From an uncultured Clostridia bacterium (GTDB lineage: Bacteria; Bacillota; Clostridia; Oscillospirales; CAG-272): 60,790 bases of DNA. The notes below the pieces were generated by a model. The model was not told the origin of the DNA. It made no database searches and saw only the letters and a list, made by a program, of their open reading frames with translations. The DNA is taken from NCBI GenBank assembly GCA_944391815.1, contig CALXUV010000066.1, positions 1 through 60,790 on the forward strand. Reading direction: 5' to 3'. The position numbers and the translations under genes were made by a program. Positions 1-60,790 of this stretch are shown piece after piece (position 1 is the first letter of the stretch; each line of letters starts with the position of its first letter).

Positions 1-75
1 TTTTTGGTAATTGTGTCCCGAATTATTGTTTCCGTTGTTTTTTCTTCGGTTTTTCCGTTCAGAAATCGTTTTTTG

Positions 76-795
76 TCAACGGGTTGATTTATTTAAGACA
101 TACAGATAAAAATCGTCGGTTGCTTTAATAAAATCGCTGCTGTTGCTTTTCACGACATCGTGACCGCCCTTGATCGTTACAAGTTTTCCGTCCGGAAGAG
201 AGTCTGCGATAAGTTTTGAATGCTCAGGCTTTATTGCATCCCGGTCTCCCACTATCACCAGTGCCGGGCAGTTTATTTTTGAAAGGCTTTCCGGTGAAAT
301 GTTCGGTTCGTTTACCATAAGGCACATCAGTTCGTATGTTGTGAGAGCTTTGACGTTTTGCGGGTTGCGTCGAAGTGCTTTTTTTGACTTCTTCCATGTG
401 TCCCGGATCCAACGCATATCCTTGTCTTCAAGACCTTTTGGGAAAAGGTTCGCGCCGGCAAGTACCATTGAGTTTACCATTTCAGGGTAAGCAAGAGCAA
501 ACAAAAGCGCTATGTTTCCGCCATCGCTGTAACCGATGAGGTCTGCTTTCGGAATATTGTTTTCGACCATGAAACCGTGCAGATCGTCCCGGAAACGGCT
601 TAGTGTGAATTCTCCGTCTCCTCTCGGGCTTCTGCCGTGACCTCTTGTGTCTATCGCTATTACTCGTCTCGTTTTTGCGTAGTGTGTAAACAGGTAGAAA
701 AAGCTCGACGAGTTTCCTCCGTTCCCGTGAAGGAATATTATCGGTACACCCGGATTTTCTCTTCCCATCTCTGTATAATATAAATTAATATCCAT
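76..795 (-). CDS. alpha/beta-fold hydrolase
   Basis: A 239-residue cytosolic alpha/beta hydrolase of unknown substrate. Seen: oxyanion-loop motif HGNGG (24-28), nucleophile elbow GYSDGG with Ser90, an acidic residue in VGDRDAI (Asp184 or Asp186), and His212 in GGHD, which together make a complete triad. The length is normal for the family. The ATG at 795 is chosen because AGGAGG lies about 5 nt upstream (complement of 801-806). The frame stays open further upstream only because it runs into the adjacent repeat. The gene follows the acyl-CoA ligase on the same strand, but a repeat array of about 800 bp separates them, so co-transcription is doubtful. It could be an esterase, a lactonase or a thioesterase; the sequence alone does not decide. 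Confidence 0.85.
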   Translation of the reverse strand: MDINLYYTEMGRENPGVPIIFLHGNGGNSSSFFYLFTHYAKTRRVIAIDTRGHGRSPRGDGEFTLSRFRDDLHGFMVENNIPKADLIGYSDGGNIALLFALAYPEMVNSMVLAGANLFPKGLEDKDMRWIRDTWKKSKKALRRNPQNVKALTTYELMCLMVNEPNISPESLSKINCPALVIVGDRDAIKPEHSKLIADSLPDGKLVTIKGGHDVVKSNSSDFIKATDDFYLYVLNKSTR

Positions 796-806
796 TACTA
801 CCTCCT

Positions 807-1590
807 GCCTACTTTTTTGTAAAAAAGTAGGCAAAAAACTTCTCTACATTGGATTTGTAGAAATATTTATTATTTGTGTAAAATCGTTGTTAAATCTCTC
901 CACAAAACATCAAATCTCTCTCAAACTCATTTGCGAGAAAAGTTTTTGCCACCTACTTTTTTGTAAAAAAGTAGGCAAAAAACTTCTCTACATTGGATTT
1001 GTAGAAATGCTTATCATTTGCGCAAAAATGCTGTTCAATCTAACCCACAAACAACAAAACACACTCAAACCTGACCGCGAGAAAAGTTTTTGCCAAGCTT
1101 TTTTCAAAAAGCGGCTTACTTTTTTGTAAAAAAGTAAGCAAAAAACTTCTCTACATAGGATTTGTTGAAACACTTTTTATTTGAGAAAAAACGTTGTTAA
1201 ATCTCTCCACAAAACATCAAACTTATCTCTAACTCGTTTGCGAGAAAAGTTTTCGCCACCTACTTTTTTGTAAAAAAGTAGGCAAAAAACTTCTCTACAT
1301 GGATTTGTTGAAATGATGATTATTTGAGTAAAAATATTGTTTGATTTGACCCACGAATACCAAAACCCACCTCAAACCTGAATGCGAGAAAAGTTTTTGC
1401 CAAGCTTTTTTCAAAAAGCGGCTTACTTTTTTGTAAAAAAGTAAGCAAAAAACTTCTATACTTTGGATTTGTTGAAATACTTTTTATTTGAGAAAAAACG
1501 TTGTTAAATCTCTTCCCAAAACAGCAAATCTCTCTCAAACTCGTTTGCTAGAAATGTTTTTGACCCACTTTTTACAAAAAGTGGGGGGGA
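807..1590. repeat. hairpin-bearing tandem repeat array, alternating 144/163-bp units
   Basis: Six near-perfect palindromes, four of the form CCTAC-T6-G-A6-GTAGG or its CTTAC variant, start at 808, 952, 1115, 1259, 1422 and 1565. Start-to-start spacing is 144, 163, 144, 163, 143, so the true unit is a dimer of about 307 bp. The longer units carry an extra hairpin (AAGCTTTTTTCAAAAAGC) next to the main one. Flanking sequences (GAGAAAAGTTTTTGCC and GGCAAAAAACTTCTC) are nearly complementary, so each element can fold into a hairpin of about 55 nt. The short open frames inside are repeat artefacts. The last hairpin (1565-1586, T-poor) lies at the 3' end of the acyl-CoA ligase gene. Confidence 0.9.
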
Positions 1591-1594
1591 AAAG

Positions 1595-3229
1595 TTAGTG
1601 AGTTGTTTGGGATTCAACTAAGCGTTCGCCGCAGTAAATCTCACGAAGACGCGGTTTTTCAATTTTTCCGGTAGGATTACGAGGAACGTCAGCAAAAATT
1701 ATCTTTCTGGGTCTCTTGTAACGTGGAAGTCCGAGACAAAATTCATTTATCTCATCCTCGGTACAAGTAACGTCGGGCTTGAGTTCAATTATTGCCGCAG
1801 CTATTTCCCCGAGTCTCTTGTCAGGCAAACCTATAACGGCGACGTCCTTTATTTTGTCGCAGGTTCTCAGGAAATCCTCAATCTGAACGGGATAAAGGTT
1901 TTCTCCGCCGGTGATTATAACATCTTTTTTACGGTCGACAAGATAAATAAATCCGTCCTTGTCACGTTTCGCCATGTCACCCGTAAACAGCCATCCGTCT
2001 TTGAGTATTTCGGCAGTGGCTTTCGGATTTTTGTAATAGCATTTCATAACTCCCGGGCCTTTTACCGCAAGTTCTCCGACTTCTTCAACGTCGGTTTCCG
2101 TTCCGTTTTCTCTGACTATTTTTGCTTCCCAGAGATAACCCGGAACACCGATTGCGCCCACTTTATCGATATTATCGACTCCGAGATGTACACAACCGGG
2201 ACCTATCGATTCGGAAAGTCCGTAGTTAGTGTCGTACTTGTGATTCGGGAAAACTTTCAGCCAACGTTTGATAAGGCTCGGCGGGACCGGCTGAGCGCCG
2301 ATGTGCATAAGTCTCCACTGGGAGAGTCGGTAGTCGCTGAGCTTTACTTTTCCGCTGTCAATGGCGTCGAGTATATCCTGAACCCACGGCACAAGCAGCC
2401 AGACGATCGTTGCTTTCTCTTCCGACACGGTGCGGAGTACCCATTCGGGGCTTACACCTCTCAGCAGCACGCATTTTCCGCCGCTTATCAGCGATCCAAA
2501 CCAGTGCATTTTCGCTCCGGTGTGATAAAGCGGGGGAATACAGAGGAAAACGTCATCGATGGTTTGACCGTGATGGTTTTGCTCGGTGCGGCAGGAGTTG
2601 ATAAGCGCCTTGTGCGAGTGAAGTATTGCCTTGGGAAATCCTGTTGTTCCGGATGAAAAGTATATTGCCGCATCGTCATCTTCGCTCAGTTCTACCGAAG
2701 GTGAACCGCTTGAGCAGTACGACGAGAGAATATCGAGGTTTTCGGCAAAATCGGGAGTATCTTGTCCGACGTAGAAAAAGCTTTTCACCTTTGTAAGCTG
2801 ATTTTTGACTGCGTCTACGCGTTCTGTGAAGTCAGGACCAAATATCAGGTAAGAGGCATCGCAGAGATCGGAGCAGTAAGCGATTTCGTCGGATGTATAG
2901 CGGTAGTTCATCGGTACGGCAAGCGCTCCGGATTTCAGTATTCCGAAGTAGATGGGAAGCCATTCGAGGCAGTTCATCAGCAGAATTGCGACTTTTTCGC
3001 CCTTTTTTATTCCCCTTGAAAGCAGGAAATTTGCAATCTTGTTTGCCTTTACGTCAAATTCTTTCCAGGTTATTTCCCTTCTGTATTTTTCGTTGGGGGC
3101 GGTTTCTATCAGGTTGAATTCCTTCCAGGTGATATGATCGGCAGGTCTGTTTGCGGGGTTTATCTCAACCAGACTCACATTATCCCCATGAAATCGGGCG
3201 TTTTTTTCGAGAAGTTCGGTAATAATCAT
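1595..3229 (-). CDS. AMP-forming acyl-CoA synthetase/ligase (ANL superfamily)
   Basis: A 544-residue adenylate-forming enzyme expected to activate a carboxylic acid as acyl-AMP and then pass it to CoA. Seen: P-loop-like A3 motif SSGTTGFPK at about 192-200, TNYGLSES (A5), GWLFTGD (A7), DRKKDVIITGGENLYP (A8) and the C-terminal NPTGKIEK with the catalytic Lys. The ATG at 3229 is preferred because AAAGGA precedes it by 6 nt; a TTG 15 nt upstream is unlikely. A 20-residue spacing between two ITWKEF copies (about residues 33-38 and 53-58) indicates a small in-frame duplication near the N-terminus. The gene sits about 160 nt downstream of a T-box leader with its own promoter, so amino-acid-responsive control is likely. 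Substrate is unknown; an aromatic or branched-chain acid would fit a T-box. Confidence 0.88.
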   Translation of the reverse strand: MIITELLEKNARFHGDNVSLVEINPANRPADHITWKEFNLIETAPNEKYRREITWKEFDVKANKIANFLLSRGIKKGEKVAILLMNCLEWLPIYFGILKSGALAVPMNYRYTSDEIAYCSDLCDASYLIFGPDFTERVDAVKNQLTKVKSFFYVGQDTPDFAENLDILSSYCSSGSPSVELSEDDDAAIYFSSGTTGFPKAILHSHKALINSCRTEQNHHGQTIDDVFLCIPPLYHTGAKMHWFGSLISGGKCVLLRGVSPEWVLRTVSEEKATIVWLLVPWVQDILDAIDSGKVKLSDYRLSQWRLMHIGAQPVPPSLIKRWLKVFPNHKYDTNYGLSESIGPGCVHLGVDNIDKVGAIGVPGYLWEAKIVRENGTETDVEEVGELAVKGPGVMKCYYKNPKATAEILKDGWLFTGDMAKRDKDGFIYLVDRKKDVIITGGENLYPVQIEDFLRTCDKIKDVAVIGLPDKRLGEIAAAIIELKPDVTCTEDEINEFCLGLPRYKRPRKIIFADVPRNPTGKIEKPRLREIYCGERLVESQTTH

Positions 3230-3386
3230 TTCTGTTCCTTTCAATCAGGGCTTGTATTCCGTCTTTGCGGTTCAGTCCGTGTATTTAATGTTGTTGTTTT
3301 TTTGTTAGCTGACTTTTGTGTTTGCTTATGTCTGAATATAGCTTTCTATTCAGGAGTTAATGTGATAATTTCCGGGAAAACAAAAA

Positions 3387-3657
3387 CTCCGTAAAAGCAT
3401 ATCGCTTTTACGGAGGGTGAAAATTCACGGTACCACCTTCGTATCACTGCCACCTTGCGAAGACAGTCTCAGTAAGCACGGCAGGGCGCTATGCTCCGAC
3501 CGGGTAACGGCGGTCAGACGTTACGGCTTTTCACCGTACCGCTCCGGGAATGTATTCGCAGGCGTCCCCGTACCGCTTTTCACCGGACAGCGGCTCTCTG
3601 AAACGAAAAACGCAGGCTACTTATTTCCCATCAATGCGTTATATAATATCCTTACAC
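3387..3657 (-). promoter_or_regulatory. T-box riboswitch leader (minus strand)
   Basis: Reading the minus strand, the leader holds AGTAG and CAGAGAGC-type stem I elements, a GGTGAAAAGC motif, a specifier-like segment GAATACATTCCCGGAGC (near 3560-3545), and the T-box core AAGGTGGTACCGTG (3440-3427). An intrinsic terminator follows: stem CTCCGTAAAAGC with its complement (3415-3387), then a T-run. In the core the variable base after TGG is T, which pairs with a tRNA whose discriminator is A. Among triplets in the specifier segment this favours TTC (Phe), ATT (Ile) or TAC (Tyr) over ACA (Thr) or CAT (His). The downstream gene is the acyl-CoA ligase, an unusual T-box client. Confidence 0.9.
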
Positions 3658-3660
3658 CGA

Positions 3661-3689
3661 ATTATACCACGGAAAGCGGCGTTTGTCAA
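3661..3689 (-). promoter_or_regulatory. promoter of the T-box/acyl-CoA ligase unit
   Basis: On the minus strand TTGACA (3689-3684) and TATAAT (3666-3661) are separated by exactly 17 nt, a consensus vegetative promoter. Transcription would start near 3654, at the beginning of the T-box leader. Confidence 0.9.
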
Positions 3690-3773
3690 CTGTTTTCCGA
3701 TATTTGAATAAATTAAACGGACAAGCGGTTATTTTTTATTCCAAAATCCGGAGAAGGGTTGTATTTGGGAATC

Positions 3774-4328
3774 TTATTTGTCGGCTTTTCGGATGCAGTC
3801 AGCAACCTGTTCAGCGCAGGCAAGAATGCCCTCTTCTGTCAGGTGGATATTGTCGTCTTTACGGATATAAATATCGATTTTAGGGAGTACCAGATTGTAC
3901 AGATCGTTAATTTTAATTCCCATTGGTTCGAGCGCCGAAACAGCTGAACGGTTGAACTGTGAAATGGTTTCATTTCTATTGTGTGCGCTGTTGGCAGTTA
4001 CCGGTGTTGTTGTGGCGAAAATTACTTTGTCTGTTATTTTTTTCAGATAAGATGCTATTCTTTTCAGAGTATTGGTGTAAACATCGATCGGAGTGAATGA
4101 AGTGTCGCCAAAGAGGTTACATTCATCCCAAAGTCCGTTGTTCCAGTGAATAATGTCTGCGTCTTTTAGCTCTTCCCTGTAATCGTACAGCATCCTTAGC
4201 GTATAGCTTGCGAAGCGGCAGTTGTCGGAAGGTTGCCAGACCTTATAACTTCCTTCCAGAAGTTTCGGTACTTTGGTGCCGTATCCTATAAGTCTTATTG
4301 AGTCGCCAAGAAGTACAACTTTTTTCAT
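3774..4328 (-). CDS. SGNH/GDSL-family hydrolase
   Basis: A 184-residue SGNH-fold esterase or acylhydrolase without a signal peptide. Seen: GDS block at the N-terminus (LLGDSIR, Ser10), HWNNGLWD in the position of the Asn-containing block III, and DNIHLTEEG near the C-terminus providing the Asp and His of block V. AAGGAGG precedes the ATG at 4328 by 6 nt. Such enzymes commonly deacylate carbohydrates or lipids; the substrate here cannot be told. It lies upstream of the T-box promoter on the same strand and downstream of the repeat patch at 4351-4590. Confidence 0.85.
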   Translation of the reverse strand: MKKVVLLGDSIRLIGYGTKVPKLLEGSYKVWQPSDNCRFASYTLRMLYDYREELKDADIIHWNNGLWDECNLFGDTSFTPIDVYTNTLKRIASYLKKITDKVIFATTTPVTANSAHNRNETISQFNRSAVSALEPMGIKINDLYNLVLPKIDIYIRKDDNIHLTEEGILACAEQVADCIRKADK

Positions 4329-4350
4329 ATTTACCTCCTTAATTCACTGC

Positions 4351-4590
4351 CGGCTTTTTGAAAAAAAGCTTGACAAAAACTTCCCGCTTTTTGAAAAAAG
4401 CTTGGCAAAAACTTCCCGCTTTTTGAAAAAAGCTTGGCAAAAACTTCTCTACATGGGTTTGTTTGAATATTTATTATCTGCGTAAAACTATTGTTTAATT
4501 ACTTACCTAAGCAGCAAAATCTCTACAAACCTGACCGCGAGAAAAGTTTTTTGCCTACTTTTTTTCAAAAAAGTAGGAGCTTTTTTCAAA
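4351..4590. repeat. second patch of the hairpin repeat family
   Basis: Three copies of a 32-33 bp unit (GCTTTTTGAAAAAAGC plus TTGGCAAAAACTTCC) start at 4353, 4386 and 4418. They are followed by the same conserved unit body as in the 807-1590 array (CTTCTCTACAT, then GACCGCGAGAAAAG) and two closing hairpins near 4555-4595. This is the same family, and the two patches bracket the ligase and GDSL genes. Confidence 0.88.
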
Positions 4591-5061
4591 AAAGCAGGGA
4601 TGTTTCAAAATCAGACCGACAGCGAAACTGATTGTTGAGATCGCCGAGAGTACACACGTGGGGATGTAAGGCGGGTACTGACTTTTCATCATAATAAAAG
4701 AAAAAACTGTCATCAGAACGAGTAAAAATCCGCTCACAATAGTAAATACAACAGCTTTTTTTATTTTACGGGGCGGCGTCAGAGCTTTATGCGAAAATTT
4801 CAGGAGAACAGCACAAACTATTGTGATTACCAACATCAAAACTGATATTATGGCGAGAATAATGGCTGCCACTGTAACTCCGATAGCGGTCCCCAAAACC
4901 ACTCCGAACGCTCCGACGATCGAATCGGCATTTACTTCTATTTGTGCAAGCGCAAGAGAGGGAAAAATAAAAATCGAATAAATTATCATGTAAATCTGAG
5001 CGAGAGAGGCGGACATAACTGCAATTCTGTCGGCAATGATTATCTTTTTGATTTTTATCAC
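4555..5061 (-). CDS. small multi-pass membrane protein with a repeat-derived C-terminus
   Basis: A 168-residue hydrophobic protein that I do not recognise. About four membrane segments are visible (near residues 13-40, 45-85, 104-125 and 131-152), with a basic patch (PPRKIKK) between the middle ones. The last 16 residues (PCFFEKSSYFFEKK region) and the TAG stop are encoded by the hairpin repeat. This suggests the repeat landed in or next to the gene end and rewrote the C-terminus. The start is uncertain: GTG at 5061 lies directly against GGAGG, which is too close for normal initiation, and the next ATG (5016) has no clear ribosome site. Confidence 0.6.
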   Translation of the reverse strand: MIKIKKIIIADRIAVMSASLAQIYMIIYSIFIFPSLALAQIEVNADSIVGAFGVVLGTAIGVTVAAIILAIISVLMLVITIVCAVLLKFSHKALTPPRKIKKAVVFTIVSGFLLVLMTVFSFIMMKSQYPPYIPTCVLSAISTISFAVGLILKHPCFFEKSSYFFEKK

Positions 5062-5383
5062 CTCCGGTCTTTTTGCTTATTTTAACACTTTTTTTACCGC
5101 AAGTCAAGTACAGGTGTACAAAATACCTTGAACGGCGTACAAAATACCTTGAACGCTTCAGAAAATGCTCGGTTTCAGTCAACCGTGGATATTCAGCGAC
5201 TTAATGAGAGGAGCCCGTTGAAAAAATATCAAATTTTCAGCTTGATTAATTTGGGATTGGAGCAGAAATAATTGAAGCAGCTTTTTTCAACATAATCTGC
5301 CGTAGACATCTGAATAGTCGAAATATTTATCAAAGTTGTTATTGATTTGTATAACTTTATTGTCTGAATTCCTTTTCCCGTTT
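5062..5383. other. intergenic stretch with a 21-bp direct repeat
   Basis: No convincing gene. GTACAAAATACCTTGAACG occurs at 5116 and again at 5137 (period 21 bp). The remainder is AT-rich spacer before the restriction-modification operon end. Confidence 0.6.
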
Positions 5384-6121
5384 TTATTTTTTAAATACAA
5401 ACAAATACTCGTGGGCGAGAAGTAAGAAATTAAACTTAATGCTATTTGTTTTCCAATAGCCAGTGGCTTTGCAATTATGTTGTTCTTTGATTATAATTTC
5501 TTTCGTTTTGAACCCGGCCATTTCAAAAATGCGCATTGTTTCAAATGCAAGTGGCTGAACCATACCTTTTTTGCGTGTGTCTCCCATAAGGATAGCACAG
5601 AATTTATCTTTTTTCAATACACGGTAAAACTCGTCAGCTACTTTCCCCATTTCAAACAAAAAATCTTTTGTCTTTAAGAGCGAAAGATCTCCGTCAATGT
5701 CTTCGCTATAATGGATAATATCTGCATAGGGCGGATGAGCACAGATAAGATCAATGGAATTGTCCTTAAGTGGCAATTTTCTTACGTCTCCCACGTCAAT
5801 TTGAGTGGTAGCAGTGGTATTAAACTCAAATTCGCATTTATTACGGCTTAGCTCTACCGCCCCGGGATTTATATCAAAACCGATAAAGTTTCTATTTGTA
5901 AGTTTAGCCTCAACAGCGGTTGTCCCGCCACCTACAAAAGGATCTAAAACGGTATCGCCTTCCGTCGAATAACGCAAAATTAAATTGCGCGGTATGTATG
6001 GCGACCAATTACCGCGATATTTCGCGTCATGCGTTGCCCATTTACCGCGATCGGGAAACGCCCATACCGTGTTTGTTTCAAGTTCGAAATTTTCGGGTTG
6101 TAATGGAATTTTTTTCGACAT
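5384..6121 (-). CDS. DNA methyltransferase, second modification enzyme of a DpnII/MboI-like system
   Basis: A 245-residue SAM-dependent DNA methyltransferase. The SAM-binding motif I DPFVGGGTT (60-68) precedes the catalytic motif HPPY (129-132), so the order is I then IV. The region before motif I (NWSPYIPRNLILRYS, GDTVLDPF) resembles the C-terminal part of beta-class enzymes, suggesting a circular permutation. HPPY replaces the usual DPPY/SPPY. The ATG at 6121 starts one base after the stop of the endonuclease gene, implying translational coupling. In DpnII/MboI-type systems a second enzyme protects hemimethylated or single-stranded GATC DNA. That role here is inferred from position. Confidence 0.8.
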   Translation of the reverse strand: MSKKIPLQPENFELETNTVWAFPDRGKWATHDAKYRGNWSPYIPRNLILRYSTEGDTVLDPFVGGGTTAVEAKLTNRNFIGFDINPGAVELSRNKCEFEFNTTATTQIDVGDVRKLPLKDNSIDLICAHPPYADIIHYSEDIDGDLSLLKTKDFLFEMGKVADEFYRVLKKDKFCAILMGDTRKKGMVQPLAFETMRIFEMAGFKTKEIIIKEQHNCKATGYWKTNSIKFNFLLLAHEYLFVFKK

Positions 6122-6122
6122 G

Positions 6123-6986
6123 TCAATCAAACAACCTTTCAATTATACCATTTTCCAAATCGGCAATGCAATACATATTTTCCAAAACATCGAATGTTTC
6201 TTCAAGATTATGACGTGCGGATTTCCAACCGTCAGCTCCGTCCGTAAACCACACGAAAGCAAAACCGTCGATTTCTTTTGCTTCTAAAGCAATCGTTTTG
6301 TAACTTCGCGCAGTTTCGTTAAGTTTTGAGCCTCCCCCCGTATAAAAATTTGTTTCTATCGCATATATTGTTTTGCCTTTCTTAACGACAAAATCAAATC
6401 TCTTTTCTGCTTTGCCTTGATTTGAAATACCCGATAAATCGATATTCCATTTTCTTTCGATCGCGGACAGTTTCATTTCCTTAAAATAAGTTTCACCTTT
6501 AACTAATCCGGCTTTTATAAGATGATCCTCTACAAGGTTTTCCATTAAATGACCGCCGCGGTTTTTGCGTCCATTACTGTCGAGCCCTACTTCTACGCCC
6601 GTAACATAATCTACGAGATTATTAATAATATGATTTGAAATTAGGCCAAATAAGCCTGTTTTATGCATAAACATTATGTATTCGTTTATATTATAATTCG
6701 GCTTATAAAAATTAAATAGGTATTCGCCGTCTCCGTCAATAGCAAAAATTTCTCGCCCTCTCACTGCAAGTAGAATAGGAACACATTTCAATACTTGCGG
6801 ATATTCGTTAATCAATTTCTCAAAATCGTATTCTATATTTTTAGATCCGATAAGCGAGTTGAGAATATTTAATTCAACCTTGATTTTTTCGATATTGCCA
6901 TAAACCTTTTCGAAATCAACATAATATGAGTAATCGCAAATACTTGATTTGAAAGTGTTAAGCCATTCGTTAAAATTTCGTTTCAT
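6123..6986 (-). CDS. DpnII/MboI-family type II restriction endonuclease (GATC)
   Basis: A 287-residue endonuclease expected to cut unmethylated GATC. Recognisable family blocks are VRGREIFAIDGDGEYLFNF, GLDSNGRKNRGGHLME, a catalytic-type segment RFDFVVK...YAIETNFY, and GGGSKLNETARSY followed by FVWFTDG. The length matches the family. The ATG at 6986 has AAGGAG 6-7 nt upstream and lies 11 nt after the stop of the Dam-type gene, so the operon order is methylase, endonuclease, second methylase. Sequence here is visibly AT-richer than the neighbouring housekeeping genes, which fits horizontal acquisition. Confidence 0.92.
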   Translation of the reverse strand: MKRNFNEWLNTFKSSICDYSYYVDFEKVYGNIEKIKVELNILNSLIGSKNIEYDFEKLINEYPQVLKCVPILLAVRGREIFAIDGDGEYLFNFYKPNYNINEYIMFMHKTGLFGLISNHIINNLVDYVTGVEVGLDSNGRKNRGGHLMENLVEDHLIKAGLVKGETYFKEMKLSAIERKWNIDLSGISNQGKAEKRFDFVVKKGKTIYAIETNFYTGGGSKLNETARSYKTIALEAKEIDGFAFVWFTDGADGWKSARHNLEETFDVLENMYCIADLENGIIERLFD

Positions 6987-6997
6987 TGAGTTCTCCT

Positions 6998-8062
6998 TTA
7001 ATTGCAAATCAGCAATTCGCTTATCTTACCGCGACTATCAGCTTTACTGTTAATCATACGACTTGCAGAAACACGCTTTATTTTGTATGCCTTATACAAA
7101 TCGTCAAAGAAAGTATCTTGTTTGTTTATATTTTTCGGGTCAGAATTACTCAATACAATTTTAGCACCAGTCGAATTGATTTCATTAATAAATTCTGCAA
7201 GCCTGATTTGTTCGTTATCATCAAAAGAATCGGAAGTATAAGAAGTGAATGTAGATGTTTCTGAAATGGGTCGATATGGCGGATCAAAATACACAAATGT
7301 ACTATTGTCAATGAAATTTTTAGAGAGTGAATAATCCCCGCAAACAATAGTTACGTTTTGTAGAACATTACTTATATTCAGTAAATTCTCTTCATCGCAT
7401 ATTGTCGGATTTTTATATGCACCCATAGGTACATTGAATTCTCCCTTACGATTCACACGATAAAGTCCATTAAAACATGTTTTGTTCAAAAAAATAAAAT
7501 ATGCTGCTTTTTTTATTGACGTTTCGTCGTGCAATTTTGTATTGTTAAATTTATCACGAATAAAATGATAGAAGAATTTTCTGCCATTTTCATCCATTGG
7601 CAAAAAAGTAAGCTGCATTTCTTTTAATTGTAGAATTAGTTCATGGACATTGTATTTGATAGCATTATAAGCGTTGATCAATTCCGAATTAATATCACTT
7701 ATATAGAGATTTTCAAAACGATGCTTTGACAATATGTTAAACAGAAGAGCGCCGCCACCGACCATCGGTTCACAATATTTGGTTAACACCTTATCCCCAT
7801 TATCAAGTAACATTTTTTCAAGTTCATCAATAAGTTGGCTTTTTCCACCGACCCATTTGACAAAAGGTTTTAATGTGCTAACGGTTTCTTTTTCACATCT
7901 TATGCGTTTATCATCCGGTTTTTCTGCATTGCTTGGGATAATCCACATATTGCCGACCATCATGGCGCCTTTAATCCTATTTTCGCTGCACAGAACCGAA
8001 ACACGCCTTTGTGATATATTCCACTTTTGTGCCGCTTCTTTTGCCGACATGAAACTCAACAT
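6998..8062 (-). CDS. Dam-type (D12 class) adenine-N6 methyltransferase with N-terminal HTH
   Basis: A 354-residue D12-class adenine methyltransferase, the main protective enzyme of the GATC system. Seen: motif X/I FVKWVGGKSQL (67-77), EPMVGGGALLFN, the family block NKTCFNGLYRVN, and DPPY near residue 260. Residues 1-45 form an extra excisionase-like helix-turn-helix (SAKEAAQKWNISQRRV then MWIIP) that is not part of the catalytic fold and may bind the operon promoter. The ATG at 8062 is chosen because GAGG lies 9 nt upstream. A consensus promoter with a palindrome over the start site lies just upstream, consistent with autoregulation by the HTH. Confidence 0.92.
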   Translation of the reverse strand: MLSFMSAKEAAQKWNISQRRVSVLCSENRIKGAMMVGNMWIIPSNAEKPDDKRIRCEKETVSTLKPFVKWVGGKSQLIDELEKMLLDNGDKVLTKYCEPMVGGGALLFNILSKHRFENLYISDINSELINAYNAIKYNVHELILQLKEMQLTFLPMDENGRKFFYHFIRDKFNNTKLHDETSIKKAAYFIFLNKTCFNGLYRVNRKGEFNVPMGAYKNPTICDEENLLNISNVLQNVTIVCGDYSLSKNFIDNSTFVYFDPPYRPISETSTFTSYTSDSFDDNEQIRLAEFINEINSTGAKIVLSNSDPKNINKQDTFFDDLYKAYKIKRVSASRMINSKADSRGKISELLICN

Positions 8063-8080
8063 ATAAATACCTCGCAAACA

Positions 8081-8124
8081 AATATATTACGATATATTAT
8101 ATTCTAAATCTCGAATAAAATCAA
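8081..8124 (-). promoter_or_regulatory. promoter and palindromic candidate operator of the restriction-modification operon
   Basis: On the minus strand TTGATT (8124-8119), a 17-nt spacer and TATAAT (8101-8096) form a good promoter. A perfect inverted repeat, AATATAT-4 nt-ATATATT (8081-8098), spans the end of the -10 and the expected start site. This is where a repressor such as the HTH-methylase could sit. Confidence 0.7.
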
Positions 8125-8229
8125 GTAGTTTATTTTTAAATTTAATTTTTGGCACCACAGCCAGCTGTACAAATAACAAGAGTAGAAATGCATTATGGAT
8201 GACATTAATTTTGTAAAGAAAAACAAAAA

Positions 8230-8253
8230 AATCCGAACGAAAACGTTCGGATT
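8230..8253 (-). terminator. terminator of tRNA-Ile2
   Basis: ATCCGAACG-AAAA-CGTTCGGAT (8231-8252) gives a 9-bp stem, and reading minus it is followed by TTTTTTG. Confidence 0.85.
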
Positions 8254-8258
8254 TTTCC

Positions 8259-8335
8259 TGGTGGACCATCAAGGACTCGAACCTTGGACCTACCGGTTAT
8301 GAGCCGGGTGCTCTAACCAACTGAGCTAATGGTCC
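8259..8335 (-). tRNA. tRNA with CAT anticodon, probably tRNA-Ile2 (lysidine type)
   Basis: A 77-nt cloverleaf with encoded CCA. The acceptor is GGACCAT paired with ATGGTCC, and the anticodon loop is CTCATAA. The GGACC acceptor and the loop resemble Firmicute tRNA-Ile(CAT), which reads AUA after lysidine modification. A distinct elongator tRNA-Met lies at 56504, which supports the Ile2 reading. Elongator Met remains possible. Confidence 0.8.
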
Positions 8336-8351
8336 GTCAAACGCGTATTAT

Positions 8352-8380
8352 ATTATAATACATTTTTTGGGGTTTGTCAA
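8352..8380 (-). promoter_or_regulatory. tRNA-Ile2 promoter
   Basis: Minus strand TTGACA (8380-8375), 17-nt spacer, TATAAT (8357-8352): a full consensus promoter about 17 nt before the tRNA. Confidence 0.9.
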
Positions 8381-8698
8381 GGGGTTTGCTGAATTTTTTT
8401 AAAATATAATTGCTGAATTTTTTTAAAATATTATTGATTACAATTGAGTATAGGTGAAAACAAAAAGCGTACGGGAAAGCCGTTTTTCGAACGGTCAGGA
8501 TTTTTCGGCATCGACTTGTGAAAAAACGGTATGACCATTATGAAAAATCCAAGTCTCAAACGGGCAATGTTTTTCTGTGCTTGATTTGTGGCAAGCAGGT
8601 GAGCTTTGACAAAAAAGTAAAATTGCAGCGTTGCAGATTTAATCTGAATTTTTTATGCGGAAAAAAACGGGTATAGCTTTGACGGAAAAACAAGATTT
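8381..8698. other. intergenic stretch with a short direct repeat and a possible relic ORF
   Basis: TTGCTGAATTTTTTTAAAATAT occurs in two adjacent copies around 8388-8437. From about 8470 to 8678 the plus strand stays open without a start codon. It includes a CLICGK segment and a later RCRF segment that could be a decayed zinc-binding or transposase fragment. The identity is not supported and nothing else is seen. Confidence 0.35.
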
Positions 8699-9535
8699 TC
8701 AGCCAAGCAGTATTTTTTCGGCATTGATATGAGCAATAAGTTCTTTTTCCTTTTCCGTAAGATTCAGTCTTTCAAGCTGGCGGATTGCGTCCGTCTGACT
8801 TTGCCACGGGCAATCGGAAGCGAAGAGAATTCTTTCCGCTCCGTGAGCCTTTATTATTTCTTCGACTTCGCTGTCGCTCATGGTATCAGCAGTGCAGGCA
8901 AGGTCAAGATAAACCGGAAGTCCGCAAAGTTTACGAAGCGTTTCAGCTCCGCTTTTCAGTCCTCCGAGATGCGCTAAAATCACGTGCGGGTTTTCCGATT
9001 CCCCGTATTCCCCGAACATCTGTCCGAACGCTTTTATTACGCCGTCTGCCGTGCAGAAGTCGGTTTCCGGAAACGCTATATCATATCCGGCATGGAAAAG
9101 CATATAAATACCGTTTTGCATACAATGGCGTGCGATTTTCACAAATCTTCGGTCTTCGATAACGCAGTTCTGATAGGCAGGGTGCATTTTTACTCCCTTT
9201 AAGCCAAGCGATTTTATATAGTCAAGTTTTTCCTCGGGGTTTTCACAGTCAGGGTGGATTCCTCCGAACGAGTAAATTCCCTCTTTTCCGTTTATTTCTG
9301 CCGCATAAGCGTTAATGCTGTCAAATTGCCTCGGTGCGGTAACCACCGGCATAATAACTGATGCCTTCACTCCGCTTTTTTTCATTTCGGCTTTCAGTCC
9401 GCTCAGGGTTCCGTCGGTGCAGGGAGTGAGCATATCCTTTCCGCCGTGCGCCTCTTTTGCTCGCATAGTCAGGCTGTTTACCGCTTTTTCGGCAATCTTT
9501 TCCGGAAAAACATGAGTGTGAAAATCGATGTACAT
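8699..9535 (-). CDS. amidohydrolase-family metal-dependent hydrolase (TIM barrel)
   Basis: A 278-residue cytosolic member of the COG2159-like amidohydrolases, which act as hydrolases or decarboxylases on small carboxylates. Metal-site motifs are visible: DFHTH at the N-terminus, GGIHP, KMHPAY, FHAGYD, ILAHLGG and the terminal FASDCPW with the conserved Asp. The length is typical. GGAGG lies 12-13 nt before the ATG at 9535, slightly long. It heads no clear operon; the next gene in the same direction, upstream, is the AGCS symporter. The substrate cannot be predicted. Confidence 0.82.
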   Translation of the reverse strand: MYIDFHTHVFPEKIAEKAVNSLTMRAKEAHGGKDMLTPCTDGTLSGLKAEMKKSGVKASVIMPVVTAPRQFDSINAYAAEINGKEGIYSFGGIHPDCENPEEKLDYIKSLGLKGVKMHPAYQNCVIEDRRFVKIARHCMQNGIYMLFHAGYDIAFPETDFCTADGVIKAFGQMFGEYGESENPHVILAHLGGLKSGAETLRKLCGLPVYLDLACTADTMSDSEVEEIIKAHGAERILFASDCPWQSQTDAIRQLERLNLTEKEKELIAHINAEKILLG

Positions 9536-9662
9536 TTTTGAATTTTTGCCTCCGCAAGACTTTGTGATGTTGTTTGCCTTTGTTTTTTTCTGGTTTGTGA
9601 CTGTTTTATCGGTTGTAATTGCTTTGCTGTCGGGTGTTGAGCTTTAGGCATTTTTCCGTTTT

Positions 9663-11162
9663 TTACTGATCCTTTTCGACTCTTGCTTTCAGCTCTTCGT
9701 TGACCTCGGGATAGGCAGAAAGCATAGGTTCGATATCCATTCCTTTTTTACGCTTGTAATAGTTTTCAGTGATCTTTTTTATTGTACCGCTGAGAAGAAT
9801 GAGTGCTATAAGGTTCGGCAAAGCCATAAGCGCATTGAACATATCGTCAAGCGCCCAGACAAAATTATTTTTGACCAGCGCTCCGACTGCCAGAGTCATT
9901 ACGTAAATGAATTTGAAAATGTTGGAAGCTCTTGACTGATATTTTTCGGGAACCAAAAACTGTGCCGACTTTTCGCCGTAGTACGACCACGCAAGAATGG
10001 TAGTGAAAGCAAACAGCGGCATCAGTATCGTGAAAACGACATTTCCGAAAGTGCCAAGAGTTCCGACAAAGGCAGAAATGGACAGTGCGCTTTCCGAGAT
10101 GGTGCCGGCAAGTGAGGTGATGTCGTCAACTCCCGCTTTTATGTAGGTCGTAAGTATTGTAAGGGCTGTCAGGGTGCAGATTACAAATGTATCTATGAAA
10201 ACCTCGAAAATTCCCCAGAGTCCCTGTTTTACCGGCTCTTTTGTTTCGGACGCACTGTGCGCTATTACCGAAGAACCAAGACCGGCTTCGTTTGAAAAGA
10301 TGCCTCGGGCAAAGCCGTAACGCATTGCACGCATTATTCCGTAACCGAGAATACCTCCTCCGAACGAGCGGAAGCTGAAAGCGTCTTTGATAATCATGGC
10401 AAATGCCGCCGGAACTGCAGTTATGTTAATGGAAATAATCACAAGAGCCATTACTATAAACAGTATAGCCATGAAAGGAACTATCATCGAAGCAACTTTT
10501 CCTATGCGTTTTATGCCGCCGATGACTATCAGGGCAGTAAAAAACACGACAAAGACCGCAACGCATACTGCTATAACGCTTGAAGCGGTTTTATTATCGC
10601 CGGATCCGAGAGTTGTCTGAAGCGTACCGGTAATGTTGTTTGCCTGAACCATACCCATACCGGATGCCGCCACCATGCAGAAAACCGCGAACGCCGCCGC
10701 AAGCCATTTCAGGTTAAGACCGTATTTTATGTAGTACATAGGGCCGCCGTGAATGTTTCCGTCCTTGTCCTTTCTGCGGTAGTAAAGCCCCAGGACATTT
10801 TCAGAATAGTTGGTTGCCAGGCCGAAAAAAGCCGAAACCCACATCCAGAAAACAGCGCCCGGACCTCCTGAGAGGAGTGCGGACGCCACACCGACTATGT
10901 TGCCGGTTCCTACCGTTCCCGAAATTGCCGCCGAAAACGCCTCAAACTGTGAAATACTCTTTGTTTTTCCGTCTCCGCCGGTGCTTTTTTTGCCGATACT
11001 TTTTACCGTCGGTACTATCGTTGAGGAAAGCGAATCCCCGAATTTTCTTACCTGGATCGCCCTCAGCCTTACCGTTATCAGTATTCCGGTAAAAAGCATA
11101 GCGACTATCATAGGTATTCCCCACAGGATGTTTCCGCTTATCCAGACGATTATATCCGTCAT
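9663..11162 (-). CDS. alanine/glycine:cation symporter (AGCS family)
   Basis: A 499-residue inner-membrane Na+- or H+-coupled importer of alanine or glycine. The family signature GTVGTGNIVGVA lies near residue 80, with GGPGAVFWMW, GGPMYYIKYG and FSNEAGLGSS following in the expected order, and roughly ten hydrophobic segments. The C-terminus is a short charged cytosolic tail. The gene lies between the amidohydrolase and the UPF0210 gene. A GGAGA-like site precedes the ATG at 11162. Confidence 0.93.
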   Translation of the reverse strand: MTDIIVWISGNILWGIPMIVAMLFTGILITVRLRAIQVRKFGDSLSSTIVPTVKSIGKKSTGGDGKTKSISQFEAFSAAISGTVGTGNIVGVASALLSGGPGAVFWMWVSAFFGLATNYSENVLGLYYRRKDKDGNIHGGPMYYIKYGLNLKWLAAAFAVFCMVAASGMGMVQANNITGTLQTTLGSGDNKTASSVIAVCVAVFVVFFTALIVIGGIKRIGKVASMIVPFMAILFIVMALVIISINITAVPAAFAMIIKDAFSFRSFGGGILGYGIMRAMRYGFARGIFSNEAGLGSSVIAHSASETKEPVKQGLWGIFEVFIDTFVICTLTALTILTTYIKAGVDDITSLAGTISESALSISAFVGTLGTFGNVVFTILMPLFAFTTILAWSYYGEKSAQFLVPEKYQSRASNIFKFIYVMTLAVGALVKNNFVWALDDMFNALMALPNLIALILLSGTIKKITENYYKRKKGMDIEPMLSAYPEVNEELKARVEKDQ

Positions 11163-11320
11163 TTTGTCTCTCCTCGTTTTTTACTTCGTTGTTGCGCTGC
11201 AGGTTCTGCTTTGAAAAGAATTGCTTTATTTTTGATATGTTGTTCTTTACTTTTTCCGATGTTGCAAGGTTGCGTCAGTATTTTTATACCGGCTGAGCCG
11301 GTTGTTTTTTATCGTACGGT

Positions 11321-11424
11321 GCTGCTTATTTCAGTTTTTAAGGCTGTGAAGAGGTGCGGGTATAAGTCCGCCGCTGCTTATTTCAGTTTTTAAGGCTGTG
11401 AAGAGGTGCGGGTATAAGTCCGCC
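11321..11424. repeat. 52-bp exact tandem duplication of a gene 3' end
   Basis: Positions 11321-11372 and 11373-11424 are identical over 52 bp. The second copy contains the last codons and TGA stop of the UPF0210 gene. The first copy is a non-translated downstream duplicate that includes the same terminal codons and stop. Confidence 0.95.
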
Positions 11425-12741
11425 GCGGTTTATGAAGCGTGCCGGAGAGGTTGTTTTTATCGGCATTATGGGTGCGCTTCCGAGAAGTCCGCCGAAAGAT
11501 ACCTCGTCGCCGACCGTTTTTCCGACCGCCGGAATTACGCGTACCGCCGTTGTTTTTGTGTTTACGACTCCTATTGCTATTTCGTCTGATATCAGCGCAG
11601 AAATAACCTCGGCGCTTGTGTCACCGGGAACTGCGACCATATCTATTCCGACAGAGCAGACTGCCGTCATTGCTTCAAGTTTTTCCATTGTCAGCACACC
11701 GGAGCGTGCAGCTGCTATCATTCCCTCGTCTTCTGAAACCGGAATGAACGCACCCGAAAGTCCTCCGACGTGGCTGGACGCCATAACTCCGCCTTTTTTA
11801 ACTGCATCGTTAAGCAGTGCAAGGCAGGCAGTGGTTCCGCATCCGCCGCAAACTTCAAGTCCCATCTCTTCAAGTATTCTTGCTACCGAATCTCCGACGG
11901 CAGGGGTAGGAGCGAGCGACAAATCGACAATTCCGCTCGGAACGTCCAGCCTTTCAGACACAAGATTGTTGACGAGCTGTCCCATACGGGTTATCTTGAA
12001 AGCAGTTTTCTTAATGATTTCGGAAACCTCGGTAAGGTCTGCATCCGGAGCTTTTTCAAGAGCCGCTTTTACAACTCCGGGACCCGATACTCCGACGTTG
12101 ATTACGCATTCAGGTTCGCCGACACCGTGAAATGCTCCCGCCATGAACGGGTTATCCTGTACGGCGTTAGCGAAAACCACGAGTTTTGCGCAACCTATTG
12201 AGCTGCGGTCTGCGGTACGGTTTGCAATCTCTTTTATTATACCGCCCATCATTTTGACAGCGTCCATGTTTATTCCGGTCTTGGAGCTGCCGACGTTGAC
12301 GGACGAACAGACGTTACGGGTTACGTCCAAGGCATGAGGCAGGCTGTTTATCAGTCTTATGTCGCCTTTGGTGAAGCCTTTTTCCACAAGTGCGGAAAAT
12401 CCGCCTATGAAGTCGATTCCGAGGGTGTCCGCCGCTCTCTGCATTGCAAGTGCAAGCGGGGTAAGATCCTCGCATTCGACGGCTCCGCCGAGAAGAGCTA
12501 TCGGCGTTACCGAAACACGTTTGTTGACTATCGGAATACCGTATTCCTTTGATATCGCCTCGGCTGTCGGAACCAGCTTTTCAGCTTTACGGGTTATCTT
12601 GTCGTAGATGAGGTCGGCACTTTTGGCGATTTCACCGCGCACACAGTCCACAAGGGATATACCCATGGTGACGGTTCTTATGTCAAGGTGCTCCTCCTCG
12701 ATCATTTTAATTGTATCTATTATGTCGTAAGCGTTCAGCAT
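11383..12741 (-). CDS. UPF0210/DUF711 family protein
   Basis: A 452-residue conserved protein of unknown biochemical role. The family is recognisable from the N-terminal DIIDTIKMI...[40 protein letters not shown] and [13 protein letters not shown] blocks, plus many Gly-rich loops suggesting a nucleotide- or substrate-binding fold. It starts 24 nt after the ACT-domain gene, reproducing the conserved UPF0237-UPF0210 pair of Firmicutes, so the two products probably act together. The last 14 codons lie in a duplicated 52-bp block. Confidence 0.9.
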
Positions 12742-12765
12742 TGATATTATCCTTTCAAGAAACGT

Positions 12766-13050
12766 TTAAACGTGATGCATGACGTTGAAAAGCTCTTCGT
12801 GGGTTGCTCTTATAACGACACCGAGGGACTCTCCGGTTTTTTTCATTATGTCAGTGAATTCCGCAAATTCGGTTTTCATGTCCTTCGTGTCGACAAGCAT
12901 TATCATTGCAAATGTGGTATCGTAAACTTTCTGGGTTATGTCGAGAATGTTTACGCAGTACTCACTGCATTTGCCGCTGACTTTTGCAATAATTCCTACG
13001 GCGTCTTTTCCGATTACGGTGATCACCGCTTTTGAACTTACTGTGCTCAT
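12766..13050 (-). CDS. ACT-domain protein (UPF0237)
   Basis: A 94-residue protein that is essentially one ACT domain with a GcvR-like second half. AVITVIGKDAVGIIAKVS is the classic ligand-binding beta-alpha start, followed by NILDITQKVY. ACT domains bind amino acids and regulate partners. ATG at 13050 is chosen for AAGGAG 7 nt upstream. It is directly upstream of its usual partner UPF0210, likely in one transcript with the Re-citrate synthase gene further upstream. Confidence 0.9.
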   Translation of the reverse strand: MSTVSSKAVITVIGKDAVGIIAKVSGKCSEYCVNILDITQKVYDTTFAMIMLVDTKDMKTEFAEFTDIMKKTGESLGVVIRATHEELFNVMHHV

Positions 13051-13262
13051 TCTTATCTCCTTGTTTTTTATCCTTAATTTGGTTTTTCCGTCGCTTTCCA
13101 CCGGAAAAATCTCCGAATGTTAACGTATGTAATTTTTTTGCCGGTTACTTAAAAGCGTTTTTGATTGATTTTTTCGCCGAAGTCCTGTTTTTTCAAAAAA
13201 TTTACTTGGTTCTGACCTCAAAAACAGATTCTCTCAGGTTAAACAGCAACAAACGGGATGTA

Positions 13263-14699
13263 TCAGCTGCCGTGGTAATGATTTACCATTTTGTACATGA
13301 CCGGATCGGCTTTTTTGAACATATTTTCAAGTTCGTTGTCACCCATAACCGTTGTTCTTCCGCCTTCGTATTCGGCGTCCACCATCTCTTTTATCTTCGC
13401 TATGGTCGGATGTTTCTTGTCGATGACCGCCGGCGTGCCGTTCAAACGGTAGAATCCGTTCATCCAGTGAGCAATTCCCGCAAGTCCGCTGTGCGAATCA
13501 ACAGCGACTGCTGCCGGTCTGCCGAGTATTTTCTGCGTATCAAATATGTTGTAGATTTCCTCGTCTTTAAGAAGTCCGTCGGCGTGTATTCCGGCTCTTG
13601 TGACGTTGAAGTTTCTTCCGACAAACGGCGTTCTCGGGGGAATCTCGTAGCCGATGACGTCTTCAAAGTAACGTGCCATTTCGGTTATCGCCGTGAAGTC
13701 CATACCGTCGTTTGTTCCTCTGAGGGAGGCGTACTCCATCGCCATAGCTTCAAGCGGACAGTTGCCGGTACGTTCGCCTATACCGAGAATTGAGCAGTTG
13801 ACCGAGGAACATCCGTACAGCCATGCAGTTGAGGCGTTGGTAACCACTTTGTAGAAGTCGTTGTGTCCATGCCATTCGAGCATTTCGCTTGGAACTCCGG
13901 CGTAATGTTTAAGCCCGTAAATAATACCCGCAACGCTTCTCGGAAGAGCCGCTCCCGGGTATGAAACTCCGAATCCCATCGTGTCGCAGGCACGGATTTT
14001 AATCGGTATACCGGCCTCTTCGCTGAGACGCTGAAGTTTTTCGGCAAACGGTACGACAAAGCCGTAATAGTCGGCACGGGTTATGTCTTCAAAGTGGCAA
14101 CGGGGGCGAATACCCTTGTCAAGCACACTCTTTACTATTCCGAGGTACTTGTCGAGTGCCTTACCTCTGGTAAGTCCCATTTTTTTGTAAATGTGATAGT
14201 CAGAACAGCTTACAAGTATTCCGGTTTCCTTGATACCGAACTGTTTTACAAGGTCAAAATCCTTTTCGGAAGCCCTTATCCAGGTGGTTATCTCCGGAAA
14301 CTCGTAACCCAGCGCCATACATTCCTGAAGTGCACGTCTGTCCTTTTCGGTATATACGAAAAATTCGCTCTGACGGACAAGCCCTTTCGGTCCTCCGAGC
14401 TTGTGCATCAGCTTGAAAAGCTCAACTATCTGCTCAACGGTAAAAGGCGAGGTCGACTGCTGACCGTCTCTGAACGTTGTGTCTGTCATCCAGATATTAT
14501 CCGGCATGTTTATCGGTACGTAGCGATGGTTGAACGCAACCTTCGGGATAGATTCATAGTCGAAAAGATGGCGGTAGAGGTTCGGCTCGTCTCTTTCCTG
14601 CATTGAAAATTTATATTCCGCCTGCTCAAGCAGATTTGTGTCGGGCGAGAATTCGAGCACCTGATTTGTGTGCATTAAATGTTCGTTTTTGTCTTCCAT
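13263..14699 (-). CDS. Re-citrate synthase-like HMGL-family enzyme
   Basis: A 478-residue member of the isopropylmalate/homocitrate synthase family. DTTFRDGQQ (73-81) is the divalent-metal and acyl-CoA-condensing signature, CHFEDITRAD and EWHGHNDF supply further catalytic and metal residues, and GIGERTGN follows. The extended N-terminus (about 60 residues) and the blocks GGPKGLVRQSEFF and YGCSSVNCSILG resemble the Re-face citrate synthase described from Clostridium kluyveri. I therefore infer oxaloacetate plus acetyl-CoA to citrate in an anaerobe, feeding 2-oxoglutarate synthesis. Homocitrate or isopropylmalate synthesis is the alternative; no leu genes are nearby. Confidence 0.75.
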   Translation of the reverse strand: MEDKNEHLMHTNQVLEFSPDTNLLEQAEYKFSMQERDEPNLYRHLFDYESIPKVAFNHRYVPINMPDNIWMTDTTFRDGQQSTSPFTVEQIVELFKLMHKLGGPKGLVRQSEFFVYTEKDRRALQECMALGYEFPEITTWIRASEKDFDLVKQFGIKETGILVSCSDYHIYKKMGLTRGKALDKYLGIVKSVLDKGIRPRCHFEDITRADYYGFVVPFAEKLQRLSEEAGIPIKIRACDTMGFGVSYPGAALPRSVAGIIYGLKHYAGVPSEMLEWHGHNDFYKVVTNASTAWLYGCSSVNCSILGIGERTGNCPLEAMAMEYASLRGTNDGMDFTAITEMARYFEDVIGYEIPPRTPFVGRNFNVTRAGIHADGLLKDEEIYNIFDTQKILGRPAAVAVDSHSGLAGIAHWMNGFYRLNGTPAVIDKKHPTIAKIKEMVDAEYEGGRTTVMGDNELENMFKKADPVMYKMVNHYHGS

Positions 14700-14796
14700 T
14701 TCAGTTATCCTGACCTTTCTGAGAAGTTAGATTGTGTTTTATTATTCGATCTGTTTTATCGGATTGTTTTATCGGATGAGATATTTTTTGCTTTAT

Positions 14797-15045
14797 TAAA
14801 AAACGCAATTTGCGGCTTGCGGGTGCGCTGTATTTTGTTTAATCATTTAACAGCGCATTTTCCGGCTATGGGTGCGCCGCTTGCGGTTTTGTGTTTTGAA
14901 CGCCGATTTTTCGGAAGCTTTTTTGTTTAACCATTTAACAACGCAATTTGCGCCACGGGTGCGCTGTTTTTTGCTTAATCATTTAACAGTGCGATTTCTG
15001 ACCTTGGGTGCGTTATTTATTATCTATCACTAACAACGCAATTCC
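14797..15045. repeat. degenerate repeats of about 48 bp in a 430-bp gap
   Basis: Four to five diverged copies of a unit reading TTTAACARCGCAATTTGCG, then GGGTGCGCTGTTTTTTG and TTTAATCA, begin near 14797, 14847, 14934 and 14982. The second copy carries an insertion of about 40 bp. No gene is visible between 14700 and 15135. Confidence 0.75.
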
Positions 15046-15135
15046 GGAATAACGGTGATGTTTTCGTCTGCCGTCTTTACCTCGCTGCGATGTCGTAATG
15101 GAACGTGGCTACTACGCCTCCCGGATTCAGGATTT

Positions 15136-15546
15136 TTACACCCAGTTGCCGGTTATCAGCCTGATGATCCATACGGCAAATATCACACCTAATGAAAGTG
15201 TAAAACCCCAGACCCAGACCTTTGTGTACTTCGGTTTTATGTAAATCATCAGGAAAAACGCTCCTGCGGTTGCCGCCGCCGGGAAAGCCGGATTGAAGTT
15301 AAACGCCGCTTTCAGGTTTCCGGTCAGCAGACTTGCGTAAGCTCTGGTCATTCCGCATACGGGGCATGGGATTCCGAAAAAATCCTTCATCAGGCACCCG
15401 CCGCCAAAAAACAGTTTTCTTATGATACCTGCGACGGTTGTGACCACTGCCAACGCCACCCAGACGAACACCGGAATTTTACCGAGCAGAAAAAGTATTT
15501 TCCGTCCGGCTCCGGCAAAAATACCTTTGCCGTTTTTTTCTTCCAT
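15136..15546 (-). CDS. DUF2752 membrane protein
   Basis: A 136-residue membrane protein with three hydrophobic segments (about 22-44, 84-102, 108-130) and the family signature CPVCGMTRA between them. Function is unknown; the conserved Cys pair suggests metal or redox involvement. The stop of prmC lies 8 nt upstream of this gene, so it is the last gene of the DUF1385-prmC-DUF2752 operon. Confidence 0.88.
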   Translation of the reverse strand: MEEKNGKGIFAGAGRKILFLLGKIPVFVWVALAVVTTVAGIIRKLFFGGGCLMKDFFGIPCPVCGMTRAYASLLTGNLKAAFNFNPAFPAAATAGAFFLMIYIKPKYTKVWVWGFTLSLGVIFAVWIIRLITGNWV

Positions 15547-15554
15547 AAGTTACC

Positions 15555-16310
15555 TCATGCGTTTTCTTTTTTCATTAACGCCACACGGTCGTTTCCGCCG
15601 TAGTCCCTGAAAATGCGGCAACTGAGCGAATTCTCTAAGGCTATACGGCTTACGTCAGCCGCCTGATCGTAACCGATTTCGTATATCAAAACTCCATCTG
15701 GCTTTAAAATTCCGGCTGACCGTGGTATAAGTCTGCGGTAGAACGTAAGACCGTCTTCTCCGCCGTCAAGCGCCGTTACGGGTTCGTTCTTTACCGTTTC
15801 CAGAGTTTTCAGAACATCGGTTTTTATGTAAGGCGGGTTACAGAGTATGCCGTCAACCTTCGGCAGGAATTCGGAGAGCTCTGCTTTCAAGAGATCTGTT
15901 TTTACCGTTTCAAGTCTTGCGCCGTCCGAAAGTCTGCCGGTGCCGATTCCGAGGGCGGCGGCGTTTTCTTTAACCGCGCTCAGTGCATTTTCCGAAATAT
16001 CTGCCGCATAGGCTCTCAGATCCGGTCTGTTTTTGAGAACCGAGATGGCTATACAACCGCTTCCGGTGCAAAGATCTGCGAAAACTCCGCCTTTCGGGAG
16101 CATTTCTATTGCCTTTTCCACTATGTGTTCGGTATCCGGACGAGGGATAAGGCAGTCACTGTTGAGTCTGAAAGTCAGACCGTAGAAGTACCACTCGCCG
16201 AGAATATAGGCAAGCGGGGTGCCGTTTTCAAGCAATCGTAATTTATCCTGACAGTTTTCTCCGAATTTTTCTTTCAGAAGCGCTGCGTCTCTTTTACTTA
16301 TTATATTCAT
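15555..16310 (-). CDS. prmC: peptide chain release factor N5-glutamine methyltransferase
   Basis: A 251-residue class I SAM methyltransferase that methylates the GGQ glutamine of RF1/RF2. Seen: YILGEWYFYGL and IPRPDTEHIVE in the N-terminal region, motif I DLCTGSGCIAIS, catalytic NPPY (CNPPYIKTD), and a C-terminal GGNDRV. Start ATG at 16310 lies inside the end of the DUF1385 gene, an overlap of 17 nt, so translation is coupled. A longer frame to 16370 only reflects that overlap. At 251 residues the protein is slightly short for PrmC (about 280), reflecting a reduced N-terminal helical domain. Confidence 0.93.
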   Translation of the reverse strand: MNIISKRDAALLKEKFGENCQDKLRLLENGTPLAYILGEWYFYGLTFRLNSDCLIPRPDTEHIVEKAIEMLPKGGVFADLCTGSGCIAISVLKNRPDLRAYAADISENALSAVKENAAALGIGTGRLSDGARLETVKTDLLKAELSEFLPKVDGILCNPPYIKTDVLKTLETVKNEPVTALDGGEDGLTFYRRLIPRSAGILKPDGVLIYEIGYDQAADVSRIALENSLSCRIFRDYGGNDRVALMKKENA

Positions 16311-17547
16311 TTTCAGCTTTTTTTGTATCGCTTTCAACGCCGGTTGTGATAGCTTCGCTGTTTTCGTCAAGACCTAAACGTTTTGTATCCGGATTTGTTA
16401 TTTTTTCTGTTTCGGTATCTGTGCTTTCCTGTGAAGTATCACCGCTTTTTTCGGTTTCCGGCGCTTCGCTTTCCGACGGATTTTGCGAAACGCTTTCAGT
16501 TTCCGTGTTCTGACTGTCATCATCCGGACTGTCGGGGAACTCTTCCGCAAGTGCTGATTTAAGCGCACGAATTGCGACTTCTATCTGATCAAGGTCGGGC
16601 TCACGGGTTGTTATCCGCTGAAGCCAGAGTCCGGGCGCCGACAGTATCCTTGTCACTATATTGTCGTGTCTGCCTGCAAAGCGTATGTATTCGTATCCGA
16701 CCGCCACCGTTACGGGAAGAAACAACAGCTTAATCAGTGTACGCAGTAATGCGTTATTCCAGGTGATAAACGGAAGCGACGAGAAAACTATTCCTATGAT
16801 CAGTATGACCACTATGAAGCTTGTACCGCACCTCGGGTGAAAACGTTTGTATTTTTTTACGTTTTCCGGAGTCAGCTCTTCACCTGCCTCGTAGCAGAAA
16901 ATGGTTTTGTGTTCCGCTCCGTGGTACTCAAACGTCCGCCGTATATCTTTCATCAGTAATGCAAGCAGCAGGTAGCCGATGAAAATCACCACTTTAAGTA
17001 AGCCTTCTATAAGATTTTTCCACCAACCGAGTCCGTCTGAAAACAGCTTGTTCAGCTGCGAAGTGACAAACGACGGCAGAAACATAAACAGAAATACGCC
17101 CATTGCAAGTCCGAGCAGTACCGAGATGGCTGTCAGCAGTATTCCGAGTCCTGAGCCTTCGCCGTTCTTTTTATCATCTTTCTTTTCTTTTGAATCTGCG
17201 GAGGCAGTATCTGTCAATCCGGTCTTATCGGGTTCGGTCTCGGCTGCTGCAAAATCCGCACTTTCGTTTTCCTCTTCCGAGGCGTAGATATCTGCGGAGT
17301 AATTGAGTGTTCGGAAACTTATTATCATCATTTCGACCATGTTCACCACGCCTCGTATCAGCGGAAGCGCAAGAACCGGATACCGTTTCCCTACCGAAAC
17401 ATATTCATGACTCTGTACTTTTATTTTTCCGCCCGGCGTTCTTACCGCAACGCTGTAACGCCGGCTTTGTTTCATCATTACGCCTTCGATAACCGCCTGA
17501 CCGCCTACTGTTCCGATGCGGCAGTTTTCTTTTGGCTGTTTTTTCAT
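16294..17547 (-). CDS. DUF1385 membrane protein with acidic C-terminal tail
   Basis: A 417-residue DUF1385 protein. The family start GGQAVIEGVMMKQ is seen near residue 15, followed by VALPLIRGVVNMVE-like sequence, at least four membrane segments, and EYHGAEHKTIFCYE and RFHPRCGTSF, whose His/Cys residues are conserved. Beyond the domain (about residue 320) comes roughly 100 residues rich in Glu, Ser, Thr and Asp, predicted to be disordered. An acidic linker of about 50 residues also separates the first and second membrane regions. Function is unknown; the gene is often next to prmC in Clostridia. The ATG at 17547 is preferred over an upstream TTG. Confidence 0.88.
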   Translation of the reverse strand: MKKQPKENCRIGTVGGQAVIEGVMMKQSRRYSVAVRTPGGKIKVQSHEYVSVGKRYPVLALPLIRGVVNMVEMMIISFRTLNYSADIYASEEENESADFAAAETEPDKTGLTDTASADSKEKKDDKKNGEGSGLGILLTAISVLLGLAMGVFLFMFLPSFVTSQLNKLFSDGLGWWKNLIEGLLKVVIFIGYLLLALLMKDIRRTFEYHGAEHKTIFCYEAGEELTPENVKKYKRFHPRCGTSFIVVILIIGIVFSSLPFITWNNALLRTLIKLLFLPVTVAVGYEYIRFAGRHDNIVTRILSAPGLWLQRITTREPDLDQIEVAIRALKSALAEEFPDSPDDDSQNTETESVSQNPSESEAPETEKSGDTSQESTDTETEKITNPDTKRLGLDENSEAITTGVESDTKKAENEYNK

Positions 17548-17909
17548 CAGATTTTCCGTGCCTTTCTCCGGCTGGTTTGCCGTTTTCAAGTTGTTTTATA
17601 AGTCGGGAAGCGCTGTTTAAAATGCTCTGTCATCCGGATGTCGGGTTGCTGAGCCTGACTTTTTTACCGGAAATTTATCGCTTCCACTCGTTACAATTAT
17701 ATCAGATTTTTATGCACAAATTATAAGTTAATTGTTAACATTTGCCGTTGTCTATAACAATTATCAATAACTGTTATATGATTTCTCGGAAAAATCAGGT
17801 TTTCCTGAGCTTTTCAAATTTTTTTCCGACATTAAGGCTGATGCAAGAATTTTTGTCAGCGTTAAAAAATTATTAACTTTGAAGTGTTTAAATGTTCACC
17901 GCTCCGGCG

Positions 17910-17948
17910 TATAATACTTTAAGTAGTTAATGGTTTAGTAGTTAACTA
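17910..17948 (+). promoter_or_regulatory. candidate promoter and MarR operator
   Basis: TATAAT at 17910-17915 is followed by two related elements, AGTAGTTAA and the palindrome TAGTTAACTA (17939-17948), in the +10 to +30 region where a MarR repressor would block transcription. The -35 is weak. The leader to the marR ATG is about 240 nt. Confidence 0.55.
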
Positions 17949-18180
17949 TCGTGCCGTTCCGGTTGTTCCGGAAGATATAAAAGCGGTAAACGGCAATCCT
18001 TCGGTTAAATTATATACAGACACTCATTTTAATAAGAGAGACTTTTCGGAGTTGGAAAAATTCAGTTTTCGGGTTGCGTGCAATTATCAGACTAAAGTGA
18101 TTTGTTTAAAGACACGGAAAAAAAGTCGGATGTTCACCGCAGCCTGAAACAGGTATAAATATATAGGAAAGGAGAATAAA

Positions 18181-18642
18181 ATGGAAGAAAACGCCTTAAA
18201 GGATTCCGTCGGAAAGCTGATGAGAGTTTCGAGACTGCACAGGAGCATAACAGAAAAAAGTTTTTGCAGACTGGGACTGCACAGAAGTCAGTTTATGCTG
18301 CTTATGTATCTGATGAATTCAAATGAGCTCCCGTCCCAGGCGGAAATCGCCGCTCATTTCGAAATAAGTGCGGCGGCAGTTGCCCTTTCGCTGAAAAAGC
18401 TTGAAAAAAGGGGACTGATAACCAGGGTTCAGGACAGCGCTGACAGCCGTGTCAATCACATTGTGATAAGCGAAAGAGGACTTGAACTGATGAGGCAGAA
18501 CAAACTGCTTTTCGACGAAAACGACCGCATAATGTTCAGTGGAGTAAGCGAAGAAGAAAGGCTTGTTTTCAACAGGGTACTTGACCGACTGGCTGAAAAC
18601 CTGATAGTAAGCGGCGCACAGGATAAGCCTCCGGTTCACTGA
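18181..18642 (+). CDS. MarR-family transcriptional regulator
   Basis: A 153-residue winged-helix repressor. Seen: dimerisation helices at both ends, the helix-turn-helix SQAEIAAHFEISAAAVALSL and the wing ending in DSRVNHIVIS. AAAGGAG precedes the ATG at 18181. It is the first gene of a unit with two ABC exporter half-transporters, the usual arrangement in which the MarR protein controls the pump and its own gene. It probably binds the TAGTTAACTA-type site upstream. Confidence 0.92.
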   Translation: MEENALKDSVGKLMRVSRLHRSITEKSFCRLGLHRSQFMLLMYLMNSNELPSQAEIAAHFEISAAAVALSLKKLEKRGLITRVQDSADSRVNHIVISERGLELMRQNKLLFDENDRIMFSGVSEEERLVFNRVLDRLAENLIVSGAQDKPPVH

Positions 18643-18793
18643 CGTTAAGTCGTTATATTGCCTGTGTTTGCTGAAATGTGTGGATTTTCAAAAAAACGCC
18701 GTTAATGTTTTTTGATTGTATATACGCTTTCAGCTTGAATACAAAAATATAAAGAATTTATTTTTGCCGCCGTCGGCGGCGCAGGAGTTTCAC

Positions 18794-20557
18794 ATGAAAA
18801 TCAGAAAAGAGAAAATCAGAAAAAAGAATATCTGGAAAAAATATGTTTTGCCTTATCTTCCCTTTTACATTTTCGGACCGCTTTGTATGATTGTCGAGGT
18901 AATCGGGGAAGTGCTTATGCCTAAGTTTTTGTCCATGGTTATCAATAACGCAGCAGGCAGCAGTGTGTGGTACAGTATAGGGGTAACGGCACTGATGATT
19001 CTTACGGCTGTACTTATGATGGCAGGCGGAGTCGGCGGAGGATTTTTCGGTGCAAAAGCCTCTTCAAGTTTCGGAGCGGACCTCCGGAAGGATATATACA
19101 GAAAGGTTCAGACTTTTTCCTTCTCCAACATCGATAACTTCAGTACCGGTTCACTTGTAACCAGACTTACCAACGACGTTACACAGCTGCAGAACTTCAT
19201 CAACATACTGCTTCGTATGTGTCTGAGGGCTCCCGGAATGCTGATAGGCGCATTTATAATGGCGGTCATACTGCGCCCGAGCCTTTCGGTGATACTTTTC
19301 GTAATAATGCCGCTGCTGCTTGCGGTAATTGCCCTTATCGTTCTGAAGGGTTTTCCGAGATTTGCCATAATGCAGAGCAAAATCGACAAGCTTAACAATA
19401 CCGTGCAGGAAAACGTTACAAACGTTCGGGTGGTGAAATCGTTTGTCAGCGAGGATTACGAGTCGCAGAAATTCGATGCGGCAAGTAAGGATCTTCGTGA
19501 CAGCGGCATCGGAGCTATGAAAATAATGATACTGTTTTCGCCCGTTATGACACTGTTCATGAACGTTACGGTGGCTCTTGTTCTGTGGTTTGGCGGCAGA
19601 ATGGTAACGGCGGATCAGAATCCAATGCCGATAGGTGACCTTTCGGCGTTCATTACCTACTGCATACAGATACTTATGTCGCTGATGATGGTGACAATGA
19701 TGCTTGTGATGTCTTCAAGAGCAATGGCTTCCGCTAAACGTATAAAGGAAGTTCTTCTTACCGAAAGTGACATCACCGATGAAAGCGCCGATCCCGATGC
19801 CCGTATTACAAACGGCGAGATCGAAATAAAAAATGTTTCCTTCCGTTACTACAAAAACAGCGCTGAAAAGGTGCTTGACGATATTAATATGAAAATCCGG
19901 GCGGGTTCTACTATCGGTATCATCGGTTCGACGGGAAGCGGAAAATCGACGCTTATATCCATGATTTCAAGGCTTTACGATCCGGACAGCGGCGAAATCC
20001 TGATAGACGGTAGAAATGTGCGTGAATATACACTAAGACATCTGCGCGACGGAGTCGGAACTGTTCTTCAGAAGAATGTGCTTTTTTCCGGAACGATAGA
20101 GGAAAACCTGCGTTGGGGCGACGCTGACGCAACCGACGAGGAAATGCGAAAGATGGCAGAATATGCCCAGGCGGATAAATTCGTAAGCACCTTCCCTGCC
20201 GGCTATCAGACAATGCTTGAACAGGGAGGCGTCAACGTTTCAGGCGGTCAGAAGCAGAGACTTTGTATCGCCAGAGCACTGCTGAAAAAGCCGAAGATCC
20301 TGATTTTCGACGACAGTACCAGTGCAGTTGATACGGCGACAGAGGCGCAGATAAGGTATGCGCTGACAAATGAACTGAGCGGATCAACAAAGATAATCAT
20401 TGCCCAGAGAATCACATCGGTAATGGAAGCAGACGAAATTTTCGTTATGGACAACGGTAAGATTGTCGGACACGGCAGTCACGAACAGCTGCTTGAAAGC
20501 TGTCCGGAATACTCGGAGATTTATTACTCTCAGACAGAGGGAAAGGAGCGTGCGTAA
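18794..20557 (+). CDS. ABC exporter half-transporter, degenerate ATPase site
   Basis: A 587-residue fused membrane-ATPase protein. Six membrane segments occupy about 1-320, then the nucleotide-binding domain with Walker A GSTGSGKST, signature VSGGQKQR and Walker B ILIFDDSTSAVD. The residue after the Walker B aspartate is Asp instead of the catalytic Glu, the mark of the non-catalytic site subunit in heterodimeric exporters such as TM287/288 and BmrCD. Start ATG at 18794 follows CAGGAG by 8 nt; upstream in-frame sequence has no ribosome site. The partner gene starts 1 nt after this stop. Likely a multidrug or lipid/peptide exporter. Confidence 0.93.
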   Translation: MKIRKEKIRKKNIWKKYVLPYLPFYIFGPLCMIVEVIGEVLMPKFLSMVINNAAGSSVWYSIGVTALMILTAVLMMAGGVGGGFFGAKASSSFGADLRKDIYRKVQTFSFSNIDNFSTGSLVTRLTNDVTQLQNFINILLRMCLRAPGMLIGAFIMAVILRPSLSVILFVIMPLLLAVIALIVLKGFPRFAIMQSKIDKLNNTVQENVTNVRVVKSFVSEDYESQKFDAASKDLRDSGIGAMKIMILFSPVMTLFMNVTVALVLWFGGRMVTADQNPMPIGDLSAFITYCIQILMSLMMVTMMLVMSSRAMASAKRIKEVLLTESDITDESADPDARITNGEIEIKNVSFRYYKNSAEKVLDDINMKIRAGSTIGIIGSTGSGKSTLISMISRLYDPDSGEILIDGRNVREYTLRHLRDGVGTVLQKNVLFSGTIEENLRWGDADATDEEMRKMAEYAQADKFVSTFPAGYQTMLEQGGVNVSGGQKQRLCIARALLKKPKILIFDDSTSAVDTATEAQIRYALTNELSGSTKIIIAQRITSVMEADEIFVMDNGKIVGHGSHEQLLESCPEYSEIYYSQTEGKERA

Positions 20558-20558
20558 A

Positions 20559-22526
20559 ATGGCAAGAGATCTTCAGAAACTGCAAAAACAGTATAACAGC
20601 TCGCTCGCTTCCGGCGGAAGAGGAATGATGGGAGGACCGGGACGGGGCGGCCAGAGAGGGCACGGCGGCGGAAGACCCAAAAATATGAAGAAAGCGATAG
20701 GCAGAATACTTCACTACCTCGGTGAATATAAAATTCACGTTACAGCAGTTCTGTTTTGCCTTGTTTTTTCAACGGTCACCTCGCTTATCGGCTCTTATAT
20801 GCTTTTCCCGATAATCAACCGTATAGCAAACGTAGAGACAACAGAGGAAGAATCCGGAGCTCTGGCGGTCAAGGCAGATGAGGCAATAGGAGCGGTGCGG
20901 GATTTTCTGTATCCGTTTATCAGCCCGATGTTTGAAAACGACAGACACGCCGACATATTCATTTACGTTTTCACGGCAATTATTATACTGATATCGGTTT
21001 ATCTGATAGGAGTCATAGCGACTTATCTGCAACAGAGAATAATGCTGACGGTAAGCCAGGGCGCACTGCAAAAGATAAGACAGGAGCTTTTTGAAAAGCT
21101 TCAGAAGCTGCCTGTCAGATACTTTGATACTCACCCTACCGGCGAAACGATGAGCCGCTTTACAAATGACGTTGACACAATAGGCACAATGTTCGACACT
21201 TCTCTTCTTTCGATAATTCAGGGTGTGATACAGCTTGTGGGTACGCTCATTTTCATGATAACCACAAACATTTACCTTACGCTGGTGACAATTGTCTTTA
21301 TTCCGATTTTCATAAAGGGCGGTTCGGTAATAGCGGCGCACAGCCGAAAATACTTCTCGGCACAGCAGTCGGCGCTCGGAGCGGTTAACGGCTATATAGA
21401 AGAGACGGTAAGCGGTCAGAAGGTCATCAAGGTCTTCAACCACGAGGACGAATGCTGCGAGGAATTCAATCTCCTCAGCGACGACCTTAAAGGAAAGCAG
21501 TTCAAGGCGCAGTTTTTCGGCGGAATTATGGGTCCGATCATGGGAAATACCGGTCAGATAAGCTATGCTCTTACAGTCGGTCTCGGAGGAGTACTGATGG
21601 TGACGTCCGGCTTTACCCCGGGAGCTCTTACGGTTTTTGCCCAGTACGCAAGGCAGTTTTCCTTCCCGATAAACAATATTTCTCAGCAGCTTACCACGAT
21701 TTTCTCAGCTCTTGCCGGAGCCGAGAGAGTATTTGCGGTTATGGACGAATCGCCTGAGGTCAGTGACCTTCCGCAGGCGTGCGAAACCCCGATCGAGGGC
21801 AATGTCGTTTTCGATGACGTCACATTCGGTTACGTTCCGGATAAGATAATTCTGAAAAATATTTCGCTTTACGCTCACAAAGGTCAGAAAATAGCGTTTG
21901 TGGGTTCGACCGGAGCGGGAAAAACCACAGTTACAAATCTTCTCAGCCGCTTCTACGACATTGAGCAGGGTGAGATATACATTGACGGAAAGCCGATTAA
22001 AGAATATAAGCGTGATTTCCTGCGTAAGAATATAGCAATGGTTTTGCAGGATACCCATTTGTTTACAGGTACCGTAAGAGAGAATATAAGGTACGGCAGA
22101 CGTGACGCCACCGACGAGGAGGTTGAAGCGGCGGCAAAAACGGCGTCGGCTCACAGCTTTATAATGAGGCTTGAAAACGGTTACGACACCGTGCTCGAAG
22201 GGGACGGAGCCAACCTTTCGCAGGGACAGCGTCAGCTTATAAACATTGCAAGAGCCGCACTCTCCAAAGCCCCGATACTTGTTCTTGACGAGGCGACAAG
22301 CTCGGTCGATACCAGAACCGAAAGGCATATAGAGCACGGTATGGACAGACTTATGGCAAGCCGTACGACGTTTGTTATAGCTCACCGGCTTTCTACCGTC
22401 CGTAATTCAAATGCGATAATGGTGCTTGAAAAGGGAGAGATCATTGAGAGGGGAACTCATGAGCAGCTTCTTGAAAAGAAAGGCAGATATTACGAGCTTT
22501 ATACCGGACAGCGTGAGCTTGACTGA
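20559..22526 (+). CDS. ABC exporter half-transporter, catalytic subunit
   Basis: A 655-residue partner of the preceding exporter. It has a glycine- and arginine-rich N-terminal extension (about residues 18-42, with GGPGRGGQRGHGGG), then six membrane segments and an ATPase domain with Walker A GSTGAGKTT, signature LSQGQRQ and Walker B ILVLDEATSSVD with the canonical catalytic Glu. AAAGGAG lies 12 nt before the ATG, which follows the previous stop by 1 nt. Together they form a heterodimer with one active and one degenerate ATP site. Confidence 0.93.
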   Translation: MARDLQKLQKQYNSSLASGGRGMMGGPGRGGQRGHGGGRPKNMKKAIGRILHYLGEYKIHVTAVLFCLVFSTVTSLIGSYMLFPIINRIANVETTEEESGALAVKADEAIGAVRDFLYPFISPMFENDRHADIFIYVFTAIIILISVYLIGVIATYLQQRIMLTVSQGALQKIRQELFEKLQKLPVRYFDTHPTGETMSRFTNDVDTIGTMFDTSLLSIIQGVIQLVGTLIFMITTNIYLTLVTIVFIPIFIKGGSVIAAHSRKYFSAQQSALGAVNGYIEETVSGQKVIKVFNHEDECCEEFNLLSDDLKGKQFKAQFFGGIMGPIMGNTGQISYALTVGLGGVLMVTSGFTPGALTVFAQYARQFSFPINNISQQLTTIFSALAGAERVFAVMDESPEVSDLPQACETPIEGNVVFDDVTFGYVPDKIILKNISLYAHKGQKIAFVGSTGAGKTTVTNLLSRFYDIEQGEIYIDGKPIKEYKRDFLRKNIAMVLQDTHLFTGTVRENIRYGRRDATDEEVEAAAKTASAHSFIMRLENGYDTVLEGDGANLSQGQRQLINIARAALSKAPILVLDEATSSVDTRTERHIEHGMDRLMASRTTFVIAHRLSTVRNSNAIMVLEKGEIIERGTHEQLLEKKGRYYELYTGQRELD

Positions 22527-22637
22527 CGGTGAAAACAGTCAATTTTGTGTTTTCGTAATTTCCGGGTGTCATCTGAAAATAAAAAGAACTAAACCAAATT
22601 AAAAAAATTACCCTTGCAACAAACGTGCAGTTAATAT

Positions 22638-22775
22638 TAGCAGAGAAGTTTGACTGCTGAATTTTACAAAAGGTAAAGAACACGTTTTCAGAGAATGCTG
22701 ATCGCTGAAAATTAAAAGTAAAGGTTATATTTTCAGAGACTGTTGACTGTTGAAAATCAAAAAAGTAAAAATTTC
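22638..22775. repeat. 46-bp degenerate tandem repeat, about three copies
   Basis: Copies beginning near 22638, 22684 and 22730 share TTTTCAGAGA, a GACTG core and GCTGAAAATYAAAAGTAAA. They lie between the ABC operon and its terminator. Confidence 0.65.
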
Positions 22776-22785
22776 ATTCATTGAA

Positions 22786-22831
22786 AAAATCAACCCCGTG
22801 CCGATTGTCGGCACGGGGTTGATCTTGTTTT
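22786..22831 (+). terminator. terminator after the ABC exporter operon
   Basis: CAACCCCGTGCCGA-TTG-TCGGCACGGGGTTG (22791-22821) is a 14-bp GC-rich stem. It is flanked by GAAAAAAT on the left and CTTGTTTTT on the right, so it can act in both directions, although the minus-strand genes lie further right. Confidence 0.9.
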
Positions 22832-22904
22832 TAATAATGTAATTATGTCGGGAAAGTTTCTGTTTATCCGAAATCGCATTTGCGGGTGAGTTTCAGCATC
22901 TGAA

Positions 22905-23117
22905 CCGATTCAAAGTAAAAGCCATTTCTTCAAAATCGTTTTTTGCTTTGGTTATCGGATTAGGAATAGCTTATACCGATTCAATGTAAAAGATTTCTTT
23001 TCAAAATCGTTTTTTGCTTTGGTTGTCGGATTAGGAACAGCTTATACCGATTCAAAGTAAAAGACTTCTCTTCAAAATCGTTTTTTGTTTTAGATACCGG
23101 ATTTTGTCGGCGTTATA
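22905..23117. repeat. 71-bp tandem repeat, three copies
   Basis: Units start at 22905, 22976 and 23047 (exactly 71 bp apart), each beginning CCGATTCAAWGTAAAAG and containing TCAAAATCGTTTTTTG and a TATCGGATTAGGA-type element. The third copy diverges in its last 20 bases. The array sits about 100 bp downstream of asd. Confidence 0.92.
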
Positions 23118-23210
23118 CCGTGTTATCCGATAAAAATAAAACTCAGCCGTTTTTTATAAAATCGGGTTTTCGGGTGCGATTGTCGGCGAATAACATGCCC
23201 TGAGTGACTC

Positions 23211-24296
23211 TTATTTAGAGGTAATATATCCGAGACGGGTGAGAAGTTCTGCGGTAAGAACTGCTCCGCCTGCCGCACCTCTCAGAGTGTTGTGGGAAAG
23301 TCCTACGAATTTCCACTGGAAAAGGTTATCTTTACGCAGACGTCCGGCGGTGATTCCCATTCCGCCCTCAATATCGCGGTGCAGCTTTGCCTGAGGATAG
23401 TTGTCCTCCTCAAAGTAAGTTATAAACTGCTTCGGAGCGTGGGGCAGACCGAGCAGCTGCGGCTGACCTTTGTATTCCGCCCATCTTTTGAGAATCTCTT
23501 CTTTTGTTACTTCTTTTTTGAAGTTTACAAATACCGATGCGGTATGTCCGTCGGAAACGGGAACGCGGTAGCACTGAGCGGATATTATCGGACTTTTTGC
23601 GTTTACTATGACGCCGTTTTCGATATGACCGAAAACTTTAAGCGGCTCCTGTTCGCTCTTTTCCTCTTCTCCGCCGATGTACGGAATAACGTTATCTATT
23701 ATTTCCGGGAATTCAGCAAAAGTTTTTCCTGCTCCGGATATTGCCTGGTATGTGGAAACGACCACCTCTGTCGGCTCAAAGTCCATAAGAGGAGCAAGAA
23801 GCGGTACATAGCTCTGGATCGAGCAGTTGGGTTTTACCGCAATAAAACCTCTTTTTGTGCCGAGACGTTTTCTCTGGTCGTTTATGATTTCGGCGTGCTG
23901 TGAGTTTACTTCCGGAACCATCATCGGCACGTCGGGTGTAAAGCGGTGAGCAGAGTTATTTGAAACGACAGGCGTTTCGGCTTTTGCGTAAGCGTATTCA
24001 AGCTCTTTTACGGCGTCCTTCGGCATATCGACCGCACAGAACACAAAGTCGCAGAGCGAAGCGACTTTTTCGGTTTCGGACGCATCGTAGATAACCATTT
24101 TCTTTACAAATTCCGGCATCGGTGCGCTGAGCTTCCATCTGCCTGCCATTACTTCTTCGTATGTTTTTCCCGCCGAACGTGCGCTTGCCGCTATGCAGGT
24201 TACGTCAAAGTAAGGGTGATTGTCAAGCAGCGTAAGAAAACGCTGTCCTACCATTCCGGTGGCTCCGATTACACCGGCTCTCAGTTTCTTTTCCAT
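23211..24296 (-). CDS. asd: aspartate-semialdehyde dehydrogenase
   Basis: A 361-residue NADP-dependent enzyme that converts aspartyl phosphate to aspartate semialdehyde for lysine, threonine, methionine and peptidoglycan diaminopimelate synthesis. Seen: GATGMVGQ (11-18) Rossmann loop, catalytic Cys158 in KPNCSIQ, YQAISGAGK, and HRDIEGGMGITAGR near the C-terminus with the catalytic His. Length and blocks match the archaeal/fungal-like ASADH subgroup common in Clostridia. No other lysine-pathway genes are adjacent. Confidence 0.95.
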   Translation of the reverse strand: MEKKLRAGVIGATGMVGQRFLTLLDNHPYFDVTCIAASARSAGKTYEEVMAGRWKLSAPMPEFVKKMVIYDASETEKVASLCDFVFCAVDMPKDAVKELEYAYAKAETPVVSNNSAHRFTPDVPMMVPEVNSQHAEIINDQRKRLGTKRGFIAVKPNCSIQSYVPLLAPLMDFEPTEVVVSTYQAISGAGKTFAEFPEIIDNVIPYIGGEEEKSEQEPLKVFGHIENGVIVNAKSPIISAQCYRVPVSDGHTASVFVNFKKEVTKEEILKRWAEYKGQPQLLGLPHAPKQFITYFEEDNYPQAKLHRDIEGGMGITAGRLRKDNLFQWKFVGLSHNTLRGAAGGAVLTAELLTRLGYITSK

Positions 24297-24416
24297 GATT
24301 TTTCTCCTATGTTATAAATTTCATTTATGTAATTATATGCTTAACCGATACCGGTGTTTGCCGGAAAGTCGATCACTGTTTCTTTTGTCTTGAAATTCTG
24401 AACATTTGGTTTCCGT

Positions 24417-24971
24417 TTATTTGCTTTCTACTGCGAAAAAGTAAGGCGATGCAGGTGAATTTGCAATTTCAAATTTTGAGACGCAGTATTTTTTCCGATC
24501 AAAAGCCGAAAGAAATTCAAGAAGCATCTGCCCTTCAAGTTTTCCCTCTTCGTGCCCCGGGTAAACCGCTATCAGTACGATGGCGTCGCTGTCCATAAGT
24601 GAAACCGCCGCTTTTACCGCTTGCAAAGTTGTTTCCCTCTTGGTGGTCAGAGCTTTGTTTCCGCTCCCGGGCAGGTAGCCGAGATTGAAAACTCCGGCGC
24701 AGATTTTTTCCTTTACATAACTCAGAACTTCCGAATGGGAGTCGAGTATAAGCGTGCAGTTGTCCGGACATCCGGCGTCACTCAGCGTTTTACGGGTGCT
24801 GTCAAGTGCCTTCTGCTGTATGTCAAAGGCGTAAACCTTGCCGTTTTCGCCGACAGCTTTTGACAGGAACGCCGTGTCATGACCGTTGCCCATTGTGAAG
24901 TCGACGCACACGCCTCCCGGCTTTATATGAGCTGAAAGGAACTGCTTTTCAAGTGCCGATAAATCAGTCAT
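24417..24971 (-). CDS. mnmM: YtqB/MnmM-like class I methyltransferase
   Basis: A 184-residue SAM methyltransferase of the PF06962 family. Seen: motif I VDFTMGNGHDT, DIQQKAL (motif II) and the family block NLGYLPGSGNKALTT. B. subtilis YtqB (MnmM) completes mnm5s2U at the wobble position of tRNAs, and that role is inferred here. It lies 25 nt upstream of nothing translated but directly after the transketolase C-subunit gene in the same direction, so the two are probably co-transcribed. Confidence 0.8.
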   Translation of the reverse strand: MTDLSALEKQFLSAHIKPGGVCVDFTMGNGHDTAFLSKAVGENGKVYAFDIQQKALDSTRKTLSDAGCPDNCTLILDSHSEVLSYVKEKICAGVFNLGYLPGSGNKALTTKRETTLQAVKAAVSLMDSDAIVLIAVYPGHEEGKLEGQMLLEFLSAFDRKKYCVSKFEIANSPASPYFFAVESK

Positions 24972-24996
24972 TTTTTTGTCACCGAATCCCGGATTT

Positions 24997-25929
24997 TTAT
25001 TTGCGGGCGAGTTCTTTTGCTTTTTCGGTTATGTTTTCGGTTGAAAGTCCGAACGCCGCCGCAACTTCCATAGCCTTTCCGGAAACGCCGAAGCGATCTT
25101 CTATGCCTATACGTTTTACGATACACGGGCACTGCTCGGAAACCGTTTCACAGACTGCTCCGCCGAGACCTCCGATTATGCTGTGCTCTTCGCAGGTGAG
25201 TATTTTTCCGGTTTTTGCGGCGTAAGTCAGAAGAAGATCTTTGTCGATGGGTTTTATCGTTGCTATGTCGATAACCGCCGCACTTATTCCCTCTTTTTCC
25301 AGCGTTTCGCTTGCACTAAGCGCCATGTGCACCGTGATTCCTGTGGCGACTATCGTCAGATCCTTACCGTCTTTCAGTACTCTGCCCTTTCCGATTTCAA
25401 AGCGGTAGTCGGAGTCATAGATAACCGGCATCGGAGCACGTCCGAAGCGCATGTAGACCGGACCTTTATGAAGTATTGCAGCCTCAACCGCAGCTCTTGC
25501 GGAAACTGCGTCAGCCGGACAAATAACCGTCATTCCGGGAATGGTTCTCATCAGAGCCATGTCCTCGTTGCACTGGTGTGTGGCTCCGTCTTCGCCTACC
25601 GTTATACCGGCGTGGGTAGCGCCTATTTTTACGTTCAGATGAGGGTAACCTATCGAGTTTCTGACCTGCTCAAACGCTCTTCCGGCGGCAAACATCGCAA
25701 AGCTGCTGGCAAAAACGGTCTGTCCCGTAGTTGCAATACCGGCGGCGACGCTCATCATATTTCCTTCGGCTATTCCGCAGTCGAAAAATCTGTCAGGAAA
25801 CGCCTTTTTGAAGTTGACCGTCTTAGTTGCGGCGGCAAGGTCGGCATCCAAAACCAGAAAATCGTATTTTTCACCGAATTCTGCGAGCGCTTTGCCGTAA
25901 GCGTCTCTTGTAGCTATCATTTCAGCCAT
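24997..25929 (-). CDS. transketolase, C-terminal subunit
   Basis: A 310-residue protein equal to the pyrimidine-binding and C-terminal domains of transketolase. Blocks such as DADLAAATK, DCGIAEGNMMSVAAG, GATHQCNEDMALMR, ICPADAVSA and CEEHSIIGGLGGAV are seen. It pairs with the upstream N-subunit to form the split transketolase typical of Clostridia, acting in the non-oxidative pentose phosphate route. The N-subunit gene is 253 nt upstream; the gap holds no gene. Confidence 0.93.
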   Translation of the reverse strand: MAEMIATRDAYGKALAEFGEKYDFLVLDADLAAATKTVNFKKAFPDRFFDCGIAEGNMMSVAAGIATTGQTVFASSFAMFAAGRAFEQVRNSIGYPHLNVKIGATHAGITVGEDGATHQCNEDMALMRTIPGMTVICPADAVSARAAVEAAILHKGPVYMRFGRAPMPVIYDSDYRFEIGKGRVLKDGKDLTIVATGITVHMALSASETLEKEGISAAVIDIATIKPIDKDLLLTYAAKTGKILTCEEHSIIGGLGGAVCETVSEQCPCIVKRIGIEDRFGVSGKAMEVAAAFGLSTENITEKAKELARK

Positions 25930-26182
25930 ATGTAACTCCTTATCTTTGCTGGCGGTAGTTTATTTTTGAAGGTTGGTGTGCTGTCCGGCAGAACATTTTT
26001 TTGTTAATTAAACCTGAAAATCTGTTATCGGCTGACTTTACTGACCGGATGTTCAGATTCACAGTTTCTCAGTTATGTTTGCCCCTTATAACCGTTTTGC
26101 AATTCAAGCTGACAGGTGACCTCTGCTTTTACAACGGATATGCGGGAGAAGTTGGTTCAGCCGATGAGTGTTTTGAAGGTTA

Positions 26183-27022
26183 TCAGCCGAGCTTTGCAAG
26201 GTATTCGCTCAGTTCTGCGACAGCTATATCGTACTGTTCCTTTTTGGGAGCGCTTCCGTGCCACTCACACTTGTTTTCCATGTAGCTTACGCCTTTTCCT
26301 TTTACCGAATGAGCGATAATGACGGTCGGCGCACCTTTGAGGTTTTCCGCTGTCCTGAAGGCGTTTTCTATCTCATCGAAATCATGGGCGTTTATTTCAA
26401 GGACGTTCCAGCCGAAAGCCTTGAATTTTTCGTCAAACGGAGTAGGATCGATAACGTCTGTGATCGGACCGTCTATCTGCAAACCGTTGAAATCAAGTAC
26501 GGCGCAGAGATTATCAAGCTTGTAATGGGCGGCGAACATAAACGCTTCCCAAACCTGACCTTCTTCGCTTTCACCGTCTCCTATAACCGTATAGACACGG
26601 TAATTTTTCTTATTGTATTTGGCGGAAAGCGCCATTCCGCAGGCGGCTGAAATACCGAGTCCGAGAGAACCGGTCGACATATCAACCCCGGGTATACCTT
26701 TCATATCAGGGTGCCCCTGAAGGTAGCTTCCGTATTTTCTGAAAGTTTTCAGATCCTCGGTCGGGAAAAAGCCCCGGTGAGCGAGAACCGAGTAGAGAGC
26801 GGGAGAGGTATGACCTTTGGACAGCACAAATCTGTCCCTGTCGTCTTTTTTGGGATCTTTCGGGTCGATGTTCATCTTTTCAAAGTAGAGATAAGTCAGG
26901 ATATCGGCAACCGACAGTGATCCTCCGGGATGGCCGGATGCCGCATTGTACACCTCTTCAAGTATACCGAGCCTTACATTTGCGGCGATTTTCTGAAGTT
27001 CTTGTTTGCGCTTCTCTAACAT
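26183..27022 (-). CDS. transketolase, N-terminal subunit
   Basis: A 279-residue thiamine-diphosphate-binding half of transketolase. Seen: SGHPGGSLSVADI, SKGHTSPALY, the ThDP/Mg motif GDGESEEGQVWEA, and the HDFDEIENA and HSVKGKGVSYME regions. It supplies pentose/triose interconversion together with the following C-subunit gene, and so provides ribose-5-phosphate and ultimately PRPP. A GGAAGAAGC-like site precedes the ATG at 27022. Confidence 0.94.
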   Translation of the reverse strand: MLEKRKQELQKIAANVRLGILEEVYNAASGHPGGSLSVADILTYLYFEKMNIDPKDPKKDDRDRFVLSKGHTSPALYSVLAHRGFFPTEDLKTFRKYGSYLQGHPDMKGIPGVDMSTGSLGLGISAACGMALSAKYNKKNYRVYTVIGDGESEEGQVWEAFMFAAHYKLDNLCAVLDFNGLQIDGPITDVIDPTPFDEKFKAFGWNVLEINAHDFDEIENAFRTAENLKGAPTVIIAHSVKGKGVSYMENKCEWHGSAPKKEQYDIAVAELSEYLAKLG

Positions 27023-27196
27023 AGCTTCTTCCTTTCCTTGCTTTCTGCCTTTAAGTGCGTTTTGTATATTTACATGTTGTTTTTACTTTGTTTAAGCCGT
27101 TTCCGGGTTACGGGATTCCGGATTTGCAACCTGAAGCTCATAATTTTAAATTTGCCGAGTCAAGCTTTCAGGTTTTCGCTCCGACACATTTCCGTT

Positions 27197-29098
27197 TTAC
27201 GGGCTTTGCGATTCCGTTTCGGAAGGTTTCTTTTGGCTATATTTATAAGTCGGGACGATTTCCGCTACAAGCTGCCGGATATTTTCCGGCTCGTCCGGGG
27301 TAACGTTTTCGAGGTTTTTGAGCTGCTCACGGAATTTCCGTGCGTCAAATTCTATCGGTTTTCCGATAAAAATCAGCTCGTTTTCTGTTTTTCTGAGTCC
27401 TTCCTCACGCATGAGCAGTTCTTCATAGAGCTTTTCTCCGGGACGAAGCCCTGTTATTTCTATATTTATATCTACGTTCGGGACCAGTCCCGAAAGTTTT
27501 ATCAGATTTACTGCAAGATCGTATATTTTAACCGGCTTTCCCATATCGAGAACATATATTTCGCCGTTTTGGGCAGAAGCTCCGGCAATCAGTACCAGCG
27601 ATACCGCTTCACCCACCGTCATAAAGTAACGGATGATCTCCGGATGAGTTACCGTTATCGGTCCGCCCTCCTCTATCTGTTTTCTGAAAAGCGGAACCAC
27701 CGAACCGTTTGAACCGAGAACGTTTCCGAACCGTACCGCCGCAAAGTCAGTTTTGCTGTCTTTTCCGACGGTCTGGATTATCATTTCGCAGATACGTTTG
27801 GTCGCCCCCATTATATTCGTAGGGTTTACCGCCTTGTCCGACGAGATAAGGACAAATTTTTCAACTCCCGCCCTGCTTGCCGCCAAAGCGGTGTTAAGTG
27901 TTCCGAAAACGTTGTTTTTTATTGCCTCGCACGGACTTTTTTCCATAAGGGGTACATGTTTGTGCGCCGCGGCATGGTAGACAATATCGGGTTTATACCT
28001 TTCAAAAACCTTTTCAAGTCTTTTTTCGTCCCGTACCGAAGCGATAACGACTTCAAGGTCAAGCTCAGGGTGTTTTCTTCTGAGGTACTGCTCGGTATCG
28101 TATGCGCTGTTTTCGTATATGTCGAGAATTATCAGTTTTTCGGGCGAGAACATCGCCGCCTGACGGCAGATTTCCGAACCTATCGAACCGCCTCCGCCGG
28201 TAACCAGAACGGTTTTCCCGCTGATGCTTTCCGCTATAACGCCGGTCGGGGCTTTTATCTGTTCTCTGCCGAGCAGATCCGGAATTTCAACGTTTCTCAG
28301 TTTGCGGGTCTGACTTTTCTCTGCATCCTCTGGCGTTACGCCCGGCATAATTCTTACCCGCAGTGAAGTTTGCGCACATATTTTCAGAATTTCACGCAGA
28401 CGTTCCGGACTCAGAGAAGGAATTGCGATTATTATTTCCGCTGCCATATATTTGCAGGCGGCTGAAACTATTGTTTCGCATCCGCCGACAATCGGCACGC
28501 CTTGAAGGTATTTTCCGGTTTTACTTCTGTCGTCGTCGATTATGCATACCGCCTTTGCGCCCCGGATAAGTGAGCCTGAGTTCAGTTCTCTGACCATCAC
28601 CGAGCCGCCCGAGCCCGCTCCGATAACCATTACCGGTACAGAATGCTTTTGCGGCACCGATGCTTCAATACCGCCTGCAAGTCTGTAAGCGAACCGTGCG
28701 GAAAGAGTCAAAGCAGTCAGAAAAAAGAAAAAGAGAAGGTAGAACTCCGGCAGTGGCACGGTAAGCTGAGGGGTGCCGTAAAATCTGTCGAAAACCAGGG
28801 AAAACAGAAGTGAAAAAGTCACCGAAAGCGCACATCCCGAAACGGTAAAAATAAATTCGGGAAGCGAAGCGTATTTCCATATCCGCCGGTAAAGCCGAAG
28901 AATAGAGAAAAAAAGTAAAGTAATAAGTATGCAAAGCGGCATACTGCGGAATACCGGTGAATAGGCGTAGGTGTCTGCGGTTATCCGGCATACGGCTGTC
29001 GCCGCAAGCATTGAAAAAACCACCGAAACCGTGTCCCATAACAGGAAAAAAGTTTTTTCGGTGCGCAGTGAGCCGAGAGCTGAAGTCAGTTTTTTCAT
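27197..29098 (-). CDS. CapD/WbpM/PglF-type membrane UDP-sugar 4,6-dehydratase
   Basis: A 633-residue polysaccharide-biosynthesis enzyme. Four N-terminal membrane segments (about 17-137) and a first Rossmann-like domain (about 153-260) precede the SDR catalytic domain with VTGGGGSIGSE (299-309). SSDKAVNPTNIMGATKR (419-435) has the family's Met430-x3-Lys434 pair in place of Tyr-x3-Lys. It should convert UDP-GlcNAc to a 4-keto-6-deoxy sugar for surface glycans. GGAG precedes the ATG at 29098. The first codons and ribosome site are part of an 80/81-bp repeat array. Confidence 0.93.
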   Translation of the reverse strand: MKKLTSALGSLRTEKTFFLLWDTVSVVFSMLAATAVCRITADTYAYSPVFRSMPLCILITLLFFSILRLYRRIWKYASLPEFIFTVSGCALSVTFSLLFSLVFDRFYGTPQLTVPLPEFYLLFFFFLTALTLSARFAYRLAGGIEASVPQKHSVPVMVIGAGSGGSVMVRELNSGSLIRGAKAVCIIDDDRSKTGKYLQGVPIVGGCETIVSAACKYMAAEIIIAIPSLSPERLREILKICAQTSLRVRIMPGVTPEDAEKSQTRKLRNVEIPDLLGREQIKAPTGVIAESISGKTVLVTGGGGSIGSEICRQAAMFSPEKLIILDIYENSAYDTEQYLRRKHPELDLEVVIASVRDEKRLEKVFERYKPDIVYHAAAHKHVPLMEKSPCEAIKNNVFGTLNTALAASRAGVEKFVLISSDKAVNPTNIMGATKRICEMIIQTVGKDSKTDFAAVRFGNVLGSNGSVVPLFRKQIEEGGPITVTHPEIIRYFMTVGEAVSLVLIAGASAQNGEIYVLDMGKPVKIYDLAVNLIKLSGLVPNVDINIEITGLRPGEKLYEELLMREEGLRKTENELIFIGKPIEFDARKFREQLKNLENVTPDEPENIRQLVAEIVPTYKYSQKKPSETESQSP

Positions 29099-29133
29099 TT
29101 TGATCTCCGTGTCGCTATGAGCATTGATAAGCG

Positions 29134-29178
29134 TTAGTTACTCATCTGTCCGAAGACCGAATGAAGTCGGTTTTTCAT
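29134..29178 (-). CDS. leader mini-ORF 1 (14 codons)
   Basis: Within the repeat array, GGAG plus ATG opens a frame for MKNRLHSVFGQMSN and a TAA stop, 35 nt before the real start codon. The ribosome site is identical to that of the real gene. It may be a by-product of repeat duplication or a translated leader peptide; expression is unproven. Confidence 0.4.
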   Translation of the reverse strand: MKNRLHSVFGQMSN

Positions 29179-29214
29179 TTTGATCTCCGTGCCGCTTTAA
29201 GCGGGTGATAAGCG

Positions 29215-29259
29215 TTAGTTACTCATCTGTCCGAAGACCAAATGAAGTCGGTTTTTCAT
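29215..29259 (-). CDS. leader mini-ORF 2 (14 codons)
   Basis: The second repeat copy encodes MKNRLHLVFGQMSN with the same ribosome site and stop, differing from mini-ORF 1 only at residue 7 (Leu for Ser). The third copy has lost its ATG (ATA). Confidence 0.4.
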   Translation of the reverse strand: MKNRLHLVFGQMSN

Positions 29260-29488
29260 TTTGATCTCCGTGCCGCTATGAGCGTTGATAAGCGTTAGTT
29301 ACTCATCTGTCCGAAGACCGGAATAAAGTCGGTTTTTTATTTTGACTAACTCACTTACTTACTGAATGTTAACCGACCGGCGGTTCCGGTATTTCTGACA
29401 GATCGATACATGCGATTTTTCGCTTCACGCCATAAAATTCCGGAAACCGGTTTGAGCTCTGAAAAACGCCACTGCTATAATCGATATA

Positions 29489-29517
29489 ATTATAGTATAA
29501 TTTTTGAAAAAAGTCAA
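29489..29517 (-). promoter_or_regulatory. promoter of the capD-like gene
   Basis: Minus strand TTGACT (29517-29512), 17-nt spacer, TATAAT (29494-29489). The leader from the expected start to the capD-like ATG is about 385 nt and holds the repeat array and mini-ORFs. Confidence 0.85.
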
Positions 29518-30060
29518 TGGCGTGAATAAAAAATTATCGTATGTAATAACGCCGAAGCCGGATTTATATTATTTTTGGTAAATACGTTTGTGTTTATGCC
29601 CGAATATACTTTAAAGCAATTACGGATTCTGAATTTTTATCTAAAATTTCACTTTACTGTCAATGCGGTTTAGTTACGCTTATTTGTTTTCAATTTCCCT
29701 CAGCATTCGGTTAATTTTCTTAACTTGTGTTGAAACTGCATCATTTTACGGTGCTGATTTCCCACCGTTGAGAGTCTGCTGCAAACTGTTTTGGCAAAAG
29801 ACTCTGTTTCCATGGTATGAAATTTGATCCGTAGTTGAGCAGTTTTGTCTGCTTGATTTTATTGCTTACGCAATTTATTTCTTGTGTTAATTTGTTTATA
29901 TCAATATTTGTCTGAATGGGTTGCGTTTGCAAAAGCTGTATCCGGGTTAATAATTGGGAGAAAACTTTTTATCGTGATGTGTTCAGGAGTTATTCTTTAA
30001 GGAAAAAAAGTTGATTTTGCCGTTCGATGTTTTGAATTATATTTCCGTTTTTTCGGAAAT
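29518..30060. other. intergenic stretch without a supported gene
   Basis: AT-rich spacer between the capD-like promoter and the cinA 3' end. A 63-codon frame on the minus strand (29741-29932) lacks a ribosome site and any recognisable composition. Confidence 0.5.
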
Positions 30061-31308
30061 TCAGCTTTTTAACGCTTTCATAGCCGCTGAAATGGCAAAA
30101 GAAGAGGCAAGAAGTCTGACTCTTTTGCGGTCTCCGAGTAGCATAAGCCTTACGGCGTATTCCCCTTTTTCGGTTGACACACCGACATATACAGTTCCCA
30201 CCGGCGTCTGTTCGGTTCCGCCTCCGGGACCGGCAATTCCGGTTGTCGAAACCGCAACGTCTGCTCCGGAGAGAAGTCGTACGCCTTTTGCCATCTGCTT
30301 TGCAGTCTCTTCCGAAACAACGCCGTGTTTTTCTATGGTTTCCATGGGAACCGAAAGCACTTTTGATTTGGCAGCCGCTGTATAAGTGACCGCTCCCAGA
30401 GTAAATACCGCTGAACTGCCGGGTACATCGGTAATTCTCTTTGCAATGAGCCCGCCGGTGCATGACTCTGCGCACGCTAACGTTTTTCCGGCTTCTTTAA
30501 ACGTTTCAACGGCGGCTGTCGGAAGGTCCGTGTCGATTCCGTAAATGTATTCTGCAACCGGAGTTTTGCGGATTTCTGCAATTTTATCATCGATCAGGCG
30601 CAGGCATTTTTCGTGACTTTCCGCTCCGGCTGTTATTCTGAGCCGTACTTCTCCGTCGCCGCAGTAGGGGGCTACCGTCGGATTTTCCGAACTGTTCATC
30701 ATATCCCGGAGTATGTCCTCAACCGCTGATTCTCCAAGGCCGTAAATGTTTATGTTTTTGCTTTCAAAATGACGGTTTGTGAATGCCGAAAGGTAGGGAA
30801 TTACCGAAACGTCAAACATTTTTTCCATCTCAAACGGAGGTCCGGGGAGCATTATCACTATCTTTCCTCTTTCAAAGTCTTCAACTGCGCAGCCGGGAGC
30901 TGTTCCGCAGGTGTTGCCGAAAACCGTTGAGCCTTCCGGAATATATGCCTGTTTTTTGTTGTTTTCGGTCATTTTGCGTCCTTGCAGAGCAAACCTTTTT
31001 TCTATGTTTTCAAAAGCTTCATCATTGAAAACGAGTTTTCTTCCCATGCATTTTGCCACTGTTTCCTTTGTAAGGTCGTCACAGGTCGGACCGAGACCGC
31101 CGCTCATTATCAGAAGGTCACATCTTTCAAGTGCGGCGTTGACAGCGTCGCCGAGTCGTTTGGGATTATCCCCGACAACTGCCTGATAGTAGTGATTTAT
31201 TCCGAGAAGAGCAAGTTTTCCCGCTATATAAGCGGCGTTTGTGTTAACTATATCCCCTATAAGTATTTCCGTGCCGACGCAAAGTATTTCGGCGTTTCTG
31301 ATTTTCAT
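30061..31308 (-). CDS. cinA: CinA-family protein (nicotinamide-nucleotide amidase/ADP-ribose pyrophosphatase type)
   Basis: A 415-residue two-domain protein. The N-terminal MoaB/MogA-like domain shows LCVGTEILIGDIVNTN, SGGLGPTCDDLT and LPGPPFEMEKM. The C-terminal PncC-like deamidase domain starts near residue 265 with CAESCTGGLIA and continues with GAVTY, STTGIAGPGGGTE and PVGTVYVGV. It recycles nicotinamide mononucleotide and is linked to competence in some Firmicutes. Length is typical. It is the first gene of the leftward group. Confidence 0.95.
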   Translation of the reverse strand: MKIRNAEILCVGTEILIGDIVNTNAAYIAGKLALLGINHYYQAVVGDNPKRLGDAVNAALERCDLLIMSGGLGPTCDDLTKETVAKCMGRKLVFNDEAFENIEKRFALQGRKMTENNKKQAYIPEGSTVFGNTCGTAPGCAVEDFERGKIVIMLPGPPFEMEKMFDVSVIPYLSAFTNRHFESKNINIYGLGESAVEDILRDMMNSSENPTVAPYCGDGEVRLRITAGAESHEKCLRLIDDKIAEIRKTPVAEYIYGIDTDLPTAAVETFKEAGKTLACAESCTGGLIAKRITDVPGSSAVFTLGAVTYTAAAKSKVLSVPMETIEKHGVVSEETAKQMAKGVRLLSGADVAVSTTGIAGPGGGTEQTPVGTVYVGVSTEKGEYAVRLMLLGDRKRVRLLASSFAISAAMKALKS

Positions 31309-31771
31309 AATGGTAATCCTTTCCTGATGAAATTACAGTTTTTTTTCGGTATTGATACTTGTTTTTATCTGAAAAGTTATTTGACCGATGAGTATTTTTG
31401 TTTGAAAAATGTTGTTTTTTCCGCATGTGATTAACTGACGGAAATGCGGTTGTTAAATGCTGATTGTCCTTTTTTAAAAATCAGCAAGTAAAATGGATTA
31501 TTTGATTTTTTCTTTGCTGTGGTTTTGTTCAAATTTCTGTCAGACAAAATCGACCGCAAGGATGCGGGACACAATGTTTGACCGAAAACAGTTTTAAAAA
31601 ACTTTTTGGGGTGTTTTGTGCAATTATTGACTTATATGCGATTAATTATAGCTTTGTGCGACTTAAAATCGGCGCGTACAGTGCTGAAAATATTTAATGC
31701 CCGACTTGGCAAACACAAAGATTTTTTTGCGTCTTTTGTAAAAACGTAACAATTTTTTAAGTTGACGAAAG
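31309..31771. other. intergenic stretch, divergent upstream region
   Basis: No gene seen. It is the shared upstream region of cinA (minus) and the sugar isomerase-like gene (plus). Confidence 0.5.
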
Positions 31772-31800
31772 TTGACAACCCACCTGATTTGTGGTATAAT
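31772..31800 (+). promoter_or_regulatory. promoter of the sugar isomerase/epimerase gene
   Basis: TTGACA (31772-31777), 17-nt spacer, TATAAT (31795-31800): a perfect consensus promoter, with a leader of about 115 nt before the ATG at 31924. Confidence 0.92.
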
Positions 31801-31923
31801 TACCCTTGCAGTTAAAGTATATTTCCATTCGTAAACGGTGCGGTTAACATCTCACGTCCCAAATATATTATATACTGCTTTGAAATAATTTCAAGTAATT
31901 TATTAAAAACGGAGGAATATATT

Positions 31924-32751
31924 ATGTTAAAATTTTCAAAGACTTTGCCGGTCGGACTTCAGCTCTATTCGGTAAGAGATTACGCCGAAAAGGATTTTGC
32001 GGCGACAATGAAAAAGGTTAAGGAGATCGGTTATGATTACGTCGAGCCGGCGGGACTTTACGGAATTGATGCCGCTGAGTTCAGAAAGGTGCTGGACGAT
32101 AACGGACTGACCGCAATTTGCGCACACGTTCCTTATGCGGAGATGATGGCGGATACCGATAAGGTCGTCAAGGATTATACCACACTGGGAATAAAGTACA
32201 TAGCGGTTCCTTACCTCGGTGAGGATGACCGTGCCGGCGGAAAGAATTATGCACAGGTTCTGGAAAACATAAAGAAGCTCGGCAAGATTTTTGCGGACAA
32301 CGGCATTACGCTTCTTTATCACAACCATGATTTCGAGTTTGTCAAAACGGAAAGCGGAGAATACGCTCTTGACGAGATGTACAGAGTTATCGGAAAAGAT
32401 CTGCTTCAGACAGAGCTTGACTGCTGCTGGGTAAAGGTAGCGGGAGAGGATCCGGCTGAGTATATCAGAAAATACGCCGGACGTTGCCCCGTTGTGCACC
32501 TCAAGGACTTCAGCGGAGAGAAGAGCAGTAATATGTACAACCTGATAGGTCTCAAAGAAAGCGCAAAGCAGACAAGTACATTTGAGTTCAGACCGGTAGG
32601 ATACGGAAAACAGGACATTCCGACTGTAATAAGAGCCGCAATTGACAGCGGAGCTGAATATCTTGTTGTGGAACAGGACAGCCCGGTTGAGCAGACTTCG
32701 CTTGAAGCGGTTACAATGTCGAGAAATTATCTCATATCTCTCGGATTCTGA
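31924..32751 (+). CDS. sugar phosphate isomerase/epimerase (xylose isomerase-like TIM barrel)
   Basis: A 275-residue cytosolic AP-endonuclease-2-family barrel. Metal-site type residues are visible: GYDYVEPAGL, AHVPYAEM, LLYHNHDFEF (His and Glu), LDCCWVKVAG (Asp) and VVHLKDFSG (His, Asp) with a C-terminal VVEQDSP. The length is normal. GGAGG lies 8 nt before the ATG. Family members isomerise or epimerise sugars or inositols (IolE/IolI, tagatose epimerase); the substrate is unknown. Its strong consensus promoter and single-gene unit are notable. Confidence 0.85.
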   Translation: MLKFSKTLPVGLQLYSVRDYAEKDFAATMKKVKEIGYDYVEPAGLYGIDAAEFRKVLDDNGLTAICAHVPYAEMMADTDKVVKDYTTLGIKYIAVPYLGEDDRAGGKNYAQVLENIKKLGKIFADNGITLLYHNHDFEFVKTESGEYALDEMYRVIGKDLLQTELDCCWVKVAGEDPAEYIRKYAGRCPVVHLKDFSGEKSSNMYNLIGLKESAKQTSTFEFRPVGYGKQDIPTVIRAAIDSGAEYLVVEQDSPVEQTSLEAVTMSRNYLISLGF

Positions 32752-32924
32752 TTTTTCAGATGCGGTATTTCAGATTTTGCAGAAAGTGAAAGCTGTGAGC
32801 CGTGCACACCCGATCTCATGTGCGGAATCATGAATTATCGTTTCTGCGGACAGTTGTTTTTTCGTTTGCGGAGTATCAGTTTGCGGAGTGGCAATCGGTG
32901 CAAGACAAACTGTTGCAGTGTCAT

Positions 32925-33235
32925 TATTCCGTATTGACAACGGCGCAGCTTGAACATCCGAGGCGACAAACTGTTTCAGTAGCATTATATTTCGATGATA
33001 AACTATGTAGCGCAAAATTGCGCAGCGACAAATTGTTGCAATAATAATATTGCTCAGTTAAACTGCGCAGCGACAGCATCCGAAGTGGCAAACTGTTTCA
33101 GTAGCATTATATTTCGATGATAAACTATGTAGCGCAAAATTGCGCAGCGACAAATTGTTGCAATAATAATATTGCTCAGTTAAACTGCGCATCGACAGCA
33201 TCCGAAGTGACAAACTGTTTCAGCCGCGGTATTCC
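32925..33235. repeat. 122-bp tandem repeat
   Basis: The block TTCGATGATAAACTATGTAG recurs at 32991 and 33113 (period 122 bp) with two nearly identical full copies and a partial one upstream. Inside, shorter motifs such as GCGACAAAYTGTTKCA repeat again. The array lies in the 920-bp gap between two convergent genes. Confidence 0.85.
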
Positions 33236-33351
33236 TTTGTGATAAACTGTGTAGCGACAACTCCGTAGTGACAAGCTGTTGCAATAAAAATATTCTGCAT
33301 TCACAACGGTTTATCAAGCTTGTAAGGTATTTTGCGGTTTTTATCCGCAAC

Positions 33352-33412
33352 ATTATAATACAGGCAATAACAATGTAATACAGGCAATAACAATGTAATA
33401 CAGGCAATTTGC
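33352..33412. repeat. 20-bp direct repeat, about three copies
   Basis: TAATACAGGCAATAACAATG is repeated head to tail (two full copies and a partial third), just before the bidirectional terminator. Confidence 0.85.
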
Positions 33413-33422
33413 CGCAAAAAAT

Positions 33423-33495
33423 AAAAACCCCCCGCCTCCAAAGAGACGCCGTTATTAAATGAAGTTTAACGGCGAAAAGGAGGCGGGGAGTTTTT
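33423..33495. terminator. bidirectional terminator with nested stem-loop
   Basis: Outer stem CCCCGCCTCC (33430-33439) pairs with GGAGGCGGGG (33479-33488). An inner stem CGCCGTTA/TAACGGCG (33447-33474) sits within. AAAAA on the left and TTTTT on the right let it stop both the plus-strand isomerase transcript and the minus-strand glycan operon. Confidence 0.9.
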
Positions 33496-33672
33496 ATCCT
33501 TGAGTCATTGAAACAAAAATCGTGGTAAGAGTGTATTAAACCAGACTTACGGGATTGCTTTCGGGCATTGTTTTGCCGTAGTCGCTTTGAGCCTGACCGG
33601 GTATTACAGCTTTACCTTTTCTGAGCACATAATTAATTCCGGCGATTTGACAGTACGTTTTGCGGAAATTTT

Positions 33673-34095
33673 TCAATCCGTTTCATCGCTGTTCTTGTTT
33701 CTGAAAACAAAAACCTTGCTGACAACAAATGTCGCCATAATTATTATCATACTTAGAATTATGCGCCCCGGCAGTTTCGGAAAGCCCAGTTTGTCGACGA
33801 CAATGTAAAACAAAAGTGAGTCAATTCCGAGCGATACAACACGCATTATTATAAATTTCACAAACTGTACGGCAGTTTCCGTTTTTCCTTTCACGGTCTG
33901 ATCCGGAGCCGTAAAAACGAAGAGCTTGTTGCAGATATAGTTAATGACAACAGCTACTGCATAGGCGATCCCGTTTGCTACAAGATAGTGCATTATGTCA
34001 AGGTAATCGAGAAATGCGAACAGCAGCAGATTTACAGAGGTTGAAACAACCCCCCAGAATCCGTATTTTATTATTTCTATCAGTTTTTGACGCAT
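33673..34095 (-). CDS. GtrA-family membrane protein (putative polyprenyl-phosphate-sugar flippase)
   Basis: A 140-residue protein with four membrane segments and the family pattern FWGVVSTSVNLLLF, VANGIAYAVAVVINY and NKLFVF, then VVSKVFVFRN at the end. GtrA proteins are thought to flip or hand over polyprenyl-phosphate-linked sugars. It is the last gene of the UbiA-HAD-GT-C-GT4-GtrA operon, 14 nt after the GT4 gene, matching a role in moving a lipid-linked pentose to the outer face. Confidence 0.9.
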   Translation of the reverse strand: MRQKLIEIIKYGFWGVVSTSVNLLLFAFLDYLDIMHYLVANGIAYAVAVVINYICNKLFVFTAPDQTVKGKTETAVQFVKFIIMRVVSLGIDSLLFYIVVDKLGFPKLPGRIILSMIIIMATFVVSKVFVFRNKNSDETD

Positions 34096-34109
34096 ATCTG
34101 CCTCTCGCT

Positions 34110-35219
34110 TTAATTGATTCCGAAAATTGACATATGTCGGTTTACGGTAATTTCCGTACTGTATTTTCCGGAGATTTCCGACTGGCTTTTTTTGTATTTC
34201 TCAGGATTTTCAAGTATTTTCAGTATGCAGTCGGCAAGGTCTTTAGCATCTCCTCTTCTGCAAATCAGACCCATGCCGGTGTTTTGTACTATGGTACGCA
34301 CTCCCGGAAGATCTGACGCCACTACCGGAGCACCGCAAAGCATAGCCTCCACCTGAACCATGCCGAAAGCTTCAAGCGAATTTATGCTCGGCAGTGTAAA
34401 AACGTCAAGCGAAGAGTAGAAATTACCCATTTCTCCCTCCGGAATTTTGCCAATAAATGTAACATCTTCTATTCCGTTTTCATCGATGTAGGTTTTTAGG
34501 GCAGGATAAACCGAACCGCCGGCTACATTAGTGTAATCGCCTCCGATTTTCAGAGCGACGTCACTTCTTTTTTTGCGTATCAAGCTGTAAGCTTTCAGCA
34601 GTACGTCAATTCCTTTTTCCTCAACGATACGCCCACAAAAACCGATGGTTTTCACTTCGGAATTTTTTGAGTTTTCTTCCGGAGCTGAAAATGATTTTAT
34701 CGGAGCGTAAACTTCCTCCGTTTTGTCAAGGAAATCGTTAAGGACCCTGGAATGCGCCGCATAGTCTTTGGTGGTCACGAGAATTTTTGAGGCTTTTTTC
34801 AGGCACTTTCTGTGCTGTCGGTCCATTGTTTTCACAATGAATCCGTTGAGCAGACCGTGCGGAAGGTTTACGTCGCAGTGATAGGTAACAAACAGCTTTT
34901 CTTTCGGTATATGCTTTGAAATAATTCCCGATTCAAGCATCGGCAGGTGCATATTTACTATATCCGCCTTGCCTGAAAGTTTTTTTGCAAGTGAAATGAA
35001 TTTAGGACTTACCGTTCCCTTGCTGATTTTCATCACGATAGGAGCTCTTATCACTTTTACTCCGTTTATCGTTTCTTCCGGGGCAAGTTTGGCGTGGTTG
35101 GAACAAAGAACAGTGCAGTCACAGCCCTTTTGTGCAAGATTCTCTGCTATTATCCTTGCGTATTCGCTGACGCCGCTTACATACGGAAAATAGTAATTGA
35201 GGATGAAAAGTATTTTCAT
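34110..35219 (-). CDS. GT4-family glycosyltransferase
   Basis: A 369-residue retaining GT-B glycosyltransferase. The N-terminal ILNYYFPYVSGVSEYA loop binds acceptor, CGRIVEEKGIDVLL starts the nucleotide-sugar domain, and EAFGMVQVE provides the E-x7-E donor motif. No membrane segment is present, so it acts on the cytosolic side, probably extending a lipid-linked saccharide. It sits in the five-gene operon, with 112 nt between the stop of the GT-C-like gene and its start. Confidence 0.92.
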   Translation of the reverse strand: MKILFILNYYFPYVSGVSEYARIIAENLAQKGCDCTVLCSNHAKLAPEETINGVKVIRAPIVMKISKGTVSPKFISLAKKLSGKADIVNMHLPMLESGIISKHIPKEKLFVTYHCDVNLPHGLLNGFIVKTMDRQHRKCLKKASKILVTTKDYAAHSRVLNDFLDKTEEVYAPIKSFSAPEENSKNSEVKTIGFCGRIVEEKGIDVLLKAYSLIRKKRSDVALKIGGDYTNVAGGSVYPALKTYIDENGIEDVTFIGKIPEGEMGNFYSSLDVFTLPSINSLEAFGMVQVEAMLCGAPVVASDLPGVRTIVQNTGMGLICRRGDAKDLADCILKILENPEKYKKSQSEISGKYSTEITVNRHMSIFGIN

Positions 35220-35331
35220 GTTAATCCTTTCGTTTTTGAATTTCCGGTGTGTTTTGAAATATATTCCGGCTTTCTGTCGGAAAAGCTTACGTCTTTGAAA
35301 ATCCGTGACGTGTTTTTAAAAATCGTGTCTG

Positions 35332-37638
35332 TCACGCGGTTTGCTGAACTTCCGTTACCCTGATGTCGTAGATTGCCGTACTTCCGCCGTTTTCGCTTAA
35401 TACAATATTTATGTCGAGTTTAGAACCGGCAGCTACCGGAAGCGGCAGTGTTACAAATTCCTCTGATGACGTGCCTGTGCCGATAACTTCGTCTCCTATC
35501 TTTACTTCGAACGTTCTCGGGTCTCCGTCCGAAACTGTTTTGAAGGACAAAACAAGCTGTTTTTCTGCATCTGAGTGGTTAAATAGAAATATTTCGGACA
35601 TTGGTTCGAGCACTCTTGCTCTCTGACTGTCACTTACGACTTTGGTTGATCCGAAACCGTAGCTAATTATCGCACCGAAAGGTTTTGTCCTCTCCATGAT
35701 ACAGAAACTTCTGTCGCGGTAAATTTCCTGATAGTCATCGGTATTCAGTGCATCCCCGTATCTTCCGTTGGCGTCAACCGAAAAAATAATATAATTCGGG
35801 ATGTAAGGCAGGTAGGAAACGAAAAATGCGTAGTATGAATCCTTTGTCATCAGGCTTACCGTATGTCCGGTATTTCTTATCGCATAAAGTATAGCGTGGT
35901 TTTCATAATACCAGTTACCGAATATTCCAATCACTTCGTCTTTCGGAATATGTTCGTTTACGGCGGTTTCCAAAGCTGCGATATTGTTCCCGAATGTGAA
36001 ATCCGAACGGGAACTGTCGTAGCTTACGCATACATTCACCATGCTTGTTAAAATCAAAGCGCTGAGCAGCACAGCCGACGCTGTTTTTCCGAATATACTG
36101 TATCTTTTCTTTATAAATGCGGTTACTTTGTTTTCGGAAGGTGAGTCGCCGGAGGTGGGATCCGGAGCTACGTCAGCTGCTTTTTTACTTAACAGTGCTG
36201 AAATTCCGTGATATACAAAATAAAACGCAATTACAAAGCAGAGCCACATCACAAGGTGCAGGTGCTTGAATTCTCCGTAAGCGTATTTTTTCAGTCTGAA
36301 GAAAATCCAGTAAACCCAAAAAAACGCAAGCGACGACAGAAGATAAATTTCTTTTACCCCGTGTTTTTTCACAATACCCACGATCATTGCGGCGAAAAGC
36401 ACCAGAACCATTATCGGAATGATAATTTTGGCAATCATAAATATGAAAGCGGGAATGGCGAATTTTCCGATGAAAATTTTGTCTTCGGTTACATTGGGGC
36501 TGAAGTTGAAAAAATAATAAAGGAATTTTTTTATATCGATAATGTTGCCGCCATAGGGATCTATGTTACCGAGGTCTCCGAGATTTGAAAGGAGAATATC
36601 AAGATTGAATCTGACGGCTTTCACGAAACCGGGAATGTTGAGAAGAGCAGTTAATACAAGCATGTAAACCGTGCTTAGAATGTTCGTAAATATTTTCTTT
36701 GCATCCTTTAAGCAGAAGCAGCTGATTATGAAAGCGATTCCGAAAACCGCAACTGTGTATGTCAGATATTCACAGTAAACAGCAAATATTCCGGCAAGCA
36801 TTACAGCGGGAAGAATTATGCTGAGAGCATCTTTTTTTTCGTTGAACCAGAACCGGTAAGTAAGTCCGAAAAAGACAATGAACATTGATATGCCGAAAAT
36901 CTGCGGTGCATACTGCTGACGCACAAGCTCTGCAATTCCTGTTCCCGTTCCGAGGAAAAGGATAAAAACGTCTGTAAGTCCGCCTTTAAGATCAAGAACG
37001 TTTTTGCAAAGCCAGGTTACGGCAAAAACACACAGAACAGAGAAGAAGGCGGTCATCGGCCAGTATATCTGATGCGGCTCAAATCCCGTAAAACTCAGAA
37101 TCACCGCTCCGAAAATATCGGTACCTATGCGGGTGGTGTCCTTCATATAAGCGGCAAGCGATGTGTAAGGATGAAAGGCATCGTAGGATATGTTATCGAA
37201 ATAACCGTTGTCTTTCAGCCATTCCATGTCTGCAAGGTAGTAAATTATATCGTTATTGCCGAAGTTAAGACTTATCATCTGCTCATAAACAGTAAAAGGC
37301 AGAAGAATAAGAAATGCCGAAATAAAGCAGGTGACAAGTAATGTCTTGTGTTTCAACAGAGCGGATAAGCGATTTTTCAGTTCATGCCTGAAAAGATACA
37401 GCGAAAAAACAAAGAAAGGCAACACCGCAAGAGAAACAGCTTTTATCGGCAGAAAAAGGTTGAAAAACTGAAAAAAACAAACAGTAACGGAAGCTCCGAT
37501 CAGCGGAAGCAGAAGAAGATCAGTATCCTTTTCCGATTTGTAAATTCGTTTCACAGCACCCGAGACCACAGTTCCTACGGAAAAACAAACGAGTAAAACG
37601 CATAAAACAATAAAAATTCCGAGCAACCCGAAAAGCAT
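35332..37638 (-). CDS. large polytopic membrane protein, GT-C glycosyltransferase-like
   Basis: A 768-residue protein with about a dozen membrane segments up to residue 525, followed by an extracytoplasmic region of about 240 residues that ends in a beta-rich stretch. Asp130 in the first outer loop (NFGNNDIIYYLAD) fits the catalytic Asp position of GT-C enzymes, which use polyprenyl-phosphate sugars. I recognise no specific family. Its position between the UbiA/HAD pair and GT4/GtrA suggests it is the transferase that spends the lipid-linked pentose. The stop of the HAD gene lies 1 nt upstream. An O-antigen-like polymerase or PMT-like enzyme are alternatives. Confidence 0.7.
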   Translation of the reverse strand: MLFGLLGIFIVLCVLLVCFSVGTVVSGAVKRIYKSEKDTDLLLLPLIGASVTVCFFQFFNLFLPIKAVSLAVLPFFVFSLYLFRHELKNRLSALLKHKTLLVTCFISAFLILLPFTVYEQMISLNFGNNDIIYYLADMEWLKDNGYFDNISYDAFHPYTSLAAYMKDTTRIGTDIFGAVILSFTGFEPHQIYWPMTAFFSVLCVFAVTWLCKNVLDLKGGLTDVFILFLGTGTGIAELVRQQYAPQIFGISMFIVFFGLTYRFWFNEKKDALSIILPAVMLAGIFAVYCEYLTYTVAVFGIAFIISCFCLKDAKKIFTNILSTVYMLVLTALLNIPGFVKAVRFNLDILLSNLGDLGNIDPYGGNIIDIKKFLYYFFNFSPNVTEDKIFIGKFAIPAFIFMIAKIIIPIMVLVLFAAMIVGIVKKHGVKEIYLLSSLAFFWVYWIFFRLKKYAYGEFKHLHLVMWLCFVIAFYFVYHGISALLSKKAADVAPDPTSGDSPSENKVTAFIKKRYSIFGKTASAVLLSALILTSMVNVCVSYDSSRSDFTFGNNIAALETAVNEHIPKDEVIGIFGNWYYENHAILYAIRNTGHTVSLMTKDSYYAFFVSYLPYIPNYIIFSVDANGRYGDALNTDDYQEIYRDRSFCIMERTKPFGAIISYGFGSTKVVSDSQRARVLEPMSEIFLFNHSDAEKQLVLSFKTVSDGDPRTFEVKIGDEVIGTGTSSEEFVTLPLPVAAGSKLDINIVLSENGGSTAIYDIRVTEVQQTA

Positions 37639-37639
37639 A

Positions 37640-38221
37640 TCATTCTCCTTTCACGTCAGAAAATTCTTTAAAAACACATTCGGAGACAGTTTTGTTTTTG
37701 ACAAAATAGCCTTTTTTCGCGATTTTAAGCATCGGTATATCGCTTTTTGAGTCGGAGTAAGCCGCCTCTGCCGTATTTATTCCGATTTCACTTAGTCTTC
37801 TTACTTTTTCCTGTCCGCGGCAGTTCGGAGTTGTAAACGATCTTGTTTTTACGTCAAATCCCGATGCTATCAAACCAATGTCAAGTACAGCCGCTATCTC
37901 ATTCAGAAGAAATTCCGGCGACGCTGAAACTACATAGTCTCCCGGTTTTTTCACCTTGAAAAACCACTCACAGATATTACTTTTTTCTTTTTGCCAGAAG
38001 TTTTTGACAGTAAGATCAATGTCTTTGAAATACCTGACAAAGAAAAAAAATCTGCTTTTGTATTTTTCTTTGCTCACCAGCTTCAGCTCATAAAGTATTG
38101 TGTAAAAAACCTGCATCGGAAGCCCGAGTGCGATATAAGGTTTGATTTTCATGCAGTAAAGCCAGAATCTGACGGTGCTGTCGTATTTATAGATTGTTTT
38201 GTCAAAATCAAAAAGGTTCAT
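37640..38221 (-). CDS. HAD-superfamily (IB-like) phosphatase
   Basis: A 193-residue HAD hydrolase. Motif I DFDKT (5-9) supplies the nucleophile and acid/base Asp, VSASPEF is motif II (Ser), and YSDSKSDIPML is motif IV; Lys before it fits motif III. The short alpha-helical cap resembles SerB-like enzymes. It lies 8 nt after the UbiA-family gene, the arrangement expected for a phosphatase that removes the 5-phosphate from polyprenyl-phosphate-phosphoribose. That substrate is inference from context. Confidence 0.85.
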   Translation of the reverse strand: MNLFDFDKTIYKYDSTVRFWLYCMKIKPYIALGLPMQVFYTILYELKLVSKEKYKSRFFFFVRYFKDIDLTVKNFWQKEKSNICEWFFKVKKPGDYVVSASPEFLLNEIAAVLDIGLIASGFDVKTRSFTTPNCRGQEKVRRLSEIGINTAEAAYSDSKSDIPMLKIAKKGYFVKNKTVSECVFKEFSDVKGE

Positions 38222-38229
38222 TTTACCTC

Positions 38230-39138
38230 CTAAACAAGTTCGCCGAGTTTATGAAGAAAATCCACCGGAATGTAAATGATTACGAAGATATACAGACAGT
38301 AAAGCGCAACCAGTCCGAGCAGCAGATAATCCTTTAAAAGAACATTTATCGGGTCTCCGTCGGATGCGGAATGAACATCGTAACTGTAACGAACGAAAAT
38401 AAGCATTACGATTATTATTGACCATTCAAAGCCGGGGTTTGCATATGCGCTGCCGTCGTTCATTATACACCAAAGAGAGTAGAACACCAGTACAAGCGTC
38501 TGAAACACGCTTAGCTGTTTATCAAGAAAGTCAACGGAATATTTGCGGTTGACTTCACGGGTTATCTCTGTTTCTTTAAGTATTTCGCCGCGGCGTTTAC
38601 CGAACCCCATGTAGAATGCGGCGCTTATTACGGTCGCAAACAGCCAGGTGGATACCCCCACATTTATTATTACTCCGCCGAACATCAGTCGCAGTGCAAA
38701 ACCGCTCACCAACAAAATAATATCAATTATCGGGATGTTTTTGCCTCCGAAGCTGTAAAGCAGGTTTATAATAACGTAAGATACAAGAAAAACAGTGCCC
38801 ATAAGACTGTTTATTATAAACAGAGAAATCCCGCAGAGTACGGCGAGCACCGCTTCAATCACTATTGCTGCCGGAATGGATATGGCACCGCTGGCTATCG
38901 GGCGTTTTGATTTAGTGGAATGAAGTCTGTCCTTTTCCGCGTCGCGGATATCGTTGACTATATAGACCATTGAAGAAGCGAAGCAGAATGAAATAAACCC
39001 TAAGACACATGTAATAGCCATGTTCAGGTTCAGTAGATTTATGGAAAAAAACAGTGGCAGGAATACCAGCCCGTTTTTCACATAATGCTTTATGCGCATC
39101 AGTTTAAGTACGTTTTTTGTTGTAGATAAAGCTGACAT
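38230..39138 (-). CDS. UbiA-family prenyltransferase, polyprenyl-phosphate phosphoribosyltransferase-like
   Basis: A 302-residue integral membrane enzyme with about eight helices. NDIRDAEKD (62-70) is the first Asp-rich Mg-binding motif, followed by KSKRPIASG. The second conserved block LLYSFGGKNIPIIDI then FALRLMFGG and GKRRGE closely resembles decaprenyl-phosphate phosphoribosyltransferase (mycobacterial UbiA/Rv3806c, Azorhizobium NoeC) more than quinone or heme enzymes. It should join PRPP to polyprenyl phosphate. It is the first gene of a tightly spaced five-gene operon behind its own promoter. Confidence 0.85.
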   Translation of the reverse strand: MSALSTTKNVLKLMRIKHYVKNGLVFLPLFFSINLLNLNMAITCVLGFISFCFASSMVYIVNDIRDAEKDRLHSTKSKRPIASGAISIPAAIVIEAVLAVLCGISLFIINSLMGTVFLVSYVIINLLYSFGGKNIPIIDIILLVSGFALRLMFGGVIINVGVSTWLFATVISAAFYMGFGKRRGEILKETEITREVNRKYSVDFLDKQLSVFQTLVLVFYSLWCIMNDGSAYANPGFEWSIIIVMLIFVRYSYDVHSASDGDPINVLLKDYLLLGLVALYCLYIFVIIYIPVDFLHKLGELV

Positions 39139-39210
39139 TTGATTACCCTTTCGTTATGTTCGTATCACAATTTGCGTCTGATAAAACTTAATTATTAAAA
39201 TCCAATGTAT

Positions 39211-39239
39211 AATATACCACATTTTACGCCGAAAATCAA
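39211..39239 (-). promoter_or_regulatory. promoter of the polyprenyl-pentose operon
   Basis: Minus strand TTGATT (39239-39234), 17-nt spacer, TATATT (39216-39211), about 70 nt before the first gene. Confidence 0.75.
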
Positions 39240-39452
39240 CCCTTTTTGAAAAATAGGGGCACAAGACAAGGCAAGGCACGGAAAACCGTAAAACCTAATG
39301 TTTTCGTAAGGTGATAAGGTTTTTGCATAAAAATTCTTATTCTGACAAATAATATCAAGGCGAAGAGTTTTTTGCCGGACCGATACCGGAATACCGTAAA
39401 ATCAGGCAAAGAAACGAATTACTAAAAAGTGCGAAGGAGAATTACCGATAAA

Positions 39453-40016
39453 ATGAAAGCAACCGGAATAGTCAGAAGAATAGATGATCTCGGAAGAGTT
39501 GTTATACCCAAAGAAATAAGAAGAACCATGAGAATAAGAGAGGGCGATCCGCTTGAAATATACACTGACAGAGAAGGAGAGGTTATATTCAAGAAGTATT
39601 CGCCGATAGGCGAGATGAGCTCGTTTGCACAGCAGTACGCAGAGACGCTCAGTAAAATTTGTTCGCTCAGCGTAGTGGTGACGGACAGGGACAGCGTCAT
39701 AGCCTGCGCAGGTTTGCCGAGAAAAGAATATTATGAAAAGCGGCTTTCGGCAGACCTTGAAAAAATTTCGGAAAACCGTCAGGGATACCGATACAGAGCC
39801 GGCGACAGAAAGCTTGCCATAGTAGACGACGCTTCCGGCAGTCATTTTATATCGTGTGCGTTTCCGATAATAGCGGACGGAGATCTTATAGGTACTGTTG
39901 TATCGGCTATGACCGCCGAGGCGGCTTCCGGAAAAAAGGAGGAAAACAAAAGCGAGGACGTCGAATACCGGCTTATACAGACGGCAGCGGCTTTTCTCGC
40001 AAAACAGCATATCTGA
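39453..40016 (+). CDS. spoVT: stage V sporulation protein T (AbrB-type regulator)
   Basis: A 187-residue DNA-binding regulator that controls forespore genes late in sporulation. The N-terminal swapped-hairpin AbrB domain is clear (GIVRRIDDLGRVVIPKEIRR, then LEIYTDREG); residues 55-185 form the GAF-like ligand domain (SLSVVVTDRDSVIACAG). The ATG at 39453 is chosen by homology; AAGGAG lies a longish 13 nt upstream. It shows the organism is descended from, or is, a spore former. The next genes downstream are on the same strand, but a terminator follows. Confidence 0.94.
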   Translation: MKATGIVRRIDDLGRVVIPKEIRRTMRIREGDPLEIYTDREGEVIFKKYSPIGEMSSFAQQYAETLSKICSLSVVVTDRDSVIACAGLPRKEYYEKRLSADLEKISENRQGYRYRAGDRKLAIVDDASGSHFISCAFPIIADGDLIGTVVSAMTAEAASGKKEENKSEDVEYRLIQTAAAFLAKQHI

Positions 40017-40049
40017 ATTATAAACCATAGTCCGGACTTGACCGGGCAG

Positions 40050-40087
40050 GGACTGCATGCGGTTTTTCCGCAAGCGGTCCTTTTTTA
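40050..40087 (+). terminator. spoVT terminator
   Basis: GGACTGC and GCGG pair with CCGC and GCGGTCC (40050-40080), followed by TTTTTT. The remaining 400 bp to the next gene hold no feature I can support. Confidence 0.85.
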
Positions 40088-40512
40088 CTTTGCTGTCCGC
40101 TTATTCGTAATTTCTGGTTTCTGTTGCCTGAGTTTGATATTTTGCGCAGAGACTTTTATTACATAACTTCTTTTTAATGCCGCTGTCACACATTGAGCTT
40201 AATGTCCGTAGGCGTTATTTGAGAGTGTTTTCGGTTTTTCCGGGGCTATCTTATTCGGTTGGAGTTCGGTTACCGGATGTGCGGAATTTTGCTTTTTATA
40301 TAACTTTCCCGATAAAAACGTGATTTTTTTGTCTTATTGAGTTTTTTTCGTCTTTCCGGAAAAGTAACCCTTTTCGGCAAACGACATATATTGTACCGTG
40401 GCCGGTTTGCGGACCCGACTGTTTGTTTCGGGTTCGCTTCGGAATTTCCGGAAAGTACTAATTACGCGGCGTATTTTCCGTTATTGCCGGAGCCGCACGG
40501 CAGGTGGTGATT

Positions 40513-40761
40513 ATGTCGGAGAACAGTTTAAAATCGAAGCTTTCAAAACTCAGTGATGACGAACTTTACAAACTCATTTATGCGGTCTGCACAGCGGCAG
40601 GGCTTGAAAAACAGAAAGCCGATTACCTCACTTCTGATATTCCGAAACTTCGCAGAATGCTCACAGCTTTGAGTGACAAACAGATATCCTCACTTCTTGC
40701 TTCTCTCGGCACTGCGGATGCGGGAGAGATAATCAACAAACTCGGACAGGGCGGAAGATGA
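40513..40761 (+). CDS. small helical protein of unknown function
   Basis: An 82-residue soluble, all-helical protein that I do not recognise. It has leucine-rich heptads (LSKLSDDELYKLIYAVC, IPKLRRMLTALSDKQISSLL) and a Gly-rich end (GQGGR). AGGTGG precedes the ATG at 40513. It is followed 29 nt later by the repeat protein, whose ends have similar short helices, so the two may be related or interact. Confidence 0.65.
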   Translation: MSENSLKSKLSKLSDDELYKLIYAVCTAAGLEKQKADYLTSDIPKLRRMLTALSDKQISSLLASLGTADAGEIINKLGQGGR

Positions 40762-40790
40762 GCTTATTTGCGGCAGAAGGGGGTGGTTAA

Positions 40791-41579
40791 GTGGACGGTA
40801 CGAAATTTGCTGAGCTGATGCCTTTGATCGGCAAGTTGGCGGAAAATCCCGGGGTTCTCAGTATGCTTGGCAGTCTTTTTTCCTCCGGAGGCGGAAAAAG
40901 TCCGGGCGGGACTGGGCAAGGCAATAACAATGATATGATGGCAAACCTTGCAAAAGCCGTAAGCTCGCTTGGCGGGAATTCCGGAAAGGGCGACAGCGGC
41001 GAAATGATGGCAAACCTTGCAAAGGCTGTAAGCTCGCTCGGCGGGAATTCCGGACAGGGTGAAAGTGGCGAGATGATGGCAAACCTTGCAAAGGGTGTAA
41101 GCTCGCTCGGCGGAAATTCCGGACAGGGCGAAAGTGGCGAGATGATGGCGAACATTGCGAAAGCCGTAAGTTCGCTCGGCGGGAATTCCGGACAGGGCGA
41201 AAGTGGCGAAATGATGGCAAACCTTGCAAAAGCCGTAAGCTCGCTTGGCGGAAATTCCGGACAGGGCGACAGCGGCGAAATGATGGCAAACCTTGCGAAA
41301 GCCGTAAGTTCGCTCGGCGGGAATTCCGGACAGGGCGGTAATAGTGATATGCTGTCAACCCTTATTAAGGCGATGAGTTCGGCGGGGGGAAGCGGTAATT
41401 CCGTCAGTCGCCCCGATCCGGTGTTCGGAAGTAAGGAGGAAATAAAAAACCGAATACTTCTTTTGAATTCAGTCCGGCCTTATCTGAGCGAGGAACGGCG
41501 GCAAAAACTTGAAACCGTAATACGGTTGCTGAGAGTAGCCGAAGCCGGAAAATTAAATTCACTGCTATCCGGAAAGTGA
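40791..41579 (+). CDS. protein with six 23-residue amphipathic helix/Gly-Ser repeats
   Basis: A 262-residue protein of unknown function starting at GTG (40791), with AAGGGGGTGG upstream. After a helical N-terminus (about 1-33) and a Gly-rich linker come six near-identical units of the form MMANLAKAVSSLGGNSGQGE, 23 residues (69 bp) each, and a diverged seventh. The C-terminal 55 residues are a charged helical cap (EEIKNRILLLN, EERRQKLETVIRLL). Each unit looks like a short amphipathic helix plus flexible linker. It lies between spoVT and a D,D-carboxypeptidase gene, so a spore or envelope role is possible but unproven. Confidence 0.75.
   Translation: MDGTKFAELMPLIGKLAENPGVLSMLGSLFSSGGGKSPGGTGQGNNNDMMANLAKAVSSLGGNSGKGDSGEMMANLAKAVSSLGGNSGQGESGEMMANLAKGVSSLGGNSGQGESGEMMANIAKAVSSLGGNSGQGESGEMMANLAKAVSSLGGNSGQGDSGEMMANLAKAVSSLGGNSGQGGNSDMLSTLIKAMSSAGGSGNSVSRPDPVFGSKEEIKNRILLLNSVRPYLSEERRQKLETVIRLLRVAEAGKLNSLLSGK
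40933..41350 (+). repeat. 69-bp coding tandem repeat, six copies
   Basis: In-frame units with very similar DNA, including GGCGGGAATTCCGGACAGGG and ATGATGGCAAACCTTGC blocks. The period is an exact multiple of three, so expansion or contraction keeps the reading frame. Confidence 0.92.
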
Positions 41580-41590
41580 GGTGAAAGCAG

Positions 41591-42136
41591 ATGTATACCA
41601 GAAATTACCGGATACAGAAGGAAGAACGGCCGGAAATAAAACCCATTTTGCAGAAAGAGGAACGACCGGACTTAAAACCGGAAATCAGTGCCGGACAGGT
41701 TGCTTCAGCGACTGAAGAAAACACGGCAAAAGACACGGAAAACGACGCCAAAGTGTGTCAGATGACAAATCCTGAGGCAGAAGACGTTACTGATCTGCAG
41801 GATGAGGACAAAGATAATCCCGACGGATGCACGGTGCGTAAAAAAAGATTCAGAGCGGTGCGTTTAAGAGAAAAAGGAGTCGGACAGAATCTGGAAGATG
41901 TATGTCAGGATGAGCCGTACTGGGACTGTTGCGAAAATTTCGGAGACGGTTGTGTAAATAACGGAGAGGAATGCGTAAAAACCGTTTGCGATGGCGCAGA
42001 GACAAAGGATATTTGCTTTCAAAGCTGCACTCCTCTTTGCAAAGACACTTTGCTGATACTTGCGCTTATAGTTATGCTTTTGCTCGAAGGCAGCGACGAT
42101 ATTCTTATTATTGCTCTCGCTTTTTTGCTGTTCTGA
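41591..42136 (+). CDS. acidic/Cys-containing protein with hydrophobic C-terminus, function unknown
   Basis: A 181-residue protein. The N-terminal 25 residues contain two copies of a QKEERP element (EERPEIKPIL, EERPDLKPEI), then an acidic low-complexity stretch. A Cys-rich middle follows (CQDEPYWDCCENFGDGC, CVKTVC, CFQSCTPLC), and a C-terminal hydrophobic segment LALIVMLLLEGSDDILIIA ends in LLF. AGGTGA lies 6-8 nt before the ATG. The short hydrophobic tail with an acidic kink resembles small spore-associated proteins of Firmicutes. I cannot assign it to a family. Confidence 0.65.
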   Translation: MYTRNYRIQKEERPEIKPILQKEERPDLKPEISAGQVASATEENTAKDTENDAKVCQMTNPEAEDVTDLQDEDKDNPDGCTVRKKRFRAVRLREKGVGQNLEDVCQDEPYWDCCENFGDGCVNNGEECVKTVCDGAETKDICFQSCTPLCKDTLLILALIVMLLLEGSDDILIIALAFLLF

Positions 42137-42277
42137 ATCTTTGCGGCTGCTTTTTTCATTGTAACTGAATTTATTAAGTATTTTCAGGCTTCTTTTTTGC
42201 GGTATAGAATAAACGGACGACCGTTCTCATATATATTTATAAACTATACCGAAACTGAAAAAGGAAGGGCATCGAAA

Positions 42278-43408
42278 ATGAAAAAAGTAGCTTTGGTTTT
42301 GCTTGCGGCTGTTATGATTTTGTCAGTTTTCCCGGTTGCGGGTTACGCCGAAAGCAAATATGACGCAAAATCCGTGATACTTATGGAAGCGGAAACCGGC
42401 ACTGTTCTTTACGAAGAAAACAGCGACCTTCCGCTTCCGCCGGCGTCGGTGACAAAAGTAATGACAATGCTTCTGGTTATGGAAGCGATAGATTCCGGTC
42501 AGATAAAGCTGACAGATATGGTGACAGTCAGCGCAAATGCCGCAGGCATGGGCGGTTCTCAGGTTTATCTCGAAGAAAACGAGCAGATGAGCGTTGACGA
42601 AATGCTGAAATGCGTTGTGGTCAGCTCCGCAAACGACGCCTGCGTAGCACTTGCAGAGTTTATAGCGGGAAGCGAAGAGGCTTTTGTGGAAAAGATGAAC
42701 AAAAGAGCCGCAGAGCTCGGTATGACGCATACATCCTTTGAAAACACAAACGGACTTGACGACGATACGGTAAATCATGTCATAAGCGCAAGAGATATTG
42801 CGATAATGAGCGCAGAGCTGATAACAAAACATCCGAAGATACTCGAATATTCATCCATCTGGATGGACAGTATACGAAATGGGGAGTTCGGACTTACAAA
42901 CACCAACCGTCTTATCCGTTTTTACAGCGGAGCAAACGGACTTAAAACCGGTTCGACATCAAAAGCCGGATTCTGCATCAGTGCAAGCGCGAAACGTGAA
43001 GGAATGCAGCTTATCTGCGTGGTTATGGGAGCGCCGAGCAGGGACAGCAGAAATGAAACCGCAAAAAAACTTCTCGATATGGGATTTGCCGGTTATGCAT
43101 ACGAGGATTTCCCGGGAGGAAATATCGACGCAGTTAAGGTTACGGGTTCTGTGAAAAAAGAAATACCGCTCGTTTTCGGCGATTTTGATACTGTTGTAGA
43201 AAAGCAGTATGCCGGAAAGATACAGTCGGAAATGATACTGCCTGACTCTGTTTGTGCGCCGGTTGAGAGCGGTCAGAAAGTCGGAGAGATAGTATATAGT
43301 CTTGACGGCAGCGAGCTTGCCCGTGTACCGATATGCGCGGCGGAGGGGGCAGGAAGAATCACATACGGAGAAATATTTTATCAGCTTCTCACTGAGTTTC
43401 TCTTCTGA
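42278..43408 (+). CDS. D-alanyl-D-alanine carboxypeptidase (S11, DacF/PBP5-like)
   Basis: A 376-residue secreted penicillin-binding protein that trims peptidoglycan pentapeptides. An N-terminal signal peptide (MKKVALVLLAAVMIL, cleavage after AGYA) is followed by catalytic S-x-x-K in ASVTK, S-x-N in SSAND, and KTGST. The C-terminal domain is beta-rich. AAGGAAGGG precedes the ATG at 42278. DacF-type enzymes act on forespore cortex peptidoglycan, which fits the adjacent spoVT and unknown genes; a vegetative DacA role is also possible. Confidence 0.93.
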   Translation: MKKVALVLLAAVMILSVFPVAGYAESKYDAKSVILMEAETGTVLYEENSDLPLPPASVTKVMTMLLVMEAIDSGQIKLTDMVTVSANAAGMGGSQVYLEENEQMSVDEMLKCVVVSSANDACVALAEFIAGSEEAFVEKMNKRAAELGMTHTSFENTNGLDDDTVNHVISARDIAIMSAELITKHPKILEYSSIWMDSIRNGEFGLTNTNRLIRFYSGANGLKTGSTSKAGFCISASAKREGMQLICVVMGAPSRDSRNETAKKLLDMGFAGYAYEDFPGGNIDAVKVTGSVKKEIPLVFGDFDTVVEKQYAGKIQSEMILPDSVCAPVESGQKVGEIVYSLDGSELARVPICAAEGAGRITYGEIFYQLLTEFLF

Positions 43409-43561
43409 TATCCTTGCCCGATGACGTCAATTTTCGGAGATTTTGATTTTGCTGTTAATTTTTTACAGTATATATCCGGATCAGCCTGCTGTCAGCCTCA
43501 GGAAAATTAACATGCTGTTTTTACTGCGTTAAATAAAAAAGAAAAAATTTCGCGTTTGGTA

Positions 43562-43590
43562 TTGACTTTTGAAGGATTGTATGGTAATAT
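43562..43590 (+). promoter_or_regulatory. promoter of the surface protein gene
   Basis: TTGACT (43562-43567), 17-nt spacer, TAATAT (43585-43590), about 90 nt before the ATG. Confidence 0.75.
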
Positions 43591-43683
43591 GAGTAAAAAA
43601 GGAGATAATCTCCGAAAGTAAGTGTTTTCCGTCGCTCTGAGACGTGAATTCACAAAAACACAGAAGGATAAAGAGAGGGTTTT

Positions 43684-46600
43684 ATGATGAAACATCGTAT
43701 ATTCGGTGCGGTAGCGGCGATGCTTATGATTGTTGGCATGGTAGTGCTGGCGTTCAGTATATCCGCTTTTGCTGTCGGGGAGACGGTAGAAATTTCCAAT
43801 ACTGACCAGCTTTCCGATGCTATCGCAAATCAGAAAGAGGGGCAGACCTGGGTTATAAAACCCGGTACATATACGCTGACGCAGGCTGACCTCGATAAGT
43901 ATGCGGATTGGAAAAATCCCATAACCAGCTCACAGACCGATTGGTATTTCCCCATTTACGTCAAAGATATTACCATCATCGGTGAGACGGGTGAGAACGG
44001 TGAAAGAGTTGTTCTTACATCGGATGTTGTCAGAGAAAACGGAGTCTGGGCAAGCCAGGATTTTATTTCGGTTTGGGCAGACGGTGTGACAATCGAGAAT
44101 GTTGATATCATGTCAAAACAGGAAATCAACAAAGCAGTAGAAGTCATGGCAAAGGACTTCACGCTCAAAGACAGCGAGATTCTTCCTTATGAGAATGAAG
44201 ATAAAACAGTCTTCAGCGGTTCGGTTTACTTTAACACAGCGGATATCGGAACTTCCCTTGTTCAGAATGTCACCATGTACGCATGGATAAACGCCAGAGC
44301 TGTCACGACCGGTACTGTTGTGGTTGATAACCTTGTTCAGGATTTCAGTAACAACGAATACGCCGGATTCAGTACTCCCGAGAATGGTTATGCTTGGAAA
44401 CCCGGGGTAAGCGGCACTCAGGTGGAAATAAAGTCCTTCACTATAAAGGTTGACGGAAAGTCGAATTTCACTGAGCAGGTTATACATGATGAACTTAAAC
44501 CCGGAACAACCATAGTCCTTACCGGCAACATTGAAGTTGATGAAATGGTGAATATAAACAAGGATGACATTACCCTTGACCTCAATGGCTTCACACTGAC
44601 AGCTTCTGAGAATTTCACCAACACCTGGGAAAACGGAAACGATTCGCATTTGCTCCAGGTACTCAGTGCAAGCAACGTTACAGTGAAGAACGGTAAGCTT
44701 GTGACAACCGAGAAAAACAAACATGCCCTTAATATATATGAGTCGGCAGGTGTGGTCGTGGAAGGAATCGAGATAGACCATACTCTCACAAGAGGCGGTG
44801 CTCCGATAGTTATAAATGCATCCGACGTGACCGTTGAGGGTAAGCTTGACCTGACAGCAGGTGAGAACTCTTGGTACGGTATAAACGTAGACCCGAGAGA
44901 TGCCGCTGCATCGCTTGAGTTTGCAGCTGAATCACAGGTTGCAATGAAGAATGCCGAGGGTGTTGCTGACGAAAAGGCAATAATCAAAACGGATAACGAA
45001 TCTGCCGGACTCAACATCAGCGGAACGACCGCAGCAGGCATTCCTGCTGATATGATAGTAGGCAGTTCAGAAGACGGAACAGGCCATGCACATACTCCTG
45101 CAACAGAATGGTCTACTGACGGCGAGTATCATTGGTACGCCTGTACGGGCTGTGCAATAACATTTGACAAAGCCGCACATGCTTTCGGTGAGGAAGAAAT
45201 CGTAGTTGACGAGGACGATCCGTCGAAAGCGACAGTGGTTCACGAGTGCGATGTTTGCAAATACAAGGAAGAAGTATACGGAATTCGTTACATTTCAAGT
45301 GTCGGACAGCTTTCAGATGCGATAAGAGATCAGAAAGCCGGAGAAGTATGGTACATTAAACCCGGTACATATACGCTCACACAGGAAGACCTTGACAAGT
45401 ACGCAGCCTGGGAAAACCCCGGAAACAGTCCTAAGAGTGGCTGGTATTTCCCGATCCATGTTGATAACCTTTCGATAATCGGAGAAACCGGTGAAAACGA
45501 CGAAAGAGTTATTATTACCACTGACGTGGTGACTCCCAACGGAGATTTGCCGACCCAGAGCTTTATCGCGGTATGGTCTGATGGAGTGTCCATTGATAAT
45601 ATTGATATTAAGTCGAAGACTGTGCAGAATAAAGCTTTTGAAATATTCGGAAAAGATTTCAGTCTTAAAAATTCAACGATAATGGCTGTTGAGTATCCTA
45701 CGTCAACAGAAGGAAAAGTTTACAGCGGTTCTATATTCTTCAACCCGTGGGGTGACGACGATTCTGTCGGAAATGCAGTTCTTGAAAACATATATATGTA
45801 TGCGTTCATCTCTGCAAGCTATGCTACAGCAGGAAATATTGATGTTTCCAACATAACAATGGATTTTTCCAACAACACGTGGAGCGATTGGGGAATAGGA
45901 TACGGTCCTGCGATTACCGGTGACATATACGGAAAAGTTGAGGGCATTACCTACCTCGTAGACAACGATGCGGTTTGGGAAGAGATAATCAGCGCTGCCT
46001 CTCCGTATTACGGCGATACGAAACCCGGAACGGTTATAAAATTCACGGAAGATATTACGGTAGACAAGATATTTGATATTTCCAGATCTGACATTGTGAT
46101 TGACTTTGACGGTCATACTTTGACAGCTTCGGATGCGTTTACTTCAACATATGAAAATGATTCACATCTTGTTCAGATTTCCGGAGATAACGTCACACTG
46201 AAAAACGCAAAGATCGTGACAACATCAGCAAATAAGCATGGAATAAATATTTACCAGGCAACCGGTGTAGTTCTTGAAAATGTAACGGTAGATCATACCG
46301 AATGCACAAAAGGAGCACCTATCGTGATTAATGCTTCTGAAGTAACGGTAAAGGGAGCTCTTGATCTGACTGTAGGTGAAAATTCCTGGTACGGCATAAA
46401 CGTTGACCCTAAAGAAGGAACCGCTGCACTTGATTTTGCAGAAGACTCAAGCCTTGTAATGCAGGGAGCCAAGAAACCGGTAATGACAGTAGACGGGGAC
46501 AAAACGAAAGTTGAGATAACCGGCGAAGAAAACGTAGGAATTGAGACCGGTGCAGACGGTAGCTACCATAAACCCACTGGCGAAATAAAGTATGACGAAA

Positions 46601-47496
46601 ACGGTCACTGGGAAGTCTGCGAAAGCTGCGACGTGAAAATCAATCCGCAGGAACATCGTATTTCAGCAGCATGGTATTACGACGGAGAAAACCACTGGCA
46701 TCAGTGCCTTGATTGCGGATACATGATCGATGTTGCTCCCCATAATGCAATACATGCGGTAGAGGATGATCCGTACTTCGTTTCCGATGCTACTTGCACC
46801 GAAGGCAAAAAGTATTACAGAAGCTGTGAATGCGGATGTGCCGGAGATGAAACGTTTACAGTCGGCGAACCGCTCGGACATAAGTGGGAAACAGTTCCCG
46901 CTAAAGCTCCTGACTGTGTGTCTGAAGGTTGGAACGAACATCAGGCATGTACCGTATGCGGCGAAACAGAAGGCAAGGAAACTGTTCCGGCACTCGGACA
47001 CAGCCTTGTCAAGACTGACAGAAAAGAAGCAGACTGCGTAAATGCCGGAAACATCGAGTATTATACCTGCTCTACTTGCGGTAAGATTTACAGAGATGCT
47101 GACGGAACGCAGGAAATAACCAAAGAGCAGACAGTAATTGCAGCTCTTGGACACAGACCCGGTTCGTTTGTAGTAGAGAGAGAAGCTACCTGCGCTCAGG
47201 CCGGAACTCAGGCTAAATACTGCACAGTATGTAACGCTGAGGTAGAAAGAGAAGAAATTCCCGCTCTTGCTCATACGTTCGGAGATTGGACGGTAGTCAA
47301 AGAAGCTACCGAAAAAGAAAAAGGTCAGGAAGAGAGAGTTTGCAGCGTTTGCCAGTTCAAGGAGACTCGTGACATCGATGCTCTTGGCGGCGGACTTTCC
47401 ACAGGTGCAATTGTCGGTATAGTTATCGCAGTTGTAGTGGTTCTTGCCGGCGGCGGATTCTGTGTATACTGGTTCGTAATCAGAAAGAAATCCTGA
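43684..47496 (+). CDS. large anchored surface protein with duplicated beta-helix-like modules and Cys-pair repeats
   Basis: A 1270-residue exported protein. It has a signal peptide (cleavage near Ala30) and module A (about 33-465). A His/Cys repeat segment follows (about 470-530), then module B (from about 533), which repeats module A almost block for block (QLSDAI, KPGTYTLTQ, NIDIKSK-like, INVDP, SWYGI). Next comes a run of Cys-pair repeats (CESC, CLDC, CTVC, CSTC, CSVC, each with a PALGH-type His). It ends in a membrane segment (about 1240-1262) and the cytosolic tail RKKS. No LPxTG is present. The modules look like right-handed beta-helices. Carbohydrate binding or adhesion is inferred. 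Confidence 0.85.
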   Translation: MMKHRIFGAVAAMLMIVGMVVLAFSISAFAVGETVEISNTDQLSDAIANQKEGQTWVIKPGTYTLTQADLDKYADWKNPITSSQTDWYFPIYVKDITIIGETGENGERVVLTSDVVRENGVWASQDFISVWADGVTIENVDIMSKQEINKAVEVMAKDFTLKDSEILPYENEDKTVFSGSVYFNTADIGTSLVQNVTMYAWINARAVTTGTVVVDNLVQDFSNNEYAGFSTPENGYAWKPGVSGTQVEIKSFTIKVDGKSNFTEQVIHDELKPGTTIVLTGNIEVDEMVNINKDDITLDLNGFTLTASENFTNTWENGNDSHLLQVLSASNVTVKNGKLVTTEKNKHALNIYESAGVVVEGIEIDHTLTRGGAPIVINASDVTVEGKLDLTAGENSWYGINVDPRDAAASLEFAAESQVAMKNAEGVADEKAIIKTDNESAGLNISGTTAAGIPADMIVGSSEDGTGHAHTPATEWSTDGEYHWYACTGCAITFDKAAHAFGEEEIVVDEDDPSKATVVHECDVCKYKEEVYGIRYISSVGQLSDAIRDQKAGEVWYIKPGTYTLTQEDLDKYAAWENPGNSPKSGWYFPIHVDNLSIIGETGENDERVIITTDVVTPNGDLPTQSFIAVWSDGVSIDNIDIKSKTVQNKAFEIFGKDFSLKNSTIMAVEYPTSTEGKVYSGSIFFNPWGDDDSVGNAVLENIYMYAFISASYATAGNIDVSNITMDFSNNTWSDWGIGYGPAITGDIYGKVEGITYLVDNDAVWEEIISAASPYYGDTKPGTVIKFTEDITVDKIFDISRSDIVIDFDGHTLTASDAFTSTYENDSHLVQISGDNVTLKNAKIVTTSANKHGINIYQATGVVLENVTVDHTECTKGAPIVINASEVTVKGALDLTVGENSWYGINVDPKEGTAALDFAEDSSLVMQGAKKPVMTVDGDKTKVEITGEENVGIETGADGSYHKPTGEIKYDENGHWEVCESCDVKINPQEHRISAAWYYDGENHWHQCLDCGYMIDVAPHNAIHAVEDDPYFVSDATCTEGKKYYRSCECGCAGDETFTVGEPLGHKWETVPAKAPDCVSEGWNEHQACTVCGETEGKETVPALGHSLVKTDRKEADCVNAGNIEYYTCSTCGKIYRDADGTQEITKEQTVIAALGHRPGSFVVEREATCAQAGTQAKYCTVCNAEVEREEIPALAHTFGDWTVVKEATEKEKGQEERVCSVCQFKETRDIDALGGGLSTGAIVGIVIAVVVVLAGGGFCVYWFVIRKKS

Positions 47497-47558
47497 TTAG
47501 ACATCGTTATCTTTAATCGTTTTGATTCTGATTTTCAGATTTAATTAATTCAATAATT

Positions 47559-47592
47559 AACCCGGCTCCGTTTAAGCGTAGCCGGGTTTTTG
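47559..47592 (+). terminator. surface protein gene terminator
   Basis: AACCCGGCT (47559-47567) pairs with AGCCGGGTT (47580-47588), followed by TTTTTG. Confidence 0.92.
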
Positions 47593-48103
47593 TGTTAAAA
47601 ATTTGTTTAAATGAAATTTGTATAAATGAAACTTTATGCCCTGTTAATTTTGAATTTGCGATAAAATCAAAATTAAATTTACATCTGATTTCACATCCCG
47701 CTTGATTTGCCTGATATTGAGTTTGGTCAGGTTAAAGTTCATCGAATAAAATGATTTGTACGCATTTTTATTTAAAAAATCGCATGTTTCATACGCATCA
47801 ATAATTTTGAAATCAAGATTATTTTACATATTTGAAATTGAGAAAGTGCGATATTCCCTACATACTGAAAATCGAGAAAGCAGAATTATTTCTGCGCATC
47901 TGAAATTCGAATGAATTTTCAAGCATGTTCAAAATTCAGGAAATATTTACTTGCAATTCACCGGTATTTATCAAACATCAAGTATAATAGTACGAAATCG
48001 GACTATTATCTTAAACGGGACAACGAACTGCTGCAAAAGTTGCAGACGGCATGATTTTTGACGATAATTTGTGCAGTTATATAATCCTTTCCATAAAGTT
48101 TTC
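47593..48103. other. intergenic stretch without a supported gene
   Basis: AT-rich spacer. Only diverged short direct repeats (ATTTGAAATTGAGAAAG-like) are visible. Confidence 0.5.
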
Positions 48104-48313
48104 ATGGGCGGAAATTGATTAGCAGAAAACCATGATTCGAATTTTATGGGCAGAAATTGATTAGCGGTAATCCTTGATCCGAATTTCATGGGCGGAAATT
48201 GATTAGCAGAAAACCATGATCCGAATTTTATGGGCGGAAATTGATTAGCAGAAAACCGTGATTCGAATTTGATGAGCAGAAATAGTTTAGCAGAAATCCG
48301 TGAGCAAAAATTT
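48104..48313. repeat. 42-bp tandem repeat, five copies
   Basis: The ATG of the block ATGGGCGGAAATTGATTAGC recurs at 48104, 48146, 48188, 48230 and 48272, exactly 42 bp apart. The array ends about 35 bp before the MarR gene, so it lies in its untranslated leader or promoter. Confidence 0.93.
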
Positions 48314-48348
48314 ATGGCAGAATTAGATGAACAGAAAGAAAAGTAGCA

Positions 48349-48792
48349 ATGAAAGTCAAAGCAACACGAGAACTTGTAAGAATAAACAGCCTTGTAAGTG
48401 AAATTGACAGGGCGTATCATCAGGCAGCGTCAAATTTCGGGCTGACTGACAGTATAATGAATATTTTGTACGCCATCTGCAATTATGGGGATGATGTACA
48501 GGTATCGGAGCTTGTCGCTTTGACTTCAATGCCAAAGCAAACGCTCAACTCAGCTCTCAGAAAATGCGAAAAAGCCGGACTTACCGAAATAGAAGTAACT
48601 TCGCATAAAAATAAAAAAGTGAAGCTGACGTCCGAGGGCAAAGCTCTTGCCGAAAAAACGGTAATTAAAATAATTGATACAGAAAACAGAGTGCTTTCGG
48701 ATTTTACATCACAGGAAAGAGAGGATTATATAAGGCTTATGCAAAAATTCCTCGATATGTTCAAAGCACGGATACAGGATATTAAGGAGTAA
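48349..48792 (+). CDS. MarR-family transcriptional regulator
   Basis: A 147-residue winged-helix regulator. Helix-turn-helix VSELVALTSMPKQTLNSAL and the wing ending in KNKKVKLTSEG are seen. It overlaps no other gene and is followed 3 nt later by a MATE transporter gene, so it probably controls that pump. The ribosome site is weak (AGAAAGAAAAG), and five 42-bp repeats lie directly upstream. Confidence 0.9.
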   Translation: MKVKATRELVRINSLVSEIDRAYHQAASNFGLTDSIMNILYAICNYGDDVQVSELVALTSMPKQTLNSALRKCEKAGLTEIEVTSHKNKKVKLTSEGKALAEKTVIKIIDTENRVLSDFTSQEREDYIRLMQKFLDMFKARIQDIKE

Positions 48793-48795
48793 ATC

Positions 48796-50127
48796 ATGAC
48801 CATACAGCTTTCCGACCATTTTTCATACAGTAAACTTTTCAGATTCACTTTGCCGTCGGTAGTGATGATGATATTTACGTCAATTTACGGGGTGGTCGAC
48901 GGATTTTTTGTTTCTAACTTTGTCGACAAAACATCATTTGCGGCGGTAAATTTTATAATGCCTTTCCTTATGATGCTGGGAGCCGTCGGATTTATGTTCG
49001 GAACCGGAGGAAGCGCACTTATTTCCAAAACGCTCGGAGAAGGTAATACAGAAAAGGCAAGGAGACTTTTTTCGCTTTTTGTGTATGTTTCAATAGCACT
49101 CGGTATTATTCTTTCGGCTCTGGGTATAGCTTTTTTACGACCTGTTGCCGTACTTCTCGGTGCGGAAGGCGAAATGCTTGAGAACTGTGTACTGTACGGC
49201 AGAATTATACTTATAGCTCTGCCTGCGTTTATTTTACAGTTTGAATTTCAGAGTTTTTTCGTAACGGCTGAAAAACCTCACCTGGGGCTTGCCGTAACAG
49301 TTGCGGCCGGTGTGACCAACATGGTTCTGGATGCTCTTTTGTGTGCGGTTTTTCCGATTGGTCTTGCAGGTGCCGCAATAGCAACAGCACTGAGTCAGTG
49401 CGTCGGAGGAATTTTTCCGCTTATCTATTTTTCGGTTTTCGGAAAGAGTAACCGTCTTCATCTTACCGGCACAAAACTTGAAATTCAACCGCTGATTAAA
49501 GCCTGCGGTAACGGAGCAAGCGAGCTTCTGTCAACAATATCAATGTCTATTGTCGGAATGCTTTACAATGCTCAGCTGATGAAGTTTGCCGGCGAGGACG
49601 GAGTAGCCGCCTACGGTGTTCTTATGTACGTCAACATGATCTTCGTTGCAGTATTTATCGGCTATTCAGTGGGAACTGCGCCGGTAATAGGCTATAATTA
49701 CGGAGCAGGGCGGACAGATGAGCTGAAAAGTATATTTTCTAAAAGTCTGCTCATAATTTCGGTGACATCGGTTTTTATGGTTGCAGCGGGACTGATATTT
49801 GCTTCTCCTTTGTCAGGGATTTTCGTCGGTTACGACAGAGCGCTTTATGAAATGACTCTGAGGGGCTTCCGGATTTATTCATTTGCGTTTTTGTTTGCCG
49901 GAATTGCAATATACGGTTCGTCGTTTTTCACCGCACTTAATAACGGTCTGATATCTGCAGCTATTTCTTTCCTCAGAACCTTGGTTTTTCAGGTGGCGGC
50001 GGTAATAATATTTCCGCTTATCTGGGAGCTTGACGGAATCTGGGTTTCGATCGTAGCGGCGGAATTCATGGCATTTGCTGTTACGGTAGTCTTTCTTGCG
50101 ACACAGAGGAAAAGGTACAGGTACTGA
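48796..50127 (+). CDS. MATE-family multidrug efflux transporter
   Basis: A 443-residue, 12-helix Na+/H+ antiporter of the MATE family. Seen: TLPSVVMMIFTSIYGVVDGFFVS in the first helix pair, GTGGSALISKTLGEG after helix 2, and the mirrored C-terminal half with GNGASELLSTIS and VIGYNYGAG. AAGGAG lies 6 nt before the ATG. Likely exports cationic drugs or metabolites under control of the upstream MarR protein. Confidence 0.93.
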   Translation: MTIQLSDHFSYSKLFRFTLPSVVMMIFTSIYGVVDGFFVSNFVDKTSFAAVNFIMPFLMMLGAVGFMFGTGGSALISKTLGEGNTEKARRLFSLFVYVSIALGIILSALGIAFLRPVAVLLGAEGEMLENCVLYGRIILIALPAFILQFEFQSFFVTAEKPHLGLAVTVAAGVTNMVLDALLCAVFPIGLAGAAIATALSQCVGGIFPLIYFSVFGKSNRLHLTGTKLEIQPLIKACGNGASELLSTISMSIVGMLYNAQLMKFAGEDGVAAYGVLMYVNMIFVAVFIGYSVGTAPVIGYNYGAGRTDELKSIFSKSLLIISVTSVFMVAAGLIFASPLSGIFVGYDRALYEMTLRGFRIYSFAFLFAGIAIYGSSFFTALNNGLISAAISFLRTLVFQVAAVIIFPLIWELDGIWVSIVAAEFMAFAVTVVFLATQRKRYRY

Positions 50128-50385
50128 ATCTTTAATTGAAGGAATTGTCTCATCCTAAAACCTTTACTTGACGAAAGAATAATTGTCATTCTTAAATTTA
50201 TATTTGACAAGAAGAAAACTATTATTCTGATATCTTGATTGACAAAAGTAAAGAGTTATTCTGAAAGCTTCGATGTGACGATAGCGTTCAGACATAATTT
50301 TGTCGGGCAAATCAGCGAATAATTTCTGCCCGTGGGTCATTTAAATGCTTTTTGAGAATTATCACGGGCGATATAGTATATTTAA
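50128..50385. repeat. short degenerate repeats downstream of the MATE gene
   Basis: A 35-36 bp unit starting TTGACRAAAG occurs at 50168, 50204 and 50239 in diverged form. Beyond it GCCCGTG and CACGGGC (about 50328-50368) could pair across a 30-nt loop. Confidence 0.5.
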
Positions 50386-50453
50386 TAAAAACTCCCCTGA
50401 ATATTATTTCTACCGGTTTCATTTTCCGGTTCAAATAATCAGGGGAGTTTTAC
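50386..50453. terminator. bidirectional terminator with nested stem-loop
   Basis: AAACTCCCCTGA (50389-50400) pairs with TCAGGGGAGTTT (50439-50450). Inner stems ATTATTT/AAATAAT and ACCGG/CCGGT stack above it, flanked by A and T runs. It lies between convergent units (MATE and the tRNA pair). Confidence 0.88.
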
Positions 50454-51087
50454 GTTTATAAAAATATATCTTATGAATTTAATTTATTGCACTTTCCAAT
50501 ATAGATTTACACCGATTATTCAGGAAATGCAATCGAGATTGCATTGAACGCCGGTATGTTTTATATTTTGCCGACACCGGCTTTTCTGAAAATCCTTATA
50601 TGATATTAAGAGAGTGTCAATAATATAAGAGTAAAAAAGCACAATTAACATAGATGAAGTTAGTTCAAATTGTTTTTGTACACTGAATTCTGAAGATTGA
50701 GCAGTCGTGAGAAAGTGAAGTTCTAACAGCGAAAAAATATGCAACGCAGAACTAAGAAATCGGAGGCATAATTCGGTGCACTAACCAGAAATTCAGCTGC
50801 AGTCGATAAATACAGCAAATCCAAACAGTTAATAAGAATAGCAAAGTTGCGTTGTTATAAAATTTAAGTCTGTAAATTCCGCATCCTTAGAACAAAAAAT
50901 TGTCACGGCGAAAAAACTTATAGTGCAAACGAAGAAGTCAAGAGATGAGGCGGCGCATCTGCTTTAAATTCAGTAGTTGTAAATGTTGCAGCCGGCAAGG
51001 CGGTTCGCAAAAAAGATGAGGCAATACTGACGCATTAACTTGAAATTTTTTATTAAAAGTCAAATTAACCAGTCGGATAAGCACAGC
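50454..51087. other. intergenic stretch without a supported gene
   Basis: About 630 bp of AT-rich sequence. Two loosely similar blocks (GCGAAAAAA...GAAGAA..., near 50725 and 50908) are the only structure seen. Confidence 0.5.
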
Positions 51088-51122
51088 AAAAGAAAGAGCT
51101 CGGAGCACAAATGCTCCAAGCT
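51088..51122 (-). terminator. terminator of the tRNA-Thr/tRNA-Tyr unit
   Basis: AGCTCGGAGCA (51097-51107) and TGCTCCAAGCT (51112-51122) pair with two mismatches; reading minus they are followed by CTTTCTTTTG. Confidence 0.65.
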
Positions 51123-51127
51123 CAGTC

Positions 51128-51212
51128 TGGTGGGAGAAGGTGGATTCGAACCACCGAAGGCAGTGCCAGCAGATTTACAGTCTGTCCCCTTTGGCCTCTC
51201 GGGAATTCTCCC
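51128..51212 (-). tRNA. tRNA-Tyr(GTA)
   Basis: An 85-nt tRNA with long variable arm, anticodon GTA in CTGTAAATC, acceptor GGGAGAA paired with TTCTCCC, and encoded CCA. Second gene of a two-tRNA unit. Confidence 0.95.
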
Positions 51213-51221
51213 ATATAAAAT

Positions 51222-51296
51222 TGGAGCTGGTGATCGGAGTCGAACCAACAACCTGCTGATTACAAATCAGCTGCTCTGCCATTGAGCCACACCAGC
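51222..51296 (-). tRNA. tRNA-Thr(TGT)
   Basis: A 75-nt cloverleaf with anticodon TGT in ATTTGTAATC, acceptor GCTGGTG paired with CACCAGC, discriminator T and encoded CCA. First gene of the unit, 9 nt before tRNA-Tyr. Confidence 0.95.
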
Positions 51297-51400
51297 ATAA
51301 CCGCTCATCGCAGTGAAATCGCGGATTTTCCGGGAACTTTTCATTCCCGACAAAGTTTAAAAACGCTTCGTACAGAGAAATCTCACGATTGACGGTATAC

Positions 51401-51429
51401 ATTGTACCACAAAACAAACGTCTTGTCAA
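51401..51429 (-). promoter_or_regulatory. tRNA-Thr/Tyr promoter
   Basis: Minus strand TTGACA (51429-51424), 17-nt spacer, TACAAT (51406-51401), about 105 nt before tRNA-Thr. The 290 bp from 51430 to nrdR hold nothing else. Confidence 0.85.
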
Positions 51430-51719
51430 GACTTTTTTTGAAAATTATAAAGGTAATTTAAAATTGTTGATCAGCATACCGGAATACGGTTAAAAAAGCG
51501 TTCAAGCGTCGGTCGGATCACGGTAACCAACCCCAAATGAAACTTTAATCTTAGAAACGCCGTTAAGAGTCGGGAGTTCAGCTTGAATAAAATGACCGCA
51601 ACGCACCGGAATTTGAATAGTTACTGAATTACTGTGAAAAATTGAATGAAAAGAGCTGAGAACATTGCGCATCTATGGGACAATCGCTTTTTATGGAAGG
51701 AAAGTGAAATAAAATATTT

Positions 51720-52184
51720 TTACTTTTTCTTTTTTCTTCCGGTGCAAAGCCCGCGTAGCTCTTCAAGAAAAGTCTCAATATCCTTGAATTCACGGTATAC
51801 CGATGCAAAACGTACATACGAAACCTCGTCGATTTTACGCAGCTTTTCCATTACCATGTTTCCGATTTCCGCTGTGGTTATCTCGTCACGGAGAGAGTTT
51901 ACAAGCTCGTTTTCGATCTCCGTAGTCAGCGCTGAAATTGCTTCCTCGGTGACAGGTCTTTTGTAGCACGCACGTCTGACTCCGGCGGCAATTTTGTTTT
52001 TGTCGAAAATTTCCTTGCTGCCGTCTTTTTTTGTAACGAACATAGGCGTTGCTTCTATTATTTCGTAGGTAGTGAAGCGTTTTCCGCAGTTAAGACATTC
52101 CCTGCGCCTTCTTATACTTGATTTATCGGAAGGACGGCTGTCTATTACCTTGCTGTCCGGACTTGAACACGATGGACAATTCAT
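51720..52184 (-). CDS. nrdR: transcriptional repressor NrdR
   Basis: A 154-residue repressor of ribonucleotide reductase genes. The zinc ribbon Cys3-x2-Cys6 and Cys30-x2-Cys33 and the DSRPSDKSSIRRRREC block are intact. The ATP-cone follows (FVTKKDGSKEIFDKNKI, RRACYKRPV). AAAGGAGG lies 6-7 nt before the ATG. The C-terminal tail is Lys-rich (GRKKKK). No nrd gene is nearby, so it acts in trans. Confidence 0.97.
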   Translation of the reverse strand: MNCPSCSSPDSKVIDSRPSDKSSIRRRRECLNCGKRFTTYEIIEATPMFVTKKDGSKEIFDKNKIAAGVRRACYKRPVTEEAISALTTEIENELVNSLRDEITTAEIGNMVMEKLRKIDEVSYVRFASVYREFKDIETFLEELRGLCTGRKKKK

Positions 52185-52362
52185 ATTTAACCTCCTTTTT
52201 TGCGGTTTGTGAGTTTGTTACTTTTCACTTAAATTCCGTTTCGGCATAATATAAAAGTAGACTTTGTCGAAATTACTTGCCTGAAAATTTGCTTTGAGTG
52301 TTTAAAAGTGTGGGCGTCAGGCAAAAATATATATGAGTAAAGGATCAGAAAGGATAACTGTG

Positions 52363-52794
52363 ATGCTTGTAAAACGAGGAGACATATTTTATGCCGATCT
52401 CAGTCCTGTTGTAGGCTCAGAGCAAGGCGGAATGAGACCGGTACTTATCATACAAAACGATGTCGGAAACAAATACAGCCCGACTGTAATTGCGGCGGCG
52501 ATAACGAGTAAAACCGGAAAAAGCAAACTGCCGACGCACATAGACGTAACCCACGGTGCGGAAAATCTGAACGCTCCGGGTCTGGCACGCGATTCGGTAA
52601 TACTTCTGGAACAGGTACGTACGATTGACAAGAGGCGACTTAAAGAACATATCGGGCATCTTGACGATTACACAATGCAAAAAGTAAATACGGCAATTTC
52701 AGTAAGCTTCGGGCTTGGCGGACAGGATTACTCGGGAGAAGACAGAAACGAAACACAGGCAGAAGGAATTGCTTACACCTATAACGCTGAATAA
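52363..52794 (+). CDS. mazF: MazF/PemK-family endoribonuclease toxin, apparently without an adjacent antitoxin
   Basis: A 143-residue CcdB/PemK-fold protein. Seen: VKRGDIFYADLSPVVGSEQ, the conserved GMRPVLIIQND, AAITSK and the DSVILLEQVRTIDK block. B. subtilis EndoA/MazF has the same blocks but is about 116 residues; here a 25-residue acidic tail is added. The ATG at 52363 follows AAAGGA. No MazE-like gene or alanine racemase gene lies beside it: the upstream gene is nrdR (divergent) and the downstream one is an unrelated minus-strand gene. It may be an orphan toxin, or its antitoxin may lie elsewhere. Confidence 0.85.
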   Translation: MLVKRGDIFYADLSPVVGSEQGGMRPVLIIQNDVGNKYSPTVIAAAITSKTGKSKLPTHIDVTHGAENLNAPGLARDSVILLEQVRTIDKRRLKEHIGHLDDYTMQKVNTAISVSFGLGGQDYSGEDRNETQAEGIAYTYNAE

Positions 52795-52936
52795 CTTTGA
52801 AAAATGCTGTTACTTACAAAACTGAATAATCCTGAAATTGTAAGCTCCTGACGGAATAAATCAAAGCGGCATCAGTCGGATATAAGTGGGAGATAATATT
52901 TGCCGTCAGACACTGTTTTTACATTACTGTGATTTT

Positions 52937-53254
52937 TTAAGGACGGTCGGTATAATGAACGATTATCGTTCTTTCTTTACCCGAGAGCAGATCGTAACCG
53001 GTGATTATTGCTCCGCCGAGGCTCATCAGTTCGGAAAAATCAGTTTCGTCGATTTTGCTTCTGAACACGTCATGCTGTGAGGAAAAAACCATAAACTCTT
53101 TTCCTCTTGTGATAAGGGCTCCTTCTCTGCCGATTATCTTATCGTCTTCGTCCGGAACTCTTTCTTCGGCATATTTTATATGCATACCGTGCAGTTTTTT
53201 TGCCATCTCGCGGCGGAATTTAACCTGACCGTTTATTTTTCCTCCGAAAAACAT
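52937..53254 (-). CDS. conserved-looking hypothetical protein
   Basis: A 105-residue soluble protein that I do not recognise. It has a basic N-terminus (INGQVKFRREMAKKLHG), a central charged stretch (PDEDDKIIGREGALI) and a C-terminal hydrophobic beta-like part (GGAIITGYDLLSG). AGAGGAAAG precedes the ATG. It lies downstream of the hprK repeat array on the same strand as hprK. Confidence 0.6.
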   Translation of the reverse strand: MFFGGKINGQVKFRREMAKKLHGMHIKYAEERVPDEDDKIIGREGALITRGKEFMVFSSQHDVFRSKIDETDFSELMSLGGAIITGYDLLSGKERTIIVHYTDRP

Positions 53255-53364
53255 CTTTCCTCTTTTCTTTCTCTTTGTCTATCAGAAAATAATTTTATAT
53301 AACACTGCTTTATGTGTATGAATTTAAGTCTATGATAAAACATTTACAGCCTGTCAAAATGAAG

Positions 53365-53660
53365 CGTTGCGGGTAACGCCGAATAATTAAAACACCCGTG
53401 AAAAACAGCTTGCAGGTAACGCTGAACAGTTGAAACACCTGTGAAAAGCAACTTGCAAATAACGCCGAATAATTAAAACATCCGTGAAAAACAGCTTGTG
53501 GGTGACGCCGAATAATTAAAACACCCGTGAAAAGCAACTAGCGGGTAACACTGAACCGTTAAAACACCCATGAAAAACAGCAGAGGGTAACGCAGAACAG
53601 TTAAAACACTTGTGAAAAGCAACTTGCAGGTAATGCGGAACTGTGAAAACTCTCTGTTTG
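53365..53660. repeat. 43-bp tandem repeat, seven copies
   Basis: The block GGGTAACGCCGAATAATTAAA recurs at 53371, 53414, 53457, 53500, 53543, 53585 and 53628 (43 bp, once 42). Each unit can pair GGGT with ACCC in ACACCCGTG, a small hairpin, and two alternating variants (AACAGCTTG and AGCAACTTG) are interspersed. It ends 13 bp before the hprK stop. Confidence 0.93.
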
Positions 53661-53673
53661 GTTTTTAAAAAAA

Positions 53674-54609
53674 TTATTTTTTGCTTTCCTCAGCCATCTG
53701 CATAAGACGTTTGTTGAATTCCTCAGCCGTGTTGTAACCCATTGACTTCTGTCTCTGGTTCATCGCGGCTATTTCTATTATTACCGCAAGGTTTCTTCCG
53801 GGTCTGACCGGTACGACTACCGACGGTATTTCTATTCCCATTATCTCGGTCATTTCGTTTTTCAGTCCCATGCGGTCGTAGATTTTTCCCTCTACCCACG
53901 GTTCAAGTTTAACCACAAGCTCTATCTTTTCCGTTTCTTTAACCGAACCGATACCGAATAGCCGGCGTATATCCACTATTCCTATACCTCTTAGTTCGAT
54001 ATAGTGACGTATAAGATCCGGAGCACGGGCAACCAGTGTTTTGGAGCTTACCCTTCTTATCTCGACGGCGTCGTCGGCTATAAGTCTGTGCCCTCTTTTT
54101 ATCAGTTCGATTGCAGTTTCGCTTTTTCCTATACCGGAGTCACCGAGTATCAGTATACCTATTCCGTAAACCTCAACCATTACTCCGTGCCTTGTGAACA
54201 TCGGAGCGACCTTGACTCTGAGAGAATTGATAAGCGAAGCCATAAATTCCGACGTTCTTACCGCCGTACGCAGCAGCGGAACATCGTATTTTTCCGCCAT
54301 TTCGTAAAAGACCTGCTGCGGCTCTATCGAGCTTGAAATTATTACGCAAATCGGCTTTGCCGAAAGAAATTTTTCAACGTTATTTCTGAGTACCGACTCT
54401 TCGAGCCCCGAAAGGTAGGCATATTCCTCTCTTCCGATTATCTGAACGCGGTGAGGCTGATAGAGTTCGGTGAAACCCGTAAGCGGCAATCCCGGACGGT
54501 TTACGTCTGCGGTATTGACTATGACGTCCTCCTCGCCCATGTAAAGTATTTCAAGCTGAAATTCTTTGATAACTTCTTTAAGGCTTACTCCTTGTCCGAA
54601 AGTTTCCAT
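53674..54609 (-). CDS. hprK: HPr kinase/phosphorylase
   Basis: A 311-residue bifunctional enzyme that phosphorylates or dephosphorylates Ser46 of HPr, the switch for carbon catabolite control in Firmicutes. Walker A GDSGIGKS (156-163), the catalytic His141 (TRHGVMVEVYG), and the signature ELRGIGIVDIRRLFG are seen. Length is typical. The 3' end abuts a 43-bp tandem array. A ptsH gene is not in the window. Confidence 0.97.
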   Translation of the reverse strand: METFGQGVSLKEVIKEFQLEILYMGEEDVIVNTADVNRPGLPLTGFTELYQPHRVQIIGREEYAYLSGLEESVLRNNVEKFLSAKPICVIISSSIEPQQVFYEMAEKYDVPLLRTAVRTSEFMASLINSLRVKVAPMFTRHGVMVEVYGIGILILGDSGIGKSETAIELIKRGHRLIADDAVEIRRVSSKTLVARAPDLIRHYIELRGIGIVDIRRLFGIGSVKETEKIELVVKLEPWVEGKIYDRMGLKNEMTEIMGIEIPSVVVPVRPGRNLAVIIEIAAMNQRQKSMGYNTAEEFNKRLMQMAEESKK

Positions 54610-54746
54610 AATCTGCTCCTTTATATTTTAATAGAGGTTACCGCTTGAATGCTTAATATTTGCCGGGCACCTCAATTTCCGTTTTTCGGGTTTCCGGAAT
54701 AACCCGTAACCGTCAATCTCTGACGTCAGGATATGTGTTACTTTAA

Positions 54747-55928
54747 TTATTCATTTTCAGGCAGAAAATAAATCTGAAGCGAATCCAGTGCTTCTTTTTC
54801 GAGGAGGGAAAGCCGGGCTTTTTCTTCTTCGATAAGGACATTTTCCATTGTAGGTCTTGTTTTGGGGTGCCTCGGTGCGAAAACGGTACAGCAGTCTTCG
54901 TACGGAAGCACGGAGGTTTCAAACGTGTCGGTTTTTCTTGCTATTTCGATGATCTCCTCTTTGTCAAGCCCTATACAAGGTCTGAAAACCGGTATATCCG
55001 AGGCAGGGTCGGTTACGGTTATTGCCTGCATCGTCTGTGAGGCGACCTGTCCGAGACTTTCTCCGGTTATAAGCGCGTCGCAGAATCTTGTTTTCGCAAG
55101 AGCAGCGGCAATCCGCATCATACTGCGGCGAAGAAGCAAAGTAAAGTAGCTTTCTTCAACGGTGTCTTTGAGTCTTTCCTGTATTTTTGTTACGGATACG
55201 CAGTTGACTCTGATCGGACCGCAGTAATTACTCATGATCCTTGCCAGCTCCAGAACCTTTTCTTTTGCTCTTTCCGAGGTATAGGGGAAGCTTTCAAAAT
55301 GAACCGCTTCGATTTTTGCGCCTCTTTTTGCCATCATGTAACCCGCAACCGGGCTGTCTATTCCTCCTGAAAGCAAAAGCATTGCTCTGCCGGCGGTACC
55401 GACGGGCATTCCTCCCGCGGCTTTTACTGCGTCAGCGTGTACGAAAGCAAATTCTTCACGTATTTCAACTGTAACCGTTGCATCAGGGTTGTCCATTGAA
55501 ACGGAAATTCTGCCTCCGGTTGCCTCTAAAACTGCGGCGCCGGTGATTGCGGCGATTTCCGGCGAGGTCAGCGGGAATTTTTTATCCGCTCTTTTTGCCG
55601 AAGCCCGAAACGAGTGTTTGCCTTGAAGAAACGGCGGAATGTACTCCTTTACCGTCGCTACAATGCTTTCCATATTCTTTTCGGTTTTTGCGGCACGGCA
55701 GACGGTAGATATTCCGAAAACTGTCAGCAGTGCCGAAAAAAGCTGACTCTGATTTACTATTTCTCCGAGCGGTTCGACATAGATGGTCGACTGTGAAGAG
55801 AAAACCCGGAAGCTTCCGTACGGAGCTATTTTTTTTCTTATATTAGCAAGCAAAACGCTTTCGAACTGTCCCTTGTTAAGACCTTTGAGGGCAAGTTCTC
55901 CGTATTTGCAGAGGTAAATTTCGTTCAT
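54747..55928 (-). CDS. thiI: tRNA 4-thiouridine synthetase/thiamine synthesis protein ThiI
   Basis: A 393-residue enzyme that adenylates and thiolates U8 of tRNA. An N-terminal ferredoxin-like and THUMP domain (KYGELALKGLNKGQFE, then EIREEFAFVHADAVKA) precede the PP-loop LLLSGGIDSPVAGYMMAKRG and the CxxE-type EDCCTVF with the catalytic Cys. No rhodanese domain is present, as in Bacillus ThiI. The ATG at 55928 fits the family start, with AAAGGA upstream; a longer frame to 56048 is not supported. Confidence 0.95.
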   Translation of the reverse strand: MNEIYLCKYGELALKGLNKGQFESVLLANIRKKIAPYGSFRVFSSQSTIYVEPLGEIVNQSQLFSALLTVFGISTVCRAAKTEKNMESIVATVKEYIPPFLQGKHSFRASAKRADKKFPLTSPEIAAITGAAVLEATGGRISVSMDNPDATVTVEIREEFAFVHADAVKAAGGMPVGTAGRAMLLLSGGIDSPVAGYMMAKRGAKIEAVHFESFPYTSERAKEKVLELARIMSNYCGPIRVNCVSVTKIQERLKDTVEESYFTLLLRRSMMRIAAALAKTRFCDALITGESLGQVASQTMQAITVTDPASDIPVFRPCIGLDKEEIIEIARKTDTFETSVLPYEDCCTVFAPRHPKTRPTMENVLIEEEKARLSLLEKEALDSLQIYFLPENE

Positions 55929-56177
55929 AGGGTAGAAGAACATCCTTTCTTTTGTGCTGTTTTCCTGTGCTGCCGGTGATTTTTTAACTGCTTTTCTGCT
56001 GATACCGAGCCTTAAAAACCGACTCAGCAAACGATGCTCCAAACTCAAACCGGCTAAATATACCTAACTCAGAAACGCACAGTTACAAAACGTTACCGTG
56101 TAACTGTCATAGTAATTGATGACCTCAGAAAGCGGGTATACAAAAATTGTTTCTTCCGACGGTAATTTTTCAGTCTC

Positions 56178-56206
56178 ATTTTATCACATATCCGTTCTAT
56201 TGTCAA
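56178..56206 (-). promoter_or_regulatory. thiI promoter
   Basis: Minus strand TTGACA (56206-56201), 17-nt spacer, TAAAAT (56183-56178). The 250-nt leader shows no recognised riboswitch. A 25-bp direct repeat (GTCAAATAAAAARGTAAAAACCA) lies at 56213 and 56238. Confidence 0.8.
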
Positions 56207-56430
56207 TAAGCAGTCAAATAAAAAGGTAAAAACCAATGTCAAATAAAAAAGTAAAAACCAAAGCACATGGTAACAGCAGAAAAGTTTTGCTCTACTCGGA
56301 ATGTTCAGCCTGTTGTTGCTTTCTTTCGAGGTATTTGGCTTTAAGATTTTGTTGCAAATCTCCTCTAATTGACTTTTTATCACACTTTTGCGGTTCTGCA
56401 AAAATAAAACAAAAAAATTTGATTTACCTA

Positions 56431-56459
56431 TTGACAAAGATGTTTTATTGTGATATAAT
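56431..56459 (+). promoter_or_regulatory. tRNA-Met/Glu promoter
   Basis: TTGACA (56431-56436), 17-nt spacer, TATAAT (56454-56459): a full consensus promoter. Confidence 0.92.
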
Positions 56460-56503
56460 ACCGATATCGCATTCGGCGGTATGCTATATTCCGCCTATCA
56501 TGT

Positions 56504-56580
56504 GGCGGAATAGCTCAGTTGGCTAGAGCAATCGGTTCATACCCGATAGGTCGTGGGTTCAAGTCCAACTTCCGCTACCA
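56504..56580 (+). tRNA. tRNA-Met(CAT), elongator type
   Basis: A 77-nt cloverleaf with anticodon CAT in GTTCATACC, acceptor GGCGGAA paired with TTCCGCT, and encoded CCA. It resembles Bacillus elongator tRNA-Met. Confidence 0.92.
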
Positions 56581-56583
56581 TCC

Positions 56584-56658
56584 GGCCCGTTGGTCAAGAG
56601 GCTAAGACACCGCCCTTTCACGGCAGTAACAGGGGTTCGATTCCCCTACGGGTCACCA
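56584..56658 (+). tRNA. tRNA-Glu(TTC)
   Basis: A 75-nt cloverleaf with anticodon TTC in CCTTTCACG, acceptor GGCCCGT paired with ACGGGTC, and encoded CCA. It starts 3 nt after tRNA-Met, so both are one transcript. Confidence 0.95.
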
Positions 56659-56665
56659 AACGTAA

Positions 56666-56713
56666 CAAATCCGAACTATTTCGTAAATCGAAATTGGTTC
56701 GGATTTGTTTTTT
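56666..56713 (+). terminator. tRNA-Met/Glu terminator
   Basis: CAAATCCGAAC (56666-56676) pairs with GTTCGGATTTG (56697-56707), followed by TTTTTT. Confidence 0.9.
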
Positions 56714-56818
56714 ACTATTAATGTTCGAATTGAATATTAAAATCACCGCCGAAAGCGACCAAAAGGGTTACTTTCTGTCGGATATTATTTTTTGGATTTT
56801 TTATATTGAAGGGAAAAT

Positions 56819-57643
56819 TTATATATTTTCAAGCATATCTCGCATATAAGAGACGTAATCCGGAAAAGCAATTTCCGGCTCGGGAAGGCTCGGTACCCAT
56901 TTCTTTTCCCACTCAAAGGAAAGGTATCCGTCATAGCCGTCGCTTTTCAGCCATCCGAGCAAGGTCGGCACCGGTATTTCTCCTTTTCCGACAAGGCAAA
57001 GCTCAAACGGTTTTCCGTCCTTTGCACGCATGTAGTCCTTTACGTGGACGTGGCGCACATAAGGGGAAATGAGGCGATAGAAGGGAAGCACGTTGTCTCC
57101 GTACGCCCTGTCGCTGTGCTCTATGTCCCAGAGTATTCCGAAGTTGGGGTTGCTTTTCATTTGGCACAGTATCGGGGAAACAGTTTCAGTGGTATTAAAG
57201 TCTCCGTGTATTTCAAGATAAACGTTTACCCCTTTTTCTTTTCCGTATTCACAGAGCTCTGAAAGTCCGGAAACGACGTCGGAAATAACCGCTTCTTTGT
57301 TCCTTTCCGGCGGAAAACTGTTGCCGAAAACCCTGATGAAAGGTATGCCCATTCTTTCACAGACATCGATACTCTTTTTGCCCTGACTTATGTTTTCAAG
57401 GTATTTTTCCGGGTCGTGAAAGGGACAGGATGTACCGAAACCGACAAGCTTCAGATTTTTCTCTTTCAGTTTGTTTAAAGTATTTTCGGCGTTTTCGGGT
57501 GCAAAGCGTTCAATTTTGTCTGCGTCCGTTTCTCCTTCAAGTCCCCTTATTTCTATACCCTCAATCCCGATTTTACTGTATTCGCTCAGTATTTTCTCAA
57601 AGCTCCAGTCGGGACAGCCAAGTGTACTTGCGGCAAGTTTCAT
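56819..57643 (-). CDS. sugar phosphate isomerase/epimerase (xylose isomerase-like TIM barrel)
   Basis: A 274-residue AP-endonuclease-2-family barrel, diverged from the one at 31924. Metal-site residues appear in YLEIHGDFNTTE (Glu, His), LWDIEHSD (Asp, His) and VRHVHVKDY (His, Asp), with a C-terminal LSFEWEKKW (Glu). GGAGG precedes the ATG at 57643. It follows the truncated Gfo/Idh dehydrogenase gene in the same direction, an arrangement common in sugar or inositol catabolic operons. Only this member of the local operon looks intact. Confidence 0.85.
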   Translation of the reverse strand: MKLAASTLGCPDWSFEKILSEYSKIGIEGIEIRGLEGETDADKIERFAPENAENTLNKLKEKNLKLVGFGTSCPFHDPEKYLENISQGKKSIDVCERMGIPFIRVFGNSFPPERNKEAVISDVVSGLSELCEYGKEKGVNVYLEIHGDFNTTETVSPILCQMKSNPNFGILWDIEHSDRAYGDNVLPFYRLISPYVRHVHVKDYMRAKDGKPFELCLVGKGEIPVPTLLGWLKSDGYDGYLSFEWEKKWVPSLPEPEIAFPDYVSYMRDMLENI

Positions 57644-57663
57644 TATAAATACCTCCTTGTCAG

Positions 57664-58155
57664 TTACCCGGAAAAAGAATCTTCCATGTTTATTTCAACC
57701 GGTTCACTTACATGCTTTACAAATTTCGATGATGCTATCAGCGATTTAAGTTTCAGTTCAAATTCATCTCCGCAGGTTGACGTTTGAACAGGGCATTGTT
57801 TGAAATGAGATAACATTATTCCGTTTGCTATTGCAACAGAGTTCAGACCCTCTGTGCCGTCTGCAATAAGCGGGCAGTCCTCTCCCAAAGCGCGTTTTAC
57901 AAACTGTTCTATCACAACTTTGTGACCGCTTGGGGCATCGTTTTTATAGGTTATTTCTTCCGTATGGAAGGTGATGCTGTCGAATGATTTTTTTGAGGTT
58001 TCAATCAACTTCAGCATAGAGATTTCATTTTTACAAAGTGTAAGTTTTCCGTTTTCACCGACAATTTCAACGTTTTTCATTTGCATTAACGTTTTTACGT
58101 GTTCCGAACCCATATTTCCGAGTCCTACAAGTCCGAGTTTCAGTTTTTTTGCCAT
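57664..58155 (-). pseudogene. internally deleted Gfo/Idh/MocA-family oxidoreductase
   Basis: A 163-residue in-frame remnant. Residues 4-32 are the Rossmann start (LGLVGLGNMGSEHVKTL) and are joined at about residue 33 (VEIVG|ENGKL) directly to the C-terminal third of the family (HKVVIEQFVKRAL, then DGTEGLNSVAIANGI). A complete enzyme has about 330-390 residues, so roughly 180-200 residues are missing, including the EKP motif with the catalytic Lys. The open frame survives, so a clean deletion at a short homology, not a frameshift, is likely. It cannot bind NAD(P) and catalyse normally. Confidence 0.8.
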
Positions 58156-58362
58156 AGTAATTTCTCCTTACTGATTTTCGGTTGTTCTGACCGATTTCCG
58201 GATATATGTTATCAGCTTTTTTACGTGAATAACAGATAAAAAACGAATGTAATTTAGCATTTTTCGAATATTTTGGAAGAGAGGTTTATGTAATGTTAAT
58301 TTCAGTCCGCAAATTCAGCTTGATTGCCGTCATAACAGAGATGAAATAATAAATTATCCGAA

Positions 58363-59131
58363 ATGCCGCACATACACGATACTTATGCAGTTTTTGTCAA
58401 AGGCGAAAATACTTACGGAAGACGGGATGGAATAGATTTATCCGGGTGAGTGTATCATTACCTTTTCAAATACACCCGCGCTCATTTCTCCTGCTGATGA
58501 GACAAAATGCGGTTTTACAAACAGCTATGTTATTTTCGACAGCGATAAATCATTGTCGGAAGCAGTCAGGCAATACGGTGTGCCGATAAGCAAAATTATC
58601 ACTGAAACTGATTTCAGCAGTATAAATAACCTCCTGAACAGGATTTACATTGAAAAAGCTCTTGGACAGAATATGTACCGGGAGCAGATTGACTTACTTG
58701 TGAGGGAGCTGTTGATTTACCTCGGGCGCTCTGCGTCAAAAAGCAGTGCGGGAGCAAAATTTCCGAAAGACAGAGAGCCGATCAATGCTTTACAAAGAGT
58801 CCGTCGGGAAGTTTACCTGAATCCTCAGGAATTTTGTACAGTTAATTAAATGGCAAAATTTGTTCACATATCCGCCGGTTATTTAAGAAGTCTTTATAAA
58901 AATATTTTTGATGTTACACCGAAACAGGATATTTTACGTGCGAGGATTGAAAAAGCAAAGTCACTGCTTTCTCTTACCGATAAAACCATTGCTCAGATTT
59001 CTGAACTGAGCGGCTTTGAAAACGAGAACTATTTCTGCCGTATATTCAAAGCTGAAGTTTCGTTTACTCCCACTCAGTACAGAAAAAAATTCATCGGTCC
59101 GGAAGGAATACGGCTTTTTCAGTTAATATAA
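58363..59131 (+). pseudogene. AraC-family transcriptional regulator, broken
   Basis: A cupin-type N-terminus (MPHIHDTYAVFVKG) reads from 58363. A frameshift near 58440 leads into YPGECIITFSNTPALI and then FTNSYVIFD. The frame continues through a linker to a TAA at 58847-58849 in NPQEFCTVN-stop-MAKFVHIS. The second half, in the same frame, is an intact double helix-turn-helix (ISAGYLRSLYK, IAQISELSGFENENYFCRIF). Thus at least one frameshift and one nonsense codon break the gene. It is divergent from the decayed dehydrogenase, its probable former target. The C-terminal half could still be made from the ATG at 58850. Confidence 0.8.
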
Positions 59132-59166
59132 AAAAGCTTGAAGCCAGAAAAATTATCAATTAAACT

Positions 59167-60252
59167 TTATCGCACTGAAAATTTTATCATGTATTTTCTC
59201 AGTGCGTTTGCAAAACATCTTCCGGAGGCGGTAAGCCTTTCCGCATTCACCGGGTTTTCGGTTGTGCCGAAGTACGCCGTTTCGAGGGTGAAAGCCAGTA
59301 TATTTTCCTGACGGGAGATCATGTACTGCGAAAAGTTGGTGCTTTTCAGATTCCAGCCCTGCATGAACGGATAATCGTTTTCATGGCGGTATCCGAAGGC
59401 TTTTTCCGTCATTTCCGATTCCAGAAGTTTGCCGAAGACGTCAAGTCTGTCGGCTTTTTCAAACGAATTCTGCACTATAAACATACAGTCGTTTATTTCT
59501 CCGAGGTGCCAGGGCGAGTGGAAGTCAAAGCCGTAGTGACATCCGTACTCATCTGCATATCTGCGTATTTGGGCGGTTTCGGGGTAAATTGACGGCTGAT
59601 TTTTGTCATAGTCGCGGTTGTGGTCGTAAGGACGCCTTGCTTTTCCCTGGTCCCCGTCAACTACACCGTCATAATCGACAAAAGGAACGCAGAGAACTCT
59701 TGTATCCGGCAAGGGATTTTCAAGCAGCTCCGAAAGCATTCCTTCAAGAAGATAGCTTCCGGTTGATTCACAGGCGTGATGACGGGCGGTAAGAATGATG
59801 CTGTTTTTGCCGCTTCCTGAAAGAACACAGGGAACGCTTCTGCCTTTCCTGCTACGGCAGAATTCACTGACTTTCAGCCGGTGAGCGGCGGCAAATTTCA
59901 GAAATCTGTCGGGATGGTAAAGCATGCTGTGGGCAAAAAATACCCTGTTTTCATCCTTACCGAAAGTGTAAGTAAAAGAATTTTGCCCGTACAGAAAAAA
60001 GTGTCTGCTTGTATCGGTTTCGGAGAGCCATGTCCAGTTTACCAGATCTTGACTTACCGCAGGACCGAAATAGCCGAGTCTGTTGTCCTGAAAACGGAAT
60101 GTTACTGTTTGACCTGCGGCTCCTTCTGCGCAAAAAGCCCAGTAAAACCAGTCCTGCCCGGTATCTCGCAGTTCGTTTTCAAGATATATTTCGTTTCCCG
60201 TCCGGCGTATTACTTTTATGTTGCCGCCGATGAAGTTTTTACTTATTTCCAT
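59167..60252 (-). CDS. M14-family zinc carboxypeptidase (CCP-like)
   Basis: A 361-residue cytosolic metallopeptidase. An N-terminal beta-rich domain (about 1-125, with TVTFRFQDNRLGYFGP and VNWTWLSE) resembles the N-domain of cytosolic carboxypeptidases. The catalytic domain then shows HHACE (HxxE zinc ligands), DYDGVVDGDQGK, the RPYDHNRDY substrate loop, DFHSPWH (third zinc His) and a terminal ETAYFGT with the catalytic Glu. GGGAGA precedes the ATG at 60252. The substrate may be a peptide or an amidated amino acid; an aspartoacylase-like role is an alternative. Confidence 0.82.
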   Translation of the reverse strand: MEISKNFIGGNIKVIRRTGNEIYLENELRDTGQDWFYWAFCAEGAAGQTVTFRFQDNRLGYFGPAVSQDLVNWTWLSETDTSRHFFLYGQNSFTYTFGKDENRVFFAHSMLYHPDRFLKFAAAHRLKVSEFCRSRKGRSVPCVLSGSGKNSIILTARHHACESTGSYLLEGMLSELLENPLPDTRVLCVPFVDYDGVVDGDQGKARRPYDHNRDYDKNQPSIYPETAQIRRYADEYGCHYGFDFHSPWHLGEINDCMFIVQNSFEKADRLDVFGKLLESEMTEKAFGYRHENDYPFMQGWNLKSTNFSQYMISRQENILAFTLETAYFGTTENPVNAERLTASGRCFANALRKYMIKFSVR

Positions 60253-60269
60253 TGCTTTTTTCTCCCGGG

Positions 60270-60790
60270 ATAATAGTTTTACGGTCAGCCGCTCGGGCTT
60301 GCCGGATTTCGGTCAAACTGAATTTTTTCCACTAAATGCAGAGCAGAGCGTTGAAAGCGGACACTTTCCGCACTGCGGGCCACTGGCTTTGCAGGTTTCT
60401 CTGCCGAACCAAACCGGACGGTGGCAGAAGTCGGTCTGCTTTTCGACAGGGATAGAATTTCTATGGTCAGCCGCTCGGGCTTGCCGCGTTTCGGTCAAAC
60501 TTAATTTTTTCCGCTAAATGCTGAGCAGAGCGTTGAAAGCGGACATTTTTCGCACTGCGGGCTACGGGCTTTGCAGGTTTCTCTGCCGAATCAAACCGGA
60601 CGGTTAGGGAAGTCGGTCTGCTTTTCGCCGGTACAGGTTTTTACGGTCAGCCGTTCGGGCTTAACGAATTTCGTTCAGACTTAATTTTTTTCCGCTAAAT
60701 GCGGAGCAGAGCGTTGAAAGCGGACATTTTTCGCACTGCGGGCTACGGGCTTTGCAGGTTTCTCTGCCGAACCAAACCGGACGGTGAGGG
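60270..60790. repeat. about 181-bp tandem repeat made of the nth 3' end
   Basis: GGTCAGCCG marks units at 60283, 60465 and 60645 (182 and 180 bp apart); the third runs off the window. Each unit, read minus, encodes the iron-sulfur tail of endonuclease III (C-x6-C-x2-C-x5-C) followed by a stop. The leftmost copy is open (stop at 60313-60315). The middle copy has an in-frame TGA (60593-60591) where the others have TGG. Confidence 0.93.
60661..60790 (-). CDS. nth: endonuclease III, 3' end (partial)
   Basis: The last 42 codons of a DNA glycosylase/AP lyase; the rest lies beyond the right edge. The segment HRPVWFGRETC followed by KARSPQCEKCPLSTLC gives the C-x6-C-x2-C-x5-C [4Fe-4S] motif at the C-terminus of Nth, then a short tail ending LSLNEIR and TAA at 60663-60661. 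Two further degenerate copies of this gene end lie downstream. Nth removes oxidised pyrimidines in base excision repair. Whether this copy, or one still further right, belongs to the full gene cannot be seen here. Confidence 0.8.
   Translation of the reverse strand, partial: PHRPVWFGRETCKARSPQCEKCPLSTLCSAFSGKKLSLNEIR

What the first reader, a model, noticed from the sequence alone, without database searches (positions are those of the whole stretch)
33673..39138. Five-gene operon that looks like a polyprenyl-phosphate-pentose (ribose or arabinose) donor pathway in a Firmicute
Seen: UbiA-type enzyme with NDIRDAEKD and a YSFGGKNIPIIDI-type second block, HAD phosphatase, a 768-residue membrane protein with an Asp (130) in its first outer loop, GT4 and GtrA, on one strand with gaps of 8, 1, 112 and 14 nt behind one promoter. 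Known: UbiA homologues (Rv3806c, NoeC) make decaprenyl-phosphate-phosphoribose from PRPP, a phosphatase removes the 5-phosphate, GtrA-like proteins move lipid sugars and GT-C enzymes use them. Inference: this operon makes and spends such a donor, and lacks any DprE1/DprE2 epimerase, so ribose rather than arabinose is likely. The GT-C protein family is not recognised.
Basis: partly seen in the sequence, partly recalled or inferred. Interest (0 to 1): 0.72.

Follow-up and report, generated by a model that had tools for sequence, protein, structure and literature searches.

The report
Clostridial operon for lipid-carried ribose decoration
A gut Clostridia genome carries a five-gene operon that most likely makes a lipid-carried ribose and attaches it to a surface sugar chain outside the cell, a recently described kind of pathway seen here with a membrane enzyme of no recognised family and at a site where a relative carries a different sugar-making operon.

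Summary
The five genes are real and as described. The UbiA protein belongs with decaprenyl-phosphate phosphoribosyltransferases (196.6 bits, cut-off 207; quinone, heme and glyceryl-lipid families 36 bits or less) and keeps 9 of 12 functional residues of the solved Rv3806c enzyme. A HAD phosphatase, a 768-residue membrane protein, a GT4 and a GtrA follow. The same order recurs in one same-genus genome at another site. PF04030, the DprE1 domain family, was found in 0 of 18 genomes searched, which favours ribose. This is the kind of pentofuranose system published in 2024 for Citrobacter (PMC11127046), but with separate HAD and with GtrA instead of MATE. The GT-C identity of the 768-residue protein is inferred from topology and synteny: it has no recognised family and both structure predictions failed. 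New here: in the closest relative, matching DNA stops 76 bases before the UbiA start, just past a shared promoter block, and a CDP-deoxysugar cassette follows. A third genome has a fuller form of that cassette with GT2 and GtrA, without the block. This looks like a swap site for surface-sugar modules.

The parts
39211..39239 (-). promoter TTGATT-17-TATATT with TG before the -10; its -35 end lies in a 26-nt block (39231-39256) shared with genome G473
   Evidence: Listed in the scan; the block is exact and single-copy in G000 and G473, absent at up to 3 mismatches from the other 5 of 7 same-genus genomes, 0 in the reversed control; aligned
38230..39138 (-). UbiA-fold polyprenyl-phosphate phosphoribosyltransferase (302 aa)
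   Evidence: PRK12324 196.6 bits, cut-off 207; PDB 8j8j E 3.5e-31; 9 of 12 functional residues identical
37640..38221 (-). HAD-IB phosphatase (193 aa), likely removes the 5-phosphate
   Evidence: PF12710 61.1 bits; TIGR01490 53.4 bits, below its cut-off 98.3; DFDxT, [ST]ASPxF and YSDSx[ST]D shared with 5 of 6 aligned relatives, the sixth (L016) being a short ORF without the last motif; partial HAD fused to UbiA in L033, HAD fused to membrane proteins in L018 and L025
35332..37638 (-). 768-aa membrane protein, probable GT-C glycosyltransferase: 14 hydrophobic segments, outer loop with FxNND130, C-terminal outer domain of 230 residues
   Evidence: Topology by hydropathy; residues conserved with its single relative L015; weak NCBIfam LIC_10190 hit 26.9 bits, cut-off 100; no usable model
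34110..35219 (-). GT4 glycosyltransferase (369 aa), best conserved of the five with L015 (68%)
   Evidence: PF00534 122.9 bits; identities
33673..34095 (-). GtrA-family membrane protein (140 aa), probable flippase
   Evidence: PF04138 77.1 bits
33428..33448 (-). terminator-like hairpin with T run, about 225 nt beyond the operon
   Evidence: Scan hits 33448-33433 and 33445-33428; 14 such sites found in the region, 6.0 expected

Best explanation
An extracytoplasmic pentose-glycosylation cassette. UbiA transfers 5-phosphoribose from PRPP to a polyprenyl phosphate on the inner face of the membrane (inferred from homology and active-site residues). The HAD protein removes the 5-phosphate (inferred). 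GtrA flips polyprenyl-phosphate-ribose outward (inferred). The 768-aa protein, a probable GT-C, moves ribofuranose onto a surface glycan, with its C-terminal domain perhaps binding that glycan (inferred, weakest step). The GT4 probably adds a sugar to the cytoplasmic acceptor (guess). With no DprE1-type domain found, the sugar is probably ribose. The cassette occupies a site where a sister species carries a different sugar cassette behind the same promoter block.
For: UbiA family scores: PRK12324 models 196.6, 173.7 and 133.6, PRK08238 161.4, then an unspecified prenyltransferase model PRK12884 59.5, ubiA_proteo 35.9, heme o synthase 28.7, GGGP synthase 27.4 bits. Rv3806c residues R22, K28, Y70, N73, D77, K87, R90, Y138, K143 identical and invariant in 15 of 15 aligned proteins (the window's and 14 from the 30 loci). 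Only one PF01040 protein was found in the genome. Five-gene synteny in L015, at a different site. PF04030 in 0 of 18 genomes searched, out of 19 handles given and 40 UbiA genomes or loci at hand; it rings in 3 of 14 controls, C. glutamicum among them. In 15 of 30 UbiA loci a multi-TM ORF of 400 aa or more is directly adjacent, against 44 of 326 other ORFs in those loci (Fisher p 8e-6; ORFs of one locus are not independent). 6 of 16 large membrane proteins near UbiA match PMT_2 at E 1e-3, 4 above cut-off. A Lactococcus plasmid has membrane protein-UbiA-HAD-GtrA in an annotated capsule cluster. The chemistry is shown experimentally for Citrobacter ORF15 and ORF12 (PMC11127046, sections 7, 9, 12 read).
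Against: UbiA scores 10 bits below the curated cut-off. K208 of Rv3806c is Glu here, Q135 is Asn and Y157 is Phe. HAD is recognisable in only 10 of 30 loci and GtrA in 3 of 30. The 768-aa protein matches no GT-C family; profile comparison with four membrane-protein groups from the other UbiA loci gave at most 23% probability, and 10 of the 16 membrane proteins scanned do not match PMT_2. Absence of PF04030 does not exclude an unrelated epimerase, and the genome is 94.5% complete. No acceptor is known.
Confidence: 0.74

Rival explanations
1. The lipid-linked pentose is epimerised (to arabinose or xylose) by an enzyme encoded elsewhere before transfer.
For: An epimerase gives xylose in the Citrobacter system and DprE1/DprE2 give arabinose in mycobacteria (PMC11127046). 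The same-genus operon continues into a sugar dehydratase gene (L015 13305-14309).
Against: No epimerase gene in the window operon; PF04030 in 0 of 18 genomes searched. The L015 gene is a clear dTDP-glucose 4,6-dehydratase (TIGR01181, 490.7 bits), not a pentose epimerase.
Confidence: 0.18
2. The UbiA protein is a prenyltransferase of quinone, heme or glyceryl-lipid type and the operon has another role.
For: PF01040 covers all of these; an unspecified prenyltransferase model, PRK12884, scores 59.5 bits.
Against: The quinone, heme and glyceryl-lipid models score 36 bits or less against 196.6. Read by eye in the alignment, the positions of Tyr70 and Arg90 of Rv3806c are Phe and Gln in the 4tq3 prenyltransferase, while the window has Tyr and Arg.
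Confidence: 0.03
3. The donor is made as proposed, but the 768-aa protein is not a sugar transferase: for example it is a polymerase, ligase or transporter.
For: No family hit above cut-off; no confident model; no PDB relative by sequence.
Against: Acid-bearing long outer loop, outer motifs kept between the two known members (NIDPYxGNI, YAYGExKHxH) and an outer C-terminal domain. Foldseek's first 50 rows for that domain hold many carbohydrate-binding modules beside unrelated proteins, but none reaches E 1e-3 and the model is poor. Near other UbiA genes several membrane proteins match PMT_2.
Confidence: 0.2

Closest known systems
Three-component pentofuranose system of Citrobacter youngae O1/O2 (ORF15, ORF14, ORF12/GT136; PMC11127046)
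   Same: UbiA-fold phosphoribosyltransferase plus HAD phosphatase, a flippase and a large multi-TM protein; ribose needs no epimerase
   Different: HAD is a separate protein, flippase is GtrA instead of MATE, an extra GT4 is present, and the membrane protein has 14 hydrophobic segments with its acid after the fourth (ORF12 is described with 11 helices and Asp31 near the first)
Mycobacterial decaprenyl-phosphoryl-arabinose pathway (Rv3806c and following steps)
   Same: Phosphoribosyltransferase of the same family; small flippase (Rv3789 is called SMR-family in PMC11127046; GtrA-like from recall)
   Different: Different phosphatase family (Rv3807c); no DprE1-type domain found here; Emb/Aft transferases not recognised here
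GtrA/GtrB/Gtr(type) O-antigen glucosylation
   Same: GtrA flippase and a large membrane enzyme in one operon
   Different: No GtrB-type GT2 in the operon; UbiA plus HAD make the lipid-linked sugar

Membership tests
Polyprenyl-phosphate phosphoribosyltransferase (PRK12324 / Rv3806c) | Best family match and curated score cut-off | tested here: inconclusive
   Best match, 196.6 bits, but cut-off is 207; of 295 genomes of the order, 12 match and 7 pass the cut-off, the window's own not among the 7
Polyprenyl-phosphate phosphoribosyltransferase (PRK12324 / Rv3806c) | PRPP, Mg and lipid-phosphate binding residues of Rv3806c | tested here: met
   9 of 12 identical, 2 conservative (Q135N, Y157F), 1 changed (K208E) (residues from PMC10994848 passages)
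Polyprenyl-phosphate phosphoribosyltransferase (PRK12324 / Rv3806c) | Transfers phosphoribose from PRPP to polyprenyl phosphate | not testable with these tools
   Needs an enzyme assay
Three-component pentofuranose system | HAD-family phosphoribose phosphatase with the synthase | tested here: met
   PF12710 HAD gene 8 nt away; activity untested
Three-component pentofuranose system | MATE-family flippase | tested here: not met
   Operon has GtrA (PF04138) and none of its five proteins matches MATE
Three-component pentofuranose system | GT-C glycosyltransferase | tested here: inconclusive
   No Pfam family, models at pLDDT 37 and 46; topology fits
GT136 | Sequence relation to Citrobacter ORF12 | not tested
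   No GT136 sequence or model was at hand; described topology differs
Arabinose (DprE1/DprE2) pathway | DprE1-type oxidase (PF04030 domain; that DprE1 carries it is recalled) | tested here: not met
   0 of 18 genomes incl. the window's; 3 of 14 control genomes ring, C. glutamicum among them. DprE2 not tested
Quinone / heme / GGGP prenyltransferases | Scores of those families | tested here: not met
   35.9, 28.7 and 27.4 bits with cut-offs of 275.45, 210.3 and 296
GtrA/GtrB/Gtr systems | GtrB-type GT2 polyprenyl-phosphate sugar synthase in the operon | tested here: not met
   The only soluble glycosyltransferase of the five is GT4

The most novel reading that the evidence does not exclude
The promoter beside spoVT is a swap site for whole extracytoplasmic glycosylation modules in a genus of gut Clostridia: a ribose module (UbiA, HAD, new GT-C family, GT4, GtrA) in one species and a CDP-deoxysugar module (large membrane protein, RfbF, CDP-glucose dehydratase, RfbH, TPP enzyme) in its sister; a third genome has the CDP module with GT2 and GtrA next to dacF, without the shared promoter block. 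This would be a gram-positive counterpart of O-antigen seroconversion cassettes, with a new GT-C family that uses polyprenyl-phosphate-ribose.
Probability: 0.4. Interest if true: 0.6.

Novelty: new variant of a known kind. Interest (0 to 1): 0.5.

Why it matters
It points to lipid-linked ribose decoration of surface glycans in gut Clostridia. It offers a candidate new GT-C family and shows gene fusions (UbiA-HAD, HAD-membrane protein) that tie the steps of the pathway together. The promoter-proximal cassette exchange gives a testable model for how surface sugars diversify between close gut species.

Tried and rejected
GT-C structure: two AlphaFold jobs with two-sequence alignments gave pLDDT 37 (whole protein) and 46 (C-terminal 226 residues). 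Foldseek on the second gave no match at E 1e-3 or better, so I draw no fold conclusion.

GT-C relatives: none by genome contigs pattern scan, own genome only in 147 genomes of the order, 3 of 295 in the family (own, G434 and one weak match with stops), 2 of 341 in the class (own and one weak match with a stop), 2 of 7 in the genus. Sequence searches of the PDB with the window protein, with its two-row alignment and with three of the other membrane-protein groups gave nothing useful. The LIC_10190 lead gave only sub-cut-off matches, in 4 of 59 genomes, the window's own included.

Profile comparisons with four other membrane-protein groups were not significant. The HAD protein has no PDB relative by sequence. 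Viral contigs: no relative of the UbiA profile. Phages: one unannotated record at 30% identity. Plasmids: 92 records match; 25 were listed and I opened the context of one, the Lactococcus record. Foreign origin by base composition: operon G+C 41.6% against 43.8% for the rest, within the spread, so not claimed. No UbiA tree was built.

Rows dropped: I used the 30 loci only; the loci were left out because their flanks are about 1.5 kb. In one search, two of the 12 matching genomes are weak (E about 6e-4). For one search I gave 19 handles of 40 at hand; one (L017) was not held, leaving 18.
Full report
WHAT IS THERE. Five genes on the minus strand run from UbiA (38230-39138) through HAD, a 768-aa membrane protein and GT4 to GtrA (33673-34095), with gaps of 8, 1, 112 and 14 nt. 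Upstream and divergent lies a spoVT-like gene (39429-40016; this name and dacF below are recalled from the protein sequences). Beyond the operon is a terminator-like hairpin. The nearest relative with a public title, L015, is a Clostridia MAG from sheep colon. A gut Clostridia host is thus inferred: the GT-C match of genome G434 (L046), same genus as the window, lies in DNA identical to L015 over the 100-base stretch compared.

THE DONOR MAKER. NCBIfam ranks decaprenyl-phosphate phosphoribosyltransferase first (196.6 bits, cut-off 207); PRK08238 (482 positions, matched at 190-478) is third at 161.4. The best model outside these is an unspecified prenyltransferase, PRK12884, at 59.5 bits; the quinone, heme and glyceryl-lipid families score 36 bits or less. 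The solved Rv3806c chain 8j8j aligns over residues 8-279 (E 3.5e-31). Of 12 functional residues named in PMC10994848 (passages seen), 9 are identical, 2 conservative and 1 changed. The nine are invariant in 15 of 15 proteins aligned, namely the window's and 14 taken from the 30 loci. Only one PF01040 protein was found in the genome, so it does not look like a spare quinone enzyme.

THE PHOSPHATASE AND FLIPPASE. The HAD protein has the motifs DFDxT, [ST]ASPxF and YSDSx[ST]D, shared with five of the six relatives aligned with it; the sixth, in L016, is a short ORF that lacks the last motif. In L033 a partial HAD domain is fused to UbiA, and in L018 (two genes) and L025 (one gene) HAD is fused to multi-TM proteins. 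Those fusions tie synthase, phosphatase and membrane enzyme together. GtrA is supported by PF04138. Of the 30 loci, 3 have a GtrA near UbiA (L015, L019, L036), and two more (L017, L035) have an SMR/EamA-like small protein there.

THE MEMBRANE ENZYME. Hydropathy gives 14 segments in both the window and L015 proteins. If the N terminus is outside, the loop with FxNND130, the NIDPYxGNI loop, the YAYGExKHxH loop and the last 230 residues all lie outside. That suits a GT-C that meets a flipped lipid sugar, but the fold is not shown: both models were poor. In the 30 UbiA loci, 15 have a large multi-TM ORF directly adjacent, against 44 of 326 other ORFs. The 42 large membrane proteins (400 aa or more) collected near UbiA, plus the window's, fall into 15 sequence groups, nine of them singletons. 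One group is partly linked through HAD domains and includes the fused UbiA-HAD of L033 itself, and some members may be polymerases or flippases. Of 16 such proteins scanned, 6 match PMT_2 at E 1e-3 and 4 pass its cut-off. So one donor maker seems to serve several unrelated transferases; this is an inference from neighbourhood.

WHICH PENTOSE. PF04030, which rings in the C. glutamicum control, is in 0 of 18 UbiA-carrying genomes searched, the window's included. L015's operon runs on into a dTDP-glucose 4,6-dehydratase, which is not a pentose epimerase. Ribose is the simplest reading; an unrelated epimerase is not excluded.

WHERE IT SITS. In genome G473, whose spoVT protein is 95% identical, DNA matches the window in pieces from 39214 to 50127. 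Left of 39214, that is from 76 bases before the UbiA start, the genes differ: a 736-aa membrane protein, glucose-1-phosphate cytidylyltransferase, CDP-glucose 4,6-dehydratase, RfbH and a TPP enzyme cut by the contig end. The conserved DNA includes CTATTTTTCAAAAAGGGTTGATTTTC, exact and single-copy in both genomes and absent, at up to 3 mismatches, from the other 5 of 7 genomes of the genus. With TTGATT and a -10 seventeen bases on (TATATT here, TATCAT there), it reads as a promoter. A third genome, G392, carries four of the CDP-module genes at 77-89% identity to G473's, with two related membrane proteins (59%), a MATE gene, a GT2 and a GtrA on one strand. There the module borders dacF, with a further gene between dacF and spoVT, and the promoter block is not found. 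The operon of L015 sits between different genes. So the window's operon looks like one of several interchangeable glycosylation modules. With one pair of genomes at the exact junction and the other end unseen, this is a strong hint, not proof.

AGAINST THE LITERATURE. Kelly et al. 2024 (PMC11127046; outline, passages and sections 7, 9 and 12 read) showed the UbiA-HAD synthase and a GT-C transferase (GT136) biochemically, and point to gram-positive candidates in a supplementary figure that I could not read. So the pathway kind is known. The listings of my searches showed no paper on this operon, on a GtrA-containing version in Clostridia, or on the spoVT swap site; the library holds open-licence papers only and I did not search for the swap site by name. 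What differs here from Citrobacter is the separate HAD, GtrA in place of MATE, the added GT4 and the unrecognised transferase.

VERDICT. New variant of a known kind. Donor synthesis is likely, ribose probable, GT-C inferred, acceptor unknown. The Lactococcus plasmid version sits in an annotated capsule cluster, with an LCP family gene two genes beyond GtrA on the other strand. LCP proteins attach glycans to the wall (recalled), so a wall or capsule polysaccharide is the most likely acceptor class.

Noticed in passing
L049 (plasmid pLLF27D of Lactococcus sp.), 7380-12656: Membrane protein-UbiA-HAD-GtrA inside an annotated capsule cluster near an LCP gene, on a plasmid typed as mobilizable.
   Followed up: partly
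L018 8876-13059 and L025 4201-6288: HAD phosphatase domains fused to the N terminus of large multi-TM proteins, beside a UbiA phosphoribosyltransferase.
   Followed up: partly
L018 1123-3432 and L025 949-3258: A 769-aa protein that joins a membrane part with weak, sub-cut-off similarity to repeat-unit polymerases to a GT4-like part (L025 copy scanned).
   Followed up: no
40791-41579: Protein with many near-identical repeats (GEMMANLAKAVSSLGGNSGQG), near spoVT; its counterpart in G473 has 164 aa against 262.
   Followed up: no
43684-47496: Large protein (1270 aa) with a secretion-signal-like start, whose counterpart in G473 is 826 aa.
   Followed up: no
33360-33409: About two and a half direct repeats of acaggcaataacaatgtaat beyond the end of the operon, read by eye.
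   Followed up: no
MT837543.1 (phage record), 5063-5743: A 30% identical stretch to the UbiA protein in an unannotated phage record from human faeces.
   Followed up: no
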